From Rhizobiales bacterium dw_265 (GTDB lineage: Bacteria; Pseudomonadota; Alphaproteobacteria; Micropepsales; Micropepsaceae), in NCBI GenBank assembly GCA_018449595.1, contig JAAVUU010000001.1, positions 558,001-622,000 on the forward strand: a stretch of 64,000 bases of DNA, written 5' to 3'. This document shows positions 1-64,000 of this stretch, piece after piece (position 1 is the first letter of the stretch; the number at the start of each line of letters is the position of its first letter). The notes under the pieces were generated by a model. The model saw nothing but the letters and a program-made list of their open reading frames with translations. It had not been told where the DNA came from and searched no databases. The position numbers and the translations under genes are program-made.

Positions 1-186
1 GTGCCCTTCCCGCCGGAATGGGATCGTCATCGCAAGGCCGCGCCCTTCAAGCGCAACGACAAGATGCTCGACGAAATGCCGATCGGAGTCGTGGTCGGAC
101 CGGGTACCGGCATCCAGGAAAATATCGCCGACAAGGCCGTGCGCCGTGGTATCCGGGTACGTCGGCTTGGTGGAGGTGGCAAATGA
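1..186 (+). CDS. C-terminal end of a DUF2493-like protein (partial)
   Basis: The reading frame is open from the first base and stops at 184-186, so the gene begins before the window. The visible 61 residues contain KAAPFKRNDKML followed by a PIGVVVGPGTGIQENIADKA stretch. This resembles the C-terminal part of DUF2493 (SLOG/YpsA-like, predicted nucleotide-binding) proteins that are common near the edges of alphaproteobacterial conjugative elements. A glycine-rich segment followed by a short helix is what one expects of a Rossmann-like phosphate-binding loop. Substrate and role are unknown. The GTG at position 1 is probably an internal valine codon, not the start. Confidence 0.6.
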   Translation: MPFPPEWDRHRKAAPFKRNDKMLDEMPIGVVVGPGTGIQENIADKAVRRGIRVRRLGGGGK

Positions 187-241
187 GCCGCATCACATTC
201 ATCGTCGCGCGCGGGGCATTGGCCCCGCCGCGATCTGTTTG

Positions 242-272
242 GACATATCATGTCGCTGCCTTGATCTATCAA
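242..272. promoter_or_regulatory. Two short palindromes, candidate operator of the XRE gene
   Basis: Upstream of the XRE regulator there are two adjacent dyads: GACAT-ATC-ATGTC at 242-254 and TTGAT-CT-ATCAA at 261-272. They sit 33 to 63 bases before the chosen start at 305, where autoregulatory operators of small HTH repressors usually lie. The local AT content is higher than in the flanking genes, as expected for a promoter. Binding is inferred, not shown. Confidence 0.4.
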
Positions 273-304
273 AACATATTATCAGCAGCGCGGGAGGTAT
301 CGCC

Positions 305-655
305 ATGATGACGCTCGAAGGGTTCGCGGAGATGATCCGCACCAGGCGCAAGGCCAAGAAGTGGTCGCAGCGTGTTCTGGGTTCCAAGTCGGGACTGCCG
401 CAAAGCCATATCTCCAAGATCGAGGGCGGCGCCGACCTCCAGCTTTCGACCCTGATCGAACTGGCCCGGCTCCTCGACCTTGAAGTCGCCCTGGTGCCCA
501 AGCAGCTCATCCCGGTGCTACGTTCTCTCGGCGCCCCTCACCGTACCCGCGAGGTCGAGGAACGGCGGCCGATGTACGCCTTGGACGAATCCGAGTTGGA
601 CGAATCCGAGTTCGAGGCAAACGCCTCCGACAAGCGGCACTGGCTGGAGCGCTAG
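305..655 (+). CDS. XRE-family (HTH_3) transcriptional regulator
   Basis: This 116-residue protein has a lambda-repressor-like helix-turn-helix over roughly residues 4-62: the scaffold KWSQRVLGSKSGLPQSHISK followed by IEGG and STLIELARLLDLE matches the helices of the HTH_3 fold. The C-terminus is acidic and contains a repeated DESELDESEF segment. I chose ATG 305 because GGGAGG lies at 292-297, seven bases upstream, and because the HTH starts there; an upstream extension to 146 is open but lacks the fold. It may repress its own promoter through the palindromes at 242-272. Its single-domain form resembles HipB-like antitoxins, but no toxin gene follows. Target genes are not known. Confidence 0.8.
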   Translation: MMTLEGFAEMIRTRRKAKKWSQRVLGSKSGLPQSHISKIEGGADLQLSTLIELARLLDLEVALVPKQLIPVLRSLGAPHRTREVEERRPMYALDESELDESEFEANASDKRHWLER

Positions 656-802
656 CCGCGCTTCCGAAATCTGCCATTTCGCCATCGCGTGGACCCCGAA
701 AATCGGGATTCCCCAGACGGCGGCAATCCTCTATACTGCGCCCTGCGCCATTGGCGGATGGTGGAGGCGCGCAACCGTAATCTATTAACGGAGCGCACCA
801 CT

Positions 803-1297
803 ATGCTCGTATTTGGCATTCTCTTCCTGTTGTTCGTCCTGGTCCTTCTGCGCCGCCTCCTGTTCGACCTGGCACGCCTGGTCGTCGGCCTCATGGCCCA
901 TACCCTGCCCTTCTTCATCGGCTTCACCGCCGGGACGATGGGCTACCGCCACGGCGCTGGCGTCGTCGGCGCCGTCCTGCTGGGTGTCCTTGTGGCTGGT
1001 GCCGCCGTGGCACTGGGCCAGATGGCGTTCAACCTGGCCCGATCGGCCGCACTGCGCGGTGTTATCGCACTGGTCTATGCGGTTCCGGCCGCGATGGCGG
1101 GCTATTACGTCGCCCTCAACCTGGCGCGCGTGGTGATAGCTTCGCCGGGATTGTGCCAGGTCCTCGCCACGCTCAGCGCAATCGTCGCCGGCGGCGTCTG
1201 CGTCCTGGGCATGATCCGCCTGGCCCCGCCGCTCGCTGAAACCGAAGCAGAGGCGCATCGCCCTACTGCCGGTCTTGCCGCGTCGACGCAGGGCTGA
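803..1297 (+). CDS. Small polytopic membrane protein, unknown function
   Basis: The 164-residue product is almost entirely hydrophobic, with about five predicted membrane segments: LVFGILFLLFVLVLLRRLLF at the N-terminus, then segments around residues 30-50, 55-75, 80-105 and 115-140. I see no catalytic or transporter motif and do not recognise the family. The start at 803 is preceded by GGAG at 790-793. The gene stands alone between the XRE regulator and the DUF736 gene and is followed closely by a strong hairpin at 1319-1350. Whether it serves the element or is passive cargo cannot be told from sequence. Confidence 0.6.
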   Translation: MLVFGILFLLFVLVLLRRLLFDLARLVVGLMAHTLPFFIGFTAGTMGYRHGAGVVGAVLLGVLVAGAAVALGQMAFNLARSAALRGVIALVYAVPAAMAGYYVALNLARVVIASPGLCQVLATLSAIVAGGVCVLGMIRLAPPLAETEAEAHRPTAGLAASTQG

Positions 1298-1318
1298 CGC
1301 TCCGCCCACCCTGATGGG

Positions 1319-1350
1319 ATCGCCGCCGGGTTGAACGGCCCGGCGGCGAT
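1319..1350. terminator. Strong GC-rich hairpin after the membrane protein gene
   Basis: A perfect 12-base-pair stem (ATCGCCGCCGGG at 1319-1330 with CCCGGCGGCGAT at 1339-1350) closes an 8-base loop, 21 bases after the stop codon at 1297. There is no T-tract behind it, so it is not a textbook intrinsic terminator. It could stop transcription with help from Rho, protect the transcript 3' end, or be another structural signal. Confidence 0.45.
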
Positions 1351-1824
1351 GCTCGAAGCGCGTGTCACCGTCGCCGGCCGCGACGGATCCCTCTCACCTG
1401 ACAGGCTTGTTTAGGCGCCGCATCGGGCGGCTGGCCTGAAATCTCACGCGCCTTTTTGCGCGCCAACATTTCTTTTCCTGCGCCTCAAAGCCTCGGGCGC
1501 TTGAACGCACCACGCGATGCTCGTCAATCCTTCTCGAAGCTGTTGCGGTTCAACGCGCGAACCAGCACGGCCTCTCTCTGGCGCGATCTGGCCGGAGACC
1601 GGCTGCGCCTCTCACGCCCTATGCCGCAACGCCGCCGGTGCGACTTTCTTCCCCTGGGCTTGCCGTTAGTAGGTGGCAAGCCCATTCCTCGCGGAACCAA
1701 GAAAGTCTCCCGTCGGCGTCCTCCGCTCGCGCTGCGGCCCGCGGGTGCGGCGGCGTTCGCCCCCGGCCGACGATCGCCATCGAGGCCGCGATGGTCGCGG
1801 GCTCGAAGCAACAGGAGAAGTTTC
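1351..1824. other. Non-coding leader before the DUF736 gene with a 10-bp hairpin
   Basis: No convincing gene lies here. A plus-strand frame stays open from 1456 into the DUF736 gene, but its translation is arginine- and proline-rich low-complexity sequence with no family match that I recognise, and the DUF736 start has its own ribosome binding site. A hairpin (TGGGCTTGCC at 1655-1664 pairing with GGCAAGCCCA at 1675-1684, 10-base loop) sits about 140 bases ahead of the DUF736 start and may be part of a long 5' leader. Confidence 0.5.
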
Positions 1825-2151
1825 ATGGCTCACATCGGTACGTTCAAGGAAATCGCCAACGGCTACGAAGGCGAAGTGTTCATGATGCCGCTCACCACCA
1901 AAGGCGTGCGCATCCTGAAGGAGACCAAGCCCAGCGCGAACAAGCGGGCGCCCACCCATCGCATCTATGTCGGACGCTCGGAGATCGGCTCCGGCTGGCC
2001 GAAGACGACGGAGGACGAGCGCGATTATCTCTCGCTCACCTTCGACTTCCCGGGCCTCACTCAGCCGGTCTACGCGATCCTGATCAAGGATGAGGAAGGC
2101 GAAGGCTGGAGCGCTTTCTGGTCCCGCAGCAAGAAGCCGGTCTTCGAATAA
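1825..2151 (+). CDS. DUF736 family protein
   Basis: The 108-residue product begins MAHIGTFKEIANGYEGEV and continues with YVGRSEIGSGWPKT and YLSLTFDFPGLTQPVYAIL, the pattern of the DUF736 family. These proteins are found in nearly all alphaproteobacterial Trb-type integrative elements, usually near the replication or transfer genes; their biochemical role is unknown. AGGAGA at 1813-1818 supports ATG 1825. The gene is monocistronic here, with a long structured leader in front and an intrinsic terminator immediately behind. In many related elements a DUF736 gene is also found next to the relaxase; here that position holds a small coupled ORF instead. Confidence 0.85.
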   Translation: MAHIGTFKEIANGYEGEVFMMPLTTKGVRILKETKPSANKRAPTHRIYVGRSEIGSGWPKTTEDERDYLSLTFDFPGLTQPVYAILIKDEEGEGWSAFWSRSKKPVFE

Positions 2152-2160
2152 GGCCGCTAC

Positions 2161-2194
2161 GCCCCGTCCGGTTCGCCGGGCGGGGCCTTTTTTT
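2161..2194 (+). terminator. Intrinsic terminator of the DUF736 gene
   Basis: GCCCCG-T-CCGG at 2161-2171 pairs with CCGG-G-CGGGGC at 2176-2186 around a TTCG-type loop, followed by seven T residues at 2188-2194. It begins nine bases after the stop codon. Confidence 0.9.
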
Positions 2195-2614
2195 GCGGAC
2201 GTCTGCTCAGTGTCCACGGGCGTAGCCGCCAGATTTGCGCGAGCGCCTTCACCGGCATGGTGTCGGGCCGTCTTTTGCGCTGGACATTACAGCTGCAGGC
2301 CGTCGCCCACACTTCCAGGTCGATCCTTCTCAATCTGGAGGGAACGCCCGTCGCGGGCATCGAGCCCACGATGGGCGTCAGGGCCTTTTCAGGAGTCCCA
2401 TCCTACCCTGCCGGATCGAACCGCCTCAAGGGACGACGGGGCCCCACCATTTTTCCCGGCGGCGAACACCGGCGTCCAGGCTTTCACGAACAAACCACGC
2501 CGGAAAAAATCGTGACCCCCATCGCCGAACGGTCGCGGGCGATGCCGCGATCCCTTGACCCGGCTCGCCCGGCAGGAAGGCAGCGCTCCCGTCTTAAGAC
2601 AGAAGGAGATCACG
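2195..2614. other. Intergenic region without a recognisable gene
   Basis: About 420 bases separate the DUF736 terminator from the next start. Open frames run through it on both strands, but none has a ribosome binding site or a family resemblance. The sequence is rich in small inverted repeats, such as GCCC-ACGAT-GGGC near 2365, and contains GGGGCCCC near 2440, suggesting a structured leader or regulatory DNA. I see no specific site that I can name. Confidence 0.4.
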
Positions 2615-2788
2615 ATGACTACGCTTTACGATCACATTCAGCAATTGCAATCCGAATTGGGGAACAGCGTTTCGCGCCGCGAACGGGCCGCTATTGCGGC
2701 CGAGTTGAAGAAGGCCGTCGCGGAGCAGACGGTGCTGGACCGGGAGTTCGACCAGGCGTTGGACGCACTTATCGGAGAGGTTCACTGA
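2615..2788 (+). CDS. Small coiled-coil-like protein, unknown function
   Basis: This 57-residue ORF is preceded by AGAAGGAGA at 2601-2609, a strong ribosome binding site, and its stop overlaps the start of the DUF4326 gene (TGATG at 2786-2790), which supports it as a translated gene. The product is charged and almost wholly helical by composition (heptad-like leucines and alanines around residues 8-50), consistent with a short coiled coil. I recognise no family. Its coupling to DUF4326 suggests that both are made together. Confidence 0.6.
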   Translation: MTTLYDHIQQLQSELGNSVSRRERAAIAAELKKAVAEQTVLDREFDQALDALIGEVH

Positions 2789-3060
2789 TGTGCAAAGTTC
2801 TCAATGCCAAGCGCGTTGGCAAACGTCCGACGGCGGATCGCGTTTATGTCGGCCGACCGAGCAAATGGGGCAATCCGTTCGTGATTGGCCGCGACGGCAC
2901 ACGCGAGCAAGTCGTTGTGAAATACCGGGAATGGATCGTGCAGCAACCCGCCCTGATGGCGGCGCTGCACGAACTGCGCGGCATGGATCTTGTGTGCTGG
3001 TGTGCGCCGGAAGGCTGCCATGCGGACGTGCTCATGGCGCTGGCGAACAATAGCTCATGA
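2788..3060 (+). CDS. DUF4326 domain protein
   Basis: The 90-residue protein shows the DUF4326 signature: VYVGRPSKWGNPFVIGRDGT near residues 18-37, then KYREWI and a cysteine-containing C-terminal motif, LVCWCAPEGCHADVL. DUF4326 proteins are short and widespread in phages and mobile elements. The conserved Cys/His cluster (CWCAPEGCH) could bind metal, but the biochemical role is not established. Translation starts one base inside the preceding gene, indicating coupling. No terminator follows directly; the next 350 bases are non-coding and contain inverted repeats. Confidence 0.8.
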   Translation: MCKVLNAKRVGKRPTADRVYVGRPSKWGNPFVIGRDGTREQVVVKYREWIVQQPALMAALHELRGMDLVCWCAPEGCHADVLMALANNSS

Positions 3061-3407
3061 GGGAGGCGGGACCGACCCGCCATATGATCACGCAGCGGCA
3101 AAGAGGCGCCGCCGGTTCGGCACGGGCCAGTCAAGTCCGCCGCGCCGAAGCGCGGCCCTGACGGCAAGGGACATTGACCAGCCCTCCTTACGGACCGAAC
3201 CGGCGTCGCGGGCGCGGAGGACCCGCGCATATGGCGTGACCGCTGGCGCGGTCACAGGGAGCGCGCGTCGTCCAAGCTTACCATGAGGGCTCCCCGCCTT
3301 ACCGCGTCAAGGCACGCTTCGCTCTGAAGACCTTGACGCGGGCGGACCTCATGGCGGCGCGACGACGTCGCTCAATTCCGAGTGACATCTTTTTGGAGAT
3401 CTCACCC
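3061..3407. other. Non-coding region with two inverted repeats
   Basis: No gene is supported here. GTGACCGC-TGGC-GCGGTCAC at 3236-3255 is a perfect 8-bp stem with a tetraloop and no T-run. CCGCGTCAAGG at 3302-3312 is repeated inverted as CCTTGACGCGG at 3331-3341, an 11-bp arm pair with an 18-base spacer, 66 bases before the next start. The second pair could be an operator or a leader hairpin for the gene at 3408. Confidence 0.45.
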
Positions 3408-3761
3408 ATGTTCAATCTCAAGTCACTCTTTTCGAAATCGCCGAAGGTTCAAGTCCTGTTCGATGGCGAAATCCCGAACAACACGTTTCGGATCGGCAAC
3501 GAGTGTGTCTGGGTCCGCCACCTTGGCTGTATCGACCTTCTCATCGACTTCAACAACAAGGAACGCACCATCGCGGCAGTTCCGGCGGAGATGCCCGACG
3601 AAATTCGGCTTTACATCTGCCGCAGCTATTTTACCGGGATCGCCCAGCAATGCGTCGAGTTCTGGACAACCCCGAACGTCTTCGAGGCGCAGGAGAAGGT
3701 GGAGAAATACAATGCGCTGGAAAAGTCAGGGATGCTCGAAAAGCTTGATCAGCTCGATTAG
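3408..3761 (+). CDS. Hypothetical protein, 117 residues
   Basis: The start at 3408 is preceded by TGGAGAT near 3394-3400, and the gene ends directly before an intrinsic terminator, so it is a well-bounded single gene. The product begins MFNLKSLFSKSPKVQVLFDG and continues with alternating short strands and helices; it has no signal peptide or membrane segment. I recognise no domain. The C-terminus (NALEKSGMLEKLDQLD) looks helical. It lies between the inverted-repeat region and the convergent acid phosphatase gene. Confidence 0.6.
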   Translation: MFNLKSLFSKSPKVQVLFDGEIPNNTFRIGNECVWVRHLGCIDLLIDFNNKERTIAAVPAEMPDEIRLYICRSYFTGIAQQCVEFWTTPNVFEAQEKVEKYNALEKSGMLEKLDQLD

Positions 3762-3763
3762 AC

Positions 3764-3787
3764 AAAGGGGGCTTCGGCCCCCTTTTT
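3764..3787 (+). terminator. Intrinsic terminator after the hypothetical gene
   Basis: AAAGGGGGC, a TTCG tetraloop and GCCCCCTTTTT occupy 3764-3787, three bases after the stop at 3761. The A-rich left flank makes the hairpin potentially active in both directions, which fits the convergent phosphatase gene ending at 3820. Confidence 0.9.
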
Positions 3788-3819
3788 GCTTGGACCGGAC
3801 GTGGGCGCGCAGAGGCCCG

Positions 3820-4818
3820 TTACGCCGGTCGCGCGATGTCGACCACATGAAGTTCCGCGCCGGCGTCATCGCGGAAGGCGACCCGCAGCCGCTGGCGATT
3901 GACCGCACACGCGACGAAGCCCGGCTGCAGGGCGCAGAAATCGCTGCCGTTCAGATCGCAATGGTCCGCCAGCAGGGAGCCCGCGCCGGTGCAGACGAAA
4001 TGCGTCTGCCCGTGCAGGACATGCGCGAGATTGTGGTCGTGGCCGTTGAGATAGAGCGGCACGGCATGGCGCTGCAGGATCGGATCAAGGCTGGCGATCA
4101 GGTCCGGCGAACCGCCTGCCCTGCGGGTCGGTTCATCCGGATCGCCCGCCCGATCCGCGCCGATCAGCCGGCCCGAATAGACCGGATGATGACCGATCAC
4201 GATCTTCCAATCCGCTTTGGACGCCTCCAGCGCCTGGTCCAGCCAGGCCAGCTGCACCGGCACATTCTGCTTCTGGTCGGCCACCTTCACCGTCTTGGCG
4301 CCGTCCTTATAATACTGGCTCATCATCGGGGAAGTATCGATCACGAAGAACTCCGCCACCGCGCCGTCCGGCGCCTGGTCGCTATAGCTGTACCAGCGGG
4401 CGGGCATCCGCCAACGGCTGCTTTTGGCAACGTAATCCAATTGGGCCTGGGCGTTGCCGCGATAGTCATGATTGCCCAGGATCACATTCCAGGGCACCTG
4501 CAGCGAGGGCGCGTCATAGACCTGCTCGAAGGATGTCTGCCAGGCCGGATCGTCCACCCCGGCGACGCCATCCTCGTAGAAATTATCGCCCACCGAAATC
4601 ACGAAGCGCGCGCCGATCTCCTGGGCACTCTTGCCCATCCGGACCGCGACCTCGCGCTGGTGATTGGTGCCATGCCGGCCCCAATCGCCTATCGCCAGGA
4701 AGGTCAGCGACGGCCCGCCGGCATCCGCCCAGGCACGCGACAGCGGCCAGACGGCGGCGGCAGTCGCGGCTGCCAGTGTCCCCATGGCACGGCGGCGGGT
4801 GATGTCGTGGCTGGTCAT
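3820..4818 (-). CDS. Tat-exported metallophosphatase of the purple/tartrate-resistant acid phosphatase type
   Basis: The 332-residue product starts with a twin-arginine signal (TRRRAMGTLAAATAAAV, residues 7-23) and an AWA cleavage region, so it is probably exported folded. The calcineurin-like metal-binding motifs follow in order: GDWG (44-47), VGDNFYEDG, GNHD, GHHPVYSG and NGHDHN. This order is that of the purple or tartrate-resistant acid phosphatase family, which hydrolyses phosphomonoesters with a two-metal centre. Length and motifs are intact. It is the only gene of this function here, and the exported phosphatase could supply phosphate to the PstS-like protein encoded at 37.1 kb, although the two are 33 kb apart. 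It is probably cargo, not part of the transfer machinery. Confidence 0.85.
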   Translation of the reverse strand: MTSHDITRRRAMGTLAAATAAAVWPLSRAWADAGGPSLTFLAIGDWGRHGTNHQREVAVRMGKSAQEIGARFVISVGDNFYEDGVAGVDDPAWQTSFEQVYDAPSLQVPWNVILGNHDYRGNAQAQLDYVAKSSRWRMPARWYSYSDQAPDGAVAEFFVIDTSPMMSQYYKDGAKTVKVADQKQNVPVQLAWLDQALEASKADWKIVIGHHPVYSGRLIGADRAGDPDEPTRRAGGSPDLIASLDPILQRHAVPLYLNGHDHNLAHVLHGQTHFVCTGAGSLLADHCDLNGSDFCALQPGFVACAVNRQRLRVAFRDDAGAELHVVDIARPA

Positions 4819-4899
4819 GCAAGGCTTCCCTTTCGACCCATTGCCGCCACCGCTAGACCCCTTCAGTGACAGTTTGGCGACGGCCCTCGACGCCGGAGA

Positions 4900-5193
4900 C
4901 TAGCGTTTCCGCGCTGGACTTTTGGGCCGAGCCACGCGCGGGGATGCGGTTTTCAGGCGCGACGCGAATTCGGCGGCGGCTTGCTTATTGAACAAGTCGG
5001 CCCACTCGCATTCCAGGACTGCGGCCACATGGCCGATGTTCAGGATCGTGATGTTTGCTATGCCACGCTCGACCCTGCTGAAATGGGCCCGGTCGATGTG
5101 CATCCGGTCGGCGGCGGCTTCTTGGCTGATGCGGCCGGGCATCCCCAACCGCAGCCGGCGCACATTAAGACCGAATACAACGCGGATATCCAT
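4900..5193 (-). CDS. XRE-family transcriptional regulator
   Basis: This 97-residue protein begins MDIRVVFGLNVRRLRLGMPG and contains a lambda-repressor-type HTH over about residues 6-62 (SQEAAADRMHIDRAHFSRVE then NITILNIGHVAAVLEC). The tail is basic (PRVARPKSPARKR). A GTG start at 5229 would add 12 residues, but family members start at the methionine used here. Neither start has a clear ribosome binding site, so the mRNA could be leaderless or weakly translated. The upstream DNA carries direct and inverted repeats (5210-5246) that could be its operator. It lies divergently from the replication block and could control it. Confidence 0.75.
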   Translation of the reverse strand: MDIRVVFGLNVRRLRLGMPGRISQEAAADRMHIDRAHFSRVERGIANITILNIGHVAAVLECEWADLFNKQAAAEFASRLKTASPRVARPKSPARKR

Positions 5194-5209
5194 GACAGGA
5201 TGGACACCG

Positions 5210-5246
5210 AATTCGGCTTTTATGACCACGGCTTATATGTCGAATT
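5210..5246. promoter_or_regulatory. Direct and inverted repeats, candidate operator
   Basis: CGGCTTTTATGAC at 5214-5226 recurs as CGGCTTATATGTC at 5229-5241 (11 of 13 identical, period 15), and the pair is bracketed by AATTCG at 5210-5215 and CGAATT at 5241-5246. It lies 17 to 53 bases upstream of the XRE start at 5193 and about 125 bases upstream of the oppositely oriented gene at 5369, so one regulator could govern both directions. Confidence 0.4.
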
Positions 5247-5368
5247 AGCTTGACGGAGGCTGGATTTGGCCCGCAAATCGGGCGTTCGACCTTCACCCCG
5301 AATCCGAACTGTCACGTTACCAACACAGAATAGAGTAGCCCTTTCTGGCATCCGCGATGGAGTTCGCC

Positions 5369-5893
5369 ATGCCGTCATCGCAGCCGCCCGTCGCAGACGC
5401 CGCGCCCGACGACCCTCTCGTTACCGATTACGACCTGCAACACATGGTCACCTATTGGCGTCTCATCGCCGCACAGGGCCAAGGCGCGGACTGGCGCAAG
5501 ACCGCCAAGGAGGTGCTGGGGCGCGATGCCGAAAAGGACGAGTTGGGCGCCCGTCGAACCTGGGAGTCGCATCTGTCGCGGGCGCATTGGCTTTACGAAC
5601 AGCTCGACGGCGCAGGCTTTGCGTCATCGCACGCGCACGGGCCCTTGCCGCTGCAGCCGCCCGTCGCCGATCGCGCTCCGGATGGGCCCCGGCTGACGAA
5701 ATATGACTGGCATCACTTCGTGACCTATTGGCGTCTCCTCGACGCCGAAGCCGACGGTGCCGACTGGCGCGAGGTCGCCAAGATCGTCCTCTTTCTCGAC
5801 CCGGATATCGACGAAGCCCGCGCGCATACCGCATGGGAATCTCATCTTGAACGCGCCCATTGGATGACGCGATCCGGCTGGCGCCAGATCTGA
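5369..5893 (+). CDS. Element-associated protein with a duplicated 'DNA-binding domain' unit
   Basis: The 174-residue protein consists of two copies of one domain. Copy 1 (residues about 18-80) has TDYDLQHMVTYWRL, GADWRKTAKEVLG and ARRTWESHLSRAHWL; copy 2 (about 105-172) has TKYDWHHFVTYWRLLDAE, GADWREVAKIVLFLDP and AHTAWESHLERAHWM. Single-copy proteins of this kind, about 85 residues long, sit beside the replication genes of many alphaproteobacterial elements and are annotated only as DNA-binding-domain or DUF2285-related proteins. GGAG at 5359-5362 supports ATG 5369 over ATG 5357. Each copy is preceded by a similar PPVAD(R/A)AP linker, so the duplication included the N-terminal region. The function is inferred to be regulatory. 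Confidence 0.65.
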   Translation: MPSSQPPVADAAPDDPLVTDYDLQHMVTYWRLIAAQGQGADWRKTAKEVLGRDAEKDELGARRTWESHLSRAHWLYEQLDGAGFASSHAHGPLPLQPPVADRAPDGPRLTKYDWHHFVTYWRLLDAEADGADWREVAKIVLFLDPDIDEARAHTAWESHLERAHWMTRSGWRQI

Positions 5894-6023
5894 GCGGCCG
5901 CCCGGGTGCGGATTCGCACCAGACGAGAAGGCCAGCCGGATGGACCGTCGAGTCGTTGCCGCTCTGCCACCGGCGTGTGCAACCTCGCGCCGCCATTGTC
6001 GACAGAATTCAATGGAGACGCCC

Positions 6024-6831
6024 ATGAGTCGCCCGAACTGGCGGGATGAGGGCGCATACGGAGGATTGTGGTCTCCCGATGCCCCGTCGCTCGCGTGGGA
6101 GTTCCTGAAACGAAATTCCCTCTTCGTTCAGGAGTTGCGTTTTCTCCGGCGTGTCGCCAAGCACCGCAACCTCACGCGCCTTGAACTGGAGCTTTTCGCG
6201 CTCCGTTGGGGGGTGCGATTTTGCTGGACTCAGCGAAGACAGCGACGGCCAAGACGTTCGCTGGACCGTAGCTGCGCTTCCTAGCACGACGGTCCTTTCG
6301 CCCTGCCCGGACGCTCTGATCGATCCGAAATTCACCGTCTCTTTCGCCAAGCTCGCCGCGCTCGAAGCGAACGCCGAAGAGCAGCCGCTCCGTGATCGCG
6401 GCCAGATTTTTCGGCTCGCGATGACGGGTGACTCCAGCGGTCCGCTGTGCGCGAATTTACCGTTCGACCGCTATTTCGAGCTTCGCGCCCGCTTCGCGAT
6501 CCGTCTCTGGCGCGCACTCGGCAAGCAGCCGCCAGGAGCCGATCCCGCGGCGCTCAGCCGGCAAACCCGTGACTATTTGGTGCTTGCTCTGCGGGCGCTC
6601 GACGGGCGCCTGGCCGGTGCCAGCATCCGACAGATCGGCGAGGTCTTGTTCAAAGCACCGCCCATGTCGGCCCGCAACTGGAAGACGCACGATCTTCGTT
6701 CCCGCACCGAACGCACGATCCGCAAAGGGCTCGCGATGATGGAGGGCGACTACCGCAAGCTCCTGCTTCATCCCTACCGGCGCCGTATTCCTCAAGGTCA
6801 CCTTTCGGGCATCGATCTCACCCACCCCTGA
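6024..6831 (+). pseudogene. DUF6499/DUF2285 regulator interrupted by an apparent single-base frameshift
   Basis: The N-terminal half is read from ATG 6024 (GGAG at 6014-6017) and matches a DUF6499-type domain: PNWRDEGAYGGLWSPDAPSL, AWEFLKRNSLF, then LRWGVRF. That frame stops at 6284. The C-terminal half, in the +1 frame up to 6831, continues logically with AGLSEDSDGQDVRW and ends in a DUF2285 domain (LALRALDGRLAGASIRQIGE, WKTHDLRSRTERTIRKGL, MMEGDYRKLLLHP). In intact relatives both domains form one protein. One extra base near 6208-6222, where a run of six G (6208-6213) and a run of four T (6219-6222) occur, would account for the break. It could be a true mutation, a sequencing error or ribosomal frameshifting. 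DUF2285 proteins are presumed DNA-binding regulators of element genes. Confidence 0.65.
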
Positions 6832-6925
6832 GATCGCGGAGACCCCGTACCGCCGCCTTCCCTCCACCGTTGCCCCCGACCGCCGCGAATAACCCGTGGC
6901 GCGCAAATGCAGCGGAGAGCAACAC

Positions 6926-7252
6926 ATGGCATCCGGCGACACGCCAGGGCGCTTCCTGCGCGTCGAGGAGGCCGCGCGGTTTCTCGGCCTTTCGGCCCGA
7001 ACCCTCGAAAAGCACCGCACCTACGGCACCGGTCCCGTCTACCGGAAGCTCGGCGGCCGCATCGTCTACACGGTCGAGGATCTTGTCGCCTGGGCGAACC
7101 GCGGCACCCGCAATTCCACATCCGATCCCGGCAGGGACACGATCCTGCCCGCCCGCCGCAAGGATGAGCAGACGCCGCCCCGCGGCTCACGCCGGGGCCG
7201 CCGCCGCAAGCCCCCTGATAGCCCGGCCGACCGCGGGGAGACGCCGCGATGA
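6926..7252 (+). CDS. AlpA-like helix-turn-helix protein (MerR-type winged helix)
   Basis: The 108-residue protein opens with an excisionase-like HTH over residues 8-62: FLRVEEAARFLGLSARTLEK, then HRTYGTGPVYRKLGGRIVYT and VEDLVAWANRGT. The remaining tail is basic and disordered (GSRRGRRRKPPDSP). GGAG at 6914-6917 supports ATG 6926. Its stop overlaps the RPA start by four bases (ATGA at 7249-7252), the usual arrangement in this element family, so it is probably a DNA-binding partner or regulator of replication initiation. An excisionase-like role is a less likely alternative because no integrase is nearby. Confidence 0.85.
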   Translation: MASGDTPGRFLRVEEAARFLGLSARTLEKHRTYGTGPVYRKLGGRIVYTVEDLVAWANRGTRNSTSDPGRDTILPARRKDEQTPPRGSRRGRRRKPPDSPADRGETPR

Positions 7253-8127
7253 CTGCTCCCAGGAACACAGGCGCGACGCGCGAGCAACTCGAACTGTTCC
7301 GCGCCCTGCCCGGCGATCTCGCCCCTCGCGATGCGCAGGACCTGATGGCCTATCCTTTCTTCAGCCTGGCGAAATCCAGGCGCACCGCGCCCATCGATTT
7401 TCACGCCGGCGCCATCGCGATCCGCGTCGAGGCCGTCGCCGAACACGGCATGGCCACCATCTGGGACGCGGACGTGTTGATCTGGGCCGCCAGCCAGATC
7501 GTGGAAGCGCGCGACCGCGGCTTGCGCCCGTCCCGCCTCCTGGCGACCACGCCATACGACATCCTCACCTTCACCGGCCGCGGCACCGGCGCGCGTGACT
7601 ACCAGCGCCTCAAGGCGGCGCTGGACCGCCTCCAATCCACCACCGTCGCCACCTCCATCCGCCAGCCGAGCGAGCGCAGGCAGCATCGTTTCTCCTGGGT
7701 GAACGAATGGAAGGAGCGCGCCGATGCCTCCGGCCGGCCGCTGGGCATCGAGCTTATCCTGCCCGATTGGTTTTATGCCGGCGTGCTGGATGAGGCCCTG
7801 GTTCTCACCATCGACCGGGCGTATTTCGCGCTTACCGGCGGGCTGGAACGCTGGCTTTACCGCCTGGTGCGCAAGCATGGCGGCAGGCAGCAAGGCGGCT
7901 GGAGCTTCGATTTCCCGCATCTCCATGCCAAGTCCGGCAGCCTCTCGCCCCTCAAGCATTTTGCGTTCGACCTGCGCGACATTGCCCGCCGCCAGACTCT
8001 GCCGGGCTATCGCTTGCAGGTCGTGCGCGACGCCAATGATACCGAGCGCCTCCTCTTCGCGCCGCTTCCGGCCGATCCCCTCGCCCAGGCGCTTCGGCGC
8101 AAGGCGCAGCCTGGGGCCAGGCTGTGA
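7249..8127 (+). CDS. RPA-family replication initiator protein
   Basis: The 292-residue product matches the replication initiator protein A family of alphaproteobacterial plasmids and integrative elements: MAYPFFSLAKSRRTAPIDF near residues 29-47, AEHGMATIWDADVLIWAASQ, TPYDILTFTGRGTGARDYQR and LKAALDRLQSTTVATSIRQ, followed by an FSWVNEW segment and a C-terminal winged-helix region (LYRLVRKHGGRQ, FDFPHLHAKSGSLSPLKHFA). Such proteins bind iterons and open the origin; three iteron-like repeats begin eight bases after the stop (8135-8196). It is translationally coupled to the upstream HTH gene. A ParA-type ATPase gene commonly follows RPA in related elements and is missing here. Confidence 0.85.
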   Translation: MTAPRNTGATREQLELFRALPGDLAPRDAQDLMAYPFFSLAKSRRTAPIDFHAGAIAIRVEAVAEHGMATIWDADVLIWAASQIVEARDRGLRPSRLLATTPYDILTFTGRGTGARDYQRLKAALDRLQSTTVATSIRQPSERRQHRFSWVNEWKERADASGRPLGIELILPDWFYAGVLDEALVLTIDRAYFALTGGLERWLYRLVRKHGGRQQGGWSFDFPHLHAKSGSLSPLKHFAFDLRDIARRQTLPGYRLQVVRDANDTERLLFAPLPADPLAQALRRKAQPGARL

Positions 8128-8134
8128 ATCCCCT

Positions 8135-8196
8135 CGTGCTATCGGGGACCGTCCCTATCGTGCCATCGGGGACTCGATCCTCGTGCTATCGAGGAC
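8135..8196 (+). repeat. Three iteron-like direct repeats, candidate replication origin
   Basis: CGTGCTATCGGGGAC (8135-8149), CGTGCCATCGGGGAC (8159-8173) and CGTGCTATCGAGGAC (8182-8196) are 15-bp repeats, each differing from the first by at most one base, spaced 24 and 23 bases start to start (about two helical turns). They directly follow the RPA gene, where iterons are expected. A hairpin at 8257-8275 and an AT-richer stretch follow. Confidence 0.7.
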
Positions 8197-8256
8197 CGGA
8201 ATCCCTCGACTGCCGAGATGGTTCAGGCGCTTGCGGCACCCGTAACGTCTCTAACC

Positions 8257-8275
8257 CAGATTCCTTCGGAATCTG
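8257..8275. repeat. Short hairpin downstream of the iterons
   Basis: CAGATTCC-TTC-GGAATCTG forms a perfect 8-bp stem with a 3-base loop. The flanks carry a loose repeat, TCTCTAAC before and TCTAACGC after. No T-run follows, so it is more likely part of the origin or a leader structure than an intrinsic terminator. Confidence 0.4.
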
Positions 8276-8374
8276 TCTAACGCGGCCGCGCAATCCGCGC
8301 CGCGCCGGGTGCGCGGCCCGCGCGGCGTGCCCGCGATCCTATCCGCCTTCCCACAACATCCACGGAGGAACGCC

Positions 8375-8875
8375 ATGACCGACAGGCCAGGGCCGCCAGC
8401 TGCCCCTCGCAGACCCGATCACACACAGGTCGAACTCACATTCATCGCTCAGCGGATCGAGCAATGGTGTCCCATTGGCCTTGCGACCGAAGAGGTGGTC
8501 ACCGACAGCGAGCACCGCACGCTGTTCTTCGCCCCAGGCAGCATCTTCGCGCTGGCGCGCTGGACCACTACGGCCCTCGGCACGGTGGTGGCGCGGCTCG
8601 ACATCCTGCGCGCCGTCGCCCCCGGCCAGTCCTACACCACGGTCCCGTTCGTCCGGCCGGGCGCAGAGATTCTGCTCCGGCTCGACACCTGGCCCAAGGT
8701 CGAACAGGCGCTGCAGGCCATCGCGCTTGTACGCGCCGCCGGCATCGATCCGGCCGACGCCGCGCCAGATTACTGGCTGCATGTCGGCAACCGGATCGCG
8801 GCCGACCAGCGGCCGCGGCCCTACACCCGCGCCCGCCATGCCGTCTGGAAACTCCGCCGGAAGATCGCGCCATGA
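8375..8875 (+). CDS. DUF2840 family protein
   Basis: The 166-residue protein fits the DUF2840 family that occupies this place between the replication initiator and the TraF-type peptidase in related elements. Visible features are VELTFIAQRIEQWCPIGLA near residues 20-38, FFAPGSIFALARW, and a basic C-terminus (RPYTRARHAVWKLRRK). GGAGG at 8364-8368 precedes ATG 8375. It opens a run of tightly overlapping genes: its stop overlaps the peptidase start by four bases. No catalytic motif is apparent, and the biochemical role is unknown; by position it may assist transfer or pilus maturation. Confidence 0.8.
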   Translation: MTDRPGPPAAPRRPDHTQVELTFIAQRIEQWCPIGLATEEVVTDSEHRTLFFAPGSIFALARWTTTALGTVVARLDILRAVAPGQSYTTVPFVRPGAEILLRLDTWPKVEQALQAIALVRAAGIDPADAAPDYWLHVGNRIAADQRPRPYTRARHAVWKLRRKIAP

Positions 8876-9390
8876 CCCGCTTCGGCTACGTCATGATCAC
8901 CTATCTGATGCTGCTGTTCGTCATCATCAGCTGGGTATTCCGGCCGTCACCGCACCTGCTGTGGAACGCCAGTCCCAGCGTTCCCACTGGCCTCTATGCG
9001 CTGGCCTCGATCGACACGTTCAAGCGTGGCGATCTGGTCGCCGCGAGACCAGCGGCGGCGCTCGCGCAGTATATGGCCGTCCGCCATTACCTGCCACTCG
9101 GCCTGCCCCTCATCAAGCATGTCGGGGCGTTGCCGGGACAGACCGTCTGCCGCCACGGATTGGCCGTCTCGATCAACGGCCACATCGCCGCCGCTGCGCG
9201 GCCGAGCGATCATCTCCACCGGCCCCTGCCGGTGTGGCAAGGCTGCCACCCAATCGCGCCCGGCGAAATCTTCCTGCTCAATCCCGGCGTGCCGGACTCC
9301 TTCGACGGCCGGTATTTCGGCGTCGTGGCCATGGCCTCGATCATGGGCCGCACCGTGCCGCTTTGGACCGCCCACGAGCAGTTGCCATGA
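8872..9390 (+). CDS. traF: S26-family (TraF-type) signal peptidase
   Basis: The 172-residue protein has one N-terminal membrane segment (YVMITYLMLLFVIISWVF, residues 6-23) followed by the TraF/S26 catalytic box NASPSVPTGLY, with Ser36 as the likely nucleophile, and the general-base region LIKHVGALPGQ with Lys82. A later box, GEIFLLNPGVPDSFDGRYFG, matches the conserved domain that ends in SxDSRYFG in the family. In RP4, TraF cleaves and cyclises the TrbC pilin; here the same role on the trbC product at 39.5 kb is inferred. Start and stop overlap both neighbours by ATGA. Confidence 0.88.
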   Translation: MTRFGYVMITYLMLLFVIISWVFRPSPHLLWNASPSVPTGLYALASIDTFKRGDLVAARPAAALAQYMAVRHYLPLGLPLIKHVGALPGQTVCRHGLAVSINGHIAAAARPSDHLHRPLPVWQGCHPIAPGEIFLLNPGVPDSFDGRYFGVVAMASIMGRTVPLWTAHEQLP

Positions 9391-10088
9391 GGCTCGCACT
9401 CACCAGCGGCATCGCCATTCTCGCCCTGGCGGGCGGTGCACAGGCCGCCTCGCTCGCGCCCTATGACGGCGCCATCGCCGACGCCTCGGACACCTTCGCG
9501 ATCCCGCAGACCTGGATTCGGGCCGTAATTCAGGTCGAGAGCGCGGGCAATCCTCAGGCTGTTTCGCGCAGCGGCGCGCTGGGCCTGATGCAGATCATGC
9601 CGGACACCTGGGCGGTGCTGCGCCAGCGGCTCCATCTTGGCGCCGATCCCTTCAATCCGCATGACAGTGTCATGGCCGGCACGGCGCTTCTGCGGGAGCT
9701 CTATGACCGCTTCGGCCCCAGCGGCTTTCTCGCCGCCTACAATGCCGGCCCTAAGCGGTATCTCGCTTACCTGACGGGCGGCGAGCCGCTCACCGCCGAG
9801 ACGCGCGGCTATCTCGCCCAGATCGCCCCGCTCCTGGGCGATCCGGTGCTGGCCGCCGCCGTTCAGACGCCGGCTGGCCTAGCTGACTGGCGCAGCGCAT
9901 CCCTCTTTGCCGCTGCCGCGCAGCAGCAGCCCAGTGTGCTTTGGGCCGCTGCGCGGCCCGGCAATTCCCCGCCAGCCGCACCCCCTGCTGCCGTCGGTTC
10001 GGATGACCCTCCAGTCGCCGTTCCGTCGCGGCTCGAACCGCAATCCAGCGGTCTTTTCGCCACCCTCTCTGCGGCGGCATCGCCGTGA
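9387..10088 (+). CDS. Lytic transglycosylase (SLT domain) of the conjugation system
   Basis: The 233-residue product has a signal peptide ending AQA at residue 20 and an SLT domain: IRAVIQVESAGNPQAVS with catalytic Glu51, then SGALGLMQIMPDTW, DPFNPHDSVMAGTALL and FLAAYNAGPKRYL. It should cut peptidoglycan in the periplasm so that the transfer channel can assemble, the role of TrbN or VirB1-type proteins. The C-terminal third is proline- and alanine-rich and probably unstructured. ATG 9387 overlaps the preceding stop. The same frame is open much further upstream, but that part is a shadow of the two preceding genes. Confidence 0.88.
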   Translation: MRLALTSGIAILALAGGAQAASLAPYDGAIADASDTFAIPQTWIRAVIQVESAGNPQAVSRSGALGLMQIMPDTWAVLRQRLHLGADPFNPHDSVMAGTALLRELYDRFGPSGFLAAYNAGPKRYLAYLTGGEPLTAETRGYLAQIAPLLGDPVLAAAVQTPAGLADWRSASLFAAAAQQQPSVLWAAARPGNSPPAAPPAAVGSDDPPVAVPSRLEPQSSGLFATLSAAASP

Positions 10089-10333
10089 GCGCCGGGCCGG
10101 GCTGGACGCCCCCTCTGATCCGGCGTCTGGCGGGGTTGGCTGGGCAGACCCGAAACGGCGAACTAGAGGAACTAGAGCCAGATAAAACACCCGACCCATC
10201 AGGGTCGTATGTGGTTGGTTGGATTGGAGAAACACCCGAATTTTCGAGTCACACGGGCCATACACAGTCCGAAATCGTCCAAGAAATTCCGAGCTCCGAT
10301 GTATGGCGCGGCCAATCCGGGGCCATTTCATGA
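10085..10333 (+). CDS. Small coupled ORF between transglycosylase and relaxase
   Basis: This 82-residue frame starts at GTG 10085, overlapping the transglycosylase stop (GTGA), and stops at 10331-10333, overlapping the relaxase ATG (ATGA at 10330-10333). The same overlap style links the preceding genes of the operon, so its position argues for translation even though I recognise no family. The product is acidic (GELEELEPDKTPDPS) and has no signal or membrane segment. The tandem GAACTAGAG repeat at 10160-10177 reads in frame as ELEELE, while other frames there contain stops. The alternative is that this stretch is non-coding transfer-origin DNA and the frame is open by chance. Confidence 0.45.
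   Translation: MSAGPGWTPPLIRRLAGLAGQTRNGELEELEPDKTPDPSGSYVVGWIGETPEFSSHTGHTQSEIVQEIPSSDVWRGQSGAIS
10160..10306. other. Repeat-containing stretch before the relaxase, possible oriT
   Basis: The DNA is less GC-rich than its flanks and carries a tandem 9-bp repeat (GAACTAGAG twice, 10160-10177), a small hairpin CGACCC-ATCA-GGGTCG at 10192-10207, and an 8-bp inverted repeat GCCATACA (10257-10264) with TGTATGGC (10300-10307). Transfer origins of this kind often lie next to the relaxase gene. I found no RP4-like nick sequence here, so the assignment rests on position and repeats only. Confidence 0.3.
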
Positions 10334-12057
10334 CCAGCCGCGACGACCATGTGCGCGTCCGGCCGGGACGCATCCGCGACAAGAGCTTTGTTGGCCAGGT
10401 GATGCGCGCCGCCAAAAAGGCCGGCCATACCGGCAAGCGATTTGGCGGCGGAAAAAAGCGCGGGAAAATCTCAACCTTCGGACGCGGAAGGCGGGCGGCG
10501 GCCGCGCTCAACCTGCGAACGAATTCGCGCCGGGTTGTCATTAAGGCCCGCGTGGTCCGGCACCAGGGCACCCGCTTCCGCTCCGCCCCGCTCGCCAATC
10601 ACATTTCCTATCTGAGGCGCGAGGGCGTGACGCGCGATGGCGCCAAGGCCCGCATGTTCGGTGCCACCGAGGAAATCGCCGACGAAAAGGCCTTCGCGGA
10701 ACGCTGCGCCGAGGACCGGCATCACTTCCGCTTTATCGTCTCGCCGGAGGACGCGCCGCAGATGGCGGACCTGCGCGACTTCACCCGCGACTTGATGCGC
10801 CAGGCGGAACGGGATCTCGGCACCAAACTGGACTGGATCGCCGTCGATCACTGGAACACTGACAACCCGCATATCCATGTACTCGTCCGCGGCGTCACCG
10901 ATGACGGCCAGGACCTGGTGATCAGCCGGGATTATATCAGCTTCGGTCTGCGCGCACGGGCCTCCCAGCTCGCCACCCTGGAGCTTGGCCCGCGCAGCGC
11001 CCAGGAGATCAAGGGCGCCCTGCAAAAGGAGGTCGAAGCCGAGCGCTGGACCGGACTGGACCGTGTGCTACAGGCTGCCGCGGACGAAGGCGCCGGCGTC
11101 GCCGATTTGCGCCCGGAAGCCGGCGGCGAGGACAGCGAGACGCGCCTTATGCTGGCAGGCCGGGTGGCAAAGCTGGAAAGGCTGGGCTTGGCCGAACAGA
11201 TCGCTCCCGGTCGATGGACTCTCAGACCGGGCATGGAGCAGACGCTGCGCGATCTCTCCATCCGGGGCGACATCATCAAGACCATGCACCGCGCCATGAG
11301 CCGGGGCAGCGCCGAGCCAGACGTCTCCAACTTCGCCTTGCACGCGGGCGCTCCCGCCCAGCCCATCTTGGGACGATTGGCCGAACGCGGACTCCATGAC
11401 GAACTCAAGGGCACCGCTTATGCCGTGATCGAGGGCGTGGACGGCCGCACCCACCATGTCCGCTTTCCCGACCTCGATGTGACAGGCGATGCGGGACCAG
11501 GTGCGATTGTGGAGACCCGCACCTATGAGGATGGGCGCGGGAAGAAGCGCCTCGCACTCGCCATCCGGTCTGATCTCACCATCGAGCAGCAAGTGACGGC
11601 GCGGGGTGCAACCTGGCTCGACCGTCGCCTGCTCGACCGGGACGCAGCCACCAGCGCATCGGGCTTCGGCGCCGAGGTGACGGCCGCGATGGAAAAGCGC
11701 GTCGAATTTCTGGAGAGCGAAGGCCTCGCCCGCAGGCGCGCCCAGGGCATCGTTTTCGCGCGGGATTTGATCGCCACACTGCGCAAGGCCGAGCTGGACG
11801 AGGCGATTGCAAGGATTGCGCATGACACCGGCCTCGGCCACCAGCCGGTGGTGGCGGGCGATCATGTTGCGGGCACCTATCGCACCCGTATCACATTGGC
11901 CTCCGGCCGCTTCGCCATGATCGATGACGGTTTGGGCTTCCAACTCGTTCCCTGGCGCCCGGCGCTCGACAGGCATCTGGGCGAAGAGGTGAAGGGTCGG
12001 ATGCGCGCATCGGGAATCGAATGGAGCTTTGAGCGCAAACGCGATCTCGGCCTATGA
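10330..12057 (+). CDS. Relaxase/mobilisation nuclease with DUF3363 domain
   Basis: The 575-residue protein should nick oriT and lead the DNA strand into the recipient. Its basic N-terminus (GRIRDKSFVGQVMRAAKKAG) precedes a relaxase core: NHISYLRREGVTRDG, RHHFRFIVSPEDA and DWIAVDHWNTDNPHIHVLVR, the last containing the metal-binding H-x-H typical of relaxases. The C-terminal half corresponds to DUF3363, found only in relaxases of this element group. ATG 10330 overlaps the preceding ORF; ATG 10303, in frame and nine codons upstream, is an alternative. The usual partner TraG is separated from it by 18 kb of cargo, not unusual for elements of this kind. Confidence 0.88.
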   Translation: MTSRDDHVRVRPGRIRDKSFVGQVMRAAKKAGHTGKRFGGGKKRGKISTFGRGRRAAAALNLRTNSRRVVIKARVVRHQGTRFRSAPLANHISYLRREGVTRDGAKARMFGATEEIADEKAFAERCAEDRHHFRFIVSPEDAPQMADLRDFTRDLMRQAERDLGTKLDWIAVDHWNTDNPHIHVLVRGVTDDGQDLVISRDYISFGLRARASQLATLELGPRSAQEIKGALQKEVEAERWTGLDRVLQAAADEGAGVADLRPEAGGEDSETRLMLAGRVAKLERLGLAEQIAPGRWTLRPGMEQTLRDLSIRGDIIKTMHRAMSRGSAEPDVSNFALHAGAPAQPILGRLAERGLHDELKGTAYAVIEGVDGRTHHVRFPDLDVTGDAGPGAIVETRTYEDGRGKKRLALAIRSDLTIEQQVTARGATWLDRRLLDRDAATSASGFGAEVTAAMEKRVEFLESEGLARRRAQGIVFARDLIATLRKAELDEAIARIAHDTGLGHQPVVAGDHVAGTYRTRITLASGRFAMIDDGLGFQLVPWRPALDRHLGEEVKGRMRASGIEWSFERKRDLGL

Positions 12058-12058
12058 T

Positions 12059-12247
12059 TCAGAAAGTTCGAATTTCAGCCATTCGTGTCGAATATAGACA
12101 ATTCAGATCGCGCCAGACTTCAACTTCGTCGTCCTGGTCGGCGAGCAATTGCGCCCGCCGCACAGCGGCATAATCGCTCGCATGGGCACCGGCGATAATC
12201 ACCGGGCCCTGTCCCTTCTTCACAATGCGGATTTCATAATTATCCAC
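12059..12247 (-). CDS. Small hypothetical protein, 62 residues
   Basis: The frame reads back towards the relaxase gene and ends one base after it. I chose GTG 12247 because AGGGAG lies six bases upstream on the minus strand, although the frame is open to 12280. The product has the pattern YEIRIVKKGQGPVIIAGAHA then DYAAVRRAQLLADQDDEVEVW, resembling short alphaproteobacterial proteins of the form Y-x-I-...-G-x-D-x-E-V-W whose function is unknown. No signal peptide or membrane segment is seen. Confidence 0.6.
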   Translation of the reverse strand: MDNYEIRIVKKGQGPVIIAGAHASDYAAVRRAQLLADQDDEVEVWRDLNCLYSTRMAEIRTF

Positions 12248-12489
12248 GCGAGGCTCCCTGAATGCCCCCGCCCAATTCAAATGCGGAACACATCAGCCGT
12301 CCAATGAATTTTCGCGACAGGTGCATGACGATGTTTCGCGGTTGCGGCATGTCTAACAAACAAATACAAATTCGTTCCGATGTGCGCGTCCACATGATGC
12401 GCGTGGCAACAAAATATCCACGCAACCCATGCTATAGGCCAACACCTCTCGACAGATAGGTCGAGGCCCGAAACAAACAAGGAGTGAGA

Positions 12490-12705
12490 ATGGCCAAGAC
12501 AATCAAAAAGAGGATCAAGCGGCGCCCCTGGAGCAAGGAAGATATTCGCGAGTTCAGGAGTCTCGCGCGGCAGAAGATTCCGGTAGCCCGCATCGTGAGG
12601 AAATTGAAGGTCAAGCGCTCCGTTCCCGCACTTCGGCAGAAGGCCATGGCGCTGGGGATTTCTCTCAATTCACGCGCAAGCGCCAAGCGCAAGTCCGCGC
12701 GATAA
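12490..12705 (+). CDS. Small SANT/Myb-like helix-turn-helix protein
   Basis: The 71-residue protein is strongly basic at both ends (AKTIKKRIKRRPWSKEDIRE and SRASAKRKSAR) and has a central HTH, EFRSLARQKIPVARIVRKLK then VPALRQKAMALGISL. The W-S-x-E-D-I plus R-x-K-A-x-x-L-G-I pattern is that of short Myb/SANT-like DNA-binding proteins common in Rhizobiales and relatives. AAGGAG at 12479-12484 precedes ATG 12490. It is the first plus-strand gene of the cargo region and stands alone, so its targets are unknown. Confidence 0.65.
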   Translation: MAKTIKKRIKRRPWSKEDIREFRSLARQKIPVARIVRKLKVKRSVPALRQKAMALGISLNSRASAKRKSAR

Positions 12706-12763
12706 TCACGCGCCGCGCGTCCGCCTCTCTAGCGGCCCAAGGCCGAACCGAAAGGTAGACGGC

Positions 12764-13474
12764 TCACCAAGGTACAGTCCGACCTTGTCGGTCGAGATAT
12801 TCAAGGCCGGGCTTGCCGCGCTTCGCGAGCAGGAGGTCCACCAAGAGGGGCATGCTTTCTTCGATGGTGAAGGAAGCATCCGGACCGCCCAGGTCTGTGC
12901 GAATCCAGCCGGGCGCCATCAGCACCATCGCCAGCGGCGTTCCGGCCTGTTTGGCAGCAAAGCTTCGCATGAACATGTTCAGAGCCGCCTTGCTTCCGCG
13001 ATAGAGTTCCCACTTCCCGGTTTCGTTGTTGCTGATGCTGCCTAAGCCGGACGACATCACGCCGACCAAACCCGCCGGCTCAATATTCCCCTCCAAGGCG
13101 TTGATTACGCGCATGGGGCTCAGTGCATTGGTGATCATGACCTCGGTGAATTCCGCAGTCGAAACCTCACCGATCGCCTGGTGTGGATCGCGGTTGGAGA
13201 TCCCGGCATTGACGAACAATATGTCAAACACTCTGCCGTCAAGGCGGTCCCGCAGGGCCGTAAGCTGCTCGGGTTCATTGATGTCCAGGCTCTCGATCGC
13301 GACTTGGCCGCTATTGGCGTCTGCCAAGTCGTGCAGCAAGGTCCGCCCACCGCCTCGCACCGTGCCAACGACATGCCAACCGCGGCTTACGAACTCTGCT
13401 GCCATGGCGTGGCCAAGCCCACGGGAGGCGCCGATTATCAAAATGGAGGGGCTGGGTCGTTTGGACGGAGTCAT
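12764..13474 (-). CDS. Short-chain dehydrogenase/reductase (SDR)
   Basis: The 236-residue protein has all classical SDR elements: the Rossmann dinucleotide motif GASRGLG at residues 15-21, a FVNAGIS motif after strand 4, catalytic serine in the VMSSGLG segment and the YRGSK (YxxxK) pair. A PGWIRTDLGG segment follows, as in many NAD(P)-dependent carbonyl reductases of the family. The substrate cannot be predicted. It is a single gene without operon partners, transcribed against the flow of neighbouring plus-strand cargo, and looks like metabolic cargo. Confidence 0.85.
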   Translation of the reverse strand: MTPSKRPSPSILIIGASRGLGHAMAAEFVSRGWHVVGTVRGGGRTLLHDLADANSGQVAIESLDINEPEQLTALRDRLDGRVFDILFVNAGISNRDPHQAIGEVSTAEFTEVMITNALSPMRVINALEGNIEPAGLVGVMSSGLGSISNNETGKWELYRGSKAALNMFMRSFAAKQAGTPLAMVLMAPGWIRTDLGGPDASFTIEESMPLLVDLLLAKRGKPGLEYLDRQGRTVPW

Positions 13475-13565
13475 TGGCGGTTCCTTCTTTGGCGGCCTAG
13501 GCGAATTGCCCTATCGTTGAACAGACAATCCGACTGGCAGCTACGGGGCGGAAAGCGGCCATAGG

Positions 13566-13991
13566 TCAGCCCGATTTGTCGAATGGATTGATTAGATCGA
13601 TGCCGCAGTCCGCGAAATCGCGGACGTTGCGCGTTGCCAGACTGGCCCCGCGTGATTGGGCTATAGCGGCGATCTGCGCGTCCGCGTGGGAAATCGGTAC
13701 GCCGCCCGCGCGGCGTTGCGCGGCCATGAGTGCGTAGATTTGCGCAGCATTGGAATCGAAGGGCAGGATGCGCCCTTGAAAGTCCTCTTCGAACATCAGG
13801 ACCGCAGCGGTCTGCAGGGTCGACTGGCGGCGGCCCTTTGGCAAAATGGCAACGCCATAAAGAATCTCCGCTTGCGTAATGGCCGTCGTGAAGACACTCG
13901 CGGGCGGGAGTCCTTTGAGCCATGCGCCAACCCGTGCATTCGGCTCTGGGCGAAACACTTCCGACAGGACGTTCGTATCGAGGACGATCAC
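13566..13991 (-). CDS. PIN-domain ribonuclease toxin (VapC/FitB type)
   Basis: The 141-residue protein begins MIVLDTNVLSEVFRPEPN with Asp5 as the first metal ligand of the PIN domain. The other acidic positions are visible in TTAITQAEILYGVAILPKG, ISHADAQIAAIAQSRG and TRNVRDFADCGIDLINPF. FitB/VapC proteins cut RNA when the antitoxin is lost. The start overlaps the antitoxin stop by four bases (13988-13991), typical for a coupled antitoxin-toxin pair. On a mobile element it probably stabilises inheritance. Confidence 0.9.
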   Translation of the reverse strand: MIVLDTNVLSEVFRPEPNARVGAWLKGLPPASVFTTAITQAEILYGVAILPKGRRQSTLQTAAVLMFEEDFQGRILPFDSNAAQIYALMAAQRRAGGVPISHADAQIAAIAQSRGASLATRNVRDFADCGIDLINPFDKSG

Positions 13992-14233
13992 GAATCCAGC
14001 TCGACTGGCCGAATGGGATCGCGGGCAATGGCGGGCAATTCGACGCCGCCCAGGGGCGCGATGCGAGCCCGGATGGCATCGAACAGATTACCCTCTTTGG
14101 GTCCAGTAGCCGCCATGGTGGAGGTGAGGATTTCACGCGCCTCCTCTTCCATCGAGCGGCCATGCTCGGCCGCGCGAACACGCAGGCGGGTCTTCACCTG
14201 CTCATCCAGATTGCGAATGGTGATGCTGGCCAT
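13988..14233 (-). CDS. FitA-like (ribbon-helix-helix) antitoxin
   Basis: The 81-residue protein begins MASITIRNLDEQVKTRLRVR and continues AAEHGRSMEEEAREIL, the ribbon-helix-helix DNA-binding domain of FitA-type antitoxins, followed by a C-terminal tail that should wrap the PIN toxin. An in-frame ATG at 14269 would add 12 residues that lie within the palindromic operator, so 14233 is preferred. It is the first gene of the pair, and two palindromes upstream at 14252-14281 fit autoregulation by the FitAB complex. Confidence 0.9.
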   Translation of the reverse strand: MASITIRNLDEQVKTRLRVRAAEHGRSMEEEAREILTSTMAATGPKEGNLFDAIRARIAPLGGVELPAIARDPIRPVELDS

Positions 14234-14251
14234 GACATGCCTCCTATGATG

Positions 14252-14281
14252 GCATTGTATGCAATGCAATCATTGATTGCA
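14252..14281. promoter_or_regulatory. Double palindrome, operator of the antitoxin-toxin pair
   Basis: GCATTG-TATG-CAATGC occupies 14252-14267, and TGCAATCA-T-TGATTGCA, a 17-bp palindrome, occupies 14265-14281; they share three bases. They lie 19 to 48 bases upstream of the antitoxin start on the minus strand, the position where FitAB and VapBC complexes bind to repress their own promoter. Confidence 0.75.
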
Positions 14282-14455
14282 ATGTATCGGCAGGAGGCGG
14301 ATTTGCTGGGTTTCCGGCGGCCGGGGTGAAGGTGGGCCGGGAGCGGTAGCCACGATCTCGCCACCTTCCTGAACGGAGAAGAAACACCTCCCTCAGATCC
14401 GGTTCAGCCGCCAGGGACCATGATTGCGTCAACGGTCAATCAAAGGAGACCAATC

Positions 14456-14758
14456 ATGAAACGCTTCACGAAAATTGCTCTGGGTGCCCTGATGCTGGCG
14501 GGCGCCGCCACGGTTGCAGCGGCTCCGGCTTCGGCGCGCGTGGTGGTCGGATTCGGTGCGCCGGTAGCCTATGCGGCCGGTCCGGTCTGCAATCCCTATA
14601 GCGCTTATTACAATCCCGACTATTGCGGCTATGGCCCGGCCTATGTCGGCGGCCCGGTGATCGGGTTCGGCGTCGGTGGCTGGGGCGGCGGTTGGCATGG
14701 TGGTGGCTTCCACGGTGGCGGCTTTCACGGTGGCGGCTTCCATGGCGGCCATCGCTAA
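14456..14758 (+). CDS. Small secreted glycine/histidine-rich protein
   Basis: The 100-residue product has a Sec signal peptide (MKRFTKIALGALMLAGAATV and an ASA cleavage site near residue 27). The mature part contains tyrosine- and proline-rich sequence (NPYSAYYNPDYCGYGPAY) and ends in repeats of HGGGF. Such His/Gly tails can bind divalent metals, but no function is established. AAAGGAG at 14442-14448 precedes ATG 14456 and an intrinsic terminator follows, so it is a defined single transcription unit just upstream of the large adhesin. Confidence 0.7.
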   Translation: MKRFTKIALGALMLAGAATVAAAPASARVVVGFGAPVAYAAGPVCNPYSAYYNPDYCGYGPAYVGGPVIGFGVGGWGGGWHGGGFHGGGFHGGGFHGGHR

Positions 14759-14778
14759 TCGAACATTTTGAAAAGCAG

Positions 14779-14806
14779 AAAGCCCCGGCGCTCGCCGGGG
14801 CTTTTT
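14779..14806 (+). terminator. Intrinsic terminator after the secreted small protein
   Basis: AAGCCCCGGCG at 14780-14790 pairs with CGCCGGGGCTT at 14793-14803, followed by T residues to 14806. The A-rich left flank makes it potentially bidirectional. Confidence 0.92.
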
Positions 14807-15057
14807 CATATTCAGGAGATATTCTAACACCCTCGCCAAGCTCGACATGGCTGCAATTCTCGCCTCGGCATCACGCCAATCATTGTCGCCGCTATAACCT
14901 GCGGTACGAGCCGCCGCGCCATAAGCGACCGTGTAATTTCTATTTGCACGACATTCCCGCCGTCTTTCCGATCACCACCCAGCCCCTGTTGCTCTTCGCA
15001 AAAATTGCCTCTTTTTAAGCGTCTCCAACAAATGCCCGTTCGGGCGGGGAGACACAC

Positions 15058-18000
15058 ATGCAACGCATTCTGCAATCGCGCGGCCGATCGCTGCCGCCTC
15101 TGCGCTTGACCGGAAAAGGCAGGCAGTGGCTCGCGCTGCTTGGATTAATCGGGGGCCTGTCCTTCGCCAACGCCGCCTGGGCCCAGAACATTGGGACCGC
15201 GGGAGGCTTTGCCGTCGATTTTGGCGTGCAGGACCAAACTGCGCAGACAGTCCAAGATACCGTTTTGGGAACCAACTCGGTTACCCTCGGCTGGGGCACA
15301 ACAAGCTCCGGCGACAACGCGGTTGTCTTGGGCACGCTGTCCAGCGACGACGGCCAAAGCAATGTCGTTTCGGTTGGCAACGCCAGCACCGGCCTGACAC
15401 GCAGAATCACGAATGTTGCGCCCGGCGTCTTGTCCACCGATGCCGCCACGGTCGGTCAGCTCCAGAGCATCGGGTCCGATTACCTCACGCAAGCGAATGG
15501 CTACACCAACAATGCCGTCAGCGGAATCCTGTCCCAGGCCAATAGCTACACCGACAATGCTACCTCAGGCATCCTGGGAACGGCCGAGACCTATGCCAGC
15601 GGCATCGGCAGTTCGATGCTCGGCTCGGCCAATGGCTATACCGACCAATCGAGCGCGGCCACTCTGTCCGCAGCGAAAACTTATGCCGACGGCGTGGGTT
15701 CCTCGATCCTCACCTCCGCGAGCAGCTACGCGGACACGGTCGGCGCCAATACGCTCTCTTCCGCGAAACTCTATACCGATAACTCGATCACTTCCGCGCT
15801 GACCGTCGCGCATACCTATGCCGACTCGGTCGGCACCTCGACTCTGGCGTCGGCCAATTCCTATTCGGACAATGTCGGGGCAACCACGCTTTCCTCGGCC
15901 AAGAGTTACACGGACAATTCGGTGTCCGTGGCTCTCAGCACGGCCAAGACCTATGCCGATGGCGTCGGTTCCAGCACGCTCAGTCTCGCCAATACCTATG
16001 CCGACACGGTCGGCGCCAACACGCTCACCACCGCCAAGAGCTACGCTGACAGCGTCGGAGCGGCCTCCAACAGCTATGCCGAAACGGTCGGCGCCAACAC
16101 CCTCGCGGCCGCCAAGATCTATACCGACAATTCCAGCGCGGTGACGCTCTCCAGCGCCCAGACTTATGCGGATACAGTCGGCGCCTCGACCCTGTCTTCC
16201 GCAAACCAGTATACCGATGCGGTCGGCGCTTCGACGCTGGCAGCCGCCAAGGGCTATACCGATACTTCGAGCGCGACGGCACTCTCTTCCGCCAAGACCT
16301 ATGCCGATGGTGTGGGTACCTCCACCCTCAACGCCGCCAACCTCTTCGCCACCACCTACGCCGACAGCGTTGGCACCTCCACGCTGATCCAGGCCTCCCA
16401 TTACACCGACAATTCGGTGGCGACGGCACTGACCTCCGCCTCAACCTATGCCGATCAGGTCGGGGCCAATACCCTCACCGCCGCCAACGCCTATACCGAC
16501 AGTGCGAGCGCGGCCAGCCTCTCGGCGGCCAAGACTTATGCGGATTCCGTCGGCAGTTCAGCCCTTTCGGGAGCAAACAGCTACGCGGATATGGTGGGGT
16601 CCAACACGCTCGCCAACGCCAAGACCTATACCGACACTTCCAGCGCCACCGCTCTAGCCTCGGCCAAGACCTATGCCGACACGGTCGGCGCCTCGACGCT
16701 GACATCGGCCAAGAGCTACACCGATAGCGCGGTGGGCGGGCTGCTGGCCTCCGCCAACGGTTATGCGGACGGTGTCGGGGCCACGACGCTCAGCGCGGCC
16801 AACACCTACACCGACACTGCCAGCGCCACGGCCCTGTCTTCCGCCAAGACCTATACCGATACAGTCGGCGCGACCACGCTCACGACGGCCAACCAATATG
16901 CCGACAGCGTTGGCAGCAGTACCCTGGCGTCCGCCAACAGCTATACGGATCAGTCCAGCGCCGCGACGCTCTCCAACGCCAAGACCTACGCGGACGGCGT
17001 CGGGACGGCGACGCTGACATCGGCCAAGACTTACGCCGACACTGTGGGCGCCACCACCCTCACATCCGCCAACAGCTATACCGACCAGTCCAGTGCCGCG
17101 ACGCTGACTTCGGCCAAGAGCTACGCCGACGGGGTTGGCACGGCCACGCTCACCTCGGCCAATCACTATGCCGACACGGTCGGGACGACGACCCTTTCCG
17201 CCGCCAACGGCTATACCGACCAGGCCAGCGCCGCGACCCTCACCACGGCCCAGACCTATGCCGACAGCGTAGGCGCCACCACCCTCAATACCGCGAACGG
17301 GTATGCGGACACGGTGGGCGTCAATACTCTTGCGGCCGCCAATGGCTACACGGACACGGCGACGGCAGCAACGCTCGTCACCGCTAAGAGCTACGCCGAT
17401 GGCGTGGGCGCAGCCACTCTGACGTCCGCCGAGAATTTCGCCACCAGCTATGCCGACAGCGTTGGAGCCAGCACGCTCACCGCCGCCAACCAGTATGCCG
17501 ACACGGTAGGCGCGACCACGCTTTCGGCCGCAAACGGCTACACGGACGCGTCCTCCGCTGCGACGCTGACCGCCGCGAAGACCTATGCCGACAATCTGGG
17601 CAGCAACACCTTGGGGGCGGCGAACGCCTATACCGACTCTTCCAGTGCAGCGACCTTGGTGTCGGCCAACAAATATGCCGACAATGTCGGCGTATCGACC
17701 CTTTCCGCCGCGAACAGCTACACCGACCAGTCCAGCGCAAACACGCTCTCCGCAGCCCAGCTCTATGCGGACAATGTCGGCAGCACCACGCTGACCGCCG
17801 CCAATACTTATACCGACGCCTCCAGCGCGGCGACACTGCGGTCGGCCAATGCCTATGCCGACGGCGTCGGTACGGCCACGCTGGCGTCGGCGAAGTCCTA
17901 CACCGATGCGATGGGCGTGACCGTGATCAACGCGGCCAATAGCTACACCGACGCCAAGACACAGTTTTTCGCGGCCAATTCCACCCTCGCACCTGCCCAG

Positions 18001-19053
18001 GCATCTGGCCTCGAAGCCCTTTCCCTGGGGGGTGGCTCCGTCGCCTCCGGCAACAATTCCGTGGTGTTGGGCTCCAATGCGCAGGCCACGGCCGACAATG
18101 CCTTTGCCGGCGGTTACGGCGCGACAGTCCTTGCGACTGGAGGTGTTGCCCTCGGCCAGGGCGCCAGCGTTGCCACCGTGAACTCCGCGGCAATCGGTGC
18201 CGGCTCGACCGCACTGCGCGGTGCTCAAACGGCCTATGTCGATCCGCTCTCCGGGCAGACCACAAATTCCGCCGGAGAGGTTTCGATGGGCGCTGTCGGC
18301 GCCGAACGCCAGATCACGAATGTCGCGGCGGGCTCCGCCGCCACCGACGCCGCCAATGTCGGTCAGGTCGCCTCTGCCGAGATGGTCGCCATCGGCGTCT
18401 CCGAGGGCTACACCAACGCCACGGCCAATTCGATTGTCTCCTGGTTCAACAGCTACGGCTTCAACACCTCGACCAACAATGGCCCCGGTGCGGTCGCGGT
18501 TGGCACCGGCGCGGGTGCTACCGGGCAGAACTCGACAGCGGTGGGAGCGGGCAGCTCTGCGCCCGCCGATAATTCGGTGGCCCTGGGTGCGGGTTCGCAG
18601 GCCAACCGGGGCGCGCAGAATAACTACAAAGATCCGATCTCCGGGCGAACCGCCAATTCGGCCGGGGAAGTTTCGGTGGGAAGCCCTGGCGCGGAGCGCC
18701 AGATCACGAATGTCGCGCCGGGCACAGCCCCCACCGATGCCGCCAATGTCGCGCAAGTCCAGGCCGCCATCGCGGACGCCAACGGCTACACCAACGCCAT
18801 GTTCGGCAAGGCGGCGCAGCAGACGTGGAGCGTGGCGGCGGTATCCCAGGCCCTCGCCAATCTTCCCCAGGCGCCCGAACCAGGCCAATCCATGATCGGC
18901 ATGGGCCTGGGCCTATCTCACGGCGAGGTAGGCATGGCGGTTGGCGGTTCCTATTACATGCCCGACGACAACGTCATCATAAAGGCATCGGCCAGCTATG
19001 GAGGCCAGGCCGGCCTCAGCGCCGGCATGGGAGCGGGCTTTGTCCTCAACTAA
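15058..19053 (+). CDS. YadA-like trimeric autotransporter adhesin
   Basis: The 1331-residue protein has a signal peptide ending in NAAWA near residue 42, a short YadA-type head (NSVTLGWGTTSSGDNAVVLG), a neck motif (RRITNVAPGVLSTDAATVGQ) and then a very long stalk of 54 repeats, residues 148-961. After the stalk come two more head-like segments (NSVVLGSNAQATADNAFAGG; NSTAVGAGSSAPADNSVALG), each followed by a neck motif (ERQITNVA...TDAANV). The last 60-70 residues form the YadA anchor (MIGMGLGLSHGEVGMAVGGS to AGLSAGMGAGFVLN) that builds the 12-stranded trimeric pore. Proteins of this class mediate attachment to surfaces or cells. GGGGAG precedes ATG 15058. The anchor ends in VLN, not the usual aromatic residue. 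Confidence 0.9.
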   Translation: MQRILQSRGRSLPPLRLTGKGRQWLALLGLIGGLSFANAAWAQNIGTAGGFAVDFGVQDQTAQTVQDTVLGTNSVTLGWGTTSSGDNAVVLGTLSSDDGQSNVVSVGNASTGLTRRITNVAPGVLSTDAATVGQLQSIGSDYLTQANGYTNNAVSGILSQANSYTDNATSGILGTAETYASGIGSSMLGSANGYTDQSSAATLSAAKTYADGVGSSILTSASSYADTVGANTLSSAKLYTDNSITSALTVAHTYADSVGTSTLASANSYSDNVGATTLSSAKSYTDNSVSVALSTAKTYADGVGSSTLSLANTYADTVGANTLTTAKSYADSVGAASNSYAETVGANTLAAAKIYTDNSSAVTLSSAQTYADTVGASTLSSANQYTDAVGASTLAAAKGYTDTSSATALSSAKTYADGVGTSTLNAANLFATTYADSVGTSTLIQASHYTDNSVATALTSASTYADQVGANTLTAANAYTDSASAASLSAAKTYADSVGSSALSGANSYADMVGSNTLANAKTYTDTSSATALASAKTYADTVGASTLTSAKSYTDSAVGGLLASANGYADGVGATTLSAANTYTDTASATALSSAKTYTDTVGATTLTTANQYADSVGSSTLASANSYTDQSSAATLSNAKTYADGVGTATLTSAKTYADTVGATTLTSANSYTDQSSAATLTSAKSYADGVGTATLTSANHYADTVGTTTLSAANGYTDQASAATLTTAQTYADSVGATTLNTANGYADTVGVNTLAAANGYTDTATAATLVTAKSYADGVGAATLTSAENFATSYADSVGASTLTAANQYADTVGATTLSAANGYTDASSAATLTAAKTYADNLGSNTLGAANAYTDSSSAATLVSANKYADNVGVSTLSAANSYTDQSSANTLSAAQLYADNVGSTTLTAANTYTDASSAATLRSANAYADGVGTATLASAKSYTDAMGVTVINAANSYTDAKTQFFAANSTLAPAQASGLEALSLGGGSVASGNNSVVLGSNAQATADNAFAGGYGATVLATGGVALGQGASVATVNSAAIGAGSTALRGAQTAYVDPLSGQTTNSAGEVSMGAVGAERQITNVAAGSAATDAANVGQVASAEMVAIGVSEGYTNATANSIVSWFNSYGFNTSTNNGPGAVAVGTGAGATGQNSTAVGAGSSAPADNSVALGAGSQANRGAQNNYKDPISGRTANSAGEVSVGSPGAERQITNVAPGTAPTDAANVAQVQAAIADANGYTNAMFGKAAQQTWSVAAVSQALANLPQAPEPGQSMIGMGLGLSHGEVGMAVGGSYYMPDDNVIIKASASYGGQAGLSAGMGAGFVLN
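15499..17940 (+). repeat. 54-copy, 45-bp repeat array encoding the adhesin stalk
   Basis: The stalk is built of 15-residue units of consensus (S/T)Y(A/T)D-x(VG/SS)A-x-TL-x-x-A-(N/K). I count 51 units of 15 residues, two of 19 (with an added LFAT or NFAT, near residues 430 and 790) and one of 11 (SYADSVGAASN), which sum exactly to the 814 residues of the region. In several stretches units alternate in threes (YTD-SSA, YAD-GVG, YAD-TVG), a 135-bp higher-order period. Pentadecad repeats are known from the right-handed coiled-coil stalk of YadA. Such DNA can change copy number by recombination. Confidence 0.9.
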
Positions 19054-19130
19054 CCGATTAATCTCATGACCACCAGCCAATCCATTGTCGGTAAGCATTT
19101 CCTGTGTATCGTGCATTCAGGGAGGACATA

Positions 19131-19511
19131 ATGTATCGAGCGACGAGCATCGACGAATTCAGATCGGCGTCATTTTGCTGGCGCTTCGCGTATCTGCTGC
19201 TCTGGTTGGCAGGGACCGCGATCATTGGATTGGCCCACCCGCAATTTGTCATCCTCGTTAATCTCCTCATCCTGCCCTGGTTCTGTATGGCTTGGATGCG
19301 TAACTTGCCGTTCGATCAGATTGGCGCCGCCATTGCCAGCACGGTGGCGACCACCATTCTAGGACCGGCTTTACTTGGCCTCGCCTATCACCCGGCTATT
19401 GGGACAGTCAGCAAGCCGGCCGTCATCGGTACGATGGCAGCGATTATCCTGGCCGCAATGGCCGCTGGATTTGCCCTTGGCCGCTGGGTTGCCCGCGCGC
19501 CCACGACCTAG
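19131..19511 (+). CDS. Small membrane protein, unknown function
   Basis: The 126-residue product has about four hydrophobic segments (FAYLLLWLAGTAIIGLA, FVILVNLLILPWFCMAW, ASTVATTILGPALLGLAY and IGTMAAIILAAMAAGFALG). GGAGG at 19121-19125 is correctly spaced before ATG 19131. I recognise no family. It lies between the adhesin and a fragment resembling the adhesin 3' end. Confidence 0.6.
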   Translation: MYRATSIDEFRSASFCWRFAYLLLWLAGTAIIGLAHPQFVILVNLLILPWFCMAWMRNLPFDQIGAAIASTVATTILGPALLGLAYHPAIGTVSKPAVIGTMAAIILAAMAAGFALGRWVARAPTT

Positions 19512-19530
19512 GGCGCCTCGCGCAGCAGTG

Positions 19531-19583
19531 ACGGCCATGCCGGCCTCAGCGCTAGCATGAGGATGGGTTTCATCCTTCAACTG
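19531..19583 (+). pseudogene. Fragment resembling the 3' end of the adhesin gene
   Basis: GGCCATGCCGGCCTCAGCGC and the following bases match the adhesin end (from about 19005) at roughly four of five positions over about 50 bases. One frame reads SDGHAGLSASMRMGFILQL against GGQAGLSAGMGAGFVLN of the intact anchor. No adhesin gene precedes it, so it looks like the stump of a deleted or degenerate paralogue. Apart from this stump, 19512-19828 holds no recognisable gene. Confidence 0.5.
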
Positions 19584-19828
19584 ACGCGTCGTGCGTATTG
19601 TCCGCACCAGCCCTGCAACCTTTGCGCTCCAAATGGGTTTGTGGAGTCACCAGACTGTCGTTCTCCGGCAGCATGGTTCGGGCGCGGGGGAATCTCTAAC
19701 GGGGTTCCAAATGGTCAATGATGCAGACGTAAACAAAGATACCAACCGTCTCATGGCCTTGACGATCTGAGGCTCACATCGGCAAGCCGCCTTCCTCACA
19801 CCGATTTTTCCGTATCGAGTCCCGTTCT

Positions 19829-20410
19829 ATGCTCCCTGTTCTTGCGATCGATTTCGAAGCGTCCTGTCTGCCTCGTCATGGCAAATCCTTTCCGATCGAA
19901 GTTGGAGTGTCCGATATTACAGGATGGACACGCGCCTGGCTCATTCGGCCACACGCCTCCTGGGAGGGATGGGACTGGACAGCCGAAGCCGAAAGCCTGC
20001 ATCGGCTGTCGCGCGATGATCTTTGGCGTCATGGCCTACCCGCCAATGTGGTGCTCACAGAATTGACCGAGGCAATGCGGGGTCACGTTGTCGTTGCCGA
20101 TAGCAACCTTGACGGCTATTGGCTGGAAACCCTTTCTACTGCCGTTGGCGTGCCTGCACCCTGCACCATTCGCCATGTGTCGGAGTGGGTCGACAAGCTC
20201 GCTCCCTCCCCGGATGAATGGACGAGCGCGTTAGCGGAGCTTGAGAGGCAAGCTATTCCGCGCCACCGTGCTGCCGATGATGCACGCTGGCTGGCTACAT
20301 TGATGCGTTTCCTTCAACAAGAGAAGGCCGCACGCCCGACCTGGGGCACACGTTCGAACAATGCAGGTTTCGCGCTACGTCAGGGGCTACAGCCGGCATT
20401 GCAGCAGTAG
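19829..20410 (+). CDS. DEDDh-type 3'-5' exonuclease-like protein
   Basis: The 193-residue protein begins MLPVLAIDFEASCLP, giving the Asp8/Glu10 pair of exonuclease motif I. LHRLSRDDLWRHGLP follows, then VADSNLDGYWLETL for motif II and PRHRAADDARWLATLMRF for motif III (H-x-A-x-x-D). This is the DnaQ-like DEDDh fold used for DNA proofreading or RNA trimming. It is a stand-alone exonuclease without polymerase fusion. Its position at the head of the repair island suggests a DNA repair role, but there is no direct evidence. No strong ribosome binding site precedes ATG 19829. Confidence 0.75.
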   Translation: MLPVLAIDFEASCLPRHGKSFPIEVGVSDITGWTRAWLIRPHASWEGWDWTAEAESLHRLSRDDLWRHGLPANVVLTELTEAMRGHVVVADSNLDGYWLETLSTAVGVPAPCTIRHVSEWVDKLAPSPDEWTSALAELERQAIPRHRAADDARWLATLMRFLQQEKAARPTWGTRSNNAGFALRQGLQPALQQ

Positions 20411-20439
20411 CGATTGGCGCGGGTATCGTCCTCAATTAC
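20377..20439 (+). pseudogene. Possible second adhesin-anchor remnant
   Basis: A plus-strand frame across the end of the exonuclease gene reads SGATAGIAAVAIGAGIVLNY, similar to the YadA anchor end QAGLSAGMGAGFVLN. The match is short and low in complexity, and it overlaps the exonuclease 3' end, so chance resemblance is possible. Confidence 0.2.
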
Positions 20440-20813
20440 CGCCGAGGGGATCGCGCAAGGGCATCGGCGATGAAGTTCACATAGCGGACCACGAACTCAG
20501 CGCAGGCGCGACCCCGATCTTCCAGATGCAAGCAATGGCCGTCCGAATAGCTTTGCACCCGGTAGACGCCATTCTCCGCCTCGATGCCCCAGCCGCCGGC
20601 GATGCGTTGGTCGTTGGCGCGTTTCAGCCAAAGGTCTGTCAGGTTCGGATCGCGCTTGAGGATGCCTTCGACGTCGTCAACGCGGAGCGCCTCGCGGTTT
20701 TCCGTGAAGCCGGCATCCTTCAGCAAGCCGGCCGTCGATTTGTCACTGCTATTGTAGAGCTTCGCCACCTGGCTCACCCGTTCGGCGAGCTCGTGTGTAT
20801 TCGGCGTGTCCAT
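20436..20813 (-). CDS. Hypothetical protein, 125 residues
   Basis: I start the gene at ATG 20813 (MDTPNTHELAERVSQVAKLY); the open frame continues to 20888 but the extension is proline-rich and unlike the rest. The protein is soluble and mostly helical at first (KDAGFTENREALRVDDVEGI), with a C-terminal part containing RVQSYSDGHCLHLEDRGRAC. No domain is recognised. It lies between the exonuclease and DNA polymerase IV genes, oriented divergently from the latter. Confidence 0.5.
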   Translation of the reverse strand: MDTPNTHELAERVSQVAKLYNSSDKSTAGLLKDAGFTENREALRVDDVEGILKRDPNLTDLWLKRANDQRIAGGWGIEAENGVYRVQSYSDGHCLHLEDRGRACAEFVVRYVNFIADALARSPRR

Positions 20814-20955
20814 CGGATATGCCCTGGGGTTGGGGCGCAATGTCGGTGCGATGGCCAAGCATAGCCCGCCGGGCGGGGGAGTGTGCAACGCCTGATCTCA
20901 TCGCCAAGTTTTCCCCGGCCGTTTGCCCCGGAAAGCTTGATTCGCCTCCGGCCAC

Positions 20956-20970
20956 GTTCCCTTTCTGTTC
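20956..20970. promoter_or_regulatory. LexA (SOS) box upstream of DNA polymerase IV
   Basis: GTTC-CCTTTCT-GTTC at 20956-20970 is an exact match to GTTC-N7-GTTC, the LexA-binding motif known from Alphaproteobacteria. It lies 15-29 bases upstream of the dinB start, so LexA binding would block transcription until DNA damage. Confidence 0.8.
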
Positions 20971-20984
20971 CCAATCGGCTATGG

Positions 20985-22073
20985 ATGAACGGGATGGGAT
21001 TCGATACGCGGAAGATCATTCACGTCGACCTGGATGCCTTTTATGCATCCGTCGAACAGCGCGACAATCCGACTCTGCGAGGAAGGCCGGTCGCGGTCGG
21101 CTATGCCGCCAAGCGCGGCGTCGTCGCGGCAGCGAGCTATGAGGCGCGCAAATTCGGCGTTCGCAGTGCCTTGCCCTCCACCACCGCGCAGCGCAAATGC
21201 CCGGATCTGGTCTTCGTACCGCCGCGCTTTGAGGTCTATCGCGCCGTCTCCAAAGAGATTCATGCGATCTTTGCGGACTACACACCGCTGATCGAGCCAC
21301 TCTCGCTCGATGAAGCCTATCTGGACGTGACGGATAATCTGCGCGCCATTCCGACCGCTGCGGCCACAGCGGCGGAAATCCGCGCCCGCATTTTCGAGAA
21401 GACAGGCCTGACGGCCTCCGCCGGTATCTCCTACAACAAGTTCCTGGCGAAGCTGGCCTCTGACCATCGCAAACCGAACGGCCAGTTCGTCATACCGCCG
21501 GGCAAGGGCGCAGCGTTCGTGGAAGCGTTGCCGGTGGGGAAGTTTCATGGGGTGGGGCCAGTCACGGCCGAGAAGATGAGCCAGCTTGGTATTCGCACCG
21601 GTGCGGACCTGCGCACACGGTCGCTGGAATTCCTCGCGCAGCATTTCGGCAAGTCCGGGCCCTGGTACTATGCAGTCGCGCGCGGCGAGGACGACCGCCC
21701 AGTGGTGCCGGACCGGCCGCGCAAATCGTCGGGATCGGAAACAACCTTCTCGGACGATTTGACCGACGCCGCCGCGATCGAGAAGGCGGTGCTGGAACAA
21801 GCCGACGAAGTGTGGACGTGGTGCCTCAAGGCAAACGCCTACGGCCGCACCGTGACCGTGAAGATCAAATATGCCGATTTTCGGCAGGCCACGCGCAGTC
21901 GGAGCGTGGGCGGAATGATCGACAGCCATGCGATACTGCATCAGACCAGCCTCGATCTGATCCGTTCCGTCTTCCCGGTCGAACTAGGCATCCGGCTTGT
22001 GGGCGTGTCGGTTTCAAACTTCGACCGCAGCGGCCAAGAAACGGCGCAATTGGATCTGGCGCTTTCGGCCTGA
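20985..22073 (+). CDS. dinB: DNA polymerase IV (Y-family translesion polymerase)
   Basis: The 362-residue protein has the Y-family motifs: HVDLDAFYASVE with catalytic Asp15, PLSLDEAYLDVTD with Asp109 and Glu110, and the helix-hairpin-helix region GKFHGVGPVTAEKMSQLGI. The little-finger domain follows, and QLDLAL near the C-terminus may bind the sliding clamp. Pol IV copies past damaged bases with low fidelity. ATG 20985 and ATG 20994 are both possible starts; neither has a strong ribosome binding site. A LexA box lies directly upstream. This copy, together with imuA-imuB-dnaE2, gives the element two inducible mutagenic pathways. Confidence 0.92.
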   Translation: MNGMGFDTRKIIHVDLDAFYASVEQRDNPTLRGRPVAVGYAAKRGVVAAASYEARKFGVRSALPSTTAQRKCPDLVFVPPRFEVYRAVSKEIHAIFADYTPLIEPLSLDEAYLDVTDNLRAIPTAAATAAEIRARIFEKTGLTASAGISYNKFLAKLASDHRKPNGQFVIPPGKGAAFVEALPVGKFHGVGPVTAEKMSQLGIRTGADLRTRSLEFLAQHFGKSGPWYYAVARGEDDRPVVPDRPRKSSGSETTFSDDLTDAAAIEKAVLEQADEVWTWCLKANAYGRTVTVKIKYADFRQATRSRSVGGMIDSHAILHQTSLDLIRSVFPVELGIRLVGVSVSNFDRSGQETAQLDLALSA

Positions 22074-22109
22074 CATCCGCGCCATTTGTGCCGCGTAATT
22101 GGGCGGCGA

Positions 22110-22511
22110 CTAGACCAAGTCCAACGGCTGCACGAAATCCGGTTCGCCGCTGGGTGCGAGTTGCCCAACGCTCGGAGCAGGAACATGCACCAACTTCTTC
22201 TTCCGCGCCGCTTTCTTCTTCGCCGGCTTGGGGGCCGACGGCGCAGCGGAAGCGACCGATGCCTTTTTGGCGACTGGCTTCTTCACACTTTTCGCTGGGC
22301 GTTTCTTCGCGGCCTTGCGGACAGCCTTTTTGGGTGTCGCGGCCCTCGCCGGCTTCGCGGCCTTTACGGGTTTGCGCGACACTTTCTTGGCGGCTTTGGC
22401 TTTCTTGGCTTTCTTGGCCTTACGGGCGGGCTCTTTGCCCGACAGCAACTTGGTGAAGGCATGTTCCAGCGCTTCGACGCGTGCGAACAGTTTGCTGAGT
22501 TTCTTCGCCAT
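22110..22511 (-). CDS. Histone H1-like lysine/alanine-rich protein
   Basis: The 133-residue product starts MAKKLSKLFARVEALEHAFT and then consists mainly of Lys-Ala-Pro repeats (KKAKKAKAAKKVSRKPVKAA; KKAVRKAAKKRPAKSVKKP). This composition is that of bacterial H1-like proteins that coat DNA non-specifically. The N-terminal 25 residues could form a short helix. ATG 22511 is preferred because the longer frame to 22580 lacks a binding site. In this place, next to repair genes, it may condense or protect the element's DNA, but low-complexity proteins of this type are hard to assign. Confidence 0.6.
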   Translation of the reverse strand: MAKKLSKLFARVEALEHAFTKLLSGKEPARKAKKAKKAKAAKKVSRKPVKAAKPARAATPKKAVRKAAKKRPAKSVKKPVAKKASVASAAPSAPKPAKKKAARKKKLVHVPAPSVGQLAPSGEPDFVQPLDLV

Positions 22512-22576
22512 GAACGAGCCCCTGGGGTTTCCCAGAGGATAGACCGATTCGTAGCTTGCCGTCCGACGAATGCCTG

Positions 22577-22816
22577 TCAATCCGCCAGACGGAACTGCGC
22601 CTGCAACTCCGCAACCGCATTGCGCGCCTCGTCATCGGCGCTGGTCGGCAATGGCGGGTCGATCTCGATTACGATCCAATTGCGCTTGGCATTTGGCCGC
22701 GGCGCTACCACGACGCGTTCGATGTGCTGAGAGTGCGACTGCATGCGTAGATAGGACAGACACATCTTCTCCAGTTCGGCCTTGGAGAGCGATTGTTGAC
22801 GCAGTTGAACATTCAT
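22577..22816 (-). CDS. Hypothetical protein, 79 residues
   Basis: The frame begins MNVQLRQQSLSKAELEKMCL and continues SYLRMQSHSQHIERVVVAPR, then NWIVIEIDPPLP. I recognise no family. The start at 22816 is preceded on the minus strand by GGGGTGG, a possible binding site. It is transcribed in the same direction as the H1-like gene, 65 bases upstream of it, and may form a unit with it. Confidence 0.45.
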   Translation of the reverse strand: MNVQLRQQSLSKAELEKMCLSYLRMQSHSQHIERVVVAPRPNAKRNWIVIEIDPPLPTSADDEARNAVAELQAQFRLAD

Positions 22817-22979
22817 TTGCCACCCCACAATTCTGTGCGCCGGAGATTAGCGCGATTCGATTGTCGCGAAGACAGCGACCGTTTATGCAACGCCATGCCC
22901 GTCGGATCGTAGGATTCCCGCAACTCGGTGATATGGACGGTCTCATCTTGGGATAGCTCATGGATCGACGCCGGACCCC

Positions 22980-23669
22980 TTAGAACAATCGCCCGCCGGG
23001 ATCGCGCACCGTCGGCTTCGCGCGCGGAGTTTTAGCGGCGCGTTCCTCCTTGGTCATCGTCCATTTCACGCCTTCCACAGTTTTGAGGCATGCCTTGGCT
23101 TCTTCCGGCGAGGCGCCATTCTCACCCAGCCAGATCGCCCAATCCTCGTTTGCCAGAATGGCTGGCATCCGGTCGGTGGGAAGTCCGGCGATCAGCGTAT
23201 TCGCCGGGACGGTGACCATTGCACACGCAAGAAGCGGCGCGGGCAATTCGGCGATCTCGAAGCGGCGCCATAGGACAGCGATGCCGACGGCCGGAAGATC
23301 CCCGGGTGTGATGGTGTGCTGTATGGTTGGTCCGGCAATATCGGGCGCCTCATTGAAGGTCTTGGCCATTAGGATGCCGCGCTGACCACCGCGAAACGCC
23401 TCCGCGAATGTGGGCTTGGTGTCGATGGTCTCGGCGCGCGCATGAATAGGATCGGGCGAACGCCAGTTGCCTCTGCGGGGAAACCCCCAGCGCATCGGCA
23501 CCACGCGCCGCTTGCCCTGCTCACGATCGAAGATGATGACCGGCAGTTGGCTCATCACCTTGAAGGTGACGGGCTGGTCGTTGCTGTCGGCCCCACCACT
23601 TGCGCTGAGCGCCTCAGAAAAATCCACCACCTCGGACCAGGACGCCATTGCCGTGAACTTGCCGCACAT
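22980..23669 (-). CDS. SRAP/HMCES family abasic-site-binding protein, divergent active site
   Basis: The 229-residue protein begins MCGKF, so Cys2 can become the N-terminal nucleophile that crosslinks to abasic sites in single-stranded DNA, as in YedK and HMCES. VVPMRWGFPRRGNWRSPDP and HARAETIDTKPTFAEAF are family motifs. Compared with the best-known members, the Asn of NARAET is His here, and the HDRMP motif reads PTDRMP, so the usual histidine is missing; the glutamate of the GFYEW region may be kept in TFNEAPD. These changes suggest a distinct subgroup. Its neighbours are SOS polymerases, which fits a damage-response role. I see no LexA box directly in front. Confidence 0.82.
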   Translation of the reverse strand: MCGKFTAMASWSEVVDFSEALSASGGADSNDQPVTFKVMSQLPVIIFDREQGKRRVVPMRWGFPRRGNWRSPDPIHARAETIDTKPTFAEAFRGGQRGILMAKTFNEAPDIAGPTIQHTITPGDLPAVGIAVLWRRFEIAELPAPLLACAMVTVPANTLIAGLPTDRMPAILANEDWAIWLGENGASPEEAKACLKTVEGVKWTMTKEERAAKTPRAKPTVRDPGGRLF

Positions 23670-23678
23670 GCGCGCGGA

Positions 23679-23840
23679 CTAACTGCTCTTGGCGCGGAAG
23701 GCGCGAGCGATCAAAAGCCCGGCCACAAAGCCGACTACCGCCGCGATCAGGGCGAACTGGATCACCAGGCCGATCAGCTTGAGGACGATGAAAAGGACGG
23801 CCGCCACCACCAGGGCAACGATAATCTCGAAGGTCCGCAT
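23679..23840 (-). CDS. Small hydrophobic membrane protein, 53 residues
   Basis: From ATG 23840 the product is MRTFEIIVALVVAAVLFIVL followed by another long hydrophobic stretch and a short basic tail (LLIARAFRAKSS), giving one or two membrane helices. GGAG precedes the start on the minus strand. The gene ends nine bases before the SRAP start and reads in the same direction, so they may share a transcript. It has no recognisable family. Confidence 0.5.
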   Translation of the reverse strand: MRTFEIIVALVVAAVLFIVLKLIGLVIQFALIAAVVGFVAGLLIARAFRAKSS

Positions 23841-23981
23841 ATCTGGCTCCGTCCTGTGTCGCTGCTCTGGAACGTGGTGGTGGCAAATTTTTTCCCAAGG
23901 GCAAGTCCAGCCGATTCCACGGATTCCGCAAGGTTCCCACCCCGCCGGCCGGGATCGCCCCATTGACTCAAAACCGGATTA

Positions 23982-23996
23982 GAACAAATGAAGAAC
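23982..23996. promoter_or_regulatory. LexA (SOS) box upstream of imuA-imuB-dnaE2
   Basis: GAAC-AAATGAA-GAAC at 23982-23996 is the reverse complement of GTTC-N7-GTTC, an exact match to the alphaproteobacterial LexA motif. It lies 30-44 bases before the imuA start and about 150 bases upstream of the divergent small membrane protein gene, so it may control both directions. Confidence 0.85.
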
Positions 23997-24025
23997 ATAC
24001 CGGAGGAAAAGCAGTTATTCCAGCC

Positions 24026-24781
24026 ATGCCCGCAGCCCCAGCCCAGATGGACGCCTTGCGCGAGAAAATCCGCCGGATCGAGGCGGGAAGCCGGGTTTTG
24101 CGTGAGGTTTTGCCCTTCGGGGTGCCGGAGATCGACAACCGGCTTCCGGGCGGCGGGCTGGCCCTGGGAGCGCTTCATGAAGTGGCCGGAGGCGGCAATG
24201 GTGCCTTGGACGGAGCGGCCGCAGCCCTGTTCGCGGCGGGCATTCTGGCCCGCACGCAGGGGCCCATCCTGTGGTGTGTCAGCCGCCGCGACCTGTTCGC
24301 ACCGGCCCTCGCCCAGGCCGGCTTGCATCCGGACCGGGTGATCTACGCCGAGGCCGGGACGGACAAAACCATCCTGGCCTGCTTCGAGGAAGGTTTGCGG
24401 CATGGCGGTCTCGCCGGGGTGGTGGGCGAAATCGGTCGGCTTCCCATGACGCCATCCCGGCGCCTCCAGCTCGCCGCCGAAACCAGCGGCACCATCGGCA
24501 TCGCCATCCGAAGGTGGCGAAGACCGGCGGAGGCGGCGGACTTCGGCCAGCCCACCGCCAGCACCACCCGCTGGCGAGTGAGCGCCCTGCCCGCCTCGCC
24601 TTTGCCGGTGCCTGGCGTGGGCCGGCCGCGCTGGTTGGTGGAGTTGATCCGGGCGAAGGCCGGCGAGTGTGCGGATTTTGAGGTTGAGTGCAGTGACGAA
24701 ACGGGTCGTATCGCTATTCCTGCCGAGCTGGTCCACCGACCGGCTGCGGCGGAAGATGGGCGCGAACGCGCCGTCGCTTGA
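24026..24781 (+). CDS. imuA: ImuA, RecA-like accessory protein of the mutasome
   Basis: The 251-residue protein carries the ImuA/SulA-like RecA fold: LPFGVPEIDNRLPGGGLALG near residues 29-48 in place of a regular Walker A, then ILWCVSRRDLFAPALAQAGL and a later LRHGGLAGVVGEIGRL. ImuA works with ImuB and DnaE2 in damage-induced mutagenesis. ATG 24026 is the first ATG in frame; a GGAGG at 24002-24006 is rather far away, so the true start may be a rare codon nearer to it. An exact LexA box lies upstream. The imuB start lies inside the imuA end (overlap about 90 bases), consistent with a co-translated operon. Confidence 0.9.
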   Translation: MPAAPAQMDALREKIRRIEAGSRVLREVLPFGVPEIDNRLPGGGLALGALHEVAGGGNGALDGAAAALFAAGILARTQGPILWCVSRRDLFAPALAQAGLHPDRVIYAEAGTDKTILACFEEGLRHGGLAGVVGEIGRLPMTPSRRLQLAAETSGTIGIAIRRWRRPAEAADFGQPTASTTRWRVSALPASPLPVPGVGRPRWLVELIRAKAGECADFEVECSDETGRIAIPAELVHRPAAAEDGRERAVA

Positions 24782-26216
24782 TACACCGCTCGTCCTCATC
24801 GGCCATGAAGGACGAAAGCGCGTGGTGCTCGCGGCTGACCAGGCGGCGCGCCGCGAAGGTCTCAGGCCCGGCATGGCGGCGAGCAAGGCGCAGGCGCTGG
24901 TCGCCAGCCTCATCATATTCGATGCTGATCCGGACGCCGACCGCGCCGCTCTCGAAAAGCTCGCCATCTGGATGCAGCGCCACTATGCGCCGCTGGTGGC
25001 GGCGGACAATGACGGGCTGATGCTCGACATCACCGGCGTTGCCCATCTCTACGGCGGCGAGACGAACATGCTCACCGAGATGGTGCGCAGGCTCGCCAGC
25101 GTGGGGATCGGGGCAAAGATCGCGGCAGCACCAACCTATGGGGCGGCCCATGCGACGGCCCGTCATGTCGCCAATCCCGTCTTCCTGCTGCAGGACGACA
25201 AGCTGGCCAATGCCCTCGCTCTGCTGCCAGTCTCGGCGCTACGCCTGCCTCCCGAAATTCTCACCGCGCTCAAGCAGCTTGGCTTCGACCGCATCGAAGA
25301 ACTGGCCAACACGCCCCGCGCACCGATCGCGTTGCGCTTCGGCGGCGTTGTTAGTCGGCGCCTCGACCAGGCTCACGGGCGCGCCGACGAACCTTTCGAT
25401 CCAATCGTGCCGCCGGAAGTCCCGCATGTCCGGCGCAACTTCGCCGAGCCAATCGGGGCGCCGGAAACCTTGGCGCGCTACACCACCAAGCTGGTCGAGC
25501 AGCTCTGCGCCGAACTGGAAGTAAAGGGCCTGGGCGCACGCAAACTCGATCTGCTGTTCTTCCGCGTCGACAACCGCATCGAGGCCATCCGCATCGGCAC
25601 CGCCAAGCCGGTGCGCGATGTGAAGCGTCTCGCCAAGCTGCTCTGTGACAAGATCGAGACTGTCGATCCCGGCTTTGGCATCGAGACCATGACACTCACC
25701 GCCCTGGTTGCCGAGCCGCTCTCCTATCGCGCGTCGCCGTCCAGCCTGGTCGAAGCCCCGGCGCCGGATGTGTCCGGCCTGATCGACACGCTGTCAAACC
25801 GCATCGGCGAACAGCATCTCTATCGCTGCGCGCCGGTGGAGAGCGATATTCCCGAACACGCCGTCAAGCGTGTCACGGCCTTGGCGCCGGCGACAGGCGC
25901 AAACTGGCCACCGCATTGGCCGCGCCCCTCCCGCCTGCTCGATCCGCCGGAACGGGTCGAGACCGTGGCGCTCCTTCCCGATCATCCACCCGCCTTCTTC
26001 ACCTGGCGCGGACGGCGCCGGCGCGTCGCCCGTGCTGACGGGCCGGAGCGTGTCTTCGGCGAATGGTGGAAGGCCACTACTGAGACGAAGGCTGTGCGCG
26101 ATTACTTCCAGGTCGAAGACGAGGCGGGCGAGCGGTTCTGGCTCTACCGCGCCGGCGACGGCGAAGATCCGGTCACCGGCTCCCAGGACTGGTTCGTGCA
26201 TGGCATCTTCGCATGA
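24693..26216 (+). CDS. imuB: ImuB, catalytically inactive Y-family polymerase-like hub
   Basis: Starting at GTG 24693 the 507-residue protein reads [20 protein letters not shown], the typical ImuB start in which the catalytic aspartates of Y-family polymerases are lost. The fold is kept ([32 protein letters not shown]), and the C-terminus ends [11 protein letters not shown] and WFVHGIFA as in the family. ImuB tethers ImuA and DnaE2 to the sliding clamp. The frame is open to 24669 but the added residues are unlike ImuB. Its stop overlaps the dnaE2 start by four bases. Confidence 0.93.
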
Positions 26217-29200
26217 CGCGCTATGCCGAACTGCAATGCGCCTCGTATTTCTCGTTCCTGCGCGGGGCGTCCTCGGCCGACGAGCTGTTCGCCACCGCCG
26301 CCGCCCTCGGCATGGAAGCCCTGGCGATCACCGACTGGAACAGTCTGGCCGGAATTGTGCGCGCCCATGAAGCTGGCAAGGCCACCGGCGTCCGGCTGAT
26401 TGTGGGCTGCCGCCTGCAGATCACCGACGGCAGCGAGATCCTGGTCTATCCTACCAACCGTCCGGCCTATTCGCGGCTGTGCCGGCTGCTCAGTCTCGGC
26501 AAAAGCCGCGCCGGCAAGGCGCGCTGCGATCTGACCTGGGATGATGTTGCGGCCTGGGGCGAAGGGATGGTCGCCGTTCTGGTCCCCGACCGCGCCAATG
26601 GTTTGTTGCGGATGCAGCTCATCAGGCTGCGCGACATCTTTGGCGCCAACGCTTATTGCGCTCTAACCTTGCGGCGGCGGCCGCGCGATCACATGCGGCT
26701 GCACGAGATCGCCAATATGGCGGCAGGCCTGCGCATCTCCACCGTCGGAACCAACGATGTGCTGTTCCACGTTCCAGATCGCCGCATCCTGCAGGATGTC
26801 GTCACCTGCATCCGGGAAAGAACCACCATCGACGCTGTGGGGTTCAAGCGCGAGCGCCATGCCGACCGCTATCTCAAATCACCCAATGAAATGGCAAGGT
26901 TGTTCAAGCTGTGGCCGGAAGCTGTGGCGCGCAGCGTCGAGATCGCCGACCGCTGCCGCTTCTCGCTGGATGAACTGGCCTACCAATACCCCCACGAAGT
27001 CTGCATCCCCGGCCTGACGCCGCAACAGGCGCTGGAGAAACTCACCTGGGAAGGTGCGACAGGCCGCTATCCCGAAGGCGTGCCGGAGCATGTCGAAAAG
27101 TCCCTCCGTCATGAACTCGGATTGATCGAAACGCTTGGCTATGCGCCATATTTCTTGACGGTGGATTCCATCGTCCGCTTCGCCCGCAGCAAGGGTATTC
27201 TATGCCAGGGCCGCGGTTCCGCCGCCAATTCCGCCGTTTGCTATGTCCTGGGTATCACTTCCATCGATCCCGAACGCAATGATCTTCTGTTCGAGCGGTT
27301 CGTCAGCCAAGAGCGCAAAGAACCGCCCGACATCGACGTGGATTTCGAGCATGAGCGGCGGGAAGAAGTGATCCAATGGGTCTATGAGACCTATGGCCGT
27401 CACCGCGCCGCGCTTTGCTCGACGGTAATCCGCTATCGCTCCAAGGGGGCGTTGCGCGATGTCGGCAAGGCGATGGGACTACCGGAAGACATGATCGGCC
27501 TTCTTTCCAGCCAGGTCTGGGGCTGGTCCAAGGAAGGCGTCGAACCAAAGCAGGCCGAGGAACTGAACCTCAACCTCGCTGACCGTCGCCTCCAGCTCAC
27601 TCTGGACCTAGCGCGGCAATTGATCGGCGCGCCCCGGCATCTCTCCCAGCATCCGGGCGGATTCGTCCTCACCGAAGAACGGCTGGACGAACTGGTCCCC
27701 ATCGAACCCGCCGCCATGGACGACCGGCAGGTAATCGAATGGGACAAGGACGACATCGACGCGCTGAAATTCATGAAAGTGGATGTACTGGCGCTGGGCA
27801 TGCTCACCTGTATGCGTATCGCCTTCGACCTAATGCGTGAGCACAAGGGTCTAGATCTCGACCTGGCCTCCATCCCGGCCGAAGACTCGCGCACCTATGC
27901 CATGATCCGCAAGGCCGACACACTGGGCGTCTTCCAGATCGAAAGCCGTGCCCAGATGTCGATGCTGCCCAGGCTCAAGCCGCGCACCTTCTACGATCTG
28001 GTGATCGAGGTGGCGATTGTGCGGCCCGGCCCCATCCAGGGCGACATGGTGCATCCTTATTTGCGCCGCCGCGAGGGCAAGGAGGAAGTGGTGTATCCCA
28101 AGCCCGAACTGGAGCGCGTGCTGGGCAAGACCTTGGGCGTGCCGCTGTTCCAGGAGCAGGCGATGCGGGTTGCCATCGAATGCGCTGGCTTCACGCCCGG
28201 CGAAGCCGACCAATTGCGCCGTGCCATGGCGACCTTCAAGCATACCGGCGGGGTTTCCGCCTTCGGCGAGAAACTGATCGCCGGCATGATGGCGCGCGGT
28301 TATGATGAAGAATTCGCGCGGCGTACCTTCAGCCAGTTGGAAGGTTTCGGCTCATACGGTTTTCCTGAAAGCCATGCTGCCAGCTTCGCGCTCGTCGCTT
28401 ATGCCTCCTCCTGGGTCAAATGCCATCACCCCGACGTGTTCTGCGCCGCGCTGCTGAACGCCCAGCCGATGGGGTTCTATGCCCCGGCCCAGATCGTGCG
28501 CGATGCGCGCGAGCATGGCGTCGGAATCCGCCCCGTCGACATCAATGCTTCACGCTGGGACTGCACCTTGGAGCCAACAGCAACAGAGGGGCGGTTCGCG
28601 GTGCGGCTGGGGCTTCGGATGGTACGGGGACTTGCAAATACAGAGGCCGCTGCCCTCTGCGTAGGTCGCGCGGATACACCATTTGCGACGGTCGAAGATG
28701 TCTGGCGGCGGGGCGGCGCCCTGGTGGGATCGCTGGTGCGATTGGCCGAAGCCGATGCTTTCCAGCCTTCCCTTGGTCTCGCACGGCGCGAGGCGCTCTG
28801 GGCGATCAAGGCACTGCGCGATAGTCCGCTTCCTCTGTTCGCCGCCGCCGAAGGCCAACCGGCGCCGGAGACCAACGACCAGGCGGTTGCTCTCAAGGCG
28901 ATGACAGCCGGACATGAGGTGATCGAGGATTACGGCCATGTCGGCCTGACGCTGCGCCGTCATCCGGTCAGCTTCCTGCGCGACGAACTTTCAAGAGACA
29001 AGATTCTCACCTGCGCCCAGGCCAACACCCGTCCCGACCGCCGCCGCATCAAGCTGGCAGGCCTGGTCCTGGTGCGCCAGCGCCCCGGCACCGCCAAGGG
29101 CGTGACCTTCATCACCATCGAGGACGAAACCGGCATCGCCAATCTGGTGGTGTGGGCCGATCTTTATGAGCGGCAGCGCCGCACGGTTCTCGGCGCCAAC

Positions 29201-29413
29201 ATGCTTGGCGTCGAAGGACGGGTGCAGCGCGAGGGGCTGGTGGTCCATATCGTGGCGGACAAGCTGATCGACCTCACCGACCGGCTGGCCGCCATCGGCG
29301 ACCAGGATACAGTCGTCATGCCGCATGGTCGGGGGGATAATTTCAAAGGCGAGATGCCGCCGGACCCGCGCGATCCCGCGCCGCTGCGGCTCAAGACGCG
29401 GACTTTTCACTGA
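26213..29413 (+). CDS. dnaE2: DnaE2 (ImuC), error-prone DNA polymerase III alpha paralogue
   Basis: The 1066-residue protein has an N-terminal PHP domain ([40 protein letters not shown]), the C-family polymerase core with [12 protein letters not shown] (Asp373, Asp375, Asp377) and [15 protein letters not shown], and a C-terminal OB-fold ([20 protein letters not shown]). It ends [14 protein letters not shown], the usual end of DnaE2. It is the polymerase of the ImuA-ImuB-DnaE2 mutasome, which copies damaged templates and causes induced mutation. ATG 26213 overlaps the imuB stop. The gene is full length, so the mutasome is predicted to be functional. Confidence 0.95.
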
Positions 29414-29470
29414 GTTTTGCAGCAAAATGAGGACGCCTGACACATTCTTGTGGAAGCATCACCGGGCGAC

Positions 29471-29668
29471 TCAAACCCCGGACGTTTCACGGGCCTCACG
29501 ATCCCTGAATCGCCGGAGCGTATTCTCAATAATAAAAACATGATTGCTCACATCAATGAGCGTCCGGTACCACTGGACCGGCCGGTCGATACTATTCGCG
29601 ATCCACCTCTGATGTTCGGCCTGTATCTTTTCGGCGTGGGCCCGCGATGACGCATAGTCCGCATCCAT
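29471..29668 (-). CDS. Small hypothetical protein, second gene of a two-gene unit
   Basis: This 65-residue frame (MDADYASSRAHAEKIQAEHQ, then PVQWYRTLIDVSNHVFII) is preceded on the minus strand by AGGAGG two bases before the ATG, a very strong though closely spaced ribosome binding site, and begins six bases after the stop of the larger gene at 29675. Both observations support translation. The product is soluble, charged and probably helical. I recognise no family. Confidence 0.6.
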   Translation of the reverse strand: MDADYASSRAHAEKIQAEHQRWIANSIDRPVQWYRTLIDVSNHVFIIENTLRRFRDREARETSGV

Positions 29669-29674
29669 TTCCTC

Positions 29675-30562
29675 CTACGGCGTCGGCGGCGGATCATTGG
29701 CGATACGGTCGCTCCGCCGGCCATCCTCCGTCGCAAGGTCATGCACCACGGCATTGCGCAATCTGCGGAAGCGAAAAATCTCCACCGCCATTATGGGCAG
29801 CTTGGCTTGTGACTCCGCAGCCCATCGGTCCGCGATGCTCACCGAGGCCGCCTCCGCGAACGGTGTGGCATAGTCGGATCGAGCTTTTTCCAACCAGGAA
29901 CCGTTCTCATATTTTTTCCTGGTTGTGCGGAAATTCGCTGCGATGAACAGATCGCGGATACGATCCGACGCCGCACCGAGCGTCATCATTGCGGAAATCA
30001 GGTGCAGATGGAACATCTCGTTCACCTCGAATTGGGTCGAGGGCGCGGCTCTCTCATTGAAGATGGCCAAGCCGATGGCCCATCGCGCCGCTTTCATCAA
30101 ACCTTCGAAATCCCCACCGCTGCGGATGAGATATTTCTGCCATTCTTCCAGGACCGGCACTTTCACGCCCCGCGATTGCAGCGCCTCGATATGAGCGTCC
30201 AAGACCCGGAACGCTAGGGAATCGGTCTGGTTCATCGCGTGGCCGACATACTCGGGATCGACGTCCTCCGCATTGAGCCAGCCGTAACTGTCCGGCTCGT
30301 AGAGCCTCAATTCATGCAGCACCAAGGTGACCGCCTCCCTGACGGCATCGCTAAGCGCTTTCGAAGACGGGCCAGTTTCGCTCACATCGCCTTCCCTCTT
30401 GAATGTGGAAATCCGCCACTGGGGGACCAGGAACGGGCGGTAATTGCGCGCTAGATTATCCAATTTCCCTACAGAGTTGAAATCCCCCTTGTCCCTGACA
30501 GCATTCCGGCATTGAAGCTCGGCCGCAATGAATCCGACCAAGATACTTTGGGGCCAGGTCAT
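29675..30562 (-). CDS. Hypothetical protein overlapping traG head to head
   Basis: From ATG 30562 the product has 295 residues: MTWPQSILVGFIAAELQCRN, a middle region with GDFEGLMKAARWAIGLAIFN, and MFHLHLISAMMTLGAASDRI. It is mostly helical and soluble, with no catalytic motif that I can name. The start lies 34 bases inside traG on the opposite strand; a TTG start at 30541 would shorten the overlap but not remove it. It forms a unit with the small gene at 29471. It could be a defence or exclusion function carried next to the coupling protein, but this is a guess from position only. Confidence 0.55.
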   Translation of the reverse strand: MTWPQSILVGFIAAELQCRNAVRDKGDFNSVGKLDNLARNYRPFLVPQWRISTFKREGDVSETGPSSKALSDAVREAVTLVLHELRLYEPDSYGWLNAEDVDPEYVGHAMNQTDSLAFRVLDAHIEALQSRGVKVPVLEEWQKYLIRSGGDFEGLMKAARWAIGLAIFNERAAPSTQFEVNEMFHLHLISAMMTLGAASDRIRDLFIAANFRTTRKKYENGSWLEKARSDYATPFAEAASVSIADRWAAESQAKLPIMAVEIFRFRRLRNAVVHDLATEDGRRSDRIANDPPPTP

Positions 30563-32528
30563 CGCGGTAACCACCACCGCGCTGCTGTTTCTTTGGATTG
30601 CCACAGAGTGGACGGCCTACAAACTCGACTTCCAGCCCGAGCTTGGCGCGCCCTGGTTCAAGGCGCTTGGCTGGCCTGTTTATCAGCCGCATCTCTTTTT
30701 CTGGTGGTGGTTCGGCTACGATGCCTACGCCCACGACGTGTTTGTGCAGGGCGGCTACATCGCCGGCGCTGGCGGCATCGCCGCGTTCGCTGTCGCGCTG
30801 ACCCTCTCGGTTTGGCGCGCACGCGAAACCAAACGCGTCACCACATATGGTTCGGCCCGGTGGGCGAACCTTGATGAGATTCGTCAAGCCGGATTACTGG
30901 ATCCCGACGGTGTTGTGCTGGGCCGCTTGCACGGGCACTATCTTCGCCATAACGGCCCAGAACACGTCCTATGCTTCGCACCAACGCGATCCGGAAAGGG
31001 TGTCGGCCTGGTCGTCCCAACCCTTCTCACCTGGCCCGGCTCCGCCATCGTTCACGACATCAAGGGCGAAAACTGGACGTTGACGGCAGGCTGGCGCGCG
31101 CGTTTTGGCCGCGTCCTGCTGTTCGATCCCACCAACGTCGAGAGCAATCCCTATAATCCGCTGATGGAAGTCCGCCGCGGTCCCTGGGAGGTTCGCGACG
31201 TGCAGAACATTGCCGATGTGCTGGTCGATCCCGAAGGTGCGCTGGAGCGCCGCAACCATTGGGAGAAGACCAGCCACGCACTGCTTGTCGGCGCCATTTT
31301 GCATGTCCTCTATGCGGAGAAGGACAAGACCCTGGCGGGTGTCGCAAACTTCCTGTCCGACCCGAAGCGTGGCATCGAAGTGACCCTCAAAGCAATGATG
31401 AACACGCCTCATTTTGGCGACGCCGGGGTCCATCCGGTCGTCGCTAGCGCAGCGCGGGAACTGCTCAACAAGAGCGAGAACGAACGCTCCGGCGTTCTGT
31501 CGACCGCCATGTCATTCCTGGGCCTTTACCGCGATCCAGTTGTCGCACAAGTCACCAGCCATTGTTCCTGGCGCATACGCGACCTCGTCGAGGCCGACGC
31601 CCCGGCTACGCTTTACTTGGTGGTGCCGCCATCCGACATCAGCCGCACCAAGCCTCTGGTTCGGCTCATCCTCAACCAGATTGGCCGTCGCCTCACCGAA
31701 GAACTGAACTCCAAGACCCGCAAGCATCGGCTTCTGCTTATGCTGGACGAGTTCCGCGCGCTGGGGCGGTTGGATTTCTTTGAAACCTCGCTCGCCTTCA
31801 TGGCGGGGTACGGCATCAAGTCCTTCCTCATCGCGCAATCCCTCAACCAGATCGAGCAGGCCTACGGCCAGAACAATTCGATCCTGGACAATTGCCATGT
31901 GCGGGTGTGTTTCGCCACCAATGACGAGCGCACGGCCAAACGGGTTTCCGACACCTTGGGCACCACCACCGAACAGCGCGCCATGAAGAATTATGCCGGC
32001 AACCGTCTCAGTCCCTGGCTTGGCCATCTCATGGTTTCCCGCCAGGAAACCTCCCGCCCCCTTCTTACGCCGGGCGAAATCATGCAACTGCCGCCCGCCG
32101 ACGAACTTGTCCTGACCTCCGGCATCGCGCCGATCCGGGCCAAGAAGGCCAGATACTTTGAGGATCGGGAGCTTCGGGCCCGTATCCTGCACCCGCCGAA
32201 GGTCAGATCCGCGAGTGGGCCCCCTCGACCCATCGTTTCGGACCCTGGGATGGCCGGAAAGGAATGGAATGAGGTCGTGGAGGCGCCCGGCATGATTGAG
32301 CCGCCTGCGCCGCCCCGGCAAGCCAGCGACCGCGCCAATGGAAGCCCGCGCCGCGAGCCGGAACTTCCAACCCATGAGGATGTCCTTCCCCCGCCCAGCA
32401 AGGCCGCGCAGGAATTCGAGCCGCCACGTCAACCCACCCCCGCGCCCGCGCGAAGAAATCTCCAAAGGCGCTTCATCGACACGGCGCGCCAAGCCTCGCT
32501 CGATCTTGGCGATGATATGGGGATGTGA
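30528..32528 (+). CDS. traG: TraG/VirD4-type type IV coupling protein
   Basis: The 666-residue protein has two N-terminal membrane segments (VIAVTTTALLFLWIATEW; GYIAGAGGIAAFAVALTLSV), then a Walker A motif APTRSGKG at residues 151-158, VHDIKGENW, and a Walker B region LLLMLDEFRALGRLDFFETS followed by FLIAQSLNQIEQAYG. It is the ATPase that brings the relaxase-DNA complex to the transfer channel. The proline-rich C-terminal 100 residues are probably flexible. It overlaps the copG start by one base. In contrast to most relatives, the following trb genes are not adjacent; 5.6 kb of other genes intervene after copG. Confidence 0.93.
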   Translation: MNPTKILWGQVIAVTTTALLFLWIATEWTAYKLDFQPELGAPWFKALGWPVYQPHLFFWWWFGYDAYAHDVFVQGGYIAGAGGIAAFAVALTLSVWRARETKRVTTYGSARWANLDEIRQAGLLDPDGVVLGRLHGHYLRHNGPEHVLCFAPTRSGKGVGLVVPTLLTWPGSAIVHDIKGENWTLTAGWRARFGRVLLFDPTNVESNPYNPLMEVRRGPWEVRDVQNIADVLVDPEGALERRNHWEKTSHALLVGAILHVLYAEKDKTLAGVANFLSDPKRGIEVTLKAMMNTPHFGDAGVHPVVASAARELLNKSENERSGVLSTAMSFLGLYRDPVVAQVTSHCSWRIRDLVEADAPATLYLVVPPSDISRTKPLVRLILNQIGRRLTEELNSKTRKHRLLLMLDEFRALGRLDFFETSLAFMAGYGIKSFLIAQSLNQIEQAYGQNNSILDNCHVRVCFATNDERTAKRVSDTLGTTTEQRAMKNYAGNRLSPWLGHLMVSRQETSRPLLTPGEIMQLPPADELVLTSGIAPIRAKKARYFEDRELRARILHPPKVRSASGPPRPIVSDPGMAGKEWNEVVEAPGMIEPPAPPRQASDRANGSPRREPELPTHEDVLPPPSKAAQEFEPPRQPTPAPARRNLQRRFIDTARQASLDLGDDMGM

Positions 32529-32938
32529 TGCGCATCAAGCGGACATATTGGCTGCCATCGGAACTCGCTGGCCAGATCGACGATTATGCGAGCCGCAAAC
32601 GAATCTCCAAGACCATTGTGCTGGAGACGGCGCTGGCTTCCTTTCTGTCGCCGGATGGCCCCGACCGCTTGGAAGCAGCGCTGGCGCGTCGCCTGGACCG
32701 CTTCGGCCGCCAGATCGAGCGCCTTGAGCGGCATGCCACTATTACCAACGAGACGCTCGCCCTCTTCGTTCGTTTCTGGCTCACGCATACGCCTGCCCTG
32801 CCCGACACAGGCGAGGCGGCAGCACAAGCCAAAGGAAGTGATCGCTATGAGGGCTTCGTCGAAGCACTCGGCCGGCGCCTTGCGGGGGGCCGCACACTGT
32901 TTGACGAGATTGCGCAAGAAATGCCGTCGCACGAGTAA
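32528..32938 (+). CDS. CopG-like ribbon-helix-helix protein of the transfer region
   Basis: The 136-residue product begins MRIKRTYWLPSELAGQIDDY and ASRKRISKTIVLETALASFL, a ribbon-helix-helix DNA-binding domain. The rest is helical with an arginine-rich stretch (RRLDRFGRQIERLERHATI). The usual annotation in Trb-type elements is CopG family regulator, always between traG and trbB. ATG 32528 overlaps the traG stop (TGATG). It may regulate transfer genes or act at oriT. Confidence 0.85.
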   Translation: MRIKRTYWLPSELAGQIDDYASRKRISKTIVLETALASFLSPDGPDRLEAALARRLDRFGRQIERLERHATITNETLALFVRFWLTHTPALPDTGEAAAQAKGSDRYEGFVEALGRRLAGGRTLFDEIAQEMPSHE

Positions 32939-33184
32939 GCTTGACGCCCATCCGCAGCGCCAGGCGGGTATCATCGAGTAGCCGGGCTTAGATTTCCCCT
33001 TCGCCGGGAATTCCATACTCGGTAGGCGCGACCGCCATCCATAGTGGAGATGCCGGGACAACCAGCGGGTGCTTGCGGCCTTGGCAATCTTTGCTAGCCG
33101 GAAGGTAGGGGACGGACCGCGGGCCTCGATGAAGGGTCGCATCCGCCACGCTTTGCGACCGCACATCTCCTCCGGCCCGGAACG

Positions 33185-33658
33185 TCATGGATAACCACCA
33201 GCTTGTCGCAGATGGGCGATCACCGCGATCGCGCGGGGGTTCCAGAGACACCCGGCGGCCGCATCCCATCCATAGTACCAAGCCGTCCCTGGCCAATCCC
33301 GCCGTTCGCGACAATGCGGAGCAATGACGATGGCATCGTAACGCTGCGCGACCGCTTCCCATGCGATCCGGTCGACAATGCGCCGGCCGCGCTTGGTCTG
33401 GGTAGCAACGCCGTAGGTTTCGGTGAAGGCGTCGATGTCCTGGGCGTTCTTGAGCGTGACGACGCGGGAGCCTTGGTGCAGGACGATCTGGATCGCGTGA
33501 ACGTCGCGGGGCACATCGTCTAGGAACCTTGGCGCCTCGCCCCAGTCGCCTGGAAAAGCGCCGAACCAGAGGCCCCGTGGCATTGAGGAAGCGGTTGAGA
33601 ATTGCGGCACCCAAAATACCCCACCAAACGGCTCACGACTGAAATGGATCAGCCTCAT
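33185..33658 (-). CDS. Conserved hypothetical protein of mobile elements
   Basis: From ATG 33658 the 157-residue product starts MRLIHFSREPF and contains PRGLWFGAFPGDWGEAPRF, RVVTLKNAQDIDAFTETYG and YDAIVIAPHCRERR, then WYYGWDAAAGCLWNPRAI. I recall similar hypothetical proteins of phages and integrative elements that begin with the same MRL(I/L)HFS pattern; no activity is known. It lies at the boundary of the inserted pstS/SLBB block, just after copG. The 250 bases between copG and its stop carry no gene that I trust; two minus-strand frames there look like shadows. Confidence 0.55.
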   Translation of the reverse strand: MRLIHFSREPFGGVFWVPQFSTASSMPRGLWFGAFPGDWGEAPRFLDDVPRDVHAIQIVLHQGSRVVTLKNAQDIDAFTETYGVATQTKRGRRIVDRIAWEAVAQRYDAIVIAPHCRERRDWPGTAWYYGWDAAAGCLWNPRAIAVIAHLRQAGGYP

Positions 33659-33682
33659 GCCCACATGACGGCCCCGCCCGCA

Positions 33683-36600
33683 TCAATTGTTGCTGCTGAT
33701 AACCGCGAGGGAGGCGAGCGCCACGGCGAGCGAACTGAATATGCCCGTCACATCAAGAATTGTCTGTCGGGTGTCGATGGGGGTCAGATCGCGCGGCACC
33801 ACGATGGCGCTGCCTGGCCGCAGTATCGGGGCGTCATAGGAAAACCAGGAGGACTCTATGCGGTGCGCCCGGCCGTCCGGGTCCACCACGAAGGTCAGGG
33901 CGTCATCGGAGAACTGTGCAAACCCGCCGGCTTCCTTGAGATAGTCCTTCACGCTCATACCCGGCCGATAACTGTAGCTACCCGGCTGCATCACCTCGCC
34001 AAGCACGGCCACGGTGGAGGGCCGCTGCGGAATGAACACCACGTCGCCAGCTTCCAGCAAAGGGTCAAGCACCGGGTTGGATGCAAGGACGCTGGGATCG
34101 GCGGCAACGGTGATGCGGCCCAGCGCCTTCTGGCTGCGCAACTGAACGACGAAGGACTGCATGGCCGTAAAGCTCTCGGCCGGGATTTTGTCGTTGCCGA
34201 CCCGCGCCATGCCCGCCAGCAACTGAGTCTGAATCTCGTCGGCGGCACGGTTATAGCCGTCCTGTTCCAGCTTGGCGGCGGACCGGCGAAGGAAAACCGT
34301 GCCTGTCGGATAGGCGTATGGTGTCAGACCACCGACCTTTAGGAGTACCTCTGACAGATGCTCGCCGCGCACCAGGGGATAATTTCCGGGAAACCGAACT
34401 TCTCCCTGGACAGTGACGGAGCCAACGCCGGTCTGGCTGTAAACCTTGTTGAAGTGGAAATAGTCCCTGGGGCGCACCACGTAGCTGGCCAGGGCGCCTT
34501 TGTGCAGTGGCAGAATCTGATCTTGCGATTCCGAGCTACCCGCAGCGGTATCGGTGGCGGTGCTGAGGAGTTCGACGCCGCTCTCGTCGGCCCATTTGAC
34601 GGTGCCGCCGGCCGCTTCGACGACGTCTTGGAGAGTGGCATAATTGCCGACAAAATAGGTGCCAGGCCCGCGCACCGCGCCGTCCAACTTGACGCGGTAG
34701 TCGATCAGGAAGTTGAGCAGAACCAGGGGATCGATGCCCAGTTGGCGGGCGAGTTCGCCGAAGGTGTGGACTTCCTGATTGCTGGCATAGGAGCCGGGGC
34801 TGGTCGGCTGCTCCTCGAAATTGGCCGTGGGCGCGGTTCTGGGAAAGGCCGGAACCGCCGGACCATTGCCCTGGAAGCCGCCCTGCCCGCCACTCGGGCC
34901 ACCGTTCAGGCCGGAGAAGCCGTCCAGGCCAGATGTCGAATTGGGGACTTGGGTATTGCGGTATTGACCCGTCTGATAAGGCGAGAAGCCGCTGCCAGTA
35001 TCGGTTGCCGTCACACCATATTGCGACATCGCTAGAGCGGTCTGCTGAGCTTGCGCCAATTGGGCGGGCGAGGTCGCGGCATTGGGCCCGCTGGTCGCGG
35101 TCGCCAAGGCCTGCTGGTAGGCCGCTTGGCGCTGGTCAGCCAGGGGCGTGCCAGGAGCGGCCACGTTCAGCAGGGCGACGATGTCTGACCGCTGCATGTC
35201 GGTTGGTACGCCGCTGAAGTCGTCCAGGTTGAAATTGTCCGACTCAAGCTGGCCGGGCTGAAGGCCGAAGGGATTGTTGGGGGACACCGAATTGCCGGTG
35301 AGTTGTCCCGTTGCTGCGGCGGCGCCGCCGCTGGCCGCTTGTATTGCGGCGGCTGCGTCGGCCCGGTTGGTATCCAGCGGATTGCGGACCCGGTTCTGGT
35401 CGTAATTGAGCTTATCGATATAGGTCTTGACGATGTAGGACAGCAGTTCCGCCTCATTGAGGCTGACGGGGCGCACAATGTCATTGCTCTCCAGCGCTAC
35501 ATCTTCTGAACCTCGCAGCACCGCGGCTGGTGTGAAAGCCAGGAGCGTACGTTGCAGCGTTTGCGGATTGGTGCGGACGATGAGGCCGAACAGAGTGTAG
35601 GGATTGGCTCCCAACGCGCCGGGCGAACGCAGAATATCCGACAGTTTGGAGCCCTGGATTACAGCATAAGAGCCGGCAAGTCCGGTCGCGCCAGATAGCG
35701 TGGCTTGGGATTGCGGCCGATCGCCATTCAACTCGATCCGGAGGATTTCGCTGTCGTGAACCGGGGCGGTGAGGTTTTGCAGCGCGACCAGGGTGAGGTG
35801 GCCGTCGCCGTCGATCCTTTGCAGCGAGACGCGATAGCGCCCCTGCACTTCTTCCCCACCGGCGAGCGTGAGAAGGGCCTGGGCGGTGATGTTTTTGCCG
35901 TGCGGTGGCAGCTCATAGATGCCGGGCCGGCGCACCAAGCCGGCGATCGCGGCAGTAGCCCCCAGCGTCGGGACCACAATGCGGTCGCCATCGGCGAGCC
36001 GGGTGGCGGCCGAGCCGCCAATGCCGCTGAGCGCGCTATAGAGGTCAACGTCGATCTCGCGGTCGCCCCGCAGGATGCGAACGTCGCGCAATGAGCCGGT
36101 CTTCTTGACGCCGCCGGAAAGCAAGATGGCGTCGATGACAGAGGACAAGCCGGTGACAAGACGGACGCCCGGCAACATGACTTCGCCCGACACGAGCACG
36201 CTCACCTGCCGGATTCGGGCCAACGAAACCGTCGCTTGGGTCGCGACATAGGCGCGACCAATCGCGGAGTCCACATCCTTCCGGAAGGCGCCAAACGTCC
36301 TACCGGCAGCTGGGATTGGATTTAGACGTGGAAGCACCACCTGACCTTCGCGGGTCACAGAGGTGCGGATCTCACTATTTTCCTGGCCTACGAGGGAGAC
36401 GACGATCTGGTCGCCCGGGCCAAGGATGTAGTCGTCTGCGACAGCGCCGGTCTCCGGCACCTGCACCTGGCGGCCGACGCCAAGCTGGTCGTATCCGTAT
36501 TGACTGAGCCGAATACCTGCACGCGCGGAAATAATCTGCTCAAGGCGCGAAGGTGGCTGAAGCGTGGCGGACATGAATTGCGGCTGAAGCACCTGGCTCT

Positions 36601-37102
36601 GGGGGCCATTCGATGTGGTGTCGATGTTACCCCCGGCCCCATTCAATAGGCTGCCAATGCCGCCACCCATGCCGCCAGTCATCGACTTCAGTGCCGACAG
36701 AGGATCTGATCCACTCGTTTGTGCGCTTCCCGAATTGCACAGGGCCATGCAACTGACGATCACGAGAAGAACAACGGCTGCGCCACGCGAACTGGGTGCC
36801 CGTGCTTGGGCAATGCCCTTGTCGGGATTTGGGCTGTGTACGCACGCTTTCAGCGCGGTCAGAACCTGGCGGACGGTACGCGGGAGCCCCTCTTGGCGGA
36901 TCGTGCATTGTCGCGGCTCACCAAAGCACCACGCCATGACGCGCGGCATCGCGTGCAGAAAGGGACGGGCGGCGGCAACGGGATGCCGCCGCCCGATTTC
37001 GGCGACCTGGACGCGAGGGGTGGCGTCCGGGTACGAGACCGCCGACTGGGAAAAGAACAAGTGGCCAGAATGTGCCACCCAAGTGCGGCGCCTGAGAGTC
37101 AT
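33683..37102 (-). CDS. Polysaccharide export outer membrane protein (Wza/KpsD-like, SLBB domains)
   Basis: The 1139-codon frame contains a polysaccharide export domain (DDYILGPGDQIVVSLVGQEN) and several SLBB domains: VLVSGEVMLPGVRLVTGLSS, IAGLVRRPGIYELPPHGKN, VTVQGEVRFPGNYPLVRGEH, and VAVLGEVMQPGSYSYRPGMS. The middle 250 residues are rich in Q, N and G (GLNGGPSGGQGGFQGNGP). The C-terminal segment IFSSLAVALASLAVISSNN may span the membrane. A signal-like segment (RGAAVVLLVIVSCMALCNS) lies only near residues 105-123, so translation may begin later, for example at ATG 36949 or 36937. Such proteins export capsule or exopolysaccharide, but no other polysaccharide gene is in this window. It follows pstS by 23 bases. 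Confidence 0.85.
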   Translation of the reverse strand: MTLRRRTWVAHSGHLFFSQSAVSYPDATPRVQVAEIGRRHPVAAARPFLHAMPRVMAWCFGEPRQCTIRQEGLPRTVRQVLTALKACVHSPNPDKGIAQARAPSSRGAAVVLLVIVSCMALCNSGSAQTSGSDPLSALKSMTGGMGGGIGSLLNGAGGNIDTTSNGPQSQVLQPQFMSATLQPPSRLEQIISARAGIRLSQYGYDQLGVGRQVQVPETGAVADDYILGPGDQIVVSLVGQENSEIRTSVTREGQVVLPRLNPIPAAGRTFGAFRKDVDSAIGRAYVATQATVSLARIRQVSVLVSGEVMLPGVRLVTGLSSVIDAILLSGGVKKTGSLRDVRILRGDREIDVDLYSALSGIGGSAATRLADGDRIVVPTLGATAAIAGLVRRPGIYELPPHGKNITAQALLTLAGGEEVQGRYRVSLQRIDGDGHLTLVALQNLTAPVHDSEILRIELNGDRPQSQATLSGATGLAGSYAVIQGSKLSDILRSPGALGANPYTLFGLIVRTNPQTLQRTLLAFTPAAVLRGSEDVALESNDIVRPVSLNEAELLSYIVKTYIDKLNYDQNRVRNPLDTNRADAAAAIQAASGGAAAATGQLTGNSVSPNNPFGLQPGQLESDNFNLDDFSGVPTDMQRSDIVALLNVAAPGTPLADQRQAAYQQALATATSGPNAATSPAQLAQAQQTALAMSQYGVTATDTGSGFSPYQTGQYRNTQVPNSTSGLDGFSGLNGGPSGGQGGFQGNGPAVPAFPRTAPTANFEEQPTSPGSYASNQEVHTFGELARQLGIDPLVLLNFLIDYRVKLDGAVRGPGTYFVGNYATLQDVVEAAGGTVKWADESGVELLSTATDTAAGSSESQDQILPLHKGALASYVVRPRDYFHFNKVYSQTGVGSVTVQGEVRFPGNYPLVRGEHLSEVLLKVGGLTPYAYPTGTVFLRRSAAKLEQDGYNRAADEIQTQLLAGMARVGNDKIPAESFTAMQSFVVQLRSQKALGRITVAADPSVLASNPVLDPLLEAGDVVFIPQRPSTVAVLGEVMQPGSYSYRPGMSVKDYLKEAGGFAQFSDDALTFVVDPDGRAHRIESSWFSYDAPILRPGSAIVVPRDLTPIDTRQTILDVTGIFSSLAVALASLAVISSNN

Positions 37103-37125
37103 CGGGGTCTACTCTGAGGCGTCGG

Positions 37126-38142
37126 TTATGGCGTCACTTTGAGGGTCTTTGCCCAGGACGCCTCGATCTGCTTCACCACCTTGGCCGGGAAGGGTACATA
37201 GTCCAGCGCGGTAGCGTCCGCTGCGCCGTCCCTCAGCGCGTAGTCGAGAAATTTGAGAATCGCCTTGTTCTTGGCGGCGTCATAGTCGGCGCGCAGCAGC
37301 ATGTAGGTGGCGGCCGTGATCGGCCAGGATTGCGCGCCCGGTTGGTTGGTCAGAATGACATAGAAATCCTGCACACCGGAGAAGTCGGCGTTGGCGGCGG
37401 CGGCCTGGAAGCTTGCCAAGCTCGGCTTTACGCGCTTGCCGGCGGCATTGACGAGATCAGTCCAGACCAAATTCGATTGTTTGGCGTAGGCATACTCGAC
37501 ATAGCCGATAGAGCCGGGGGTCTGCTGGACGCTGGCGGCGACGCCGGCGTTACCCTTGCCGCCGATGCCGTTCGGCCATTCCACAGCGGTGTCGGCGCCG
37601 ACCTTGCTCTGCCATTCCGGGCTCACCTTGCCCAGATAGTTGGTGAAGTTAAAGGTGGTGCCTGACCCATCCGAGCGGTGCACGGTGAGGATCGCCGTGG
37701 CGGGCAGTTTGGCCTTGGGGTTGAGCTTGACGATGGCCGGATCGTTCCAGGTCTTGATCTCGCCCAGGAAAATTTTGGACAGAACATCGCCGTTGAGAAC
37801 CAGCTCGCCGGGCTTCACACCGGGCAGATTCACGATGGGGACGATGGAAATCACCACCTGCGGAAACTGCACCAGGTTGTTGGCGGCGATGTCGTCATGG
37901 CCGAGCGGCTTGTCGGAATTGGCGAAGTCCACGGTCTTGGCTTCGATCTGCTTGATGCCGCCGCCCGAACCGATGGCCTGGTAATTCACTTCTTGGCCGG
38001 TCTTGGATTGGTATTTCTGCGCCCAGACTTGCAGGACTGGGTAAATCGCCGTGCCGCCCGCGCCGGTGAGCTGGTCCGCGGATGCGGGTGCAACCGTCGA
38101 GAGCGCCGCTATGATGATGGCCGCGCCTATCGATGAACGCAT
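37126..38142 (-). CDS. pstS: PstS-type phosphate-binding protein
   Basis: From ATG 38142 the 338-residue protein has a signal peptide (MRSSIGAAIIIAALSTVAPA, cleavage after ASA) and the PstS pattern: LTGAGGTAIYPVLQVWAQKY, VNYQAIGSGGGIKQIEAKTV, DFANSDKPL and RSDGSGTTFNFTNYLG. PstS binds phosphate in the periplasm for the PstABC transporter, but no pstA, pstB, pstC or phoU gene is here. It forms a two-gene unit with the SLBB export gene. Some PstS-like proteins act outside the cell in adhesion, so a surface role is possible. AAAGGGA precedes the start. Confidence 0.88.
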   Translation of the reverse strand: MRSSIGAAIIIAALSTVAPASADQLTGAGGTAIYPVLQVWAQKYQSKTGQEVNYQAIGSGGGIKQIEAKTVDFANSDKPLGHDDIAANNLVQFPQVVISIVPIVNLPGVKPGELVLNGDVLSKIFLGEIKTWNDPAIVKLNPKAKLPATAILTVHRSDGSGTTFNFTNYLGKVSPEWQSKVGADTAVEWPNGIGGKGNAGVAASVQQTPGSIGYVEYAYAKQSNLVWTDLVNAAGKRVKPSLASFQAAAANADFSGVQDFYVILTNQPGAQSWPITAATYMLLRADYDAAKNKAILKFLDYALRDGAADATALDYVPFPAKVVKQIEASWAKTLKVTP

Positions 38143-38550
38143 CGCAAGTCCCTTTCCAGAATGGCGCCGCTTTCGCCCGCGCCGGCAACAACGGAGCATC
38201 CCCCGCGCGAGCTCCGCGCGGGCGTGACCAATGCCCAAGAGCCGACAGCCCCTTACTGACTCGACGGATCACCGGCCCGCGAGCGGAAATGAACATTCTG
38301 TAATCTTCCAGTGAGTTGCCGCAGCTTCAGGCTCGACGGCTTCTAACCGCCTCCACAGTTCACAGAGGAAGGCCGGCGCGGTCGTGCGGCGGCCCCTTCG
38401 AACCGTGCGACCTTGCCTTCCCACCAAACATTTCTATTTGCGCGCGATAGCCCGACGAAGCCTTTGATCTTGTTGCATTAGTCCAAATCAGGCTCTCTCT
38501 ACTCGACCCCGTTGAGGCCGCTATTCCCGGCCGATTTCGCGGGGTCCGAA
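38143..38550. other. Intergenic region between pstS and trbB
   Basis: About 400 bases separate two divergent units, so promoters for both must lie here. I see no canonical Pho box. ATTTCTATTTGCGCG at 38430-38444 is nearly identical (14 of 15) to ATTTCTATTTGCACG at 14936-14950, upstream of the adhesin. No gene is supported. Confidence 0.45.
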
Positions 38551-39516
38551 GTGAACATCCAGCCACTCCACACCGAAGCCTTTATCCGCGGCGCCCGGAT
38601 GCTGCGCACCGCGCTTGGCCAAGCGATCGCCGGCTATCTCGAAGATCCCGGCATCGTCGAGGTCATGCTCAATCCCGACGGCCGCCTCTGGGTCGATCGG
38701 CTCTCCGGCGGGCTTGAGGACACGGGCCAGCGCGTCAGCCCAAGCGACGCCGAGCGCATTCTGCGCCTGGTTGCCCATCATGTCGGCGCCGAGGTCCATG
38801 CCGGGCGCCCCCGCCTTTCTGCCGAGCTGCCGGAAACCGGCGAACGCTTCGAGGGACTGGTGCCGCCGGTGGTGGCCGCACCCTGCTTCGCCATCCGACG
38901 GCCGGCCGTCGCGGTCTTCACCCTCGACGACTATGTGGCCGCGAACATCATGTCTGCCGACCAGGCAGACCAGCTGCGCGATGGCGTCGCCACGCGCAAG
39001 AACATCCTGGTCGCCGGCGGCACCTCCACCGGCAAGACCACCTTGGTCAACGCGCTGCTGGCGGAAGTCGCCAAGACCAACGACCGCGTCGTCCTGATCG
39101 AGGATACCCGCGAACTGCAATGCGCCGCGCCCAACCTGGTCGCGCTGCGCACCAAGGACGGCGCTGCCTCGCTTTCCGATCTCGTCCGCTCCTCGCTGCG
39201 GCTGCGCCCCGACCGCATCCCCATCGGCGAGGTGCGCGGCGCCGAAGCCCTCGACCTGCTCAAGGCGTGGGGCACTGGTCATCCCGGCGGCATCGGCACG
39301 CTACACGCAGGAACCGCGATCGGTGCGGTGCGCCGTCTGGAGCAGTTGATCCAGGAAGCGGTGGTCACCGTTCCCCGCGCCCTCATCGCCGAAACCATCG
39401 ATCTCATCGCCGTTCTGTCCGGCCGTGGCGCTGCGCGCCGGCTCGCCGAACTCGCCCGCATCGAGGGCCTCGATGCACAGGGCGACTACATCCTCAAGCC
39501 CGCAGGAGAACTGTGA
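38551..39516 (+). CDS. trbB: TrbB, conjugal transfer ATPase (VirB11 family)
   Basis: The 321-residue protein begins at GTG 38551 ([18 protein letters not shown]); the frame is open from TTG 38512, but the family starts near here. Walker A is GGTSTGKT at residues 156-163, with [20 protein letters not shown] and the Walker B/His region [20 protein letters not shown] then [14 protein letters not shown]. It is the hexameric ATPase that energises pilus and channel assembly at the inner membrane. First gene of the trb operon; its stop overlaps trbC (TGATG). Confidence 0.93.
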
Positions 39517-39860
39517 TGCGCCTTCAAACCATGAGGGCGCGCGCCCTCACCCCGAACGACCTGTTCCTTCTCACTACCGGACTTTTCTTCTGCATGGTGA
39601 TCACACATCCCGCAACAGCCGCCGGCACCAACATGCCGTGGGAAGCGCCGCTGCAGCAGATCCTGGATTCGATTCAGGGTCCGGTCGCCAAGGTGATGTC
39701 GGTAATCGTCATCATCCTGACCGGCCTGGCGCTCGCCTTCGGCGAGACCAGCGGCGGCTTCCGGCGCCTCATCCAGATCGTGTTCGGCCTCTCCATCGCG
39801 TTCGCGGCTTCGAGTTTCTTCCTCACATTCTTTTCCTTCGGCGGCGGAGCGGTCATCTGA
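39516..39860 (+). CDS. trbC: TrbC, conjugative pilin (VirB2 family)
   Basis: The 114-residue product has a hydrophobic signal segment (LFLLTTGLFFCMVITHPATA, cleavage near AAG), then PWEAPLQQILDSIQGPVAKV and two hydrophobic stretches (MSVIVIILTGLALAFGE; FGLSIAFAASSFFLTFFSFG). This is the layout of cyclic TrbC pilin, matured by the TraF-type peptidase that is encoded at 8.9 kb. AGGAGA at about 39504-39509 precedes ATG 39516. Confidence 0.9.
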   Translation: MRLQTMRARALTPNDLFLLTTGLFFCMVITHPATAAGTNMPWEAPLQQILDSIQGPVAKVMSVIVIILTGLALAFGETSGGFRRLIQIVFGLSIAFAASSFFLTFFSFGGGAVI

Positions 39861-40132
39861 TGTTCGGCGCCGATGTTCCCGAAGGCTTCTACACGCCCGT
39901 CCGCCGATCGCTGACCGAGCCGATCCTCTTGATGGGCACGCCACGCGCCGTCGCCATTCTCAACGGCACCCTCGCGGCTGCGATCGGGCTCGGCCTGCGG
40001 CTGTGGCTTGTCGGTCTGGGCTTTTGGCTTGTCGCCCATCTTGCCTGCGTGTGGGCGACGCGCCGCGACGCGGCCTTTGTAGACGTCGTGCGGCGCCACC
40101 TGCGCTACCCGGCGCACATGGTGGCGTCATGA
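39860..40132 (+). CDS. trbD: TrbD (VirB3 family)
   Basis: The 90-residue protein begins MFGADVPEGFYTPVRRSLTE and PILLMGTPRAVAILNGTLAA, the TrbD/VirB3 signature, with two closely spaced membrane segments following (LAAAIGLGLRLWLVGLGFWL). It is a small inner membrane part of the transfer channel, working with TrbE. It overlaps trbC by one base and trbE by four. Confidence 0.9.
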   Translation: MFGADVPEGFYTPVRRSLTEPILLMGTPRAVAILNGTLAAAIGLGLRLWLVGLGFWLVAHLACVWATRRDAAFVDVVRRHLRYPAHMVAS

Positions 40133-42558
40133 TGAACCTCGCCGAATACCGCTCCAAGGCACAGCGCCTGGCGGACTTCCTGCCGTGGGCGGCGCTGGTC
40201 GATAGCGGCATTGTCCTCAACAAGGATGGTTCACTCCAACGGACCGCGCGCTTTCGGGGACCGGACCTCGATTCCTCGACACCGGCCGAACTCATCGCCG
40301 TCACCGGCCGCCTCAACAATGCTTTGCGGCGTCTAGGCTCCGGCTGGGCGATATTCGTGGAAGCCCAGCGCATTCCGGCCAACCGTTATCCTAAGAGCGA
40401 TTTTCCCGATGCGGTGTCGCACACCGTGGACGCGGAGCGCCGGGCGCAGTTTGAGGAGGAAGGCACACACTTCGAGAGCAAGTATTTCCTGACGCTGCTG
40501 TGGCTGCCGCCCGCCGATGAAGCCGCGCGTGCGGAGCGCTGGCTCTACGAGGGCCGCAACCAAGGCGGCAACGATTGGAACGGCCACCTAAAAAGCTTCA
40601 AGGACCAGACCGGCCGGGTCTTCTCGTTGATCGAGGGCTTCATGCCCGAATGCGAATGGCTCGATGACGCCGAGACCCTCACCTATCTCCATTCTTGCGT
40701 CTCTACCAAGCGCCAAAAGGTTCGCGTGCCGGAGGTGCCGATGTATCTGGACGCCGTCCTGCCGGATGAAGATTTCGCGGGCGGGTTGGAGCCTCGGCTG
40801 GGCAAGGCGCACCTGCGCACCCTGACCGTGATGGGTTTTCCCACCCAGACTTGGCCGGGCATTCTGGACGATCTCAACTGGCTGGCCTTCCCCTATCGCT
40901 GGGCGACGCGCGCGATCTGCCTCGACAAGACCGACGCGACGGCAGTGCTGTCGCGCATCCGGCGCCAATGGTTCGCCAAGCGCAAATCCGTCATGGCCAT
41001 CGTCAAGGAGGTGATGACCAACGAAGCCTCAGTCCTCACCGACTCCGATGCCGGCAACAAAGCCAACGACGCTGACCTGGCCCTGCAGGAACTCGGCTCC
41101 GACCTGGTCGGCCAGGTATATGTCACCGCCACGGTGACGGTGTGGGATGAGGACCCACGCGCTGCCGACGAAAAGCTCCGCCAAGTCGAGAAGGCCATTC
41201 AGGGCCGCGACTTCACCTGCATCCGCGAGACCGTCAACGCCGCTGAGGCCTGGCTTGGGAGCCTGCCCGGCCATGTCTACGCCAATGTGCGCCAGCCGCC
41301 CCTGTCCACCCTCAATCTCGCCCACATGATGCCCTTCTCGGCGGTATGGGCGGGTCAGGAGGAGGACGAATATCTAAAAGCGCCGCCCCTCTTCTTCGCG
41401 CGCACCGAAGGCTCAACCCCGTTCCGCTTTTCGCTGCATGTCGGCGACGTCGGCCACACTTTCATCGTGGGTCCGACCGGCGCGGGCAAGAGCGTGCTTC
41501 TCGCCATGATGACCCTGCAGTTCCGCCGCTACCCCAACCCGCTGGTCTTTGTCTTCGACTTTGGCGGGTCCGTTCGTGCCTCCGCCCTCGCAATGGGCGG
41601 TGAGTGGCACGATCTGGGGGGCGCGCTCGCCGACACCGTCGACGCCCCAATCGCGCTCCAACCCCTGGCGCGGATCGACGAACCCGGCGAGCGCGCCTGG
41701 GCGGCGGATTGGGTCGCCACCATCCTTGCCCGCGAAGGCCTCACCGTCACCCCCGAACTGAAGGAGCATCTATGGTCCGCTCTCACCTCGCTTGCGTCCG
41801 CTCCAACCGCCGAGCGCACCCTTACCGGGCTATCGGTGCTCCTTCAATCCAACGCACTCAAGCAGGCGCTGCAGCCCTATACCGTCGCCGGGCCTTGGGG
41901 GCGCTTGCTCGATGCCGAAGCCGAACATCTGGGGGATGCCGAGATCCTCGCCTTCGAGACCGAAGGGCTTTACGGCACCTCCGCCGCGCCGGTGGTTCTC
42001 TCCTATCTCTTCCACCGCATCGGGGCCCGCCTAGACGGAAGGCCTACCCTTATCATCATCGACGAAGGCTGGCTGGCCCTCGGTGATCCTGGCTTCAGCG
42101 CGCAACTGCGCGAATGGCTGAAGACGCTTCGGAAGAAGAACGCATCCGTCATCTTCGCCGCCCAGAGCCTGGCCGACCTCGACCAGAGCCCTGTCGCAGC
42201 CGTCATCATCGAGAGCTGCCCCACCCGCATCTTCCTGCCGAACGAACGAGCCCTGGAGCCACAGATCGCCAAGATCTATCGCAGCTTCGGACTCAACGAC
42301 CGGCAGATCGAGATGCTGGGCCGTGCCACGCCCAAGCGCGACTATTACTGCCAATCGCGCCGCGGCAATCGTCTGTTCGAACTTGGTCTGTCGGAGGTGG
42401 CGCTGGCGTTCGTCGCCGCTTCCGACAAGACCAGCCAGAACGAAATCGCCCGCATCTTCGCGCAAGCCCGCCGCGAGGACTTTGCCGCCCAGTGGTTGCG
42501 CGCGAAGGGCCTGGATTGGGCCGCGGACATCATCGCCGGCAATTCCCAGGAGACCTGA
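40129..42558 (+). CDS. trbE: TrbE, conjugal transfer ATPase (VirB4 family)
   Basis: The 809-residue protein begins MMNLAEYRSKAQRLADFLPW, carries the CagE/TrbE N-terminal domain, and has Walker A GPTGAGKS at residues 448-455 with FVFDFGGSVRASALAMGG and the Walker B region LIIIDEGWLALGDPGF, then SVIFAAQSLADLDQ. It powers substrate transfer and pilus assembly. Length is usual for the family. The start codons at 40129 and 40132 are both possible; the first overlaps the trbD stop. Confidence 0.94.
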   Translation: MMNLAEYRSKAQRLADFLPWAALVDSGIVLNKDGSLQRTARFRGPDLDSSTPAELIAVTGRLNNALRRLGSGWAIFVEAQRIPANRYPKSDFPDAVSHTVDAERRAQFEEEGTHFESKYFLTLLWLPPADEAARAERWLYEGRNQGGNDWNGHLKSFKDQTGRVFSLIEGFMPECEWLDDAETLTYLHSCVSTKRQKVRVPEVPMYLDAVLPDEDFAGGLEPRLGKAHLRTLTVMGFPTQTWPGILDDLNWLAFPYRWATRAICLDKTDATAVLSRIRRQWFAKRKSVMAIVKEVMTNEASVLTDSDAGNKANDADLALQELGSDLVGQVYVTATVTVWDEDPRAADEKLRQVEKAIQGRDFTCIRETVNAAEAWLGSLPGHVYANVRQPPLSTLNLAHMMPFSAVWAGQEEDEYLKAPPLFFARTEGSTPFRFSLHVGDVGHTFIVGPTGAGKSVLLAMMTLQFRRYPNPLVFVFDFGGSVRASALAMGGEWHDLGGALADTVDAPIALQPLARIDEPGERAWAADWVATILAREGLTVTPELKEHLWSALTSLASAPTAERTLTGLSVLLQSNALKQALQPYTVAGPWGRLLDAEAEHLGDAEILAFETEGLYGTSAAPVVLSYLFHRIGARLDGRPTLIIIDEGWLALGDPGFSAQLREWLKTLRKKNASVIFAAQSLADLDQSPVAAVIIESCPTRIFLPNERALEPQIAKIYRSFGLNDRQIEMLGRATPKRDYYCQSRRGNRLFELGLSEVALAFVAASDKTSQNEIARIFAQARREDFAAQWLRAKGLDWAADIIAGNSQET

Positions 42559-42560
42559 CC

Positions 42561-43325
42561 ATGCGCCGAATCCTCCGCGCCGGCGTCGCCGGCGCCGTGC
42601 TTGTCGCACTTCTTGCCGCACCCGCCCAAGCGCAATTTGGCTTCGGGGGCATCGTCTACGACCCCACCAACTATGCCCAGAACCTGCTGACCGCCGAACG
42701 CGAACTCCAACAGGTCAATAACGAGATTCAGTCGCTTACCAACCAAGCCTTGTCCCTGGAGAACCAAGCGACTTCGCTGGTCAACCAGGCGCGCAATCTT
42801 GCCAGCCTGCCCTATTCGGCGCTGTCGAGCCTGGATCAGTCCATCACCCAGACCGAACAGCTTCTCACCAATGCCCAGCGCATCGCCTACAGCGTTTCCA
42901 CCATCGACCAAGCTTTCACCCAGACCTATCCGATGTCCTATCCAGCCGGGACATCGTCGCAGCAGCTTGTCACCGACGCGCAGAGCCGCTGGCAGAATGC
43001 GCTCGCGGGATTTCAGGACGCCATGCGGGTCCAGGCCGGCGCCGTCCAGAATCTCGACAGCACCCGCACCCAGATCGATGCCCTAGTGGGGGCCAGCCAG
43101 TCGGCCACCGGCGCCCTACAGGCTTCACAGTCGGGCAACCAGCTCATCGCCCTTCAGACCAAGCAGCTCGCCGATCTCACCGGGGTGATGGCGGCGATCG
43201 CCCGCGCCCAGAGCCTCGAAGCAGCCCGCAACATCGAGAGCCAGCAACAGGCCCAGGCGCAGACCACCAACTTCCTCAACTATGGCGCGGGCTACCAGGC
43301 CGGCAACGCCCAGATGTTCCACTGA
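42561..43325 (+). CDS. trbJ: TrbJ, periplasmic mating-pair protein (VirB5 family)
   Basis: The 254-residue protein has a signal peptide (RAGVAGAVLVALLAAPAQAQ) and YDPTNYAQNLLTAERELQQV followed by long helical segments (NEIQSLTNQALSLENQATSL), as usual for TrbJ. It probably lies at the pilus tip or base. It starts two bases after the trbE stop, with AGGAGA close upstream. Confidence 0.9.
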   Translation: MRRILRAGVAGAVLVALLAAPAQAQFGFGGIVYDPTNYAQNLLTAERELQQVNNEIQSLTNQALSLENQATSLVNQARNLASLPYSALSSLDQSITQTEQLLTNAQRIAYSVSTIDQAFTQTYPMSYPAGTSSQQLVTDAQSRWQNALAGFQDAMRVQAGAVQNLDSTRTQIDALVGASQSATGALQASQSGNQLIALQTKQLADLTGVMAAIARAQSLEAARNIESQQQAQAQTTNFLNYGAGYQAGNAQMFH

Positions 43326-43621
43326 TGCGCGGCTGTCTTTCCTCTCTGGGCTGCATGGGATTGCTGTTGGCCTATGCCGCCTGCGGTACCGGCATCATGG
43401 CGGGCTTCTATCATGCCCTGCATGGCGGACCCGGCAGCGAGCGGCTGCTTACCATCCTGCCCTTCGACACCTATGCCCTGGAAGGCGAACTGCATCGCTG
43501 CCGCGATCTCGGTGTCGCCGCCTACAACGATATCCGCTGCGAGGTAGCCTGGAAGGAGGAGCGGGTTCGGGTCGAAGCCTGTCCCCAACCGGATGCGACG
43601 CGTGCCGCAGGGGAGCACTGA
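43325..43621 (+). CDS. trbK: TrbK-alt-like entry exclusion protein
   Basis: The 98-residue product has one N-terminal membrane segment (SSLGCMGLLLAYAACGTGIM) and a C-terminal RCRDLGVAAYNDIRCEVAWK pattern that recurs in TrbK-alt proteins. Entry exclusion proteins prevent a second transfer into a cell already carrying the element. It lies in the expected place between trbJ and trbL, with a one-base overlap to trbJ. Confidence 0.78.
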   Translation: MRGCLSSLGCMGLLLAYAACGTGIMAGFYHALHGGPGSERLLTILPFDTYALEGELHRCRDLGVAAYNDIRCEVAWKEERVRVEACPQPDATRAAGEH

Positions 43622-43624
43622 CCC

Positions 43625-44887
43625 GTGGGGGGCACCGGCGTCATCGACAGTTTCCTGGGGACGTTCACCCAGTATATCGATTCCGGCTTCGGCCTGGTGC
43701 AGGGCGATGTCCATTGGCTAGCGGGCGTCCTGATCGCCATCGACATCACGCTGGCCGGCCTTTTATGGGCTCTCGCCCCGGACGAGGACGTAATCGCCCG
43801 TCTGATCCGCAAGACACTTTATATAGGGCTGTTCGCCTACATCATCGGGAACTTCAATTCCCTGGCCCAGGTGATCTTCAATTCCTTCGCGGGATTGGGT
43901 CTGGAGGCCGGCGGGGGAACCCTCACCCAGGCGCAACTTCTGCAGCCGGGCCACTATGCCCAGATCGGGATCGATGCGGGCAAGCCGATCCTCGCCGCCA
44001 TCTCAAACCTCTCCGGCCTCACTAGCATCATCGCCAATGGAATCCAGATCGCCATCCTCTTCATCGCCTGGCTGATCCTGGTCCTCAGCTTCTTCATCAT
44101 CGCCATCCAGCTCTTCATCACCCTGATCGAGTTCAAACTCACCACCCTGGCCGGCTTCGTACTGGTACCCTTCGGCCTATTCGGCCGCACCGCCTTCCTG
44201 GCCGAGAAGGTGCTGGGCAACGTGGTCTCGTCGGGCATCAAGATCCTAATGCTGGCGGTGATCGTCGGCATCGGCTCGACCATCTTCGGCCAATACACCG
44301 CCGGCATGGCCGATCCGCCGACCATCCATGACGCCCTGACCGTGATCCTGGCCAGCCTCACCATGCTGGGCATCTCGATCTTCGGGCCCTCCATCGCCAA
44401 TAGCCTGATCGCCGGCGGCCCCCAGCTTGGTGCCGGCGCAGCAGTCGGCACGGGCCTTGTCGCAGCCGGCGTGGGCGCGGCCGCGACCGGCATGACCTTT
44501 GGCGGGGCTCGGGCGCTAGGAAATGCTGCCTCCGGCATCGGCCATTCGGCCGCCGCAGCGGCCGGCGGCGCTTCCGCCGCCTATCGATCAGGCGGCCTGC
44601 CCGCCGTCGCCAAGGCTGGAATGTCGGCGGCTGCCAGCCCCTTACGCAAAGCCGCAGCAGGTTTCTCACAGAGCTATAGCGCCGGCGCCCAGGCCGCCAC
44701 GCAGCGGCCCGCCCCTGGCGGCGGTCCGGTCAGCCCCGGCTCCGGCGGCTCGGCTCCCGCTTGGGCGAAGCGCATGCAGCGCACCCAGGCCATCGGCCAG
44801 GGCATCACCACCGCCGGCCAGGCCTTGCGCTCCGGCGACCAAGGTGGTGCCGGCCACGCCCCAGACCTTTCAGATGGAGAGTCCTGA
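43625..44887 (+). CDS. trbL: TrbL, polytopic transfer protein (VirB6 family)
   Basis: Starting at GTG 43625, the 420-residue protein begins VGGTGVIDSFLGTFTQYIDS and has several membrane segments (GVLIAIDITLAGLLWALAP; LYIGLFAYIIGNFNSLAQV; IAILFIAWLILVLSFFIIAI; ILMLAVIVGIGSTIFGQY). The C-terminal 120 residues are Ala/Gly/Pro-rich and likely disordered. It forms part of the inner membrane channel. Its stop overlaps trbF by one base. Confidence 0.9.
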   Translation: MGGTGVIDSFLGTFTQYIDSGFGLVQGDVHWLAGVLIAIDITLAGLLWALAPDEDVIARLIRKTLYIGLFAYIIGNFNSLAQVIFNSFAGLGLEAGGGTLTQAQLLQPGHYAQIGIDAGKPILAAISNLSGLTSIIANGIQIAILFIAWLILVLSFFIIAIQLFITLIEFKLTTLAGFVLVPFGLFGRTAFLAEKVLGNVVSSGIKILMLAVIVGIGSTIFGQYTAGMADPPTIHDALTVILASLTMLGISIFGPSIANSLIAGGPQLGAGAAVGTGLVAAGVGAAATGMTFGGARALGNAASGIGHSAAAAAGGASAAYRSGGLPAVAKAGMSAAASPLRKAAAGFSQSYSAGAQAATQRPAPGGGPVSPGSGGSAPAWAKRMQRTQAIGQGITTAGQALRSGDQGGAGHAPDLSDGES

Positions 44888-45573
44888 TGTTCCGACGCCC
44901 CGCCGTCCGCTATGGCGCCACGCCCGAGCCGGAGACGCCGTACCAACTTGCGCGGCAGATCTGGGACGACCGCATCGGCTCCTCCCGCGAGCAGGCCAAG
45001 AACTGGCGGCTTGCGTGCTTCACCGCGCTTCTCCTTTGCGGCGCCATGGCGGCCGGCTGGTACTGGCAGTCCGCCCGCGGCACCGTCGTCCCCTGGGTGG
45101 TCCAAATCGACAAGCTGGGCAACGTGGAAGCCTCCGGTCCCGCCACCTCCAATTACCACCCCACCGATCCGGTCATCGCGCGCGATCTCGCCGATGTGAT
45201 CACCGCGCTGCGCTCCGTCACCGAAGACAAGGTCCAAATGGGCGCCCAGTGGAAGCGCGCCTACAAGTTCTTCGACGCCAAGGGCCAACTCGTATTCAAT
45301 GACTATGCCCAGCGCAACGATCCCTTCAAGCGCGCCGGCGATGAACAGGTCTCCGTCGAGGTGACCAGCGTCGTGCGCGCTTCCGACCAGAGTTTCCGCA
45401 TCGCTTGGATCGAGCGGCATTTCACCGATGGCGCGCTCTCCGCCACTGAACATTGGAGCGCCATCGCCACCGTGGTGATCGACCCACCGCCCAAACCGGA
45501 TGGCGACACGCTCAACGTCAATCCCCTCGGCATCTACATCGATGCCCTCAACTGGTCCAAGGAGCTAAACTGA
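44887..45573 (+). CDS. trbF: TrbF, mating-pair protein (VirB8 family)
   Basis: The 228-residue protein has a cytoplasmic N-terminus (TPYQLARQIWDDRIGSSREQ), one membrane segment (LACFTALLLCGAMAAGWYW) and a periplasmic VirB8-like domain (VVPWVVQIDKLGNVEASGPA to VNPLGIYIDALNWSKEL). It is an assembly factor of the transfer channel. It overlaps trbL and trbG by one base each. Confidence 0.92.
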   Translation: MFRRPAVRYGATPEPETPYQLARQIWDDRIGSSREQAKNWRLACFTALLLCGAMAAGWYWQSARGTVVPWVVQIDKLGNVEASGPATSNYHPTDPVIARDLADVITALRSVTEDKVQMGAQWKRAYKFFDAKGQLVFNDYAQRNDPFKRAGDEQVSVEVTSVVRASDQSFRIAWIERHFTDGALSATEHWSAIATVVIDPPPKPDGDTLNVNPLGIYIDALNWSKELN

Positions 45574-46553
45574 TGCGTTTCTCTTCGCTTGTTCTTGCGC
45601 TCGCCGTAGCCGCCACGCTTGCCGGTTGTTCGACCTGGAAGCCGCCGGCGATCAAATATGACGACACGCCCGTCGCGGCCGTTGCCGATGCTCCGCCGCC
45701 CAGGCCGGTCCAGATCGTGGAAGTGCCCAAGCCCCTTCCCTTGCCGGACCAGCTCAAGCCCTTGCCCGAGGTCTCCGCGAGCGAACCGGCAGAACCACCG
45801 CGCGCCACGGTCGCACAGGCCAACAAGGAGGCCCGCATCGAACCCAGCCATGATGGATTTTTCAATGCGGTGCAGGTCTATCCTTTTTCGGACGGCGCTC
45901 TCTACCAGGTCTATGCCGCGCCGGGTGAGGTCACCGACATTGCGCTGGAAGCGGGCGAGCAATTGGTCGGCTCAGGTCCCGTCGCCGCCGGCGATACCGT
46001 GCGTTGGGTGATCGGCAATACCGAGAGCGGCACTGGTACGACGAAACGCACCCACATCCTGCTTAAGCCCACGCAAACAGGCCTCACCACCAATCTGGTC
46101 ATCAATACCGACCGGCGAACGTATCACCTGGAACTGCGCGCCGTGGACAAGACCTATATGGCGTCCGTGTCCTTCAACTATCCGCAAGATCAGCTGATCG
46201 CTCTGCGGGCCCAGAACAAGACCGCCGAGCAGATCGCGCCGGTGGTGACGGATGTGGACCTCAGCACGCTGCTGTTCCGCTATTCGATCGAGGGCGACAA
46301 TCCGCCCTGGCGCCCCTTGCGCGCCATGGACAATGGCCGGCAAGTCTTCATCCAGTTCCCTGCCGGAATCGCGCAAGGCGAGATGCCGCCGCTGATCGTG
46401 ATCGGCACGCAGGGCAACGACCAGATCCCGCGCTATCGCGTCAACGGCAACTACATGATCGTGGACAATCTCTTTGCCGCGGCCGAACTGCGGCTCGGCA
46501 CAGACCCGCAATCGATCGTGCGCATCGTCCGCACCGACGGAAAGACGCCGTGA
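45573..46553 (+). CDS. trbG: TrbG, outer-membrane-associated lipoprotein (VirB9 family)
   Basis: The 326-residue protein has a lipoprotein signal with LAGC and Cys19, a proline-rich linker, and a VirB9-like domain (GALYQVYAAPGEVTDIALEA; LRAVDKTYMASVSFNYPQD) ending in NGNYMIVDNLFAAAELRLG. It belongs to the core complex spanning the periplasm with TrbI. One-base overlaps on both sides (TGATG) indicate coupled translation. Confidence 0.93.
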   Translation: MRFSSLVLALAVAATLAGCSTWKPPAIKYDDTPVAAVADAPPPRPVQIVEVPKPLPLPDQLKPLPEVSASEPAEPPRATVAQANKEARIEPSHDGFFNAVQVYPFSDGALYQVYAAPGEVTDIALEAGEQLVGSGPVAAGDTVRWVIGNTESGTGTTKRTHILLKPTQTGLTTNLVINTDRRTYHLELRAVDKTYMASVSFNYPQDQLIALRAQNKTAEQIAPVVTDVDLSTLLFRYSIEGDNPPWRPLRAMDNGRQVFIQFPAGIAQGEMPPLIVIGTQGNDQIPRYRVNGNYMIVDNLFAAAELRLGTDPQSIVRIVRTDGKTP

Positions 46554-47788
46554 TGAGCGGCGATCCCAACAGCCAACCCCAAGCGTCCCAGCCCGACCAG
46601 CCCCAACCGTCGCAGCCGCAAACGCCGGGACCGGCGCCGGCCCATCCCAACGGCATGCGCCTTCGCGCAACGCCGCCGTCCGTCACGCGACTGTCCCGCC
46701 GCGTCCTGGTGGGTCTCGCCTCCGTCGCCATCGGGGGCATCGCCGTCGCGCTGGCGATCGCGCTCTGGCCTCATCCGCCGGCGGCGCCCAAAGAAGACAC
46801 GCACACCGCAAGCAACCTGTTGCCGGAAGCTGTGGCCGATCTGCCCAAGGATTACTCGCAGGTGCCGCAGGCTCCCAAGCTCGGCCCGCCACTGCCCGGT
46901 GACCTGGGCAAACCCATGCTGCAGGCGGGCGTGACGCCGCCGCCGATTGCCAGGCCGCAGACGCCGGAACAGCAGCGCGTCGCCCAGGAACGCGACGCCG
47001 CCCGCACGAGCCATCTGTTTGCGACGACCAACACGCCAACTGCGCCTGTCGCCGCGCCCGCCCCGTCGGTGCCCGCCCCACTGGCGGGGGATTCGCAGGC
47101 CTCTTCCGATCCGACCAGCACCGAGAATATGCAGGCGAATAAGATCGCCTTCGCCAACAGTGGCGGCGACCAGCAGAGTGTCAGCCCGGCCCGCATCGAA
47201 CGGCCGATCTCGCCTTACATTATTCAGACGGGATGGGTGATCAATGCGGCCCTAGCCAGGGGCACGAAATCCGACCTGCCGGGCGATATCCACGCCATGG
47301 TGACCGAGAATGTTTATGACAGTCCGACGGGGCGTTATTTGCTGATTCCGCAGGGCTCGATGCTCCACGGCCATTACAACAGCCAAGTGTCCTTCGGCCA
47401 AACCCGCACACAGATGGCCTGGACGAGACTGGAATTTCCCAACGGCGGTTCCATCAACCTTGGCCATCTTCCCGGCGCGGACGGCGAAGGTTATGCCGGC
47501 GTGGAAGACGGCGTCGATGAGCATTGGGATTCAATCTTCAAGGCGGCGGTTCTTTCCACTGTCCTGAGCGTGGGCGCTGAGGCAGGGACAAGCGATACCG
47601 AAAACAATCTGGCCCAGGCCATTCGCTCCGGCGCCTCCATGAGCATCAACCAGGCCGGTGAACAGATCGTGGAACGTAATCTCAATATCCAGCCCACCCT
47701 CACCGACCGATTTGGCCTGCCGGTCACGGTTTCGGTCGATCAGGATTTGGTTCTTGCGCCTTACGGCGAGCAGGAGGCGTCGCGATGA
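46553..47788 (+). CDS. trbI: TrbI, core channel protein (VirB10 family)
   Basis: The 411-residue protein has a proline/glutamine-rich N-terminus, one membrane segment (RVLVGLASVAIGGIAVALAI), a long disordered linker, and a VirB10 domain (ISPYIIQTGWVINAALARGT; VYDSPTGRYLLIPQGSMLHG; TRLEFPNGGSINLGHLPGAD). It links inner and outer membrane in the transfer channel. ATG 46553 overlaps the trbG stop; a GTG at 46550 is also in frame. Confidence 0.93.
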   Translation: MSGDPNSQPQASQPDQPQPSQPQTPGPAPAHPNGMRLRATPPSVTRLSRRVLVGLASVAIGGIAVALAIALWPHPPAAPKEDTHTASNLLPEAVADLPKDYSQVPQAPKLGPPLPGDLGKPMLQAGVTPPPIARPQTPEQQRVAQERDAARTSHLFATTNTPTAPVAAPAPSVPAPLAGDSQASSDPTSTENMQANKIAFANSGGDQQSVSPARIERPISPYIIQTGWVINAALARGTKSDLPGDIHAMVTENVYDSPTGRYLLIPQGSMLHGHYNSQVSFGQTRTQMAWTRLEFPNGGSINLGHLPGADGEGYAGVEDGVDEHWDSIFKAAVLSTVLSVGAEAGTSDTENNLAQAIRSGASMSINQAGEQIVERNLNIQPTLTDRFGLPVTVSVDQDLVLAPYGEQEASR

Positions 47789-48036
47789 GCAAGCTGAAAC
47801 TGGGCTTCGTGGAGACCGACAAATGGGTGCGCGTAACGGTCCGGCTGTCGCCGCAGACCTACCGCGATGTGGTCGCCTATGCCGCCGAACTCTCCAAGGA
47901 GACGGGACAGCCCGCGCTGGAGCCGGAAAAGCTCCTTCCCGTCATGGCGGAACATTTCATGGCCAGTGATCGCGGCTTCGCCAAGACCCGCCGCGCATCC
48001 TCCCCGCATGCGGCAGGCTCACAAAAGCCGTCGTGA
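47785..48036 (+). CDS. DUF2274 protein closing the trb operon
   Basis: The 83-residue protein begins MSKLKLGFVETDKWVRVTVR and continues LSPQTYRDVVAYAAELSKET, the DUF2274 pattern that regularly follows trbI. It is probably a small helical, ribbon-helix-helix-like protein. Its ATG overlaps the trbI stop by four bases. Its 3' end overlaps the convergent LysR gene by 18 bases. Confidence 0.88.
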   Translation: MSKLKLGFVETDKWVRVTVRLSPQTYRDVVAYAAELSKETGQPALEPEKLLPVMAEHFMASDRGFAKTRRASSPHAAGSQKPS

Positions 48037-48921
48037 CGCCGAAACCTCCTGCATGAAGCTGACAAAGCGGCCGACCACGGGGTCCTTGTTCTCGGGCACC
48101 CAAACCAGCTCCACCTCCAGTTCCGCATTGTCCTCGTCTATGGGTCGGAACACCACGCCCGGAACACGGACCTGCGCCTGGGCCTCCGTGACCAGCGTGA
48201 CCCCGAAGCCAGCGCCCACCAGGCCCAGGACCGATTGTTTGCTGGCGGCGTGACTGCCGAAGCGCGCGCCGCTTCCCAGGAAGCCGGCGTAATATTCGCG
48301 AGCAGTGTGACTATCCTCCCAGCCCTGGACCAGGAGGGTTTGCTCGCGCAGAGCCGCCCAGGTGAGGCGCTTGCGCCGGGCTAAGGGGTGGTCCTTGGGG
48401 AAGGCCACCAGCAACCGCTCACGATAGATCGGCTCCGCCACAGCATGCGGCCATAGCGTGTGCTTGGTCATCAAGGCGGCGTCGAGTTGCCGGTCCTCCA
48501 TCCCCTTGACGATATCCCGTTCATTGAGTTCATGGATCGTCAGATGGACGCCAGGATAGCGTTCTCGCCAAACCCGCAGAATACCTTGGAGCGGCTCTCC
48601 CACCGCGGGAAGCCGCACGGCCAGCCGAATACGTCCCACCTGGCCCAATCCGGCTCTACGAGCCGCCATGAGCAGATCGTCAAACTCGGCCAATATCCGC
48701 TTCACATGAATGATGATCTCCGCTCCTGCGGAGGTGGGGCGGATACTGTCGTGGTTGCGCTCAAAGACGGTGAAGCCCAGCTCTTCCTCGATGCGTTGGA
48801 TCCGCTTTCCCAGCGACCCAGCGTTGATTTCAAGGAACTCGGCCGCACGCACAAATCGGCCGCCGTCTGCGACGGCGAGCAAATAGCGCAGCGCCTCAAA
48901 ATCTATCGTGCTGTGTCGCAT
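48019..48921 (-). CDS. LysR-family regulator at the end of the trb operon
   Basis: From ATG 48921 the 300-residue protein has the LysR winged HTH (FEALRYLLAVADGGRFVRAA; FLEINAGSLGKRIQRIEEEL) and a substrate-binding domain (GRIRLAVRLPAVGEPLQGIL; VWRERYPGVHLTIHELNERD). A LysR gene of this kind, convergent to trbI-DUF2274, is typical of alphaproteobacterial Trb-type elements and may control transfer in response to an unknown ligand. AGGGCGG precedes the start. The frame is open to 49017 but the extension lacks the HTH. Confidence 0.9.
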   Translation of the reverse strand: MRHSTIDFEALRYLLAVADGGRFVRAAEFLEINAGSLGKRIQRIEEELGFTVFERNHDSIRPTSAGAEIIIHVKRILAEFDDLLMAARRAGLGQVGRIRLAVRLPAVGEPLQGILRVWRERYPGVHLTIHELNERDIVKGMEDRQLDAALMTKHTLWPHAVAEPIYRERLLVAFPKDHPLARRKRLTWAALREQTLLVQGWEDSHTAREYYAGFLGSGARFGSHAASKQSVLGLVGAGFGVTLVTEAQAQVRVPGVVFRPIDEDNAELEVELVWVPENKDPVVGRFVSFMQEVSASRRLL

Positions 48922-49090
48922 TCCGCCCTGTTTTATTGTTGTGGACTGTGAGCTACGCCTGCACTCTCCTTCGACCTTTCCACTGACCCCGGCATTCGGG
49001 ACCGCCAGCAACACCACTCACGCAATCAATCCGACACCGGGACTTTGGCTGGGCGGAGCCCTGCGCAAATTCCGCGACCCCTTTTCGCGA

Positions 49091-49723
49091 TCATTGGACC
49101 GTCACCGCCGCCGCCGGGGCGGCGCGCGCCAGCTTGAAATCGATCGTCGTCTCCTTCGCATCCAAGCCCGCGACAACGATGGGCGTTATGTCCATATCGG
49201 TATTTCCGGCGAGAATGGATTCACGGGCCTCCAGCAGACCGCAATGCTGTTGCCGGTACGCCGCGTTGATGATCGGCCGAAGGTCGGCGGAAATCCGAGC
49301 CACCACTGTCTGCCGCGTCGACTCCAATGCCCTACCGGCATCTGCAGCGTCACTGCGAAAATCCTGGAGTCGCTTCGCAAGATCGCGGCTGCGCTTCTGG
49401 TAGTCTGCGGCGGACAGAGTTTCCTTCTGGCTCTCTAGAAGCTGACCTTCGCTCGATATTGAGGCTTGCTCGGCGTTGAAGTGGCTTTGAACCTCATCCC
49501 GCATATGGCGATAGCGATCATTGGCCACCTTTCCGATCTTGGAATCGTCGATCACGGCTTGACGGCTGAGGATGCAGAGACCCGGTATGAGCGGTCCACC
49601 GTTTGCCATTTGCGTCTCCACTGGGACTGAGGCACCCGCCGACGCTACTGGCCAGTTGCTGGCCACCCACACAATACCCCCGGAGGCCACCGCGATCAGT
49701 GCATAGGAAATATAGGTGCGCAT
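49091..49723 (-). CDS. OmpH/Skp-like periplasmic chaperone
   Basis: The 210-residue protein has an N-terminal hydrophobic segment (YISYALIAVASGGIVWVAS), then LCILSRQAVIDDSKIGKVAN and long helices (DEVQSHFNAEQASISSEGQL; LSAADYQKRSRDLAKRLQDF), the pattern of OmpH/Skp chaperones. Skp holds outer membrane proteins in solution in the periplasm. It starts 15 bases after the TpsA stop, with GGGAG upstream, so it is the last gene of the secretion cluster and may be dedicated to the very long TpsA or to its TpsB pore. Confidence 0.8.
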   Translation of the reverse strand: MRTYISYALIAVASGGIVWVASNWPVASAGASVPVETQMANGGPLIPGLCILSRQAVIDDSKIGKVANDRYRHMRDEVQSHFNAEQASISSEGQLLESQKETLSAADYQKRSRDLAKRLQDFRSDAADAGRALESTRQTVVARISADLRPIINAAYRQQHCGLLEARESILAGNTDMDITPIVVAGLDAKETTIDFKLARAAPAAAVTVQ

Positions 49724-49738
49724 CAACTACTCCCTGCT

Positions 49739-52700
49739 TTAGTTCGCCTGTGGTGCGTTGCGCCTGCGGCGTTGGTCTTCCGTATCGGCATCGGCGCCGC
49801 CATAACCGATCACTTCGACCGTGAAAACCGATGGGAATTGCGCCGGAGGTGCTGGAGGCGCCGAAGTAGCTGCGCGGGTGGCCGCGCCCGACGCGTTCGA
49901 CGCCGCCGCCAGTGCTCCAATGTTGGGCGCGACAAAGACCGGCAGGCCAGTGGCCGTGCCGCCGAACGTGATATTGCCGGCATTGAGCACCGCGACGGCC
50001 GCGATGTTGATGTTGCCGGAAACCCGGATGCCAGCATCGCCGGCATCAACAAAACCATTCGGCGCGATAAGATCTACATCGGCTGGGGGTACATTGGGCA
50101 AAGTTTGCAACGTGCCAATGCCACCGCCCGTTGCTAGCCCCGCAAGATCGAGGAGAGGCGCGCCCGTGGTTGGATCAATGAGAAACCGTGTCGGAGGCGC
50201 AGACTGCAACGTCTTAGCCGCACTGCCCGCTGCAATGTTGCCGAGACTCGACCAGATGATTTCGTTGCCGCCCTCGAAGGTGAAAATTCGGGAGGTTCCG
50301 ACGGTCACATTGCCCTTTGTAAAGATGCTGACATTGCCGCCCTGAAGCGTGAGAATACCCTGATCCAGAGACTGCTTGTCACCAAGGTCAAATCCAACGA
50401 GGAGTTGTCCGCCCGGATCGAGAATATCAATATCGCCACCTGTGGAGGTTTTGATCTCGCGCGATGTGAGCGAGATGTCTCCGGCATAGGTCGTCGCTGG
50501 AAATAAGGCGTCAATCGCCTGGAAACCCTCGAAATAAACGCCAAACCCAGCGCTAGTTGGATCGTTATGGTCGCGTCCGGCGTCGCGCAGGACAAGATAG
50601 AACACGTCGAGCGCTAGTTTGGCTTTCTGTTCCGGAGTTAGACTCTGGAATGTAGTCCAGACTTGGCCATTGCTCTCGCCCTTCAGCCCCATAAGCTCCG
50701 CTAGGTCGGGCAGATATCGCGTGGCTTCGTCGCCCGCGGTCGAGGGATTGAGGAATTTGCTTGCAAAGACGTCTACGTCGAGCCCGCTCCCAGCCAAGCC
50801 AGATCCGGGCATAGCGCTTAACCCGCCGGCGGCAATAATCGTCGCGCCCTGGTCTGACGGGAGATAGGGATCGCGCGCGTTGCCAATGCTGACAAGGCCC
50901 ACCCCTGTTCCATCCGTGTTAGCAGCGCCGACGCCCAGATTAAGGTTGCGCCCCGCCAGCACTTCGATTGTCCCCGGACCGCCGACGGATATATCACCAG
51001 ACAAAGGAGCGCTGAGAACCGCAGCCACAAAATTACTGGGAAGGTTCGAGGCGTTAACCGCCTGCAATTGCGTTTGGCGATCCGGGCTGTTGAGGTCATA
51101 GGCAACGATGTCGCGGCCAGCCTGTACGATCGTCGTATCGTCGGGCGTGTTGTTTTGCAAATAGAGGGCAATGTCGAGAATGTCCTGCCCGGCCAATATC
51201 CGAGCCGGCTTTCCGGCCAACAGTGTCAGATCGGCAACGTCACCAGTTCCAGCATAGAAATATATCGGTGCCGGATCGTTCAGGTGCAGCAACCCGGGCG
51301 TGTGAAGGGCATCCTTGATAGCGGTGTTGGCATAGACGCCCGTGGTTGAGCCGGATTCTGCGAACAGCTGATTGAAGCTCGTCAGCGCAGCTGTGAGCTG
51401 TGCCGCCGTCGCCAATTGCAATGGGGTTCCGTCCGGGCCCGCTGGCACCAGGGGGTTCCCCGGATCGGGGACACTGCTCGGATTGGCGTCAGACAGATTG
51501 AACTTTGCGCTCGCATAACTCTGTAGCGATTGGCCGCTAAGGGTAATGAAGCCCGCCGCTTGGTAGCCGTTGATGGAGCCAGCTGCCTCCAGGTTCACTG
51601 TGCCAGTCGCCGATGGCGCGAGAGTGAAATTTCCCAGCGGATTTATGTCGCCGCTAAATGCAGTGACTTTGAGCGTCGCGGGCATCAGCCCGACCAGGCT
51701 CCCGTAAACCGCTCCGCTGGCCGACGCGTCGGTTAAGCGCAACCACGGCCGAACCGTCGAAACCGAGTGATTGTTTGAGTTGCTGACATACCCTTGCACG
51801 TTGGTGATCCAAGTCGTCAGTGAACCGGCACTTGCCGTCGCGCTTCTCAGGTCAACGTCGCCACCAAGAGAAGACACCGAAACTGTGTCGTCGGAACCGT
51901 AAGTGCTGAAATAGCTCCGGTCGCCATAGCCATTGTTTTCGCCGGCAGGCAACAAGAATGGATTGGCCACGGGCCCAAGCAGAACATCGCCATTGGCTGA
52001 AACATTAAAGTCGCCTTGGCCCAAGAACAATGTTGTCGGCAGCCAAGTGTTGGGATCATTTGATAGGTTGAGCTGGCCAGTGTTGAGAAGGCCCAACGCC
52101 GTGCGGGTGGCATTTGTCGTGATATCGCCCCCGGCCGAAAGGGTGCCCTGGCCCTTTTCGACGTAATAGACGCCGGCATTGATGTCGCGTCCGGCCGTCA
52201 CGCTCACGTCGCCGCCACCATACTCGAATAGGGGCTGATCCGCCGCATTGTTGTCGACCACGCTGCCAGATGCCGTGATGGTGGTCGTTTGATAGGGAGA
52301 CCATGCATCGGTTGGCGCTACCGCATCCACATTCTTGACGTCGCGACCGGCATGCAGGGTGACATTGCCCCCGCCCAATGCGCCGACGCCCTCGAAGAAG
52401 TTACTATAGTCCACCCACCAGGCGGTCGACCCGCGATCCAGATTGTTGGTCGGCGCAAACACGCCGCCCTGAAGATTGTCACGGTGATACAGCCAGTTCG
52501 ACGGCAGCTCCTGCGTGGAATCGTCGGCGCCGTTGGACAAATGGATGATGTCTTCGCCAGCGGTGATGGAGACGTTTCCGCCATTGGACGCAAACTGCGC
52601 GGGATAAGCCGGGCCGATCGTGCTGCCCAGCGTGTTGGTCGCGCTGTTCACGAACGCCGTATTGGGGGTGTCAAAGGAGTAAGCGGAGTTACCGTCGGTG

Positions 52701-55700
52701 AGCGGAAGGTTGATCGTCAACGGGGCCGCGCCCGCAGCCAGTGCCAGGCTACCATTTCCATCGAGAGTAATGGAACTGCCAGCCATGATCGTGGTTGGCG
52801 TGTTGGCGACAATTGGCGTCGATGCGTTGAATGCAACTGAGCCTCCGGACGGGAGGCTCGCCTGGACCTTGCCCCCTCCGACAAGATTGAGTGTGCTTCC
52901 GGGTGCGAGCGCTCCGAACTGGATGTCGTTGTAGATCCCGGCCGAACTCGGCGTGTCGTGCGCCGTCGCCGTGTAGGAGCCGGCAGGCAACTGGAGCGTG
53001 ACGGCGCTAGTCCCTGTTTGGACCAGCGTGCCCGCGCCACTCATGTAGATTGTTGTGCCCCCAGTGACATTGGTGAATGGCGTGCCGGCCGGTACGGTTT
53101 TGGTCACCGTTCCGACCGTAATTTTGACAGGAACGGAAGCAACCAAAGTAGTTGATCCAGCGGCCGCGGTCACTTGAAGCGTCGTAGCGGCCATAACCGC
53201 GAGTGTGGCCCTGCCGCTGTTCGCTCCGAGAGTGAGGACGCTAGCAGCGGGGGTCGTCAACTGAACTTGGGCTGAGCCTGTGTTTAATGTTGCGCTTGAT
53301 CCATTCACGAAGGAAAGCTGAGTTTGCGGCAGAAAGGTTGGTATCGTGCTGCCGCGCGTCACCAAGACCGGTAGGTTTGCGAAACCATTCGCTGTGGTCA
53401 CGATCGTGTCTCCCGCCGGCGTTCCGCTTGGCAAGAGCGCAGGCGTGTTGGCCGAAAGCTTGACACTGCCACCTGGGCTAATGGTGGTTGGCGTGCTGGT
53501 GGTGACTTGGGAACCAGCGGTATAGATCGTGGCGAACTGGTTGAGGAATTGCACATCGCGGGCAGCCGTAATGTCGATGTCGCCCGTTCCAGTACGGATG
53601 ACCTGGTATTCGTTCTGAAGCAGAGCCGACGAGGGTTGCGTCGCGCTATTATTCACTCCGGCTCCGGGTTTGCCCAACATAAGCGAGCCGCTACCGGTCG
53701 AAGCCACGACGTCTCGGAAGTCGACTCCGCTGAGGTCGGCGCCCGCCGTCAGCCTGTAGCTCCAGGATTGAGATCCAGGTGGGAGCAAGCTTGCTTCCCA
53801 TGGGGCTGCGGCATTCGTGCTGGGATCGATAGGGGGTAGTCCAAAACCGTCGGTGAGTGAACCGTTGAAAACGAGATTGCCTGGAGAGCGTAACGTCAAG
53901 ACCCCTGGCTCTCCCGATCCGAGGACCGAAGTAACACTGGGACCATAGCGATAGGTGTTGAGATTCCAGTCGCTGTTGAGAGTAAGATCGGACACTAGAT
54001 TGAGGTTGCTAGTACCCTCCGCGACATAGGTTCCAGCCCCCAACGACAGGGAAATCGGATTCTTGCCGCTGAGAAAGTCGACGGCTCCGGCGGTGGCCAT
54101 CTTTGCAGTCGCCCCATCGGTGAGCGTACTGACTGCAACGCCGCTGCCGACAGTGAAAGTGCTCGCGGGCAAAACGACCGGCAATGCTGCGCTGCCGCCC
54201 GCGAGGGTGAGTGTGCCACTAGCAAAGCTGGTCCCCGTTGGAAGCTGTGTGATGACGCCGGTGGTGGCATACAGGCCGGCCGGAAGGGTCAGGTTGACCG
54301 CCGGACTGCCAGCCTTGGCAACCAGCGTGCCTGATCCGGTCCCTGTGGCGAACGTTGAGCCAGTTCCGAGGCTAATGATTGAGGTATTGTTCGACAAAGA
54401 ATAGCTGCCCCCCGGCAGCGACACAGCGACAGGCGTAGAACCGCTGGCAAATGTCAGCGCACCGCCGGTCGTGCTACCCGCGAACGAAATGGTGCTGCCC
54501 GGAGCCAAGCTCACGGGACTGTTGACGTTGAGAGTGGAAGTGTGGCCGGCGCTGTCGGTAAGTGTCGCCCTGACCGTCACGAAAACGGTCGAACCCGTGG
54601 GCGTGCCATTCGGGAACGATAGCTGGGTGGTGGCGTCCTTCACCGTGACGCTCGATTGGAAAGCCGAGTTCAAGGTAACACTCGCGCCGCCCGATCCGGC
54701 ATTGACGACAGCGCCGCCGATGTTGTTGGTAAGAGATGACCCGGCAGGAATCGCAATCGAGAGGCTCACACCCGCGGGCAGGCTCACGGATTTGCCGCCT
54801 GCCAGTGTTACCGCGGCGCCATTGGCGATCGTCGTGAACGCACCGCTTGTCGTGATGGAATCGCCCTGCGGTAGTGTCACGGCCGTAGCGGCACCCAGGA
54901 TAATTGATCCGCCTGGCGTCGCCAGCGTCACCAAGCTGCCATCCACAGTGGTGGTGTAAGTTGTGGGACTGCTCGCGCTAATGATGTCGCCGCTCGGCAG
55001 ACCGCCCTGAAAGGTGATGGTCGTGTTGGCCGGAAGCGTGAGGCTACTACCGCTATTCTGGAGGGCCAATCCGGTGCCGTTGCCAGCGTTTAGCGTAGTT
55101 CGGCCGCTGATCTGTCCTGCCCCGGACGCTTTGAGATTGAAAGTGAGGGGCGTCGTTCCGGACGCCAGTGTCATCGTGGCCGCGCCGCTGAGTGAAACTG
55201 TGGAACCGGGGTCCAAGGTGAGAATCTGACCGGCACTAAACTGCGTGACCGAGCCGGCGGCGCTGGTGATGGTGCCGGAATTGTTGAAAGAAATAGTGTC
55301 GCCGCTTGCAGTACCAGCGGCAAAGTTCAAACCAGATCCGGCTGGTACACTCACCGTTGCTCCAGCCGCATCAAGGGTCAACGGCAAGGATGCCAAGCTG
55401 ACAATCTCCTCGCCCGGTTGGACATGCAGTCTGCTCAACAGGCCAGCGTTACCCGTGCCGGTAAGAAGGTCGTCAACTATCGAGCCCGCGACGCCAACCG
55501 CTCCGGTGTTGGCAGCGAAGTTTTGCGCGTTGAGGGCAACATTATTCTCCGCTGTCGCGTCGATAACGCCGCCCGAAGCGGTAAGATCGAAGACCGCGAA
55601 CCCCTCGATCACGACGCTGGCCGGATTGATAATGGTTGCGCCGAGGGGCTTGATGGCAAGACCTGTGGCACCCGCTACGCTATTTACGGCGATTGGGACG

Positions 55701-58700
55701 GCTGCGCCGGAGGCATCGACGCCGCTAATCTGCGGCGCGCGCAAATGCAGGATTCCGCCTTCGCTACCGTTCACCGAAAGATCAATCGTCGCCCCGGCTT
55801 GAAGGTCGATCCAGCCCGTCCCAGGCGTCATGACGCCGCCAACAAGCTTGGCCTCGCCGGTTTCAATATCGACAAGCCCGCCCTTCCCGGCATCGTCGAA
55901 TTGGGCGCCTGCGACCGAAAGCCTGGCTCCAGATACCAGTGTCACACCCTCATAGGCATAGAGATCGATCGTTCCTCCGGTCACACCGGACGCATTGACC
56001 GAGCCGGTGACCGCGATCGCGCCAGAGTCGGCTGAAACGCCATAACTGCTGCTGATCGCTGAACCGTCGACCAAAACATTTCCGGTGCGAATTCGGTAAG
56101 CGCGCGCATCGTCGAAGCCGCTGTCATTCAGCAAGCCATCCAACCTGGCCAAGCTTTGGTTTCCATTCGTATCCCCTGCGAGCCCCCCCACGTCGAGCGA
56201 GAAGCTTCCCCCGACACCGCCCGCCCCGGCGACTCCCAGAAGCTGTCCGGCCGCCTGGAAGGTTCCGGCCGGCGCGCTGACTGAGATCAGCCCAGCATTG
56301 CCGGCTGGAGAGGGCGCGGCAACCGAAACGACGCTGCCGGACCCAAGGCTGACTGAGCCTTGATCCGCGGTGAGGCTGACCACGCCACCGCTCGAATATT
56401 GTGTTTGGTCAAAATTGCTTACGGCGGCCCCGCCGGCGTCAAGAACTCCGCCGACGCCAAGCGCAATCCCGCCGCTCCCGGTGGCGTGAAGAGTGATATT
56501 GCCGCTGGGCATGGCGATATCGGTGGTATCGATTATACTGGCGCCGGTGAGAACCAGGCTGGCACCCAGGCCGCCGTCGATGGTCGCCTGCGCGTCTCCA
56601 CTTGGTTGCAGCATCAACACACCAGCGGCGGCGATCGACTGGCTCGCGCCGGCCGCGCCGCGAATAACGGGGCTAGTAACCGCAAGGTCGCCGGCGGTTG
56701 AGAAGGTACCGGTGCCTGAGAACAGCAACCCGCCCGCTGCGCTGAAGGTGGCGGATTGATATCCAACAATCGCGAAATCGTTTACGCCAAGGTCGATTGT
56801 CGCCCCACTGAAGCCAATGGCGCCGACGGGCACGTTATCTACACCATCAACCGCAGTAACATCTTGCGCGCCGGTGCTGTTGTCGAGCGTAATGCTTTTG
56901 GCGGCGAAAAGAACTCTTGTACCGTCCGTACCGAACCCCCGGATACCGCCCGCATGGAGCGTGAGACTTGCCAGGTCAGGGGACCCCACGCTTCCCTGCC
57001 CGTAGATATCGATCGAAGAATAGCTGGTAAGAGAGAGCGAGCCGTCAGCGCTTTGCGCTGCAGCCAACACGGTTGCGGGGAGGACCAAGCCGGCTCCTGG
57101 TTGCAAGACGGCGTCTTTGTCGAATTCCAAGCTGATGCGGCCTGCACCGAAGGCCAGAGCCTGGCCCGTTACCAAAGCAGAGGGGTCGAAGCTGGCCTGG
57201 TTGGTCGAGTCCAGGATAACTGCTGTGCCCGAAATGGTGGCGCTCGCGCCGACTTGCAAATTCGCCAGGCCGCCGCCGAGGGTGACGGATTTGTCGGAAC
57301 GAACGACGGTCGCGGTTGGGTCGCTGCTCACGCGCGCTACCACGCCGTTGCCACTACCGGCAATCGATTGATTTCCGATTGTGAAAGCATTGGCTCCGGC
57401 GGCCAGACTTCCCTGGCTTTGCAAGTCGGCTGCCGCATCCACGGTTAGATTGTTGAGGGCGACCAGAGTGATATCCGGTCCCGTCAAGGGCGCCTCGGAA
57501 TCGTTCGCCAACTCAATGTTCGGCGTTACGATAGTAAGGGTTTTGCCATCGGCACTGGCGCCGCCGATCAGCAGGCTCTCCGCGCCGAAGTTCGTGAGCC
57601 CGGCGGCGCTGAGATAGAGCGTACCACTTTCAGTACCGGTGCCTGTGTCATTGATGATAACATTGTCAGGAGTGGAAATGCTTACGATGCCGCCCACACC
57701 GCCGCTGGGGGCGCTCATGGTCGTGGTCCCATTGATCGTCATCGCGAGAGTCGCGGATAGAGCCAGCTGTCCAGCGTCAATGGGCAGACGCGGCGCCGGC
57801 TGGTCGGCCGCGATCGCACCGGCCTTCAACGTCGTGTTCGCGGAGAAGTCATCATACTCAGCCCGCGCTCGAACAACTTTGCTGGAATCAACCTCGAATA
57901 GACTCGCAAGCGGGGCGAGCACCTGTGGGGTGTCGTCGACGTTGTAGCGATAGCCCGATACAATGCTGGAACCGTCCGGATTCGCGACACTCCCTTGAAC
58001 AACGGTGCCTTTCTGCGGCGTGATCAGATAGGCACCCGGAAGCAGTGCATAGCGCGCCGGCAGGAGCGTGTAGTCCCCAGCTGGGAGACCATTGGTGCTT
58101 GTTCCGAGGGAGATCTCGTCCCCCACGGCAAGATTGGCATTGCTCCAGCCAGTTTCCGAGACAGTGGAATTATCCGGGTTCTGCTTGATAATTTGCACCG
58201 ACGGCGCGAAATTCGACGTATAGCCTGGAATGATCGCGAAACTCGTGGACGTCGCCAGGATATCGTTACTTCCACCGATCCCTTTGACCCAACTATAGGC
58301 GTAGAGATCCCCGCCGCCGGTCAGGTCAATCGTTGCGCCGCTGCCGATATCCACCGTCGCGCCAGCTATATTGATGGCCTTGGCCGGCACGCCGCCGCTG
58401 GTGATGTCTGTGCCTGAGGGGTCGATCCAGTTGAGATCGTTCAACTCGGTTCCAAATGGAATAGTGAGCCCAACTCCCGAGTTGGCGGGGTCGACCGCGG
58501 ATACCGAGGTGATGCTCCCAGCTCCAAGGCTGATCGTGGAGGCCGGGTCAAAGGTCTGCGCCGTTGCACCATTCCGCGGGTCGAACGCTGATACTGGCGT
58601 AGTACTGCCCAGATTGATCGTGCCAATAGGCGCGCGCACGACACCGTCCTGGGTGATGGTGCTGGCATAAAGGTTTAGGGTGCCGCCCGCGGAGAGCGGC

Positions 58701-61700
58701 AACGGCGGAGGCTTTGCACCGACGCTGCGAATTGCCAAACTTCCTTGCGTGTTGGCAGGATCGAGCACGGCCAGTGTGAATACGGTGTCGGTGACAGGAT
58801 AAACCTGCCCAGCAGTTACCGTGACGGCTCCCGCGGCCTCGAAGGTACCGTCCCCCCGCACGTCATTCGTCGCCGACAGATCGGTGGCGCCTATCCCCTG
58901 CAGCGCCACGGTGCCGATATCGAGGAGGTCGCCCGCATTGATCGTGAGGTTTCCGGCCCCGCTACTCGGGCCGACCGTATAGATCACTGGGCCGCTTGCC
59001 GACTGCACCGTAATTTGCGGCGCGAGAATGGCCTGCGGCGCAGGTCTTGGCGCAGTGAAGGCTTGACCCAGCATCACATATGGAGCCGAGAGATTGACAC
59101 TATCGTCGGCAGTGAGAAGTCCGCCGTCTCCCACAGTCAGGCTGTTCCGCGCGGAAATCGTCACGGGACCACTGAATGCCACCAGGCCCTTCAAATCGAG
59201 ACTATCGAAACCGCCATTGGTGAATGTGGACGCTGCAAATTGGCCAGTTCCAAGGGCGGAGCCCTCGACGACGACATTCTCCCCGATAGCGTCCAGCCCT
59301 GAGTCGAACGTCACACCGGAAGGTAGGTCTCCGGTCACAACAAGATTGGGCGTGCCCTGTCCGGAATTGCTTCCGGAGGACACCGACAGCGTGCCGCCTA
59401 ACGCTTGGATACCACCCGCAGCGCCCAGCAGATCGCCCGCGATGTAAAAGAGCTCATTGCCCTGGATGGTGATCGTGCCACCGTCACTGTCGACACGCTG
59501 TGCACTATATGGGTTCGTGCCCAAGCCCACTGCGCCGGTTGGAACATTCTCCGTTCCGGTCGCGCCACTGACATCGACCAGCGCACCATGTTCCTCAAGG
59601 ATATTCCCCGCGAGCGTGATCGTACCGCCCGGCAGCACCTCGCCGAGAGGGCGCCCAATGCTATCAATGTTGGCGACTTCCGTACCGGCAGCAGAGACAA
59701 TGCTATCTGATCCCAAATCCAAAGATACGGACGTGTCGCCAAAGACCTGCCCTGTTGTCGAAAGGGAAATGCTGCCGCCAGGAGCCGACAACGTTCCCAA
59801 AACGGCAACTGTATTGCCTTGGACGGCGATGGCGCCGGTTCCACGCGAGGTCGCATCCACCAACACTGTGGCTCCCTCGCCAACAACGGCACTGCCCCGC
59901 ACCAGGAAATTGCCACCAAAACTCAACCCCGTTGCCGCCAAGTTGATAGAAACGGGTGCCCGCAGAACTGACGAAAAGAGTACGGGAGCGAGGCTTACGT
60001 CACCGGGAACGCCCACCTGCGGTTGATAGGACCAGATCTCCGGCTGCACCACGGTGTTGTCCGCGATTTCGATGCCGGCAGCATTGCCGCCAGACTCAAG
60101 GGGTTGCCCACCTTGCCCTTTGAGCGAAAAGTTCTGAAAGCCGCCCTGATTGAAAAAGGCCGCCGAAAACTCGAGCGAACCTGGGCGTGCGTCATCCGCG
60201 CGCCTACCACCAATTTCAATTGCCGGAGCAGAAATATTGAGCGTGCCGCCCTGCCCGCTATCGCCGACACCATACCCCGTCAACGTCGCATCGAGGTTGA
60301 ACAGGCCCGCCACATCTGGAGCGAAATTGCTATCGACGCCGCCCGTTAGACTAATCGTACCAGCATTGCCGAATGTCTCCTTGCCGTTGCCTGCGATGGC
60401 AAGGCCACCCGAGACGTCAATGCTGCTTCCCAGTTCAAGGTCGAGAAAGAAACCACTGAGCGTCACGGTGCCGCCACCGAAAACGATAGGCAGGGCGTTT
60501 GCGTCTGAAGCGCCCCGGCGATCATCCACGACGAGCCCGGCAACGTTGATCGCCGCGCCGCTCCCCAATGTCAGAGAACCTCGGTCATCGATCGACTCAA
60601 AGAGAGCCGACTGTGGCGGCCCAACGTTGGGGTCAACGTCCACCGCTGAAAGGACGACGGTGCCGCCTGGAACTGTAATCGGCGCCTCAATATCGAGATT
60701 GGCACCGGTCAGTGAGAGGTGGCCTTGCGGCGGAAGCGTGACGGCCGACAATACCGATATCTTGCCGTTGGTGCTATCGATCGCGACCGAGCCAAAGCCG
60801 TTCTCGGATATCTGCTCCGGTGACAGATAAAAGTCGGTTGGCGGATCGGCCGGCGCATTCGGATCGAAGGGTGGGGTCGGAGTACTTCCGGTGTCGGCAA
60901 GCACGACGTTCGGGGTTGTTGCGGCATATTGGGCATTGATCCCGCTCGCGCCGGTGCCCACGAACGCTAGCGCCAAAGAGCTTGTTGCGGGCGGGATGAT
61001 GCGCTGATAGTCGCCTGCCAGCGTATCTCCAAATACCGTCCCGTTTAGCTGCAGGGCTGGCGCCCTCAGCGAAAGCGCGCCGCCCGCTCCGCCTTGCTGA
61101 TAGGCTTCATCATAGGTTTTGCCATTCACGAGCGCGCCGCCAAACGTATCGCTCAAGCCCCAAGTGCTATGTGTGGCGGTATAGCTTCCGGCAATGCCGC
61201 TATAATTGATATCCGGAGACGCCTGGCTGATGTCGTAAAGATGGCCACCGGACAAAAGTCTAGTTACCGGAACAGTCGCGCCCTGATAATCGATCCAGCC
61301 GCCCGCTACGTTCAGCAAGGCGCCCTTCTGCACACTCACCGCACCGCGGGAATTCAAATCGATGGTTCCGCCCGCTATGGTCAGTTCGCCGACAGTGTGC
61401 TGCACCAATGCGATGTAGCCGGATGCGTCGGCAAAAGGCGTCCCGACCCAAGTCGATCCATCCTGATTCGTGCCACTATTTCGCAGATCGACATACACGG
61501 TCTGCCCGCGCAACGGGCCGTTCTGCTGTAAAGGCGAATCGGCCAGTTCCGCACCCAGAAGCTGCACGGCAACGACATTTTCGCTTGCCGATGCCTGGAC
61601 GTCTTCCGAGCCGGAGACATCGATGACTGCGTGATAATCCAGGTAGATATTACTAGCGGTAATGGCGGGAAAGTTTGGCCAGCCGTTGCCGAAGGTCACT

Positions 61701-63190
61701 GCGGCACTGGGCGCCTCGATGAGCCCATCGTCATAGATGGTATTGCCGATGACGTTGACCGAAGAATTGAGCGCTAGCTGATTGCCAACCACGGTGTCCG
61801 TATCGGACAGTTGTGGCAGAATCTCCATCAGGCTGCCGGTTGCCAAGGTGGCATTGCCCGGCGTTCCCGGATTGAACGGACCGGTCACACTATCGGCGGT
61901 CTGCCCGACCGCACCGGATGCAGCTTGCAAGAGTATGCTGCCATTGAGCGCTACTGAGGTGGTGGAAACCAGTCCACCCGCCTGAGTGATAACGGGCCCC
62001 GCCAGGGTGATATTGCCCCGATCCGCCTCGATGATGCCGGTGTTGGTGACAGTTCCGGTCTGCTCCGCGCTTGCAGAGCTGTTCGTTCCAATCGCGGGCG
62101 CCAGCGTTTCCCCGACATATACGTCGAACCCCCGCAATGTCGGATCGGAGGACGGATGGGGCATGAGCGCGACTTGTTGCCCTGCGGCCAGGATTGTTTG
62201 TCCGTCAGGCGTACTGATCGATCCACTATTCGTGACTTCCGGCCCGATCAGAATAACGCGGCCGCCCGTGTGGACCGCCGAAGCGGGCGTGGATATCACT
62301 GCGCCAGCTTGCACTACGACAGCACTGTCTTGGGAATTTGTCGTCGCAGCTAGCGGCGTGAAGGCGTCGGTCGGCCCCTGTGTGCCACCCGGCTGCGAAT
62401 AGGCAGAGAAAGTGAATTGCGTATCAAGATTGCTGTAGAGGCTGCCTGCGCTAACGAGAGCGTCGTTGATCGGCAGCGCCGATGCGACCAGCGTGTTGAC
62501 GTTGACCTGGCTCGATCCGCCGAAAATGATGCCGTTGGGGTTGATAAGATAGACTTGGCCATCCGCCTTGATCTGTCCCAGTATCTGGCTGGGCAAGGCG
62601 GTCGGGTCGTTCACCTTGTTAATGGCTATCCAGTCGCTGTTTCCACCTTGGTTGAATTGGACAGTGGTGTTTTTGCCGACGTTGAAGGTTTTCCAGTTCA
62701 GCAGTGCCTGCTGGCCACTCTGGTCGATCGTAACCGTCGTCTGGCCACCGGCTGTTCCCTGGCTCAGGCCGCTAACATTCTGCCAACTGGCCGGCACCGA
62801 ACCGGTTGATGGCGCGCCTGAATCCGGCTCCAAGCCTCCGACGACCAGGCCATTGGGCACGTTCGAAGGCGAAGCAATGGCAAGATTTGTCGCCGCGGTT
62901 TGCGCCGCCTGCAGGGCTTGAAGCGCCTGGGTGGCAACGGAGAGCGAATTGCGGGCATGAATGGCGGTGGCGATGCTCTGCGCAGTCGCCGCCTGCTGCG
63001 CTGCCGTAGCTGCGGTCACCGGTGCAGCCGCCGCGTTTCCGCGCAAAATGTCCGCAGCCCTTGCCTCCTGAACATTCGCGAGAATCGTCAACAGAGCCAG
63101 GACGCTTGTGCCAGCCAACAGCAACCCACGATACCCGCTTGACCTTCGGGCGTCTCGTATTCCCCCAGATGTCTGCTGAAGAACCCGCAT
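49739..63190 (-). CDS. Very large filamentous haemagglutinin-like TpsA exoprotein
   Basis: The 4483-residue protein has an extended signal region (GYRGLLLAGTSVLALLTILA with cleavage near ARA at 45) and a TPS secretion domain near residues 140-265: TTVTIDQSGQQALLNWKTFN, DWIAINKVNDPTALPSQILG, and VYLINPNGIIFGGSSQVNVN. The body is made of Gly/Ser/Thr/Val-rich beta-helix repeats with many GxITLxG and LPAG segments. The C-terminus (ADVDLIAPNGFVDAGDAGIR to RRRNAPQAN) fits the filamentous haemagglutinin family with DUF3739. Such proteins are secreted through a TpsB pore and act in adhesion or biofilm. The frame is unbroken over 13.4 kb. Confidence 0.9.
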   Translation of the reverse strand: MRVLQQTSGGIRDARRSSGYRGLLLAGTSVLALLTILANVQEARAADILRGNAAAAPVTAATAAQQAATAQSIATAIHARNSLSVATQALQALQAAQTAATNLAIASPSNVPNGLVVGGLEPDSGAPSTGSVPASWQNVSGLSQGTAGGQTTVTIDQSGQQALLNWKTFNVGKNTTVQFNQGGNSDWIAINKVNDPTALPSQILGQIKADGQVYLINPNGIIFGGSSQVNVNTLVASALPINDALVSAGSLYSNLDTQFTFSAYSQPGGTQGPTDAFTPLAATTNSQDSAVVVQAGAVISTPASAVHTGGRVILIGPEVTNSGSISTPDGQTILAAGQQVALMPHPSSDPTLRGFDVYVGETLAPAIGTNSSASAEQTGTVTNTGIIEADRGNITLAGPVITQAGGLVSTTSVALNGSILLQAASGAVGQTADSVTGPFNPGTPGNATLATGSLMEILPQLSDTDTVVGNQLALNSSVNVIGNTIYDDGLIEAPSAAVTFGNGWPNFPAITASNIYLDYHAVIDVSGSEDVQASASENVVAVQLLGAELADSPLQQNGPLRGQTVYVDLRNSGTNQDGSTWVGTPFADASGYIALVQHTVGELTIAGGTIDLNSRGAVSVQKGALLNVAGGWIDYQGATVPVTRLLSGGHLYDISQASPDINYSGIAGSYTATHSTWGLSDTFGGALVNGKTYDEAYQQGGAGGALSLRAPALQLNGTVFGDTLAGDYQRIIPPATSSLALAFVGTGASGINAQYAATTPNVVLADTGSTPTPPFDPNAPADPPTDFYLSPEQISENGFGSVAIDSTNGKISVLSAVTLPPQGHLSLTGANLDIEAPITVPGGTVVLSAVDVDPNVGPPQSALFESIDDRGSLTLGSGAAINVAGLVVDDRRGASDANALPIVFGGGTVTLSGFFLDLELGSSIDVSGGLAIAGNGKETFGNAGTISLTGGVDSNFAPDVAGLFNLDATLTGYGVGDSGQGGTLNISAPAIEIGGRRADDARPGSLEFSAAFFNQGGFQNFSLKGQGGQPLESGGNAAGIEIADNTVVQPEIWSYQPQVGVPGDVSLAPVLFSSVLRAPVSINLAATGLSFGGNFLVRGSAVVGEGATVLVDATSRGTGAIAVQGNTVAVLGTLSAPGGSISLSTTGQVFGDTSVSLDLGSDSIVSAAGTEVANIDSIGRPLGEVLPGGTITLAGNILEEHGALVDVSGATGTENVPTGAVGLGTNPYSAQRVDSDGGTITIQGNELFYIAGDLLGAAGGIQALGGTLSVSSGSNSGQGTPNLVVTGDLPSGVTFDSGLDAIGENVVVEGSALGTGQFAASTFTNGGFDSLDLKGLVAFSGPVTISARNSLTVGDGGLLTADDSVNLSAPYVMLGQAFTAPRPAPQAILAPQITVQSASGPVIYTVGPSSGAGNLTINAGDLLDIGTVALQGIGATDLSATNDVRGDGTFEAAGAVTVTAGQVYPVTDTVFTLAVLDPANTQGSLAIRSVGAKPPPLPLSAGGTLNLYASTITQDGVVRAPIGTINLGSTTPVSAFDPRNGATAQTFDPASTISLGAGSITSVSAVDPANSGVGLTIPFGTELNDLNWIDPSGTDITSGGVPAKAINIAGATVDIGSGATIDLTGGGDLYAYSWVKGIGGSNDILATSTSFAIIPGYTSNFAPSVQIIKQNPDNSTVSETGWSNANLAVGDEISLGTSTNGLPAGDYTLLPARYALLPGAYLITPQKGTVVQGSVANPDGSSIVSGYRYNVDDTPQVLAPLASLFEVDSSKVVRARAEYDDFSANTTLKAGAIAADQPAPRLPIDAGQLALSATLAMTINGTTTMSAPSGGVGGIVSISTPDNVIINDTGTGTESGTLYLSAAGLTNFGAESLLIGGASADGKTLTIVTPNIELANDSEAPLTGPDITLVALNNLTVDAAADLQSQGSLAAGANAFTIGNQSIAGSGNGVVARVSSDPTATVVRSDKSVTLGGGLANLQVGASATISGTAVILDSTNQASFDPSALVTGQALAFGAGRISLEFDKDAVLQPGAGLVLPATVLAAAQSADGSLSLTSYSSIDIYGQGSVGSPDLASLTLHAGGIRGFGTDGTRVLFAAKSITLDNSTGAQDVTAVDGVDNVPVGAIGFSGATIDLGVNDFAIVGYQSATFSAAGGLLFSGTGTFSTAGDLAVTSPVIRGAAGASQSIAAAGVLMLQPSGDAQATIDGGLGASLVLTGASIIDTTDIAMPSGNITLHATGSGGIALGVGGVLDAGGAAVSNFDQTQYSSGGVVSLTADQGSVSLGSGSVVSVAAPSPAGNAGLISVSAPAGTFQAAGQLLGVAGAGGVGGSFSLDVGGLAGDTNGNQSLARLDGLLNDSGFDDARAYRIRTGNVLVDGSAISSSYGVSADSGAIAVTGSVNASGVTGGTIDLYAYEGVTLVSGARLSVAGAQFDDAGKGGLVDIETGEAKLVGGVMTPGTGWIDLQAGATIDLSVNGSEGGILHLRAPQISGVDASGAAVPIAVNSVAGATGLAIKPLGATIINPASVVIEGFAVFDLTASGGVIDATAENNVALNAQNFAANTGAVGVAGSIVDDLLTGTGNAGLLSRLHVQPGEEIVSLASLPLTLDAAGATVSVPAGSGLNFAAGTASGDTISFNNSGTITSAAGSVTQFSAGQILTLDPGSTVSLSGAATMTLASGTTPLTFNLKASGAGQISGRTTLNAGNGTGLALQNSGSSLTLPANTTITFQGGLPSGDIISASSPTTYTTTVDGSLVTLATPGGSIILGAATAVTLPQGDSITTSGAFTTIANGAAVTLAGGKSVSLPAGVSLSIAIPAGSSLTNNIGGAVVNAGSGGASVTLNSAFQSSVTVKDATTQLSFPNGTPTGSTVFVTVRATLTDSAGHTSTLNVNSPVSLAPGSTISFAGSTTGGALTFASGSTPVAVSLPGGSYSLSNNTSIISLGTGSTFATGTGSGTLVAKAGSPAVNLTLPAGLYATTGVITQLPTGTSFASGTLTLAGGSAALPVVLPASTFTVGSGVAVSTLTDGATAKMATAGAVDFLSGKNPISLSLGAGTYVAEGTSNLNLVSDLTLNSDWNLNTYRYGPSVTSVLGSGEPGVLTLRSPGNLVFNGSLTDGFGLPPIDPSTNAAAPWEASLLPPGSQSWSYRLTAGADLSGVDFRDVVASTGSGSLMLGKPGAGVNNSATQPSSALLQNEYQVIRTGTGDIDITAARDVQFLNQFATIYTAGSQVTTSTPTTISPGGSVKLSANTPALLPSGTPAGDTIVTTANGFANLPVLVTRGSTIPTFLPQTQLSFVNGSSATLNTGSAQVQLTTPAASVLTLGANSGRATLAVMAATTLQVTAAAGSTTLVASVPVKITVGTVTKTVPAGTPFTNVTGGTTIYMSGAGTLVQTGTSAVTLQLPAGSYTATAHDTPSSAGIYNDIQFGALAPGSTLNLVGGGKVQASLPSGGSVAFNASTPIVANTPTTIMAGSSITLDGNGSLALAAGAAPLTINLPLTDGNSAYSFDTPNTAFVNSATNTLGSTIGPAYPAQFASNGGNVSITAGEDIIHLSNGADDSTQELPSNWLYHRDNLQGGVFAPTNNLDRGSTAWWVDYSNFFEGVGALGGGNVTLHAGRDVKNVDAVAPTDAWSPYQTTTITASGSVVDNNAADQPLFEYGGGDVSVTAGRDINAGVYYVEKGQGTLSAGGDITTNATRTALGLLNTGQLNLSNDPNTWLPTTLFLGQGDFNVSANGDVLLGPVANPFLLPAGENNGYGDRSYFSTYGSDDTVSVSSLGGDVDLRSATASAGSLTTWITNVQGYVSNSNNHSVSTVRPWLRLTDASASGAVYGSLVGLMPATLKVTAFSGDINPLGNFTLAPSATGTVNLEAAGSINGYQAAGFITLSGQSLQSYASAKFNLSDANPSSVPDPGNPLVPAGPDGTPLQLATAAQLTAALTSFNQLFAESGSTTGVYANTAIKDALHTPGLLHLNDPAPIYFYAGTGDVADLTLLAGKPARILAGQDILDIALYLQNNTPDDTTIVQAGRDIVAYDLNSPDRQTQLQAVNASNLPSNFVAAVLSAPLSGDISVGGPGTIEVLAGRNLNLGVGAANTDGTGVGLVSIGNARDPYLPSDQGATIIAAGGLSAMPGSGLAGSGLDVDVFASKFLNPSTAGDEATRYLPDLAELMGLKGESNGQVWTTFQSLTPEQKAKLALDVFYLVLRDAGRDHNDPTSAGFGVYFEGFQAIDALFPATTYAGDISLTSREIKTSTGGDIDILDPGGQLLVGFDLGDKQSLDQGILTLQGGNVSIFTKGNVTVGTSRIFTFEGGNEIIWSSLGNIAAGSAAKTLQSAPPTRFLIDPTTGAPLLDLAGLATGGGIGTLQTLPNVPPADVDLIAPNGFVDAGDAGIRVSGNINIAAVAVLNAGNITFGGTATGLPVFVAPNIGALAAASNASGAATRAATSAPPAPPAQFPSVFTVEVIGYGGADADTEDQRRRRNAPQAN

Positions 63191-63218
63191 TAAGCTACTC
63201 TCTAGATATCCACTGATG

Positions 63219-63773
63219 TCAGGAAACGGCTTTGTCTCGTGCGGCCAGCGCCTGGCTAAGCCCCTTGAAGGACAGCGGCAGAGTTACCGAATGCTGCGCG
63301 CCATCCTCGATAAGAAGCCGACCTGGCCCTGACTCGCCTTTGAGCGCCGTCAGGTTGGCAGGGGTCAGCGCGATCTCCGCCATGCAGGTTTGGGCACACC
63401 GCGTAAACGTTGCGCGGATGGCTGGAAGCTTGTCCGCCGTAACCGTCGCGCCCGCTGGCAACCAGGCGCCGAGGGGCACCTGCGTCACCATGAACATCGG
63501 TTGTGTCTTGTTCAGCTTACCAAACACAATCTCCGCAATGAATTGAGGCTGCTTTTGGTCCTTCTGGGGCTTCACCGCGATGGTTTGTGCCACTTCGCAG
63601 ATCTTGGCTCCCCCCGCAGCGGCCTGACACCGTAGAACCCAATCCCCGAATGGGGTCCGGGACAGTTGCGGCGTCTGAGCGGTCGCCTGCACGATCGAAA
63701 GTGGGATCGCAGCCAAAATCACGGTTGCTCCGAACCGTCGCATCCGCCTCGTCAGATGGCGTTGAGCAATCAT
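63219..63773 (-). CDS. IalB-family (invasion associated locus B) protein
   Basis: The 184-residue product has a signal peptide (FGATVILAAIPLSIVQATAQ) and the IalB pattern: TPFGDWVLRCQ, then GAKICEVAQTIAVKP, PLGAWLPAGATVTADKL, and FTRCAQTCMAEIALT, with four conserved cysteines likely to form disulphides. IalB-like proteins are periplasmic or surface-bound and were first linked to red-cell invasion in Bartonella. The start lies nine bases after the TpsB stop, and its AGGAGG site overlaps that stop, showing coupled translation. Its placement between TpsB and TpsA is unusual and suggests a role in secretion or stability. Confidence 0.85.
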   Translation of the reverse strand: MIAQRHLTRRMRRFGATVILAAIPLSIVQATAQTPQLSRTPFGDWVLRCQAAAGGAKICEVAQTIAVKPQKDQKQPQFIAEIVFGKLNKTQPMFMVTQVPLGAWLPAGATVTADKLPAIRATFTRCAQTCMAEIALTPANLTALKGESGPGRLLIEDGAQHSVTLPLSFKGLSQALAARDKAVS

Positions 63774-63782
63774 GACATCCTC

Positions 63783-64000
63783 CTAGTAGCTGAGAGCAAG
63801 GTGAACCTGAGCGTTCCAGTCGCCCTGGTGCGTGCGGATACCGTCCGTCAAGGCATTGCCACCGGCGACGTTGACCGAGAAATTCTCGGCGAGCTGGTAG
63901 TCCGCGCCGATGCCGATACCCACCAGCGATGCGTCTTGTGTCGCCAGATGGTACTGCTGACCAACACCGTAATCGACATAGACGAAGGGGCTCAGATTGT
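63783..64000 (-). CDS. C-terminal end of a TpsB-like outer membrane transporter (partial)
   Basis: The minus-strand frame enters at the window edge and ends with TAG at 63783-63785. The visible 72 residues (NLSPFVYVDYGVGQQYHLAT; SLVGIGIGADYQLAENFSVN; GDWNAQVHLALSY) alternate polar and hydrophobic residues as in beta-barrel strands, and the protein ends with an aromatic residue, the signal read by the BAM machinery. Lying first in the cluster with a filamentous haemagglutinin, it is most likely the FhaC/ShlB-type pore that exports TpsA. The POTRA domains would lie outside the window. Confidence 0.75.
   Translation of the reverse strand, partial: NLSPFVYVDYGVGQQYHLATQDASLVGIGIGADYQLAENFSVNVAGGNALTDGIRTHQGDWNAQVHLALSY

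Follow-up and report, generated by a model that had tools for sequence, protein, structure and literature searches.

A pstS-SLBB exporter pair between copG and trbB of a Tn4371-related conjugative element: a candidate surface or matrix operon

Tn4371-related ICEs of the alpha types (alphaI/alphaII) carry a traR gene downstream of mpf and in reverse orientation, and a precedent exists for the coupling of traR to cargo genes (PMC11448139). Moreover, a variable insertion hotspot has been described before traR-traG in Tn4371-like elements (PMC2789088). The element described here was examined in a window of 64,000 nucleotides from Rhizobiales bacterium dw_265, and it continues to the right of this stretch. 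It resembles these ICEs in its RepA, relaxase, TraG-CopG and Trb backbone and in a LysR gene that follows the mpf genes in reverse orientation and towards which cargo is read (Table 1). Unlike them, it carries a cargo of surface genes and a pstS-SLBB operon within the copG-trbB junction. The exporter of this operon shares the Poly_export and SLBB domains of Wza-type OPX proteins and of the large SLBB exporters linked to yjbH, and its closest relatives (~60% identity) adjoin yjbH in other species of the genus. Unlike Wza and the yjbH-linked exporters, the cargo copies have pstS upstream and neither YjbH, Wzc nor a polymerase adjoining. The PstS protein is full length with its phosphate-binding motifs present, as in other PstS proteins, but it lacks pstCAB, and its gene is joined on a mobile element to that of an outer-membrane exporter. 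The protein families are already known, and what is new is the pstS-SLBB pair and its two slots.

Table 1 Features of the element in the window (gene calls are a simple GC-based pick).
Feature	Coordinates	Strand	Evidence and remarks
RepA-type replication initiator (Pfam RPA)	7249..8127	+	PF10134, E 5e-89
Relaxase, DUF3363 / MobA-VirD2 nuclease domain	10219..12057	+	PF11843, PF03432; 69% identity in C20
YadA-type trimeric autotransporter, 1331 aa	15058..19053		YadA domains; between relaxase and traG
TraG coupling protein	30528..32528	+	NCBIfam PRK13876, 1158 bits
copG-like gene	32525..32938	+	directly precedes the insert; resembles the C15b copG
Small ORF, 159 aa	33185..33664	-	PHROGs phrog_8582, E 3.4e-13; phage-type family without an assigned function
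SLBB exporter, 1139 aa	33683..37102	-	Pfam Poly_export, SLBB, SLBB_2
pstS, 338 aa from ATG at 38142	37126..38142	-	TIGR00975, 385 bits
Right border of the insert	38469..38550	+	C20-element homology resumes, blastn 77.6% over 223 bp
trbB, TrbB conjugation ATPase	38512..39516	+	TIGR02782, 444 bits; 83% identity in C20
TrbI, last large trb gene	46550..47788	+	72% identity to C20 TrbI (Pfam TrbI match)
Small ORF at the DUF2274 position	47785..48036
LysR, traR position behind the mpf genes	48019..49017	-	Pfam HTH_1, LysR_substrate; convergent with trbI
OmpH-like protein, second slot	49091..49726	-	Pfam OmpH, E 2e-13; read towards LysR
Giant FHA-type exoprotein, 4483 aa, second slot	49739..63190	-	relative of a C15b protein

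ORF and family searches bore out the genes, strands and coordinates that an earlier note had given for the 5.6-kb block, which lies on the opposite strand between the copG stop and the likely trbB start, a GTG at 38551. Within the block, pstS precedes the exporter gene on the same strand, and 23 bp separate the pstS stop from the SLBB start. That the block was inserted inside the conjugation module is shown by comparison with another Trb element of the same genome (C15a; C15:334-338 kb), which has no insert and in which copG and trbB overlap by 4 bp. At the left border, the DNA is homologous to two further elements, C15b and C20, up to or nearly up to the 3' end of copG; homology to C20 resumes at about 38469, shortly before trbB.

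A search of the complete set of 21 contigs to which the window belongs (4.2 Mb) revealed two further pstS-SLBB pairs, at C15:676-681 kb (the C15b element) and at C20:116-121 kb, and all three pairs adjoin genes of Trb elements. The two additional pairs have their genes 4 bp apart and are each followed by a LysR gene, which shares 62% (C15b) and 54% (C20) identity with the LysR of the window. The window copy shares 81-82% identity with C15b and C20 for SLBB and 79-85% with C20 and C15b for PstS, and the DNA in common with it is bounded by the start of pstS and the stop of SLBB. The block is not a product of chance, as three loci carry both genes in intact form. The six genes have all kept their full length, and dN/dS values of 0.11-0.14 for PstS and 0.15-0.23 for SLBB indicate that both are maintained by purifying selection. 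Between C15b and C20, SLBB identity is patchy (91-99%) compared with 73-85% for pstS, which points to gene conversion between these two exporter copies. We also considered an IS-borne transposon as the vehicle of the pair and rejected it, as no convincing terminal repeats were found and the shared DNA stops at the two genes.

The window PstS scores 385-388 bits against TIGR00975 and PRK10918, above the TIGR00975 cut-off of 205, and aligns over its full length with PDB entries 8ods (E 5e-110) and 5wnn. The motifs GAG.T, IGS.GG, SD.PL and R.DGSGT are kept in these alignments. No pst permease genes (pstCAB) adjoin any of the three pstS copies. We take the motif residues to contact phosphate, as they do in E. 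coli PstS. The exporter combines PF02563 (E 4e-12) with four stretches of PF10531 and two of PF22461, and a profile built from the three copies matched Wza (2w8h) best among solved structures (E 5e-14). As read by eye from the sequence, the window copy has a lipobox-like IVSC motif, and the C15b and C20 copies resemble signal peptidase I substrates. In the window block and next to the C15b copy, no gene for a kinase, a polymerase or YjbH was found, and no glycosyltransferase, YjbH or Wzx/Wzy gene is present near the window copy; at C20, glycosyltransferase genes lie roughly 5-16 kb upstream. pstS and SLBB form one two-gene operon, and the view of them as a true pair that lacks pstCAB and a polymerase nearby stands.

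The third gene of the block does not belong to this unit, since it is missing from the other two copies. The small ORF has phrog_8582 as its only clear family match; profile searches returned no Pfam or NCBIfam family. It has no second copy in the genome, is absent beside the C15b and C20 pairs and has no relatives in the viral contigs or plasmids searched. A single-sequence structure model reached a pLDDT of 48. This phage-type ORF joined the block as a lone extra.

To place the insertion among related elements, we compared the copG-trbB junction across Trb elements. The junction is empty in five of them, namely C15a and the plasmids pBAL398.2 (Rhodopseudomonas), pCHQ1 (Sphingobium), pOT1-2 (Haematobacter) and PPGU16_p2 (Paraburkholderia). 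It is filled with other genes in the C20 element, which has a single opposite-strand 3-hydroxyisobutyrate-dehydrogenase-like gene, and in four plasmids. Of these, Methylocystis pMpar-1 has a nuclease/helicase block of 13 kb and Mesorhizobium pB2-1-1 a block of 15 kb, whereas Bradyrhizobium p187_1 has a transporter gene and an Enterobacter plasmid a hydrolase gene. We left Sphingopyxis pMC4 and Paracoccus pPAN2, which have other genes before trbB, out of the count because no traG-copG was seen there. The contiguity of traG, copG and trbB in most relatives, as put forward earlier, is therefore half right, and the interruption is not special to the window element, as several elements hold unrelated genes at this position. 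Because the junction is variously empty or filled with unrelated genes, these comparisons mark it as a general cargo slot, of which a narrow literature search found no prior description. Beyond trbI and the DUF2274 and LysR genes that follow it comes a second slot. Its genes are read towards LysR in the Methylocystis, Paracoccus, Sphingobium and Bradyrhizobium elements, and the Haematobacter element differs here. In the window the pair occupies the copG-trbB slot, and the second slot is taken by OmpH and the giant FHA protein; in C20 the pair occupies the second slot. In C15b it likewise stands behind the traR-like LysR, in the order traG-copG, no trb genes, then LysR, SLBB and pstS. Cargo order differs at each of the three loci, and the pair moves between the two slots as exactly two genes.

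Adjacent pstS and SLBB genes were sought in further genomes, as the earlier note had proposed, and were found in this genome only, in its three copies. Among 69 same-genus genomes the two genes lie far apart or on separate contigs, and no adjacency was seen among the fetched loci of 385 class genomes; for most relatives the flanks covered 1.5 kb, and several loci lie at contig ends. In plasmids, no SLBB match reached 60% identity or spanned 80% of the query. A contig scan with only two short peptide patterns, which says little about distribution, returned one relative. The earlier note had weighed uniqueness to the strain together with decay of one gene as evidence against a pair: uniqueness was found, as the pair was seen in this species only, and decay was not. 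In the PstS tree the three cargo copies form one clade (99/93). This clade falls inside a group of solo PstS proteins from across the genus, where the solo copy of this genome is nearest to it, with a weak sister position (93/49). A quick tree of SLBB again unites the three (100) and places them next to exporters from other species of the genus; the copy from the genome's own polysaccharide locus does not stand beside them. Since both gene trees recover the copies as a monophyletic group, the pairing probably arose in a single event in this lineage.

The relatives of each gene have other neighbours. Exporter relatives in the genus and class adjoin yjbH in many cases, at polysaccharide loci; the remaining ones showed no YjbH match within the short flank. 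A Porin_O_P gene adjoins pstS in two cases, one from the same subfamily (L138) and one from a more distant one (L018). At six loci across the genus (L017, L136, L138, L140, L141 and L144) a solo pstS without pstCAB has as its neighbour an exported-looking protein of 415-490 aa, which is the Porin_O_P protein at L138. One species (G018) shows the order FHA-OmpH-SapC-pstS with the exporter absent; its pstS was recruited separately and is not sister to the cargo copies (AU p 0.025, for a group chosen after tree inspection). Another (G073) has Porin_5-FHA-OmpH-SapC-DUF4915 with no pstS adjoining.

The remaining cargo of the element bears on what the pair may do. The trb cluster extends from trbB to 47788. 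To the right of the window, the same element encodes IalB, two ShlB proteins, a TPS exoprotein with YDG repeats, Porin_5, TonB, ExbD, ExbB, FecR and an ECF sigma factor. A homologous set is present in C15b, with SapC and DUF4915 adjoining pstS; its FHA counterpart (4136 aa) shares only ~30% identity with the giant window protein and has a Pfam DUF3739 domain (E 1e-34) towards its C-terminus. Upstream of the C20 pair lie genes for SapC, OmpH, glycosyltransferases, methyltransferases and a Capsule_synth protein. Each of the other three Trb elements in the genome has a relative of the YadA-type autotransporter (~60-79% within the aligned part), and TraG has four further relatives in the genome. 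Beside these genes, window positions 19829-29413 hold a mutagenesis-type cassette (SRAP, a dinB-like polymerase, imuA/imuB-like genes and a DnaE2-like polymerase), several genes of which have 82-97% identical copies on C15. A gene for a calcineurin-like/PhoD-like phosphatase lies on the opposite strand at 3820-4818 of the same element, and a minus-strand ORF of 309 aa without a Pfam match precedes traG (29675-30604). The C15b element (L014, C15:668000-687000) has traG and copG, with the trb genes missing where its cargo begins, and its relaxase (80%) is kept ~30 kb away (L161). A TonB/ExbD/ShlB cluster at locus L095 contains a fusion of ExbB with DUF2341 and a laminin-G-like domain (12273-14201). 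The window element is flanked by a tRNA-Ser at C1:540.2 kb and, at C1:642903-644150, by a gene that its sequence marks as tyrosine-recombinase-like; a repeat of the tRNA-Ser 3' end as right att site was sought and no such repeat was found, nor were the ends of the element.

Because the same elements carry FHA, OmpH, SapC, YadA and glycosyltransferase genes, we favour, with some confidence, the reading that pstS-SLBB is a surface or matrix cargo operon in the copG-trbB slot of a Tn4371-related conjugative element. A role at the surface or in the matrix, suggested from the start, is still the best reading given this cargo. The exporter would move or anchor an extracellular polysaccharide made by host genes, and PstS would be exported and bind phosphate outside the inner membrane, where it might feed the host Pst permease or enrich phosphate at the surface. 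Together with the other surface cargo, the pair could then serve surface attachment or matrix formation. Their persistent linkage suggests that PstS and SLBB may act together. Against this reading stand the failure to find a pair outside one species among the 69 same-genus and 385 class genomes, so that the three copies count as one evolutionary event, and the missing glycosyltransferase, YjbH and Wzx/Wzy genes near the window copy; PstS could also be a mere extra phosphate scavenger unrelated to the exporter.

This last point leads to the alternative that two unrelated cargo genes were joined by history, with pstS as an extra high-affinity scavenger working with the host Pst permease and SLBB as an extra exporter. 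The same pstS subfamily does stand solo elsewhere in the genus, without pstCAB and without SLBB, and the association arose only once. However, a spacing of 4-23 bp has been kept at three loci, though nothing outside the pair is common with the window copy, and both genes, and only both, went to the new slot. We consider such a merely historical union possible but rather unlikely.

A phosphate-starvation module would be a different explanation. In P. aeruginosa, the PUMA3/Pdt two-partner system comprises a TPS adhesin driven by PhoB and an ECF sigma factor (PMC2729926, PMC4971064), and pstS could be the phosphate part of a comparable module. The window element indeed resembles PUMA3/Pdt in its ECF sigma, anti-sigma, TpsA/TpsB and ExbB/ExbD/TonB set, and the ECF sigma, FecR, ShlB, ExbB, ExbD, TonB and TPS exoprotein genes to the right of the window are of the kinds that the excerpts of these descriptions give for the VreI regulon. 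Unlike in PUMA3/Pdt, the regions upstream of the three pstS copies and the two FHA genes yielded no Pho box (best 9/14 matches, no better than shuffles), and the same excerpts name neither PstS nor SLBB as PUMA3 parts. FHA-SapC-pstS also failed as a class-wide module, with pstS in 0/35 SapC flanks of the class and absent from an Azospirillum FHA-SapC plasmid locus. The missing Pho box likewise counts against our preferred reading and leaves the low-phosphate induction proposed in the earlier note without sequence support. Overall, a Pho-starvation module appears very unlikely. Very unlikely, finally, is that homologous recombination between related elements dropped the pair as debris of a rearranged element with no selected function: the C15b element without its trb cluster, the unlike cargo orders and the patchy SLBB identity would fit, but six full-length genes under the low dN/dS values given above and the intact traG-copG and trb genes to the left and right of the window insert do not.

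Returning to the surface or matrix operon, cargo faces the traR-like LysR at all three loci, as the pair itself in C15b and C20 and as FHA-OmpH in the window. As it points towards a traR-like regulator, expression of the cargo may also raise transfer of the element, and by analogy this arrangement suggests the same traR-cargo coupling as in the ICE precedent (PMC11448139). A stronger version, in which transcription of the matrix operon runs into LysR at two of the three loci and couples transfer to a surface-attached, matrix-producing state, with the slot behind LysR in alpha-type elements acting as accessory region 3 does in the Tn4371 family, is speculative and in our view unlikely.

Taken together, the pair joins a phosphate-binding protein to a polysaccharide exporter as a single mobile unit under selection. 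Two cargo slots, one between copG and trbB and one behind the traR-like LysR, are shown for conjugative elements of a widespread class. If cargo transcription drives traR here too, a coupling of transfer to a surface-attached lifestyle would become directly testable outside the Tn4371 family proper. Our analysis suggests that the element acts as a vehicle for genes of a cell-surface or biofilm lifestyle.
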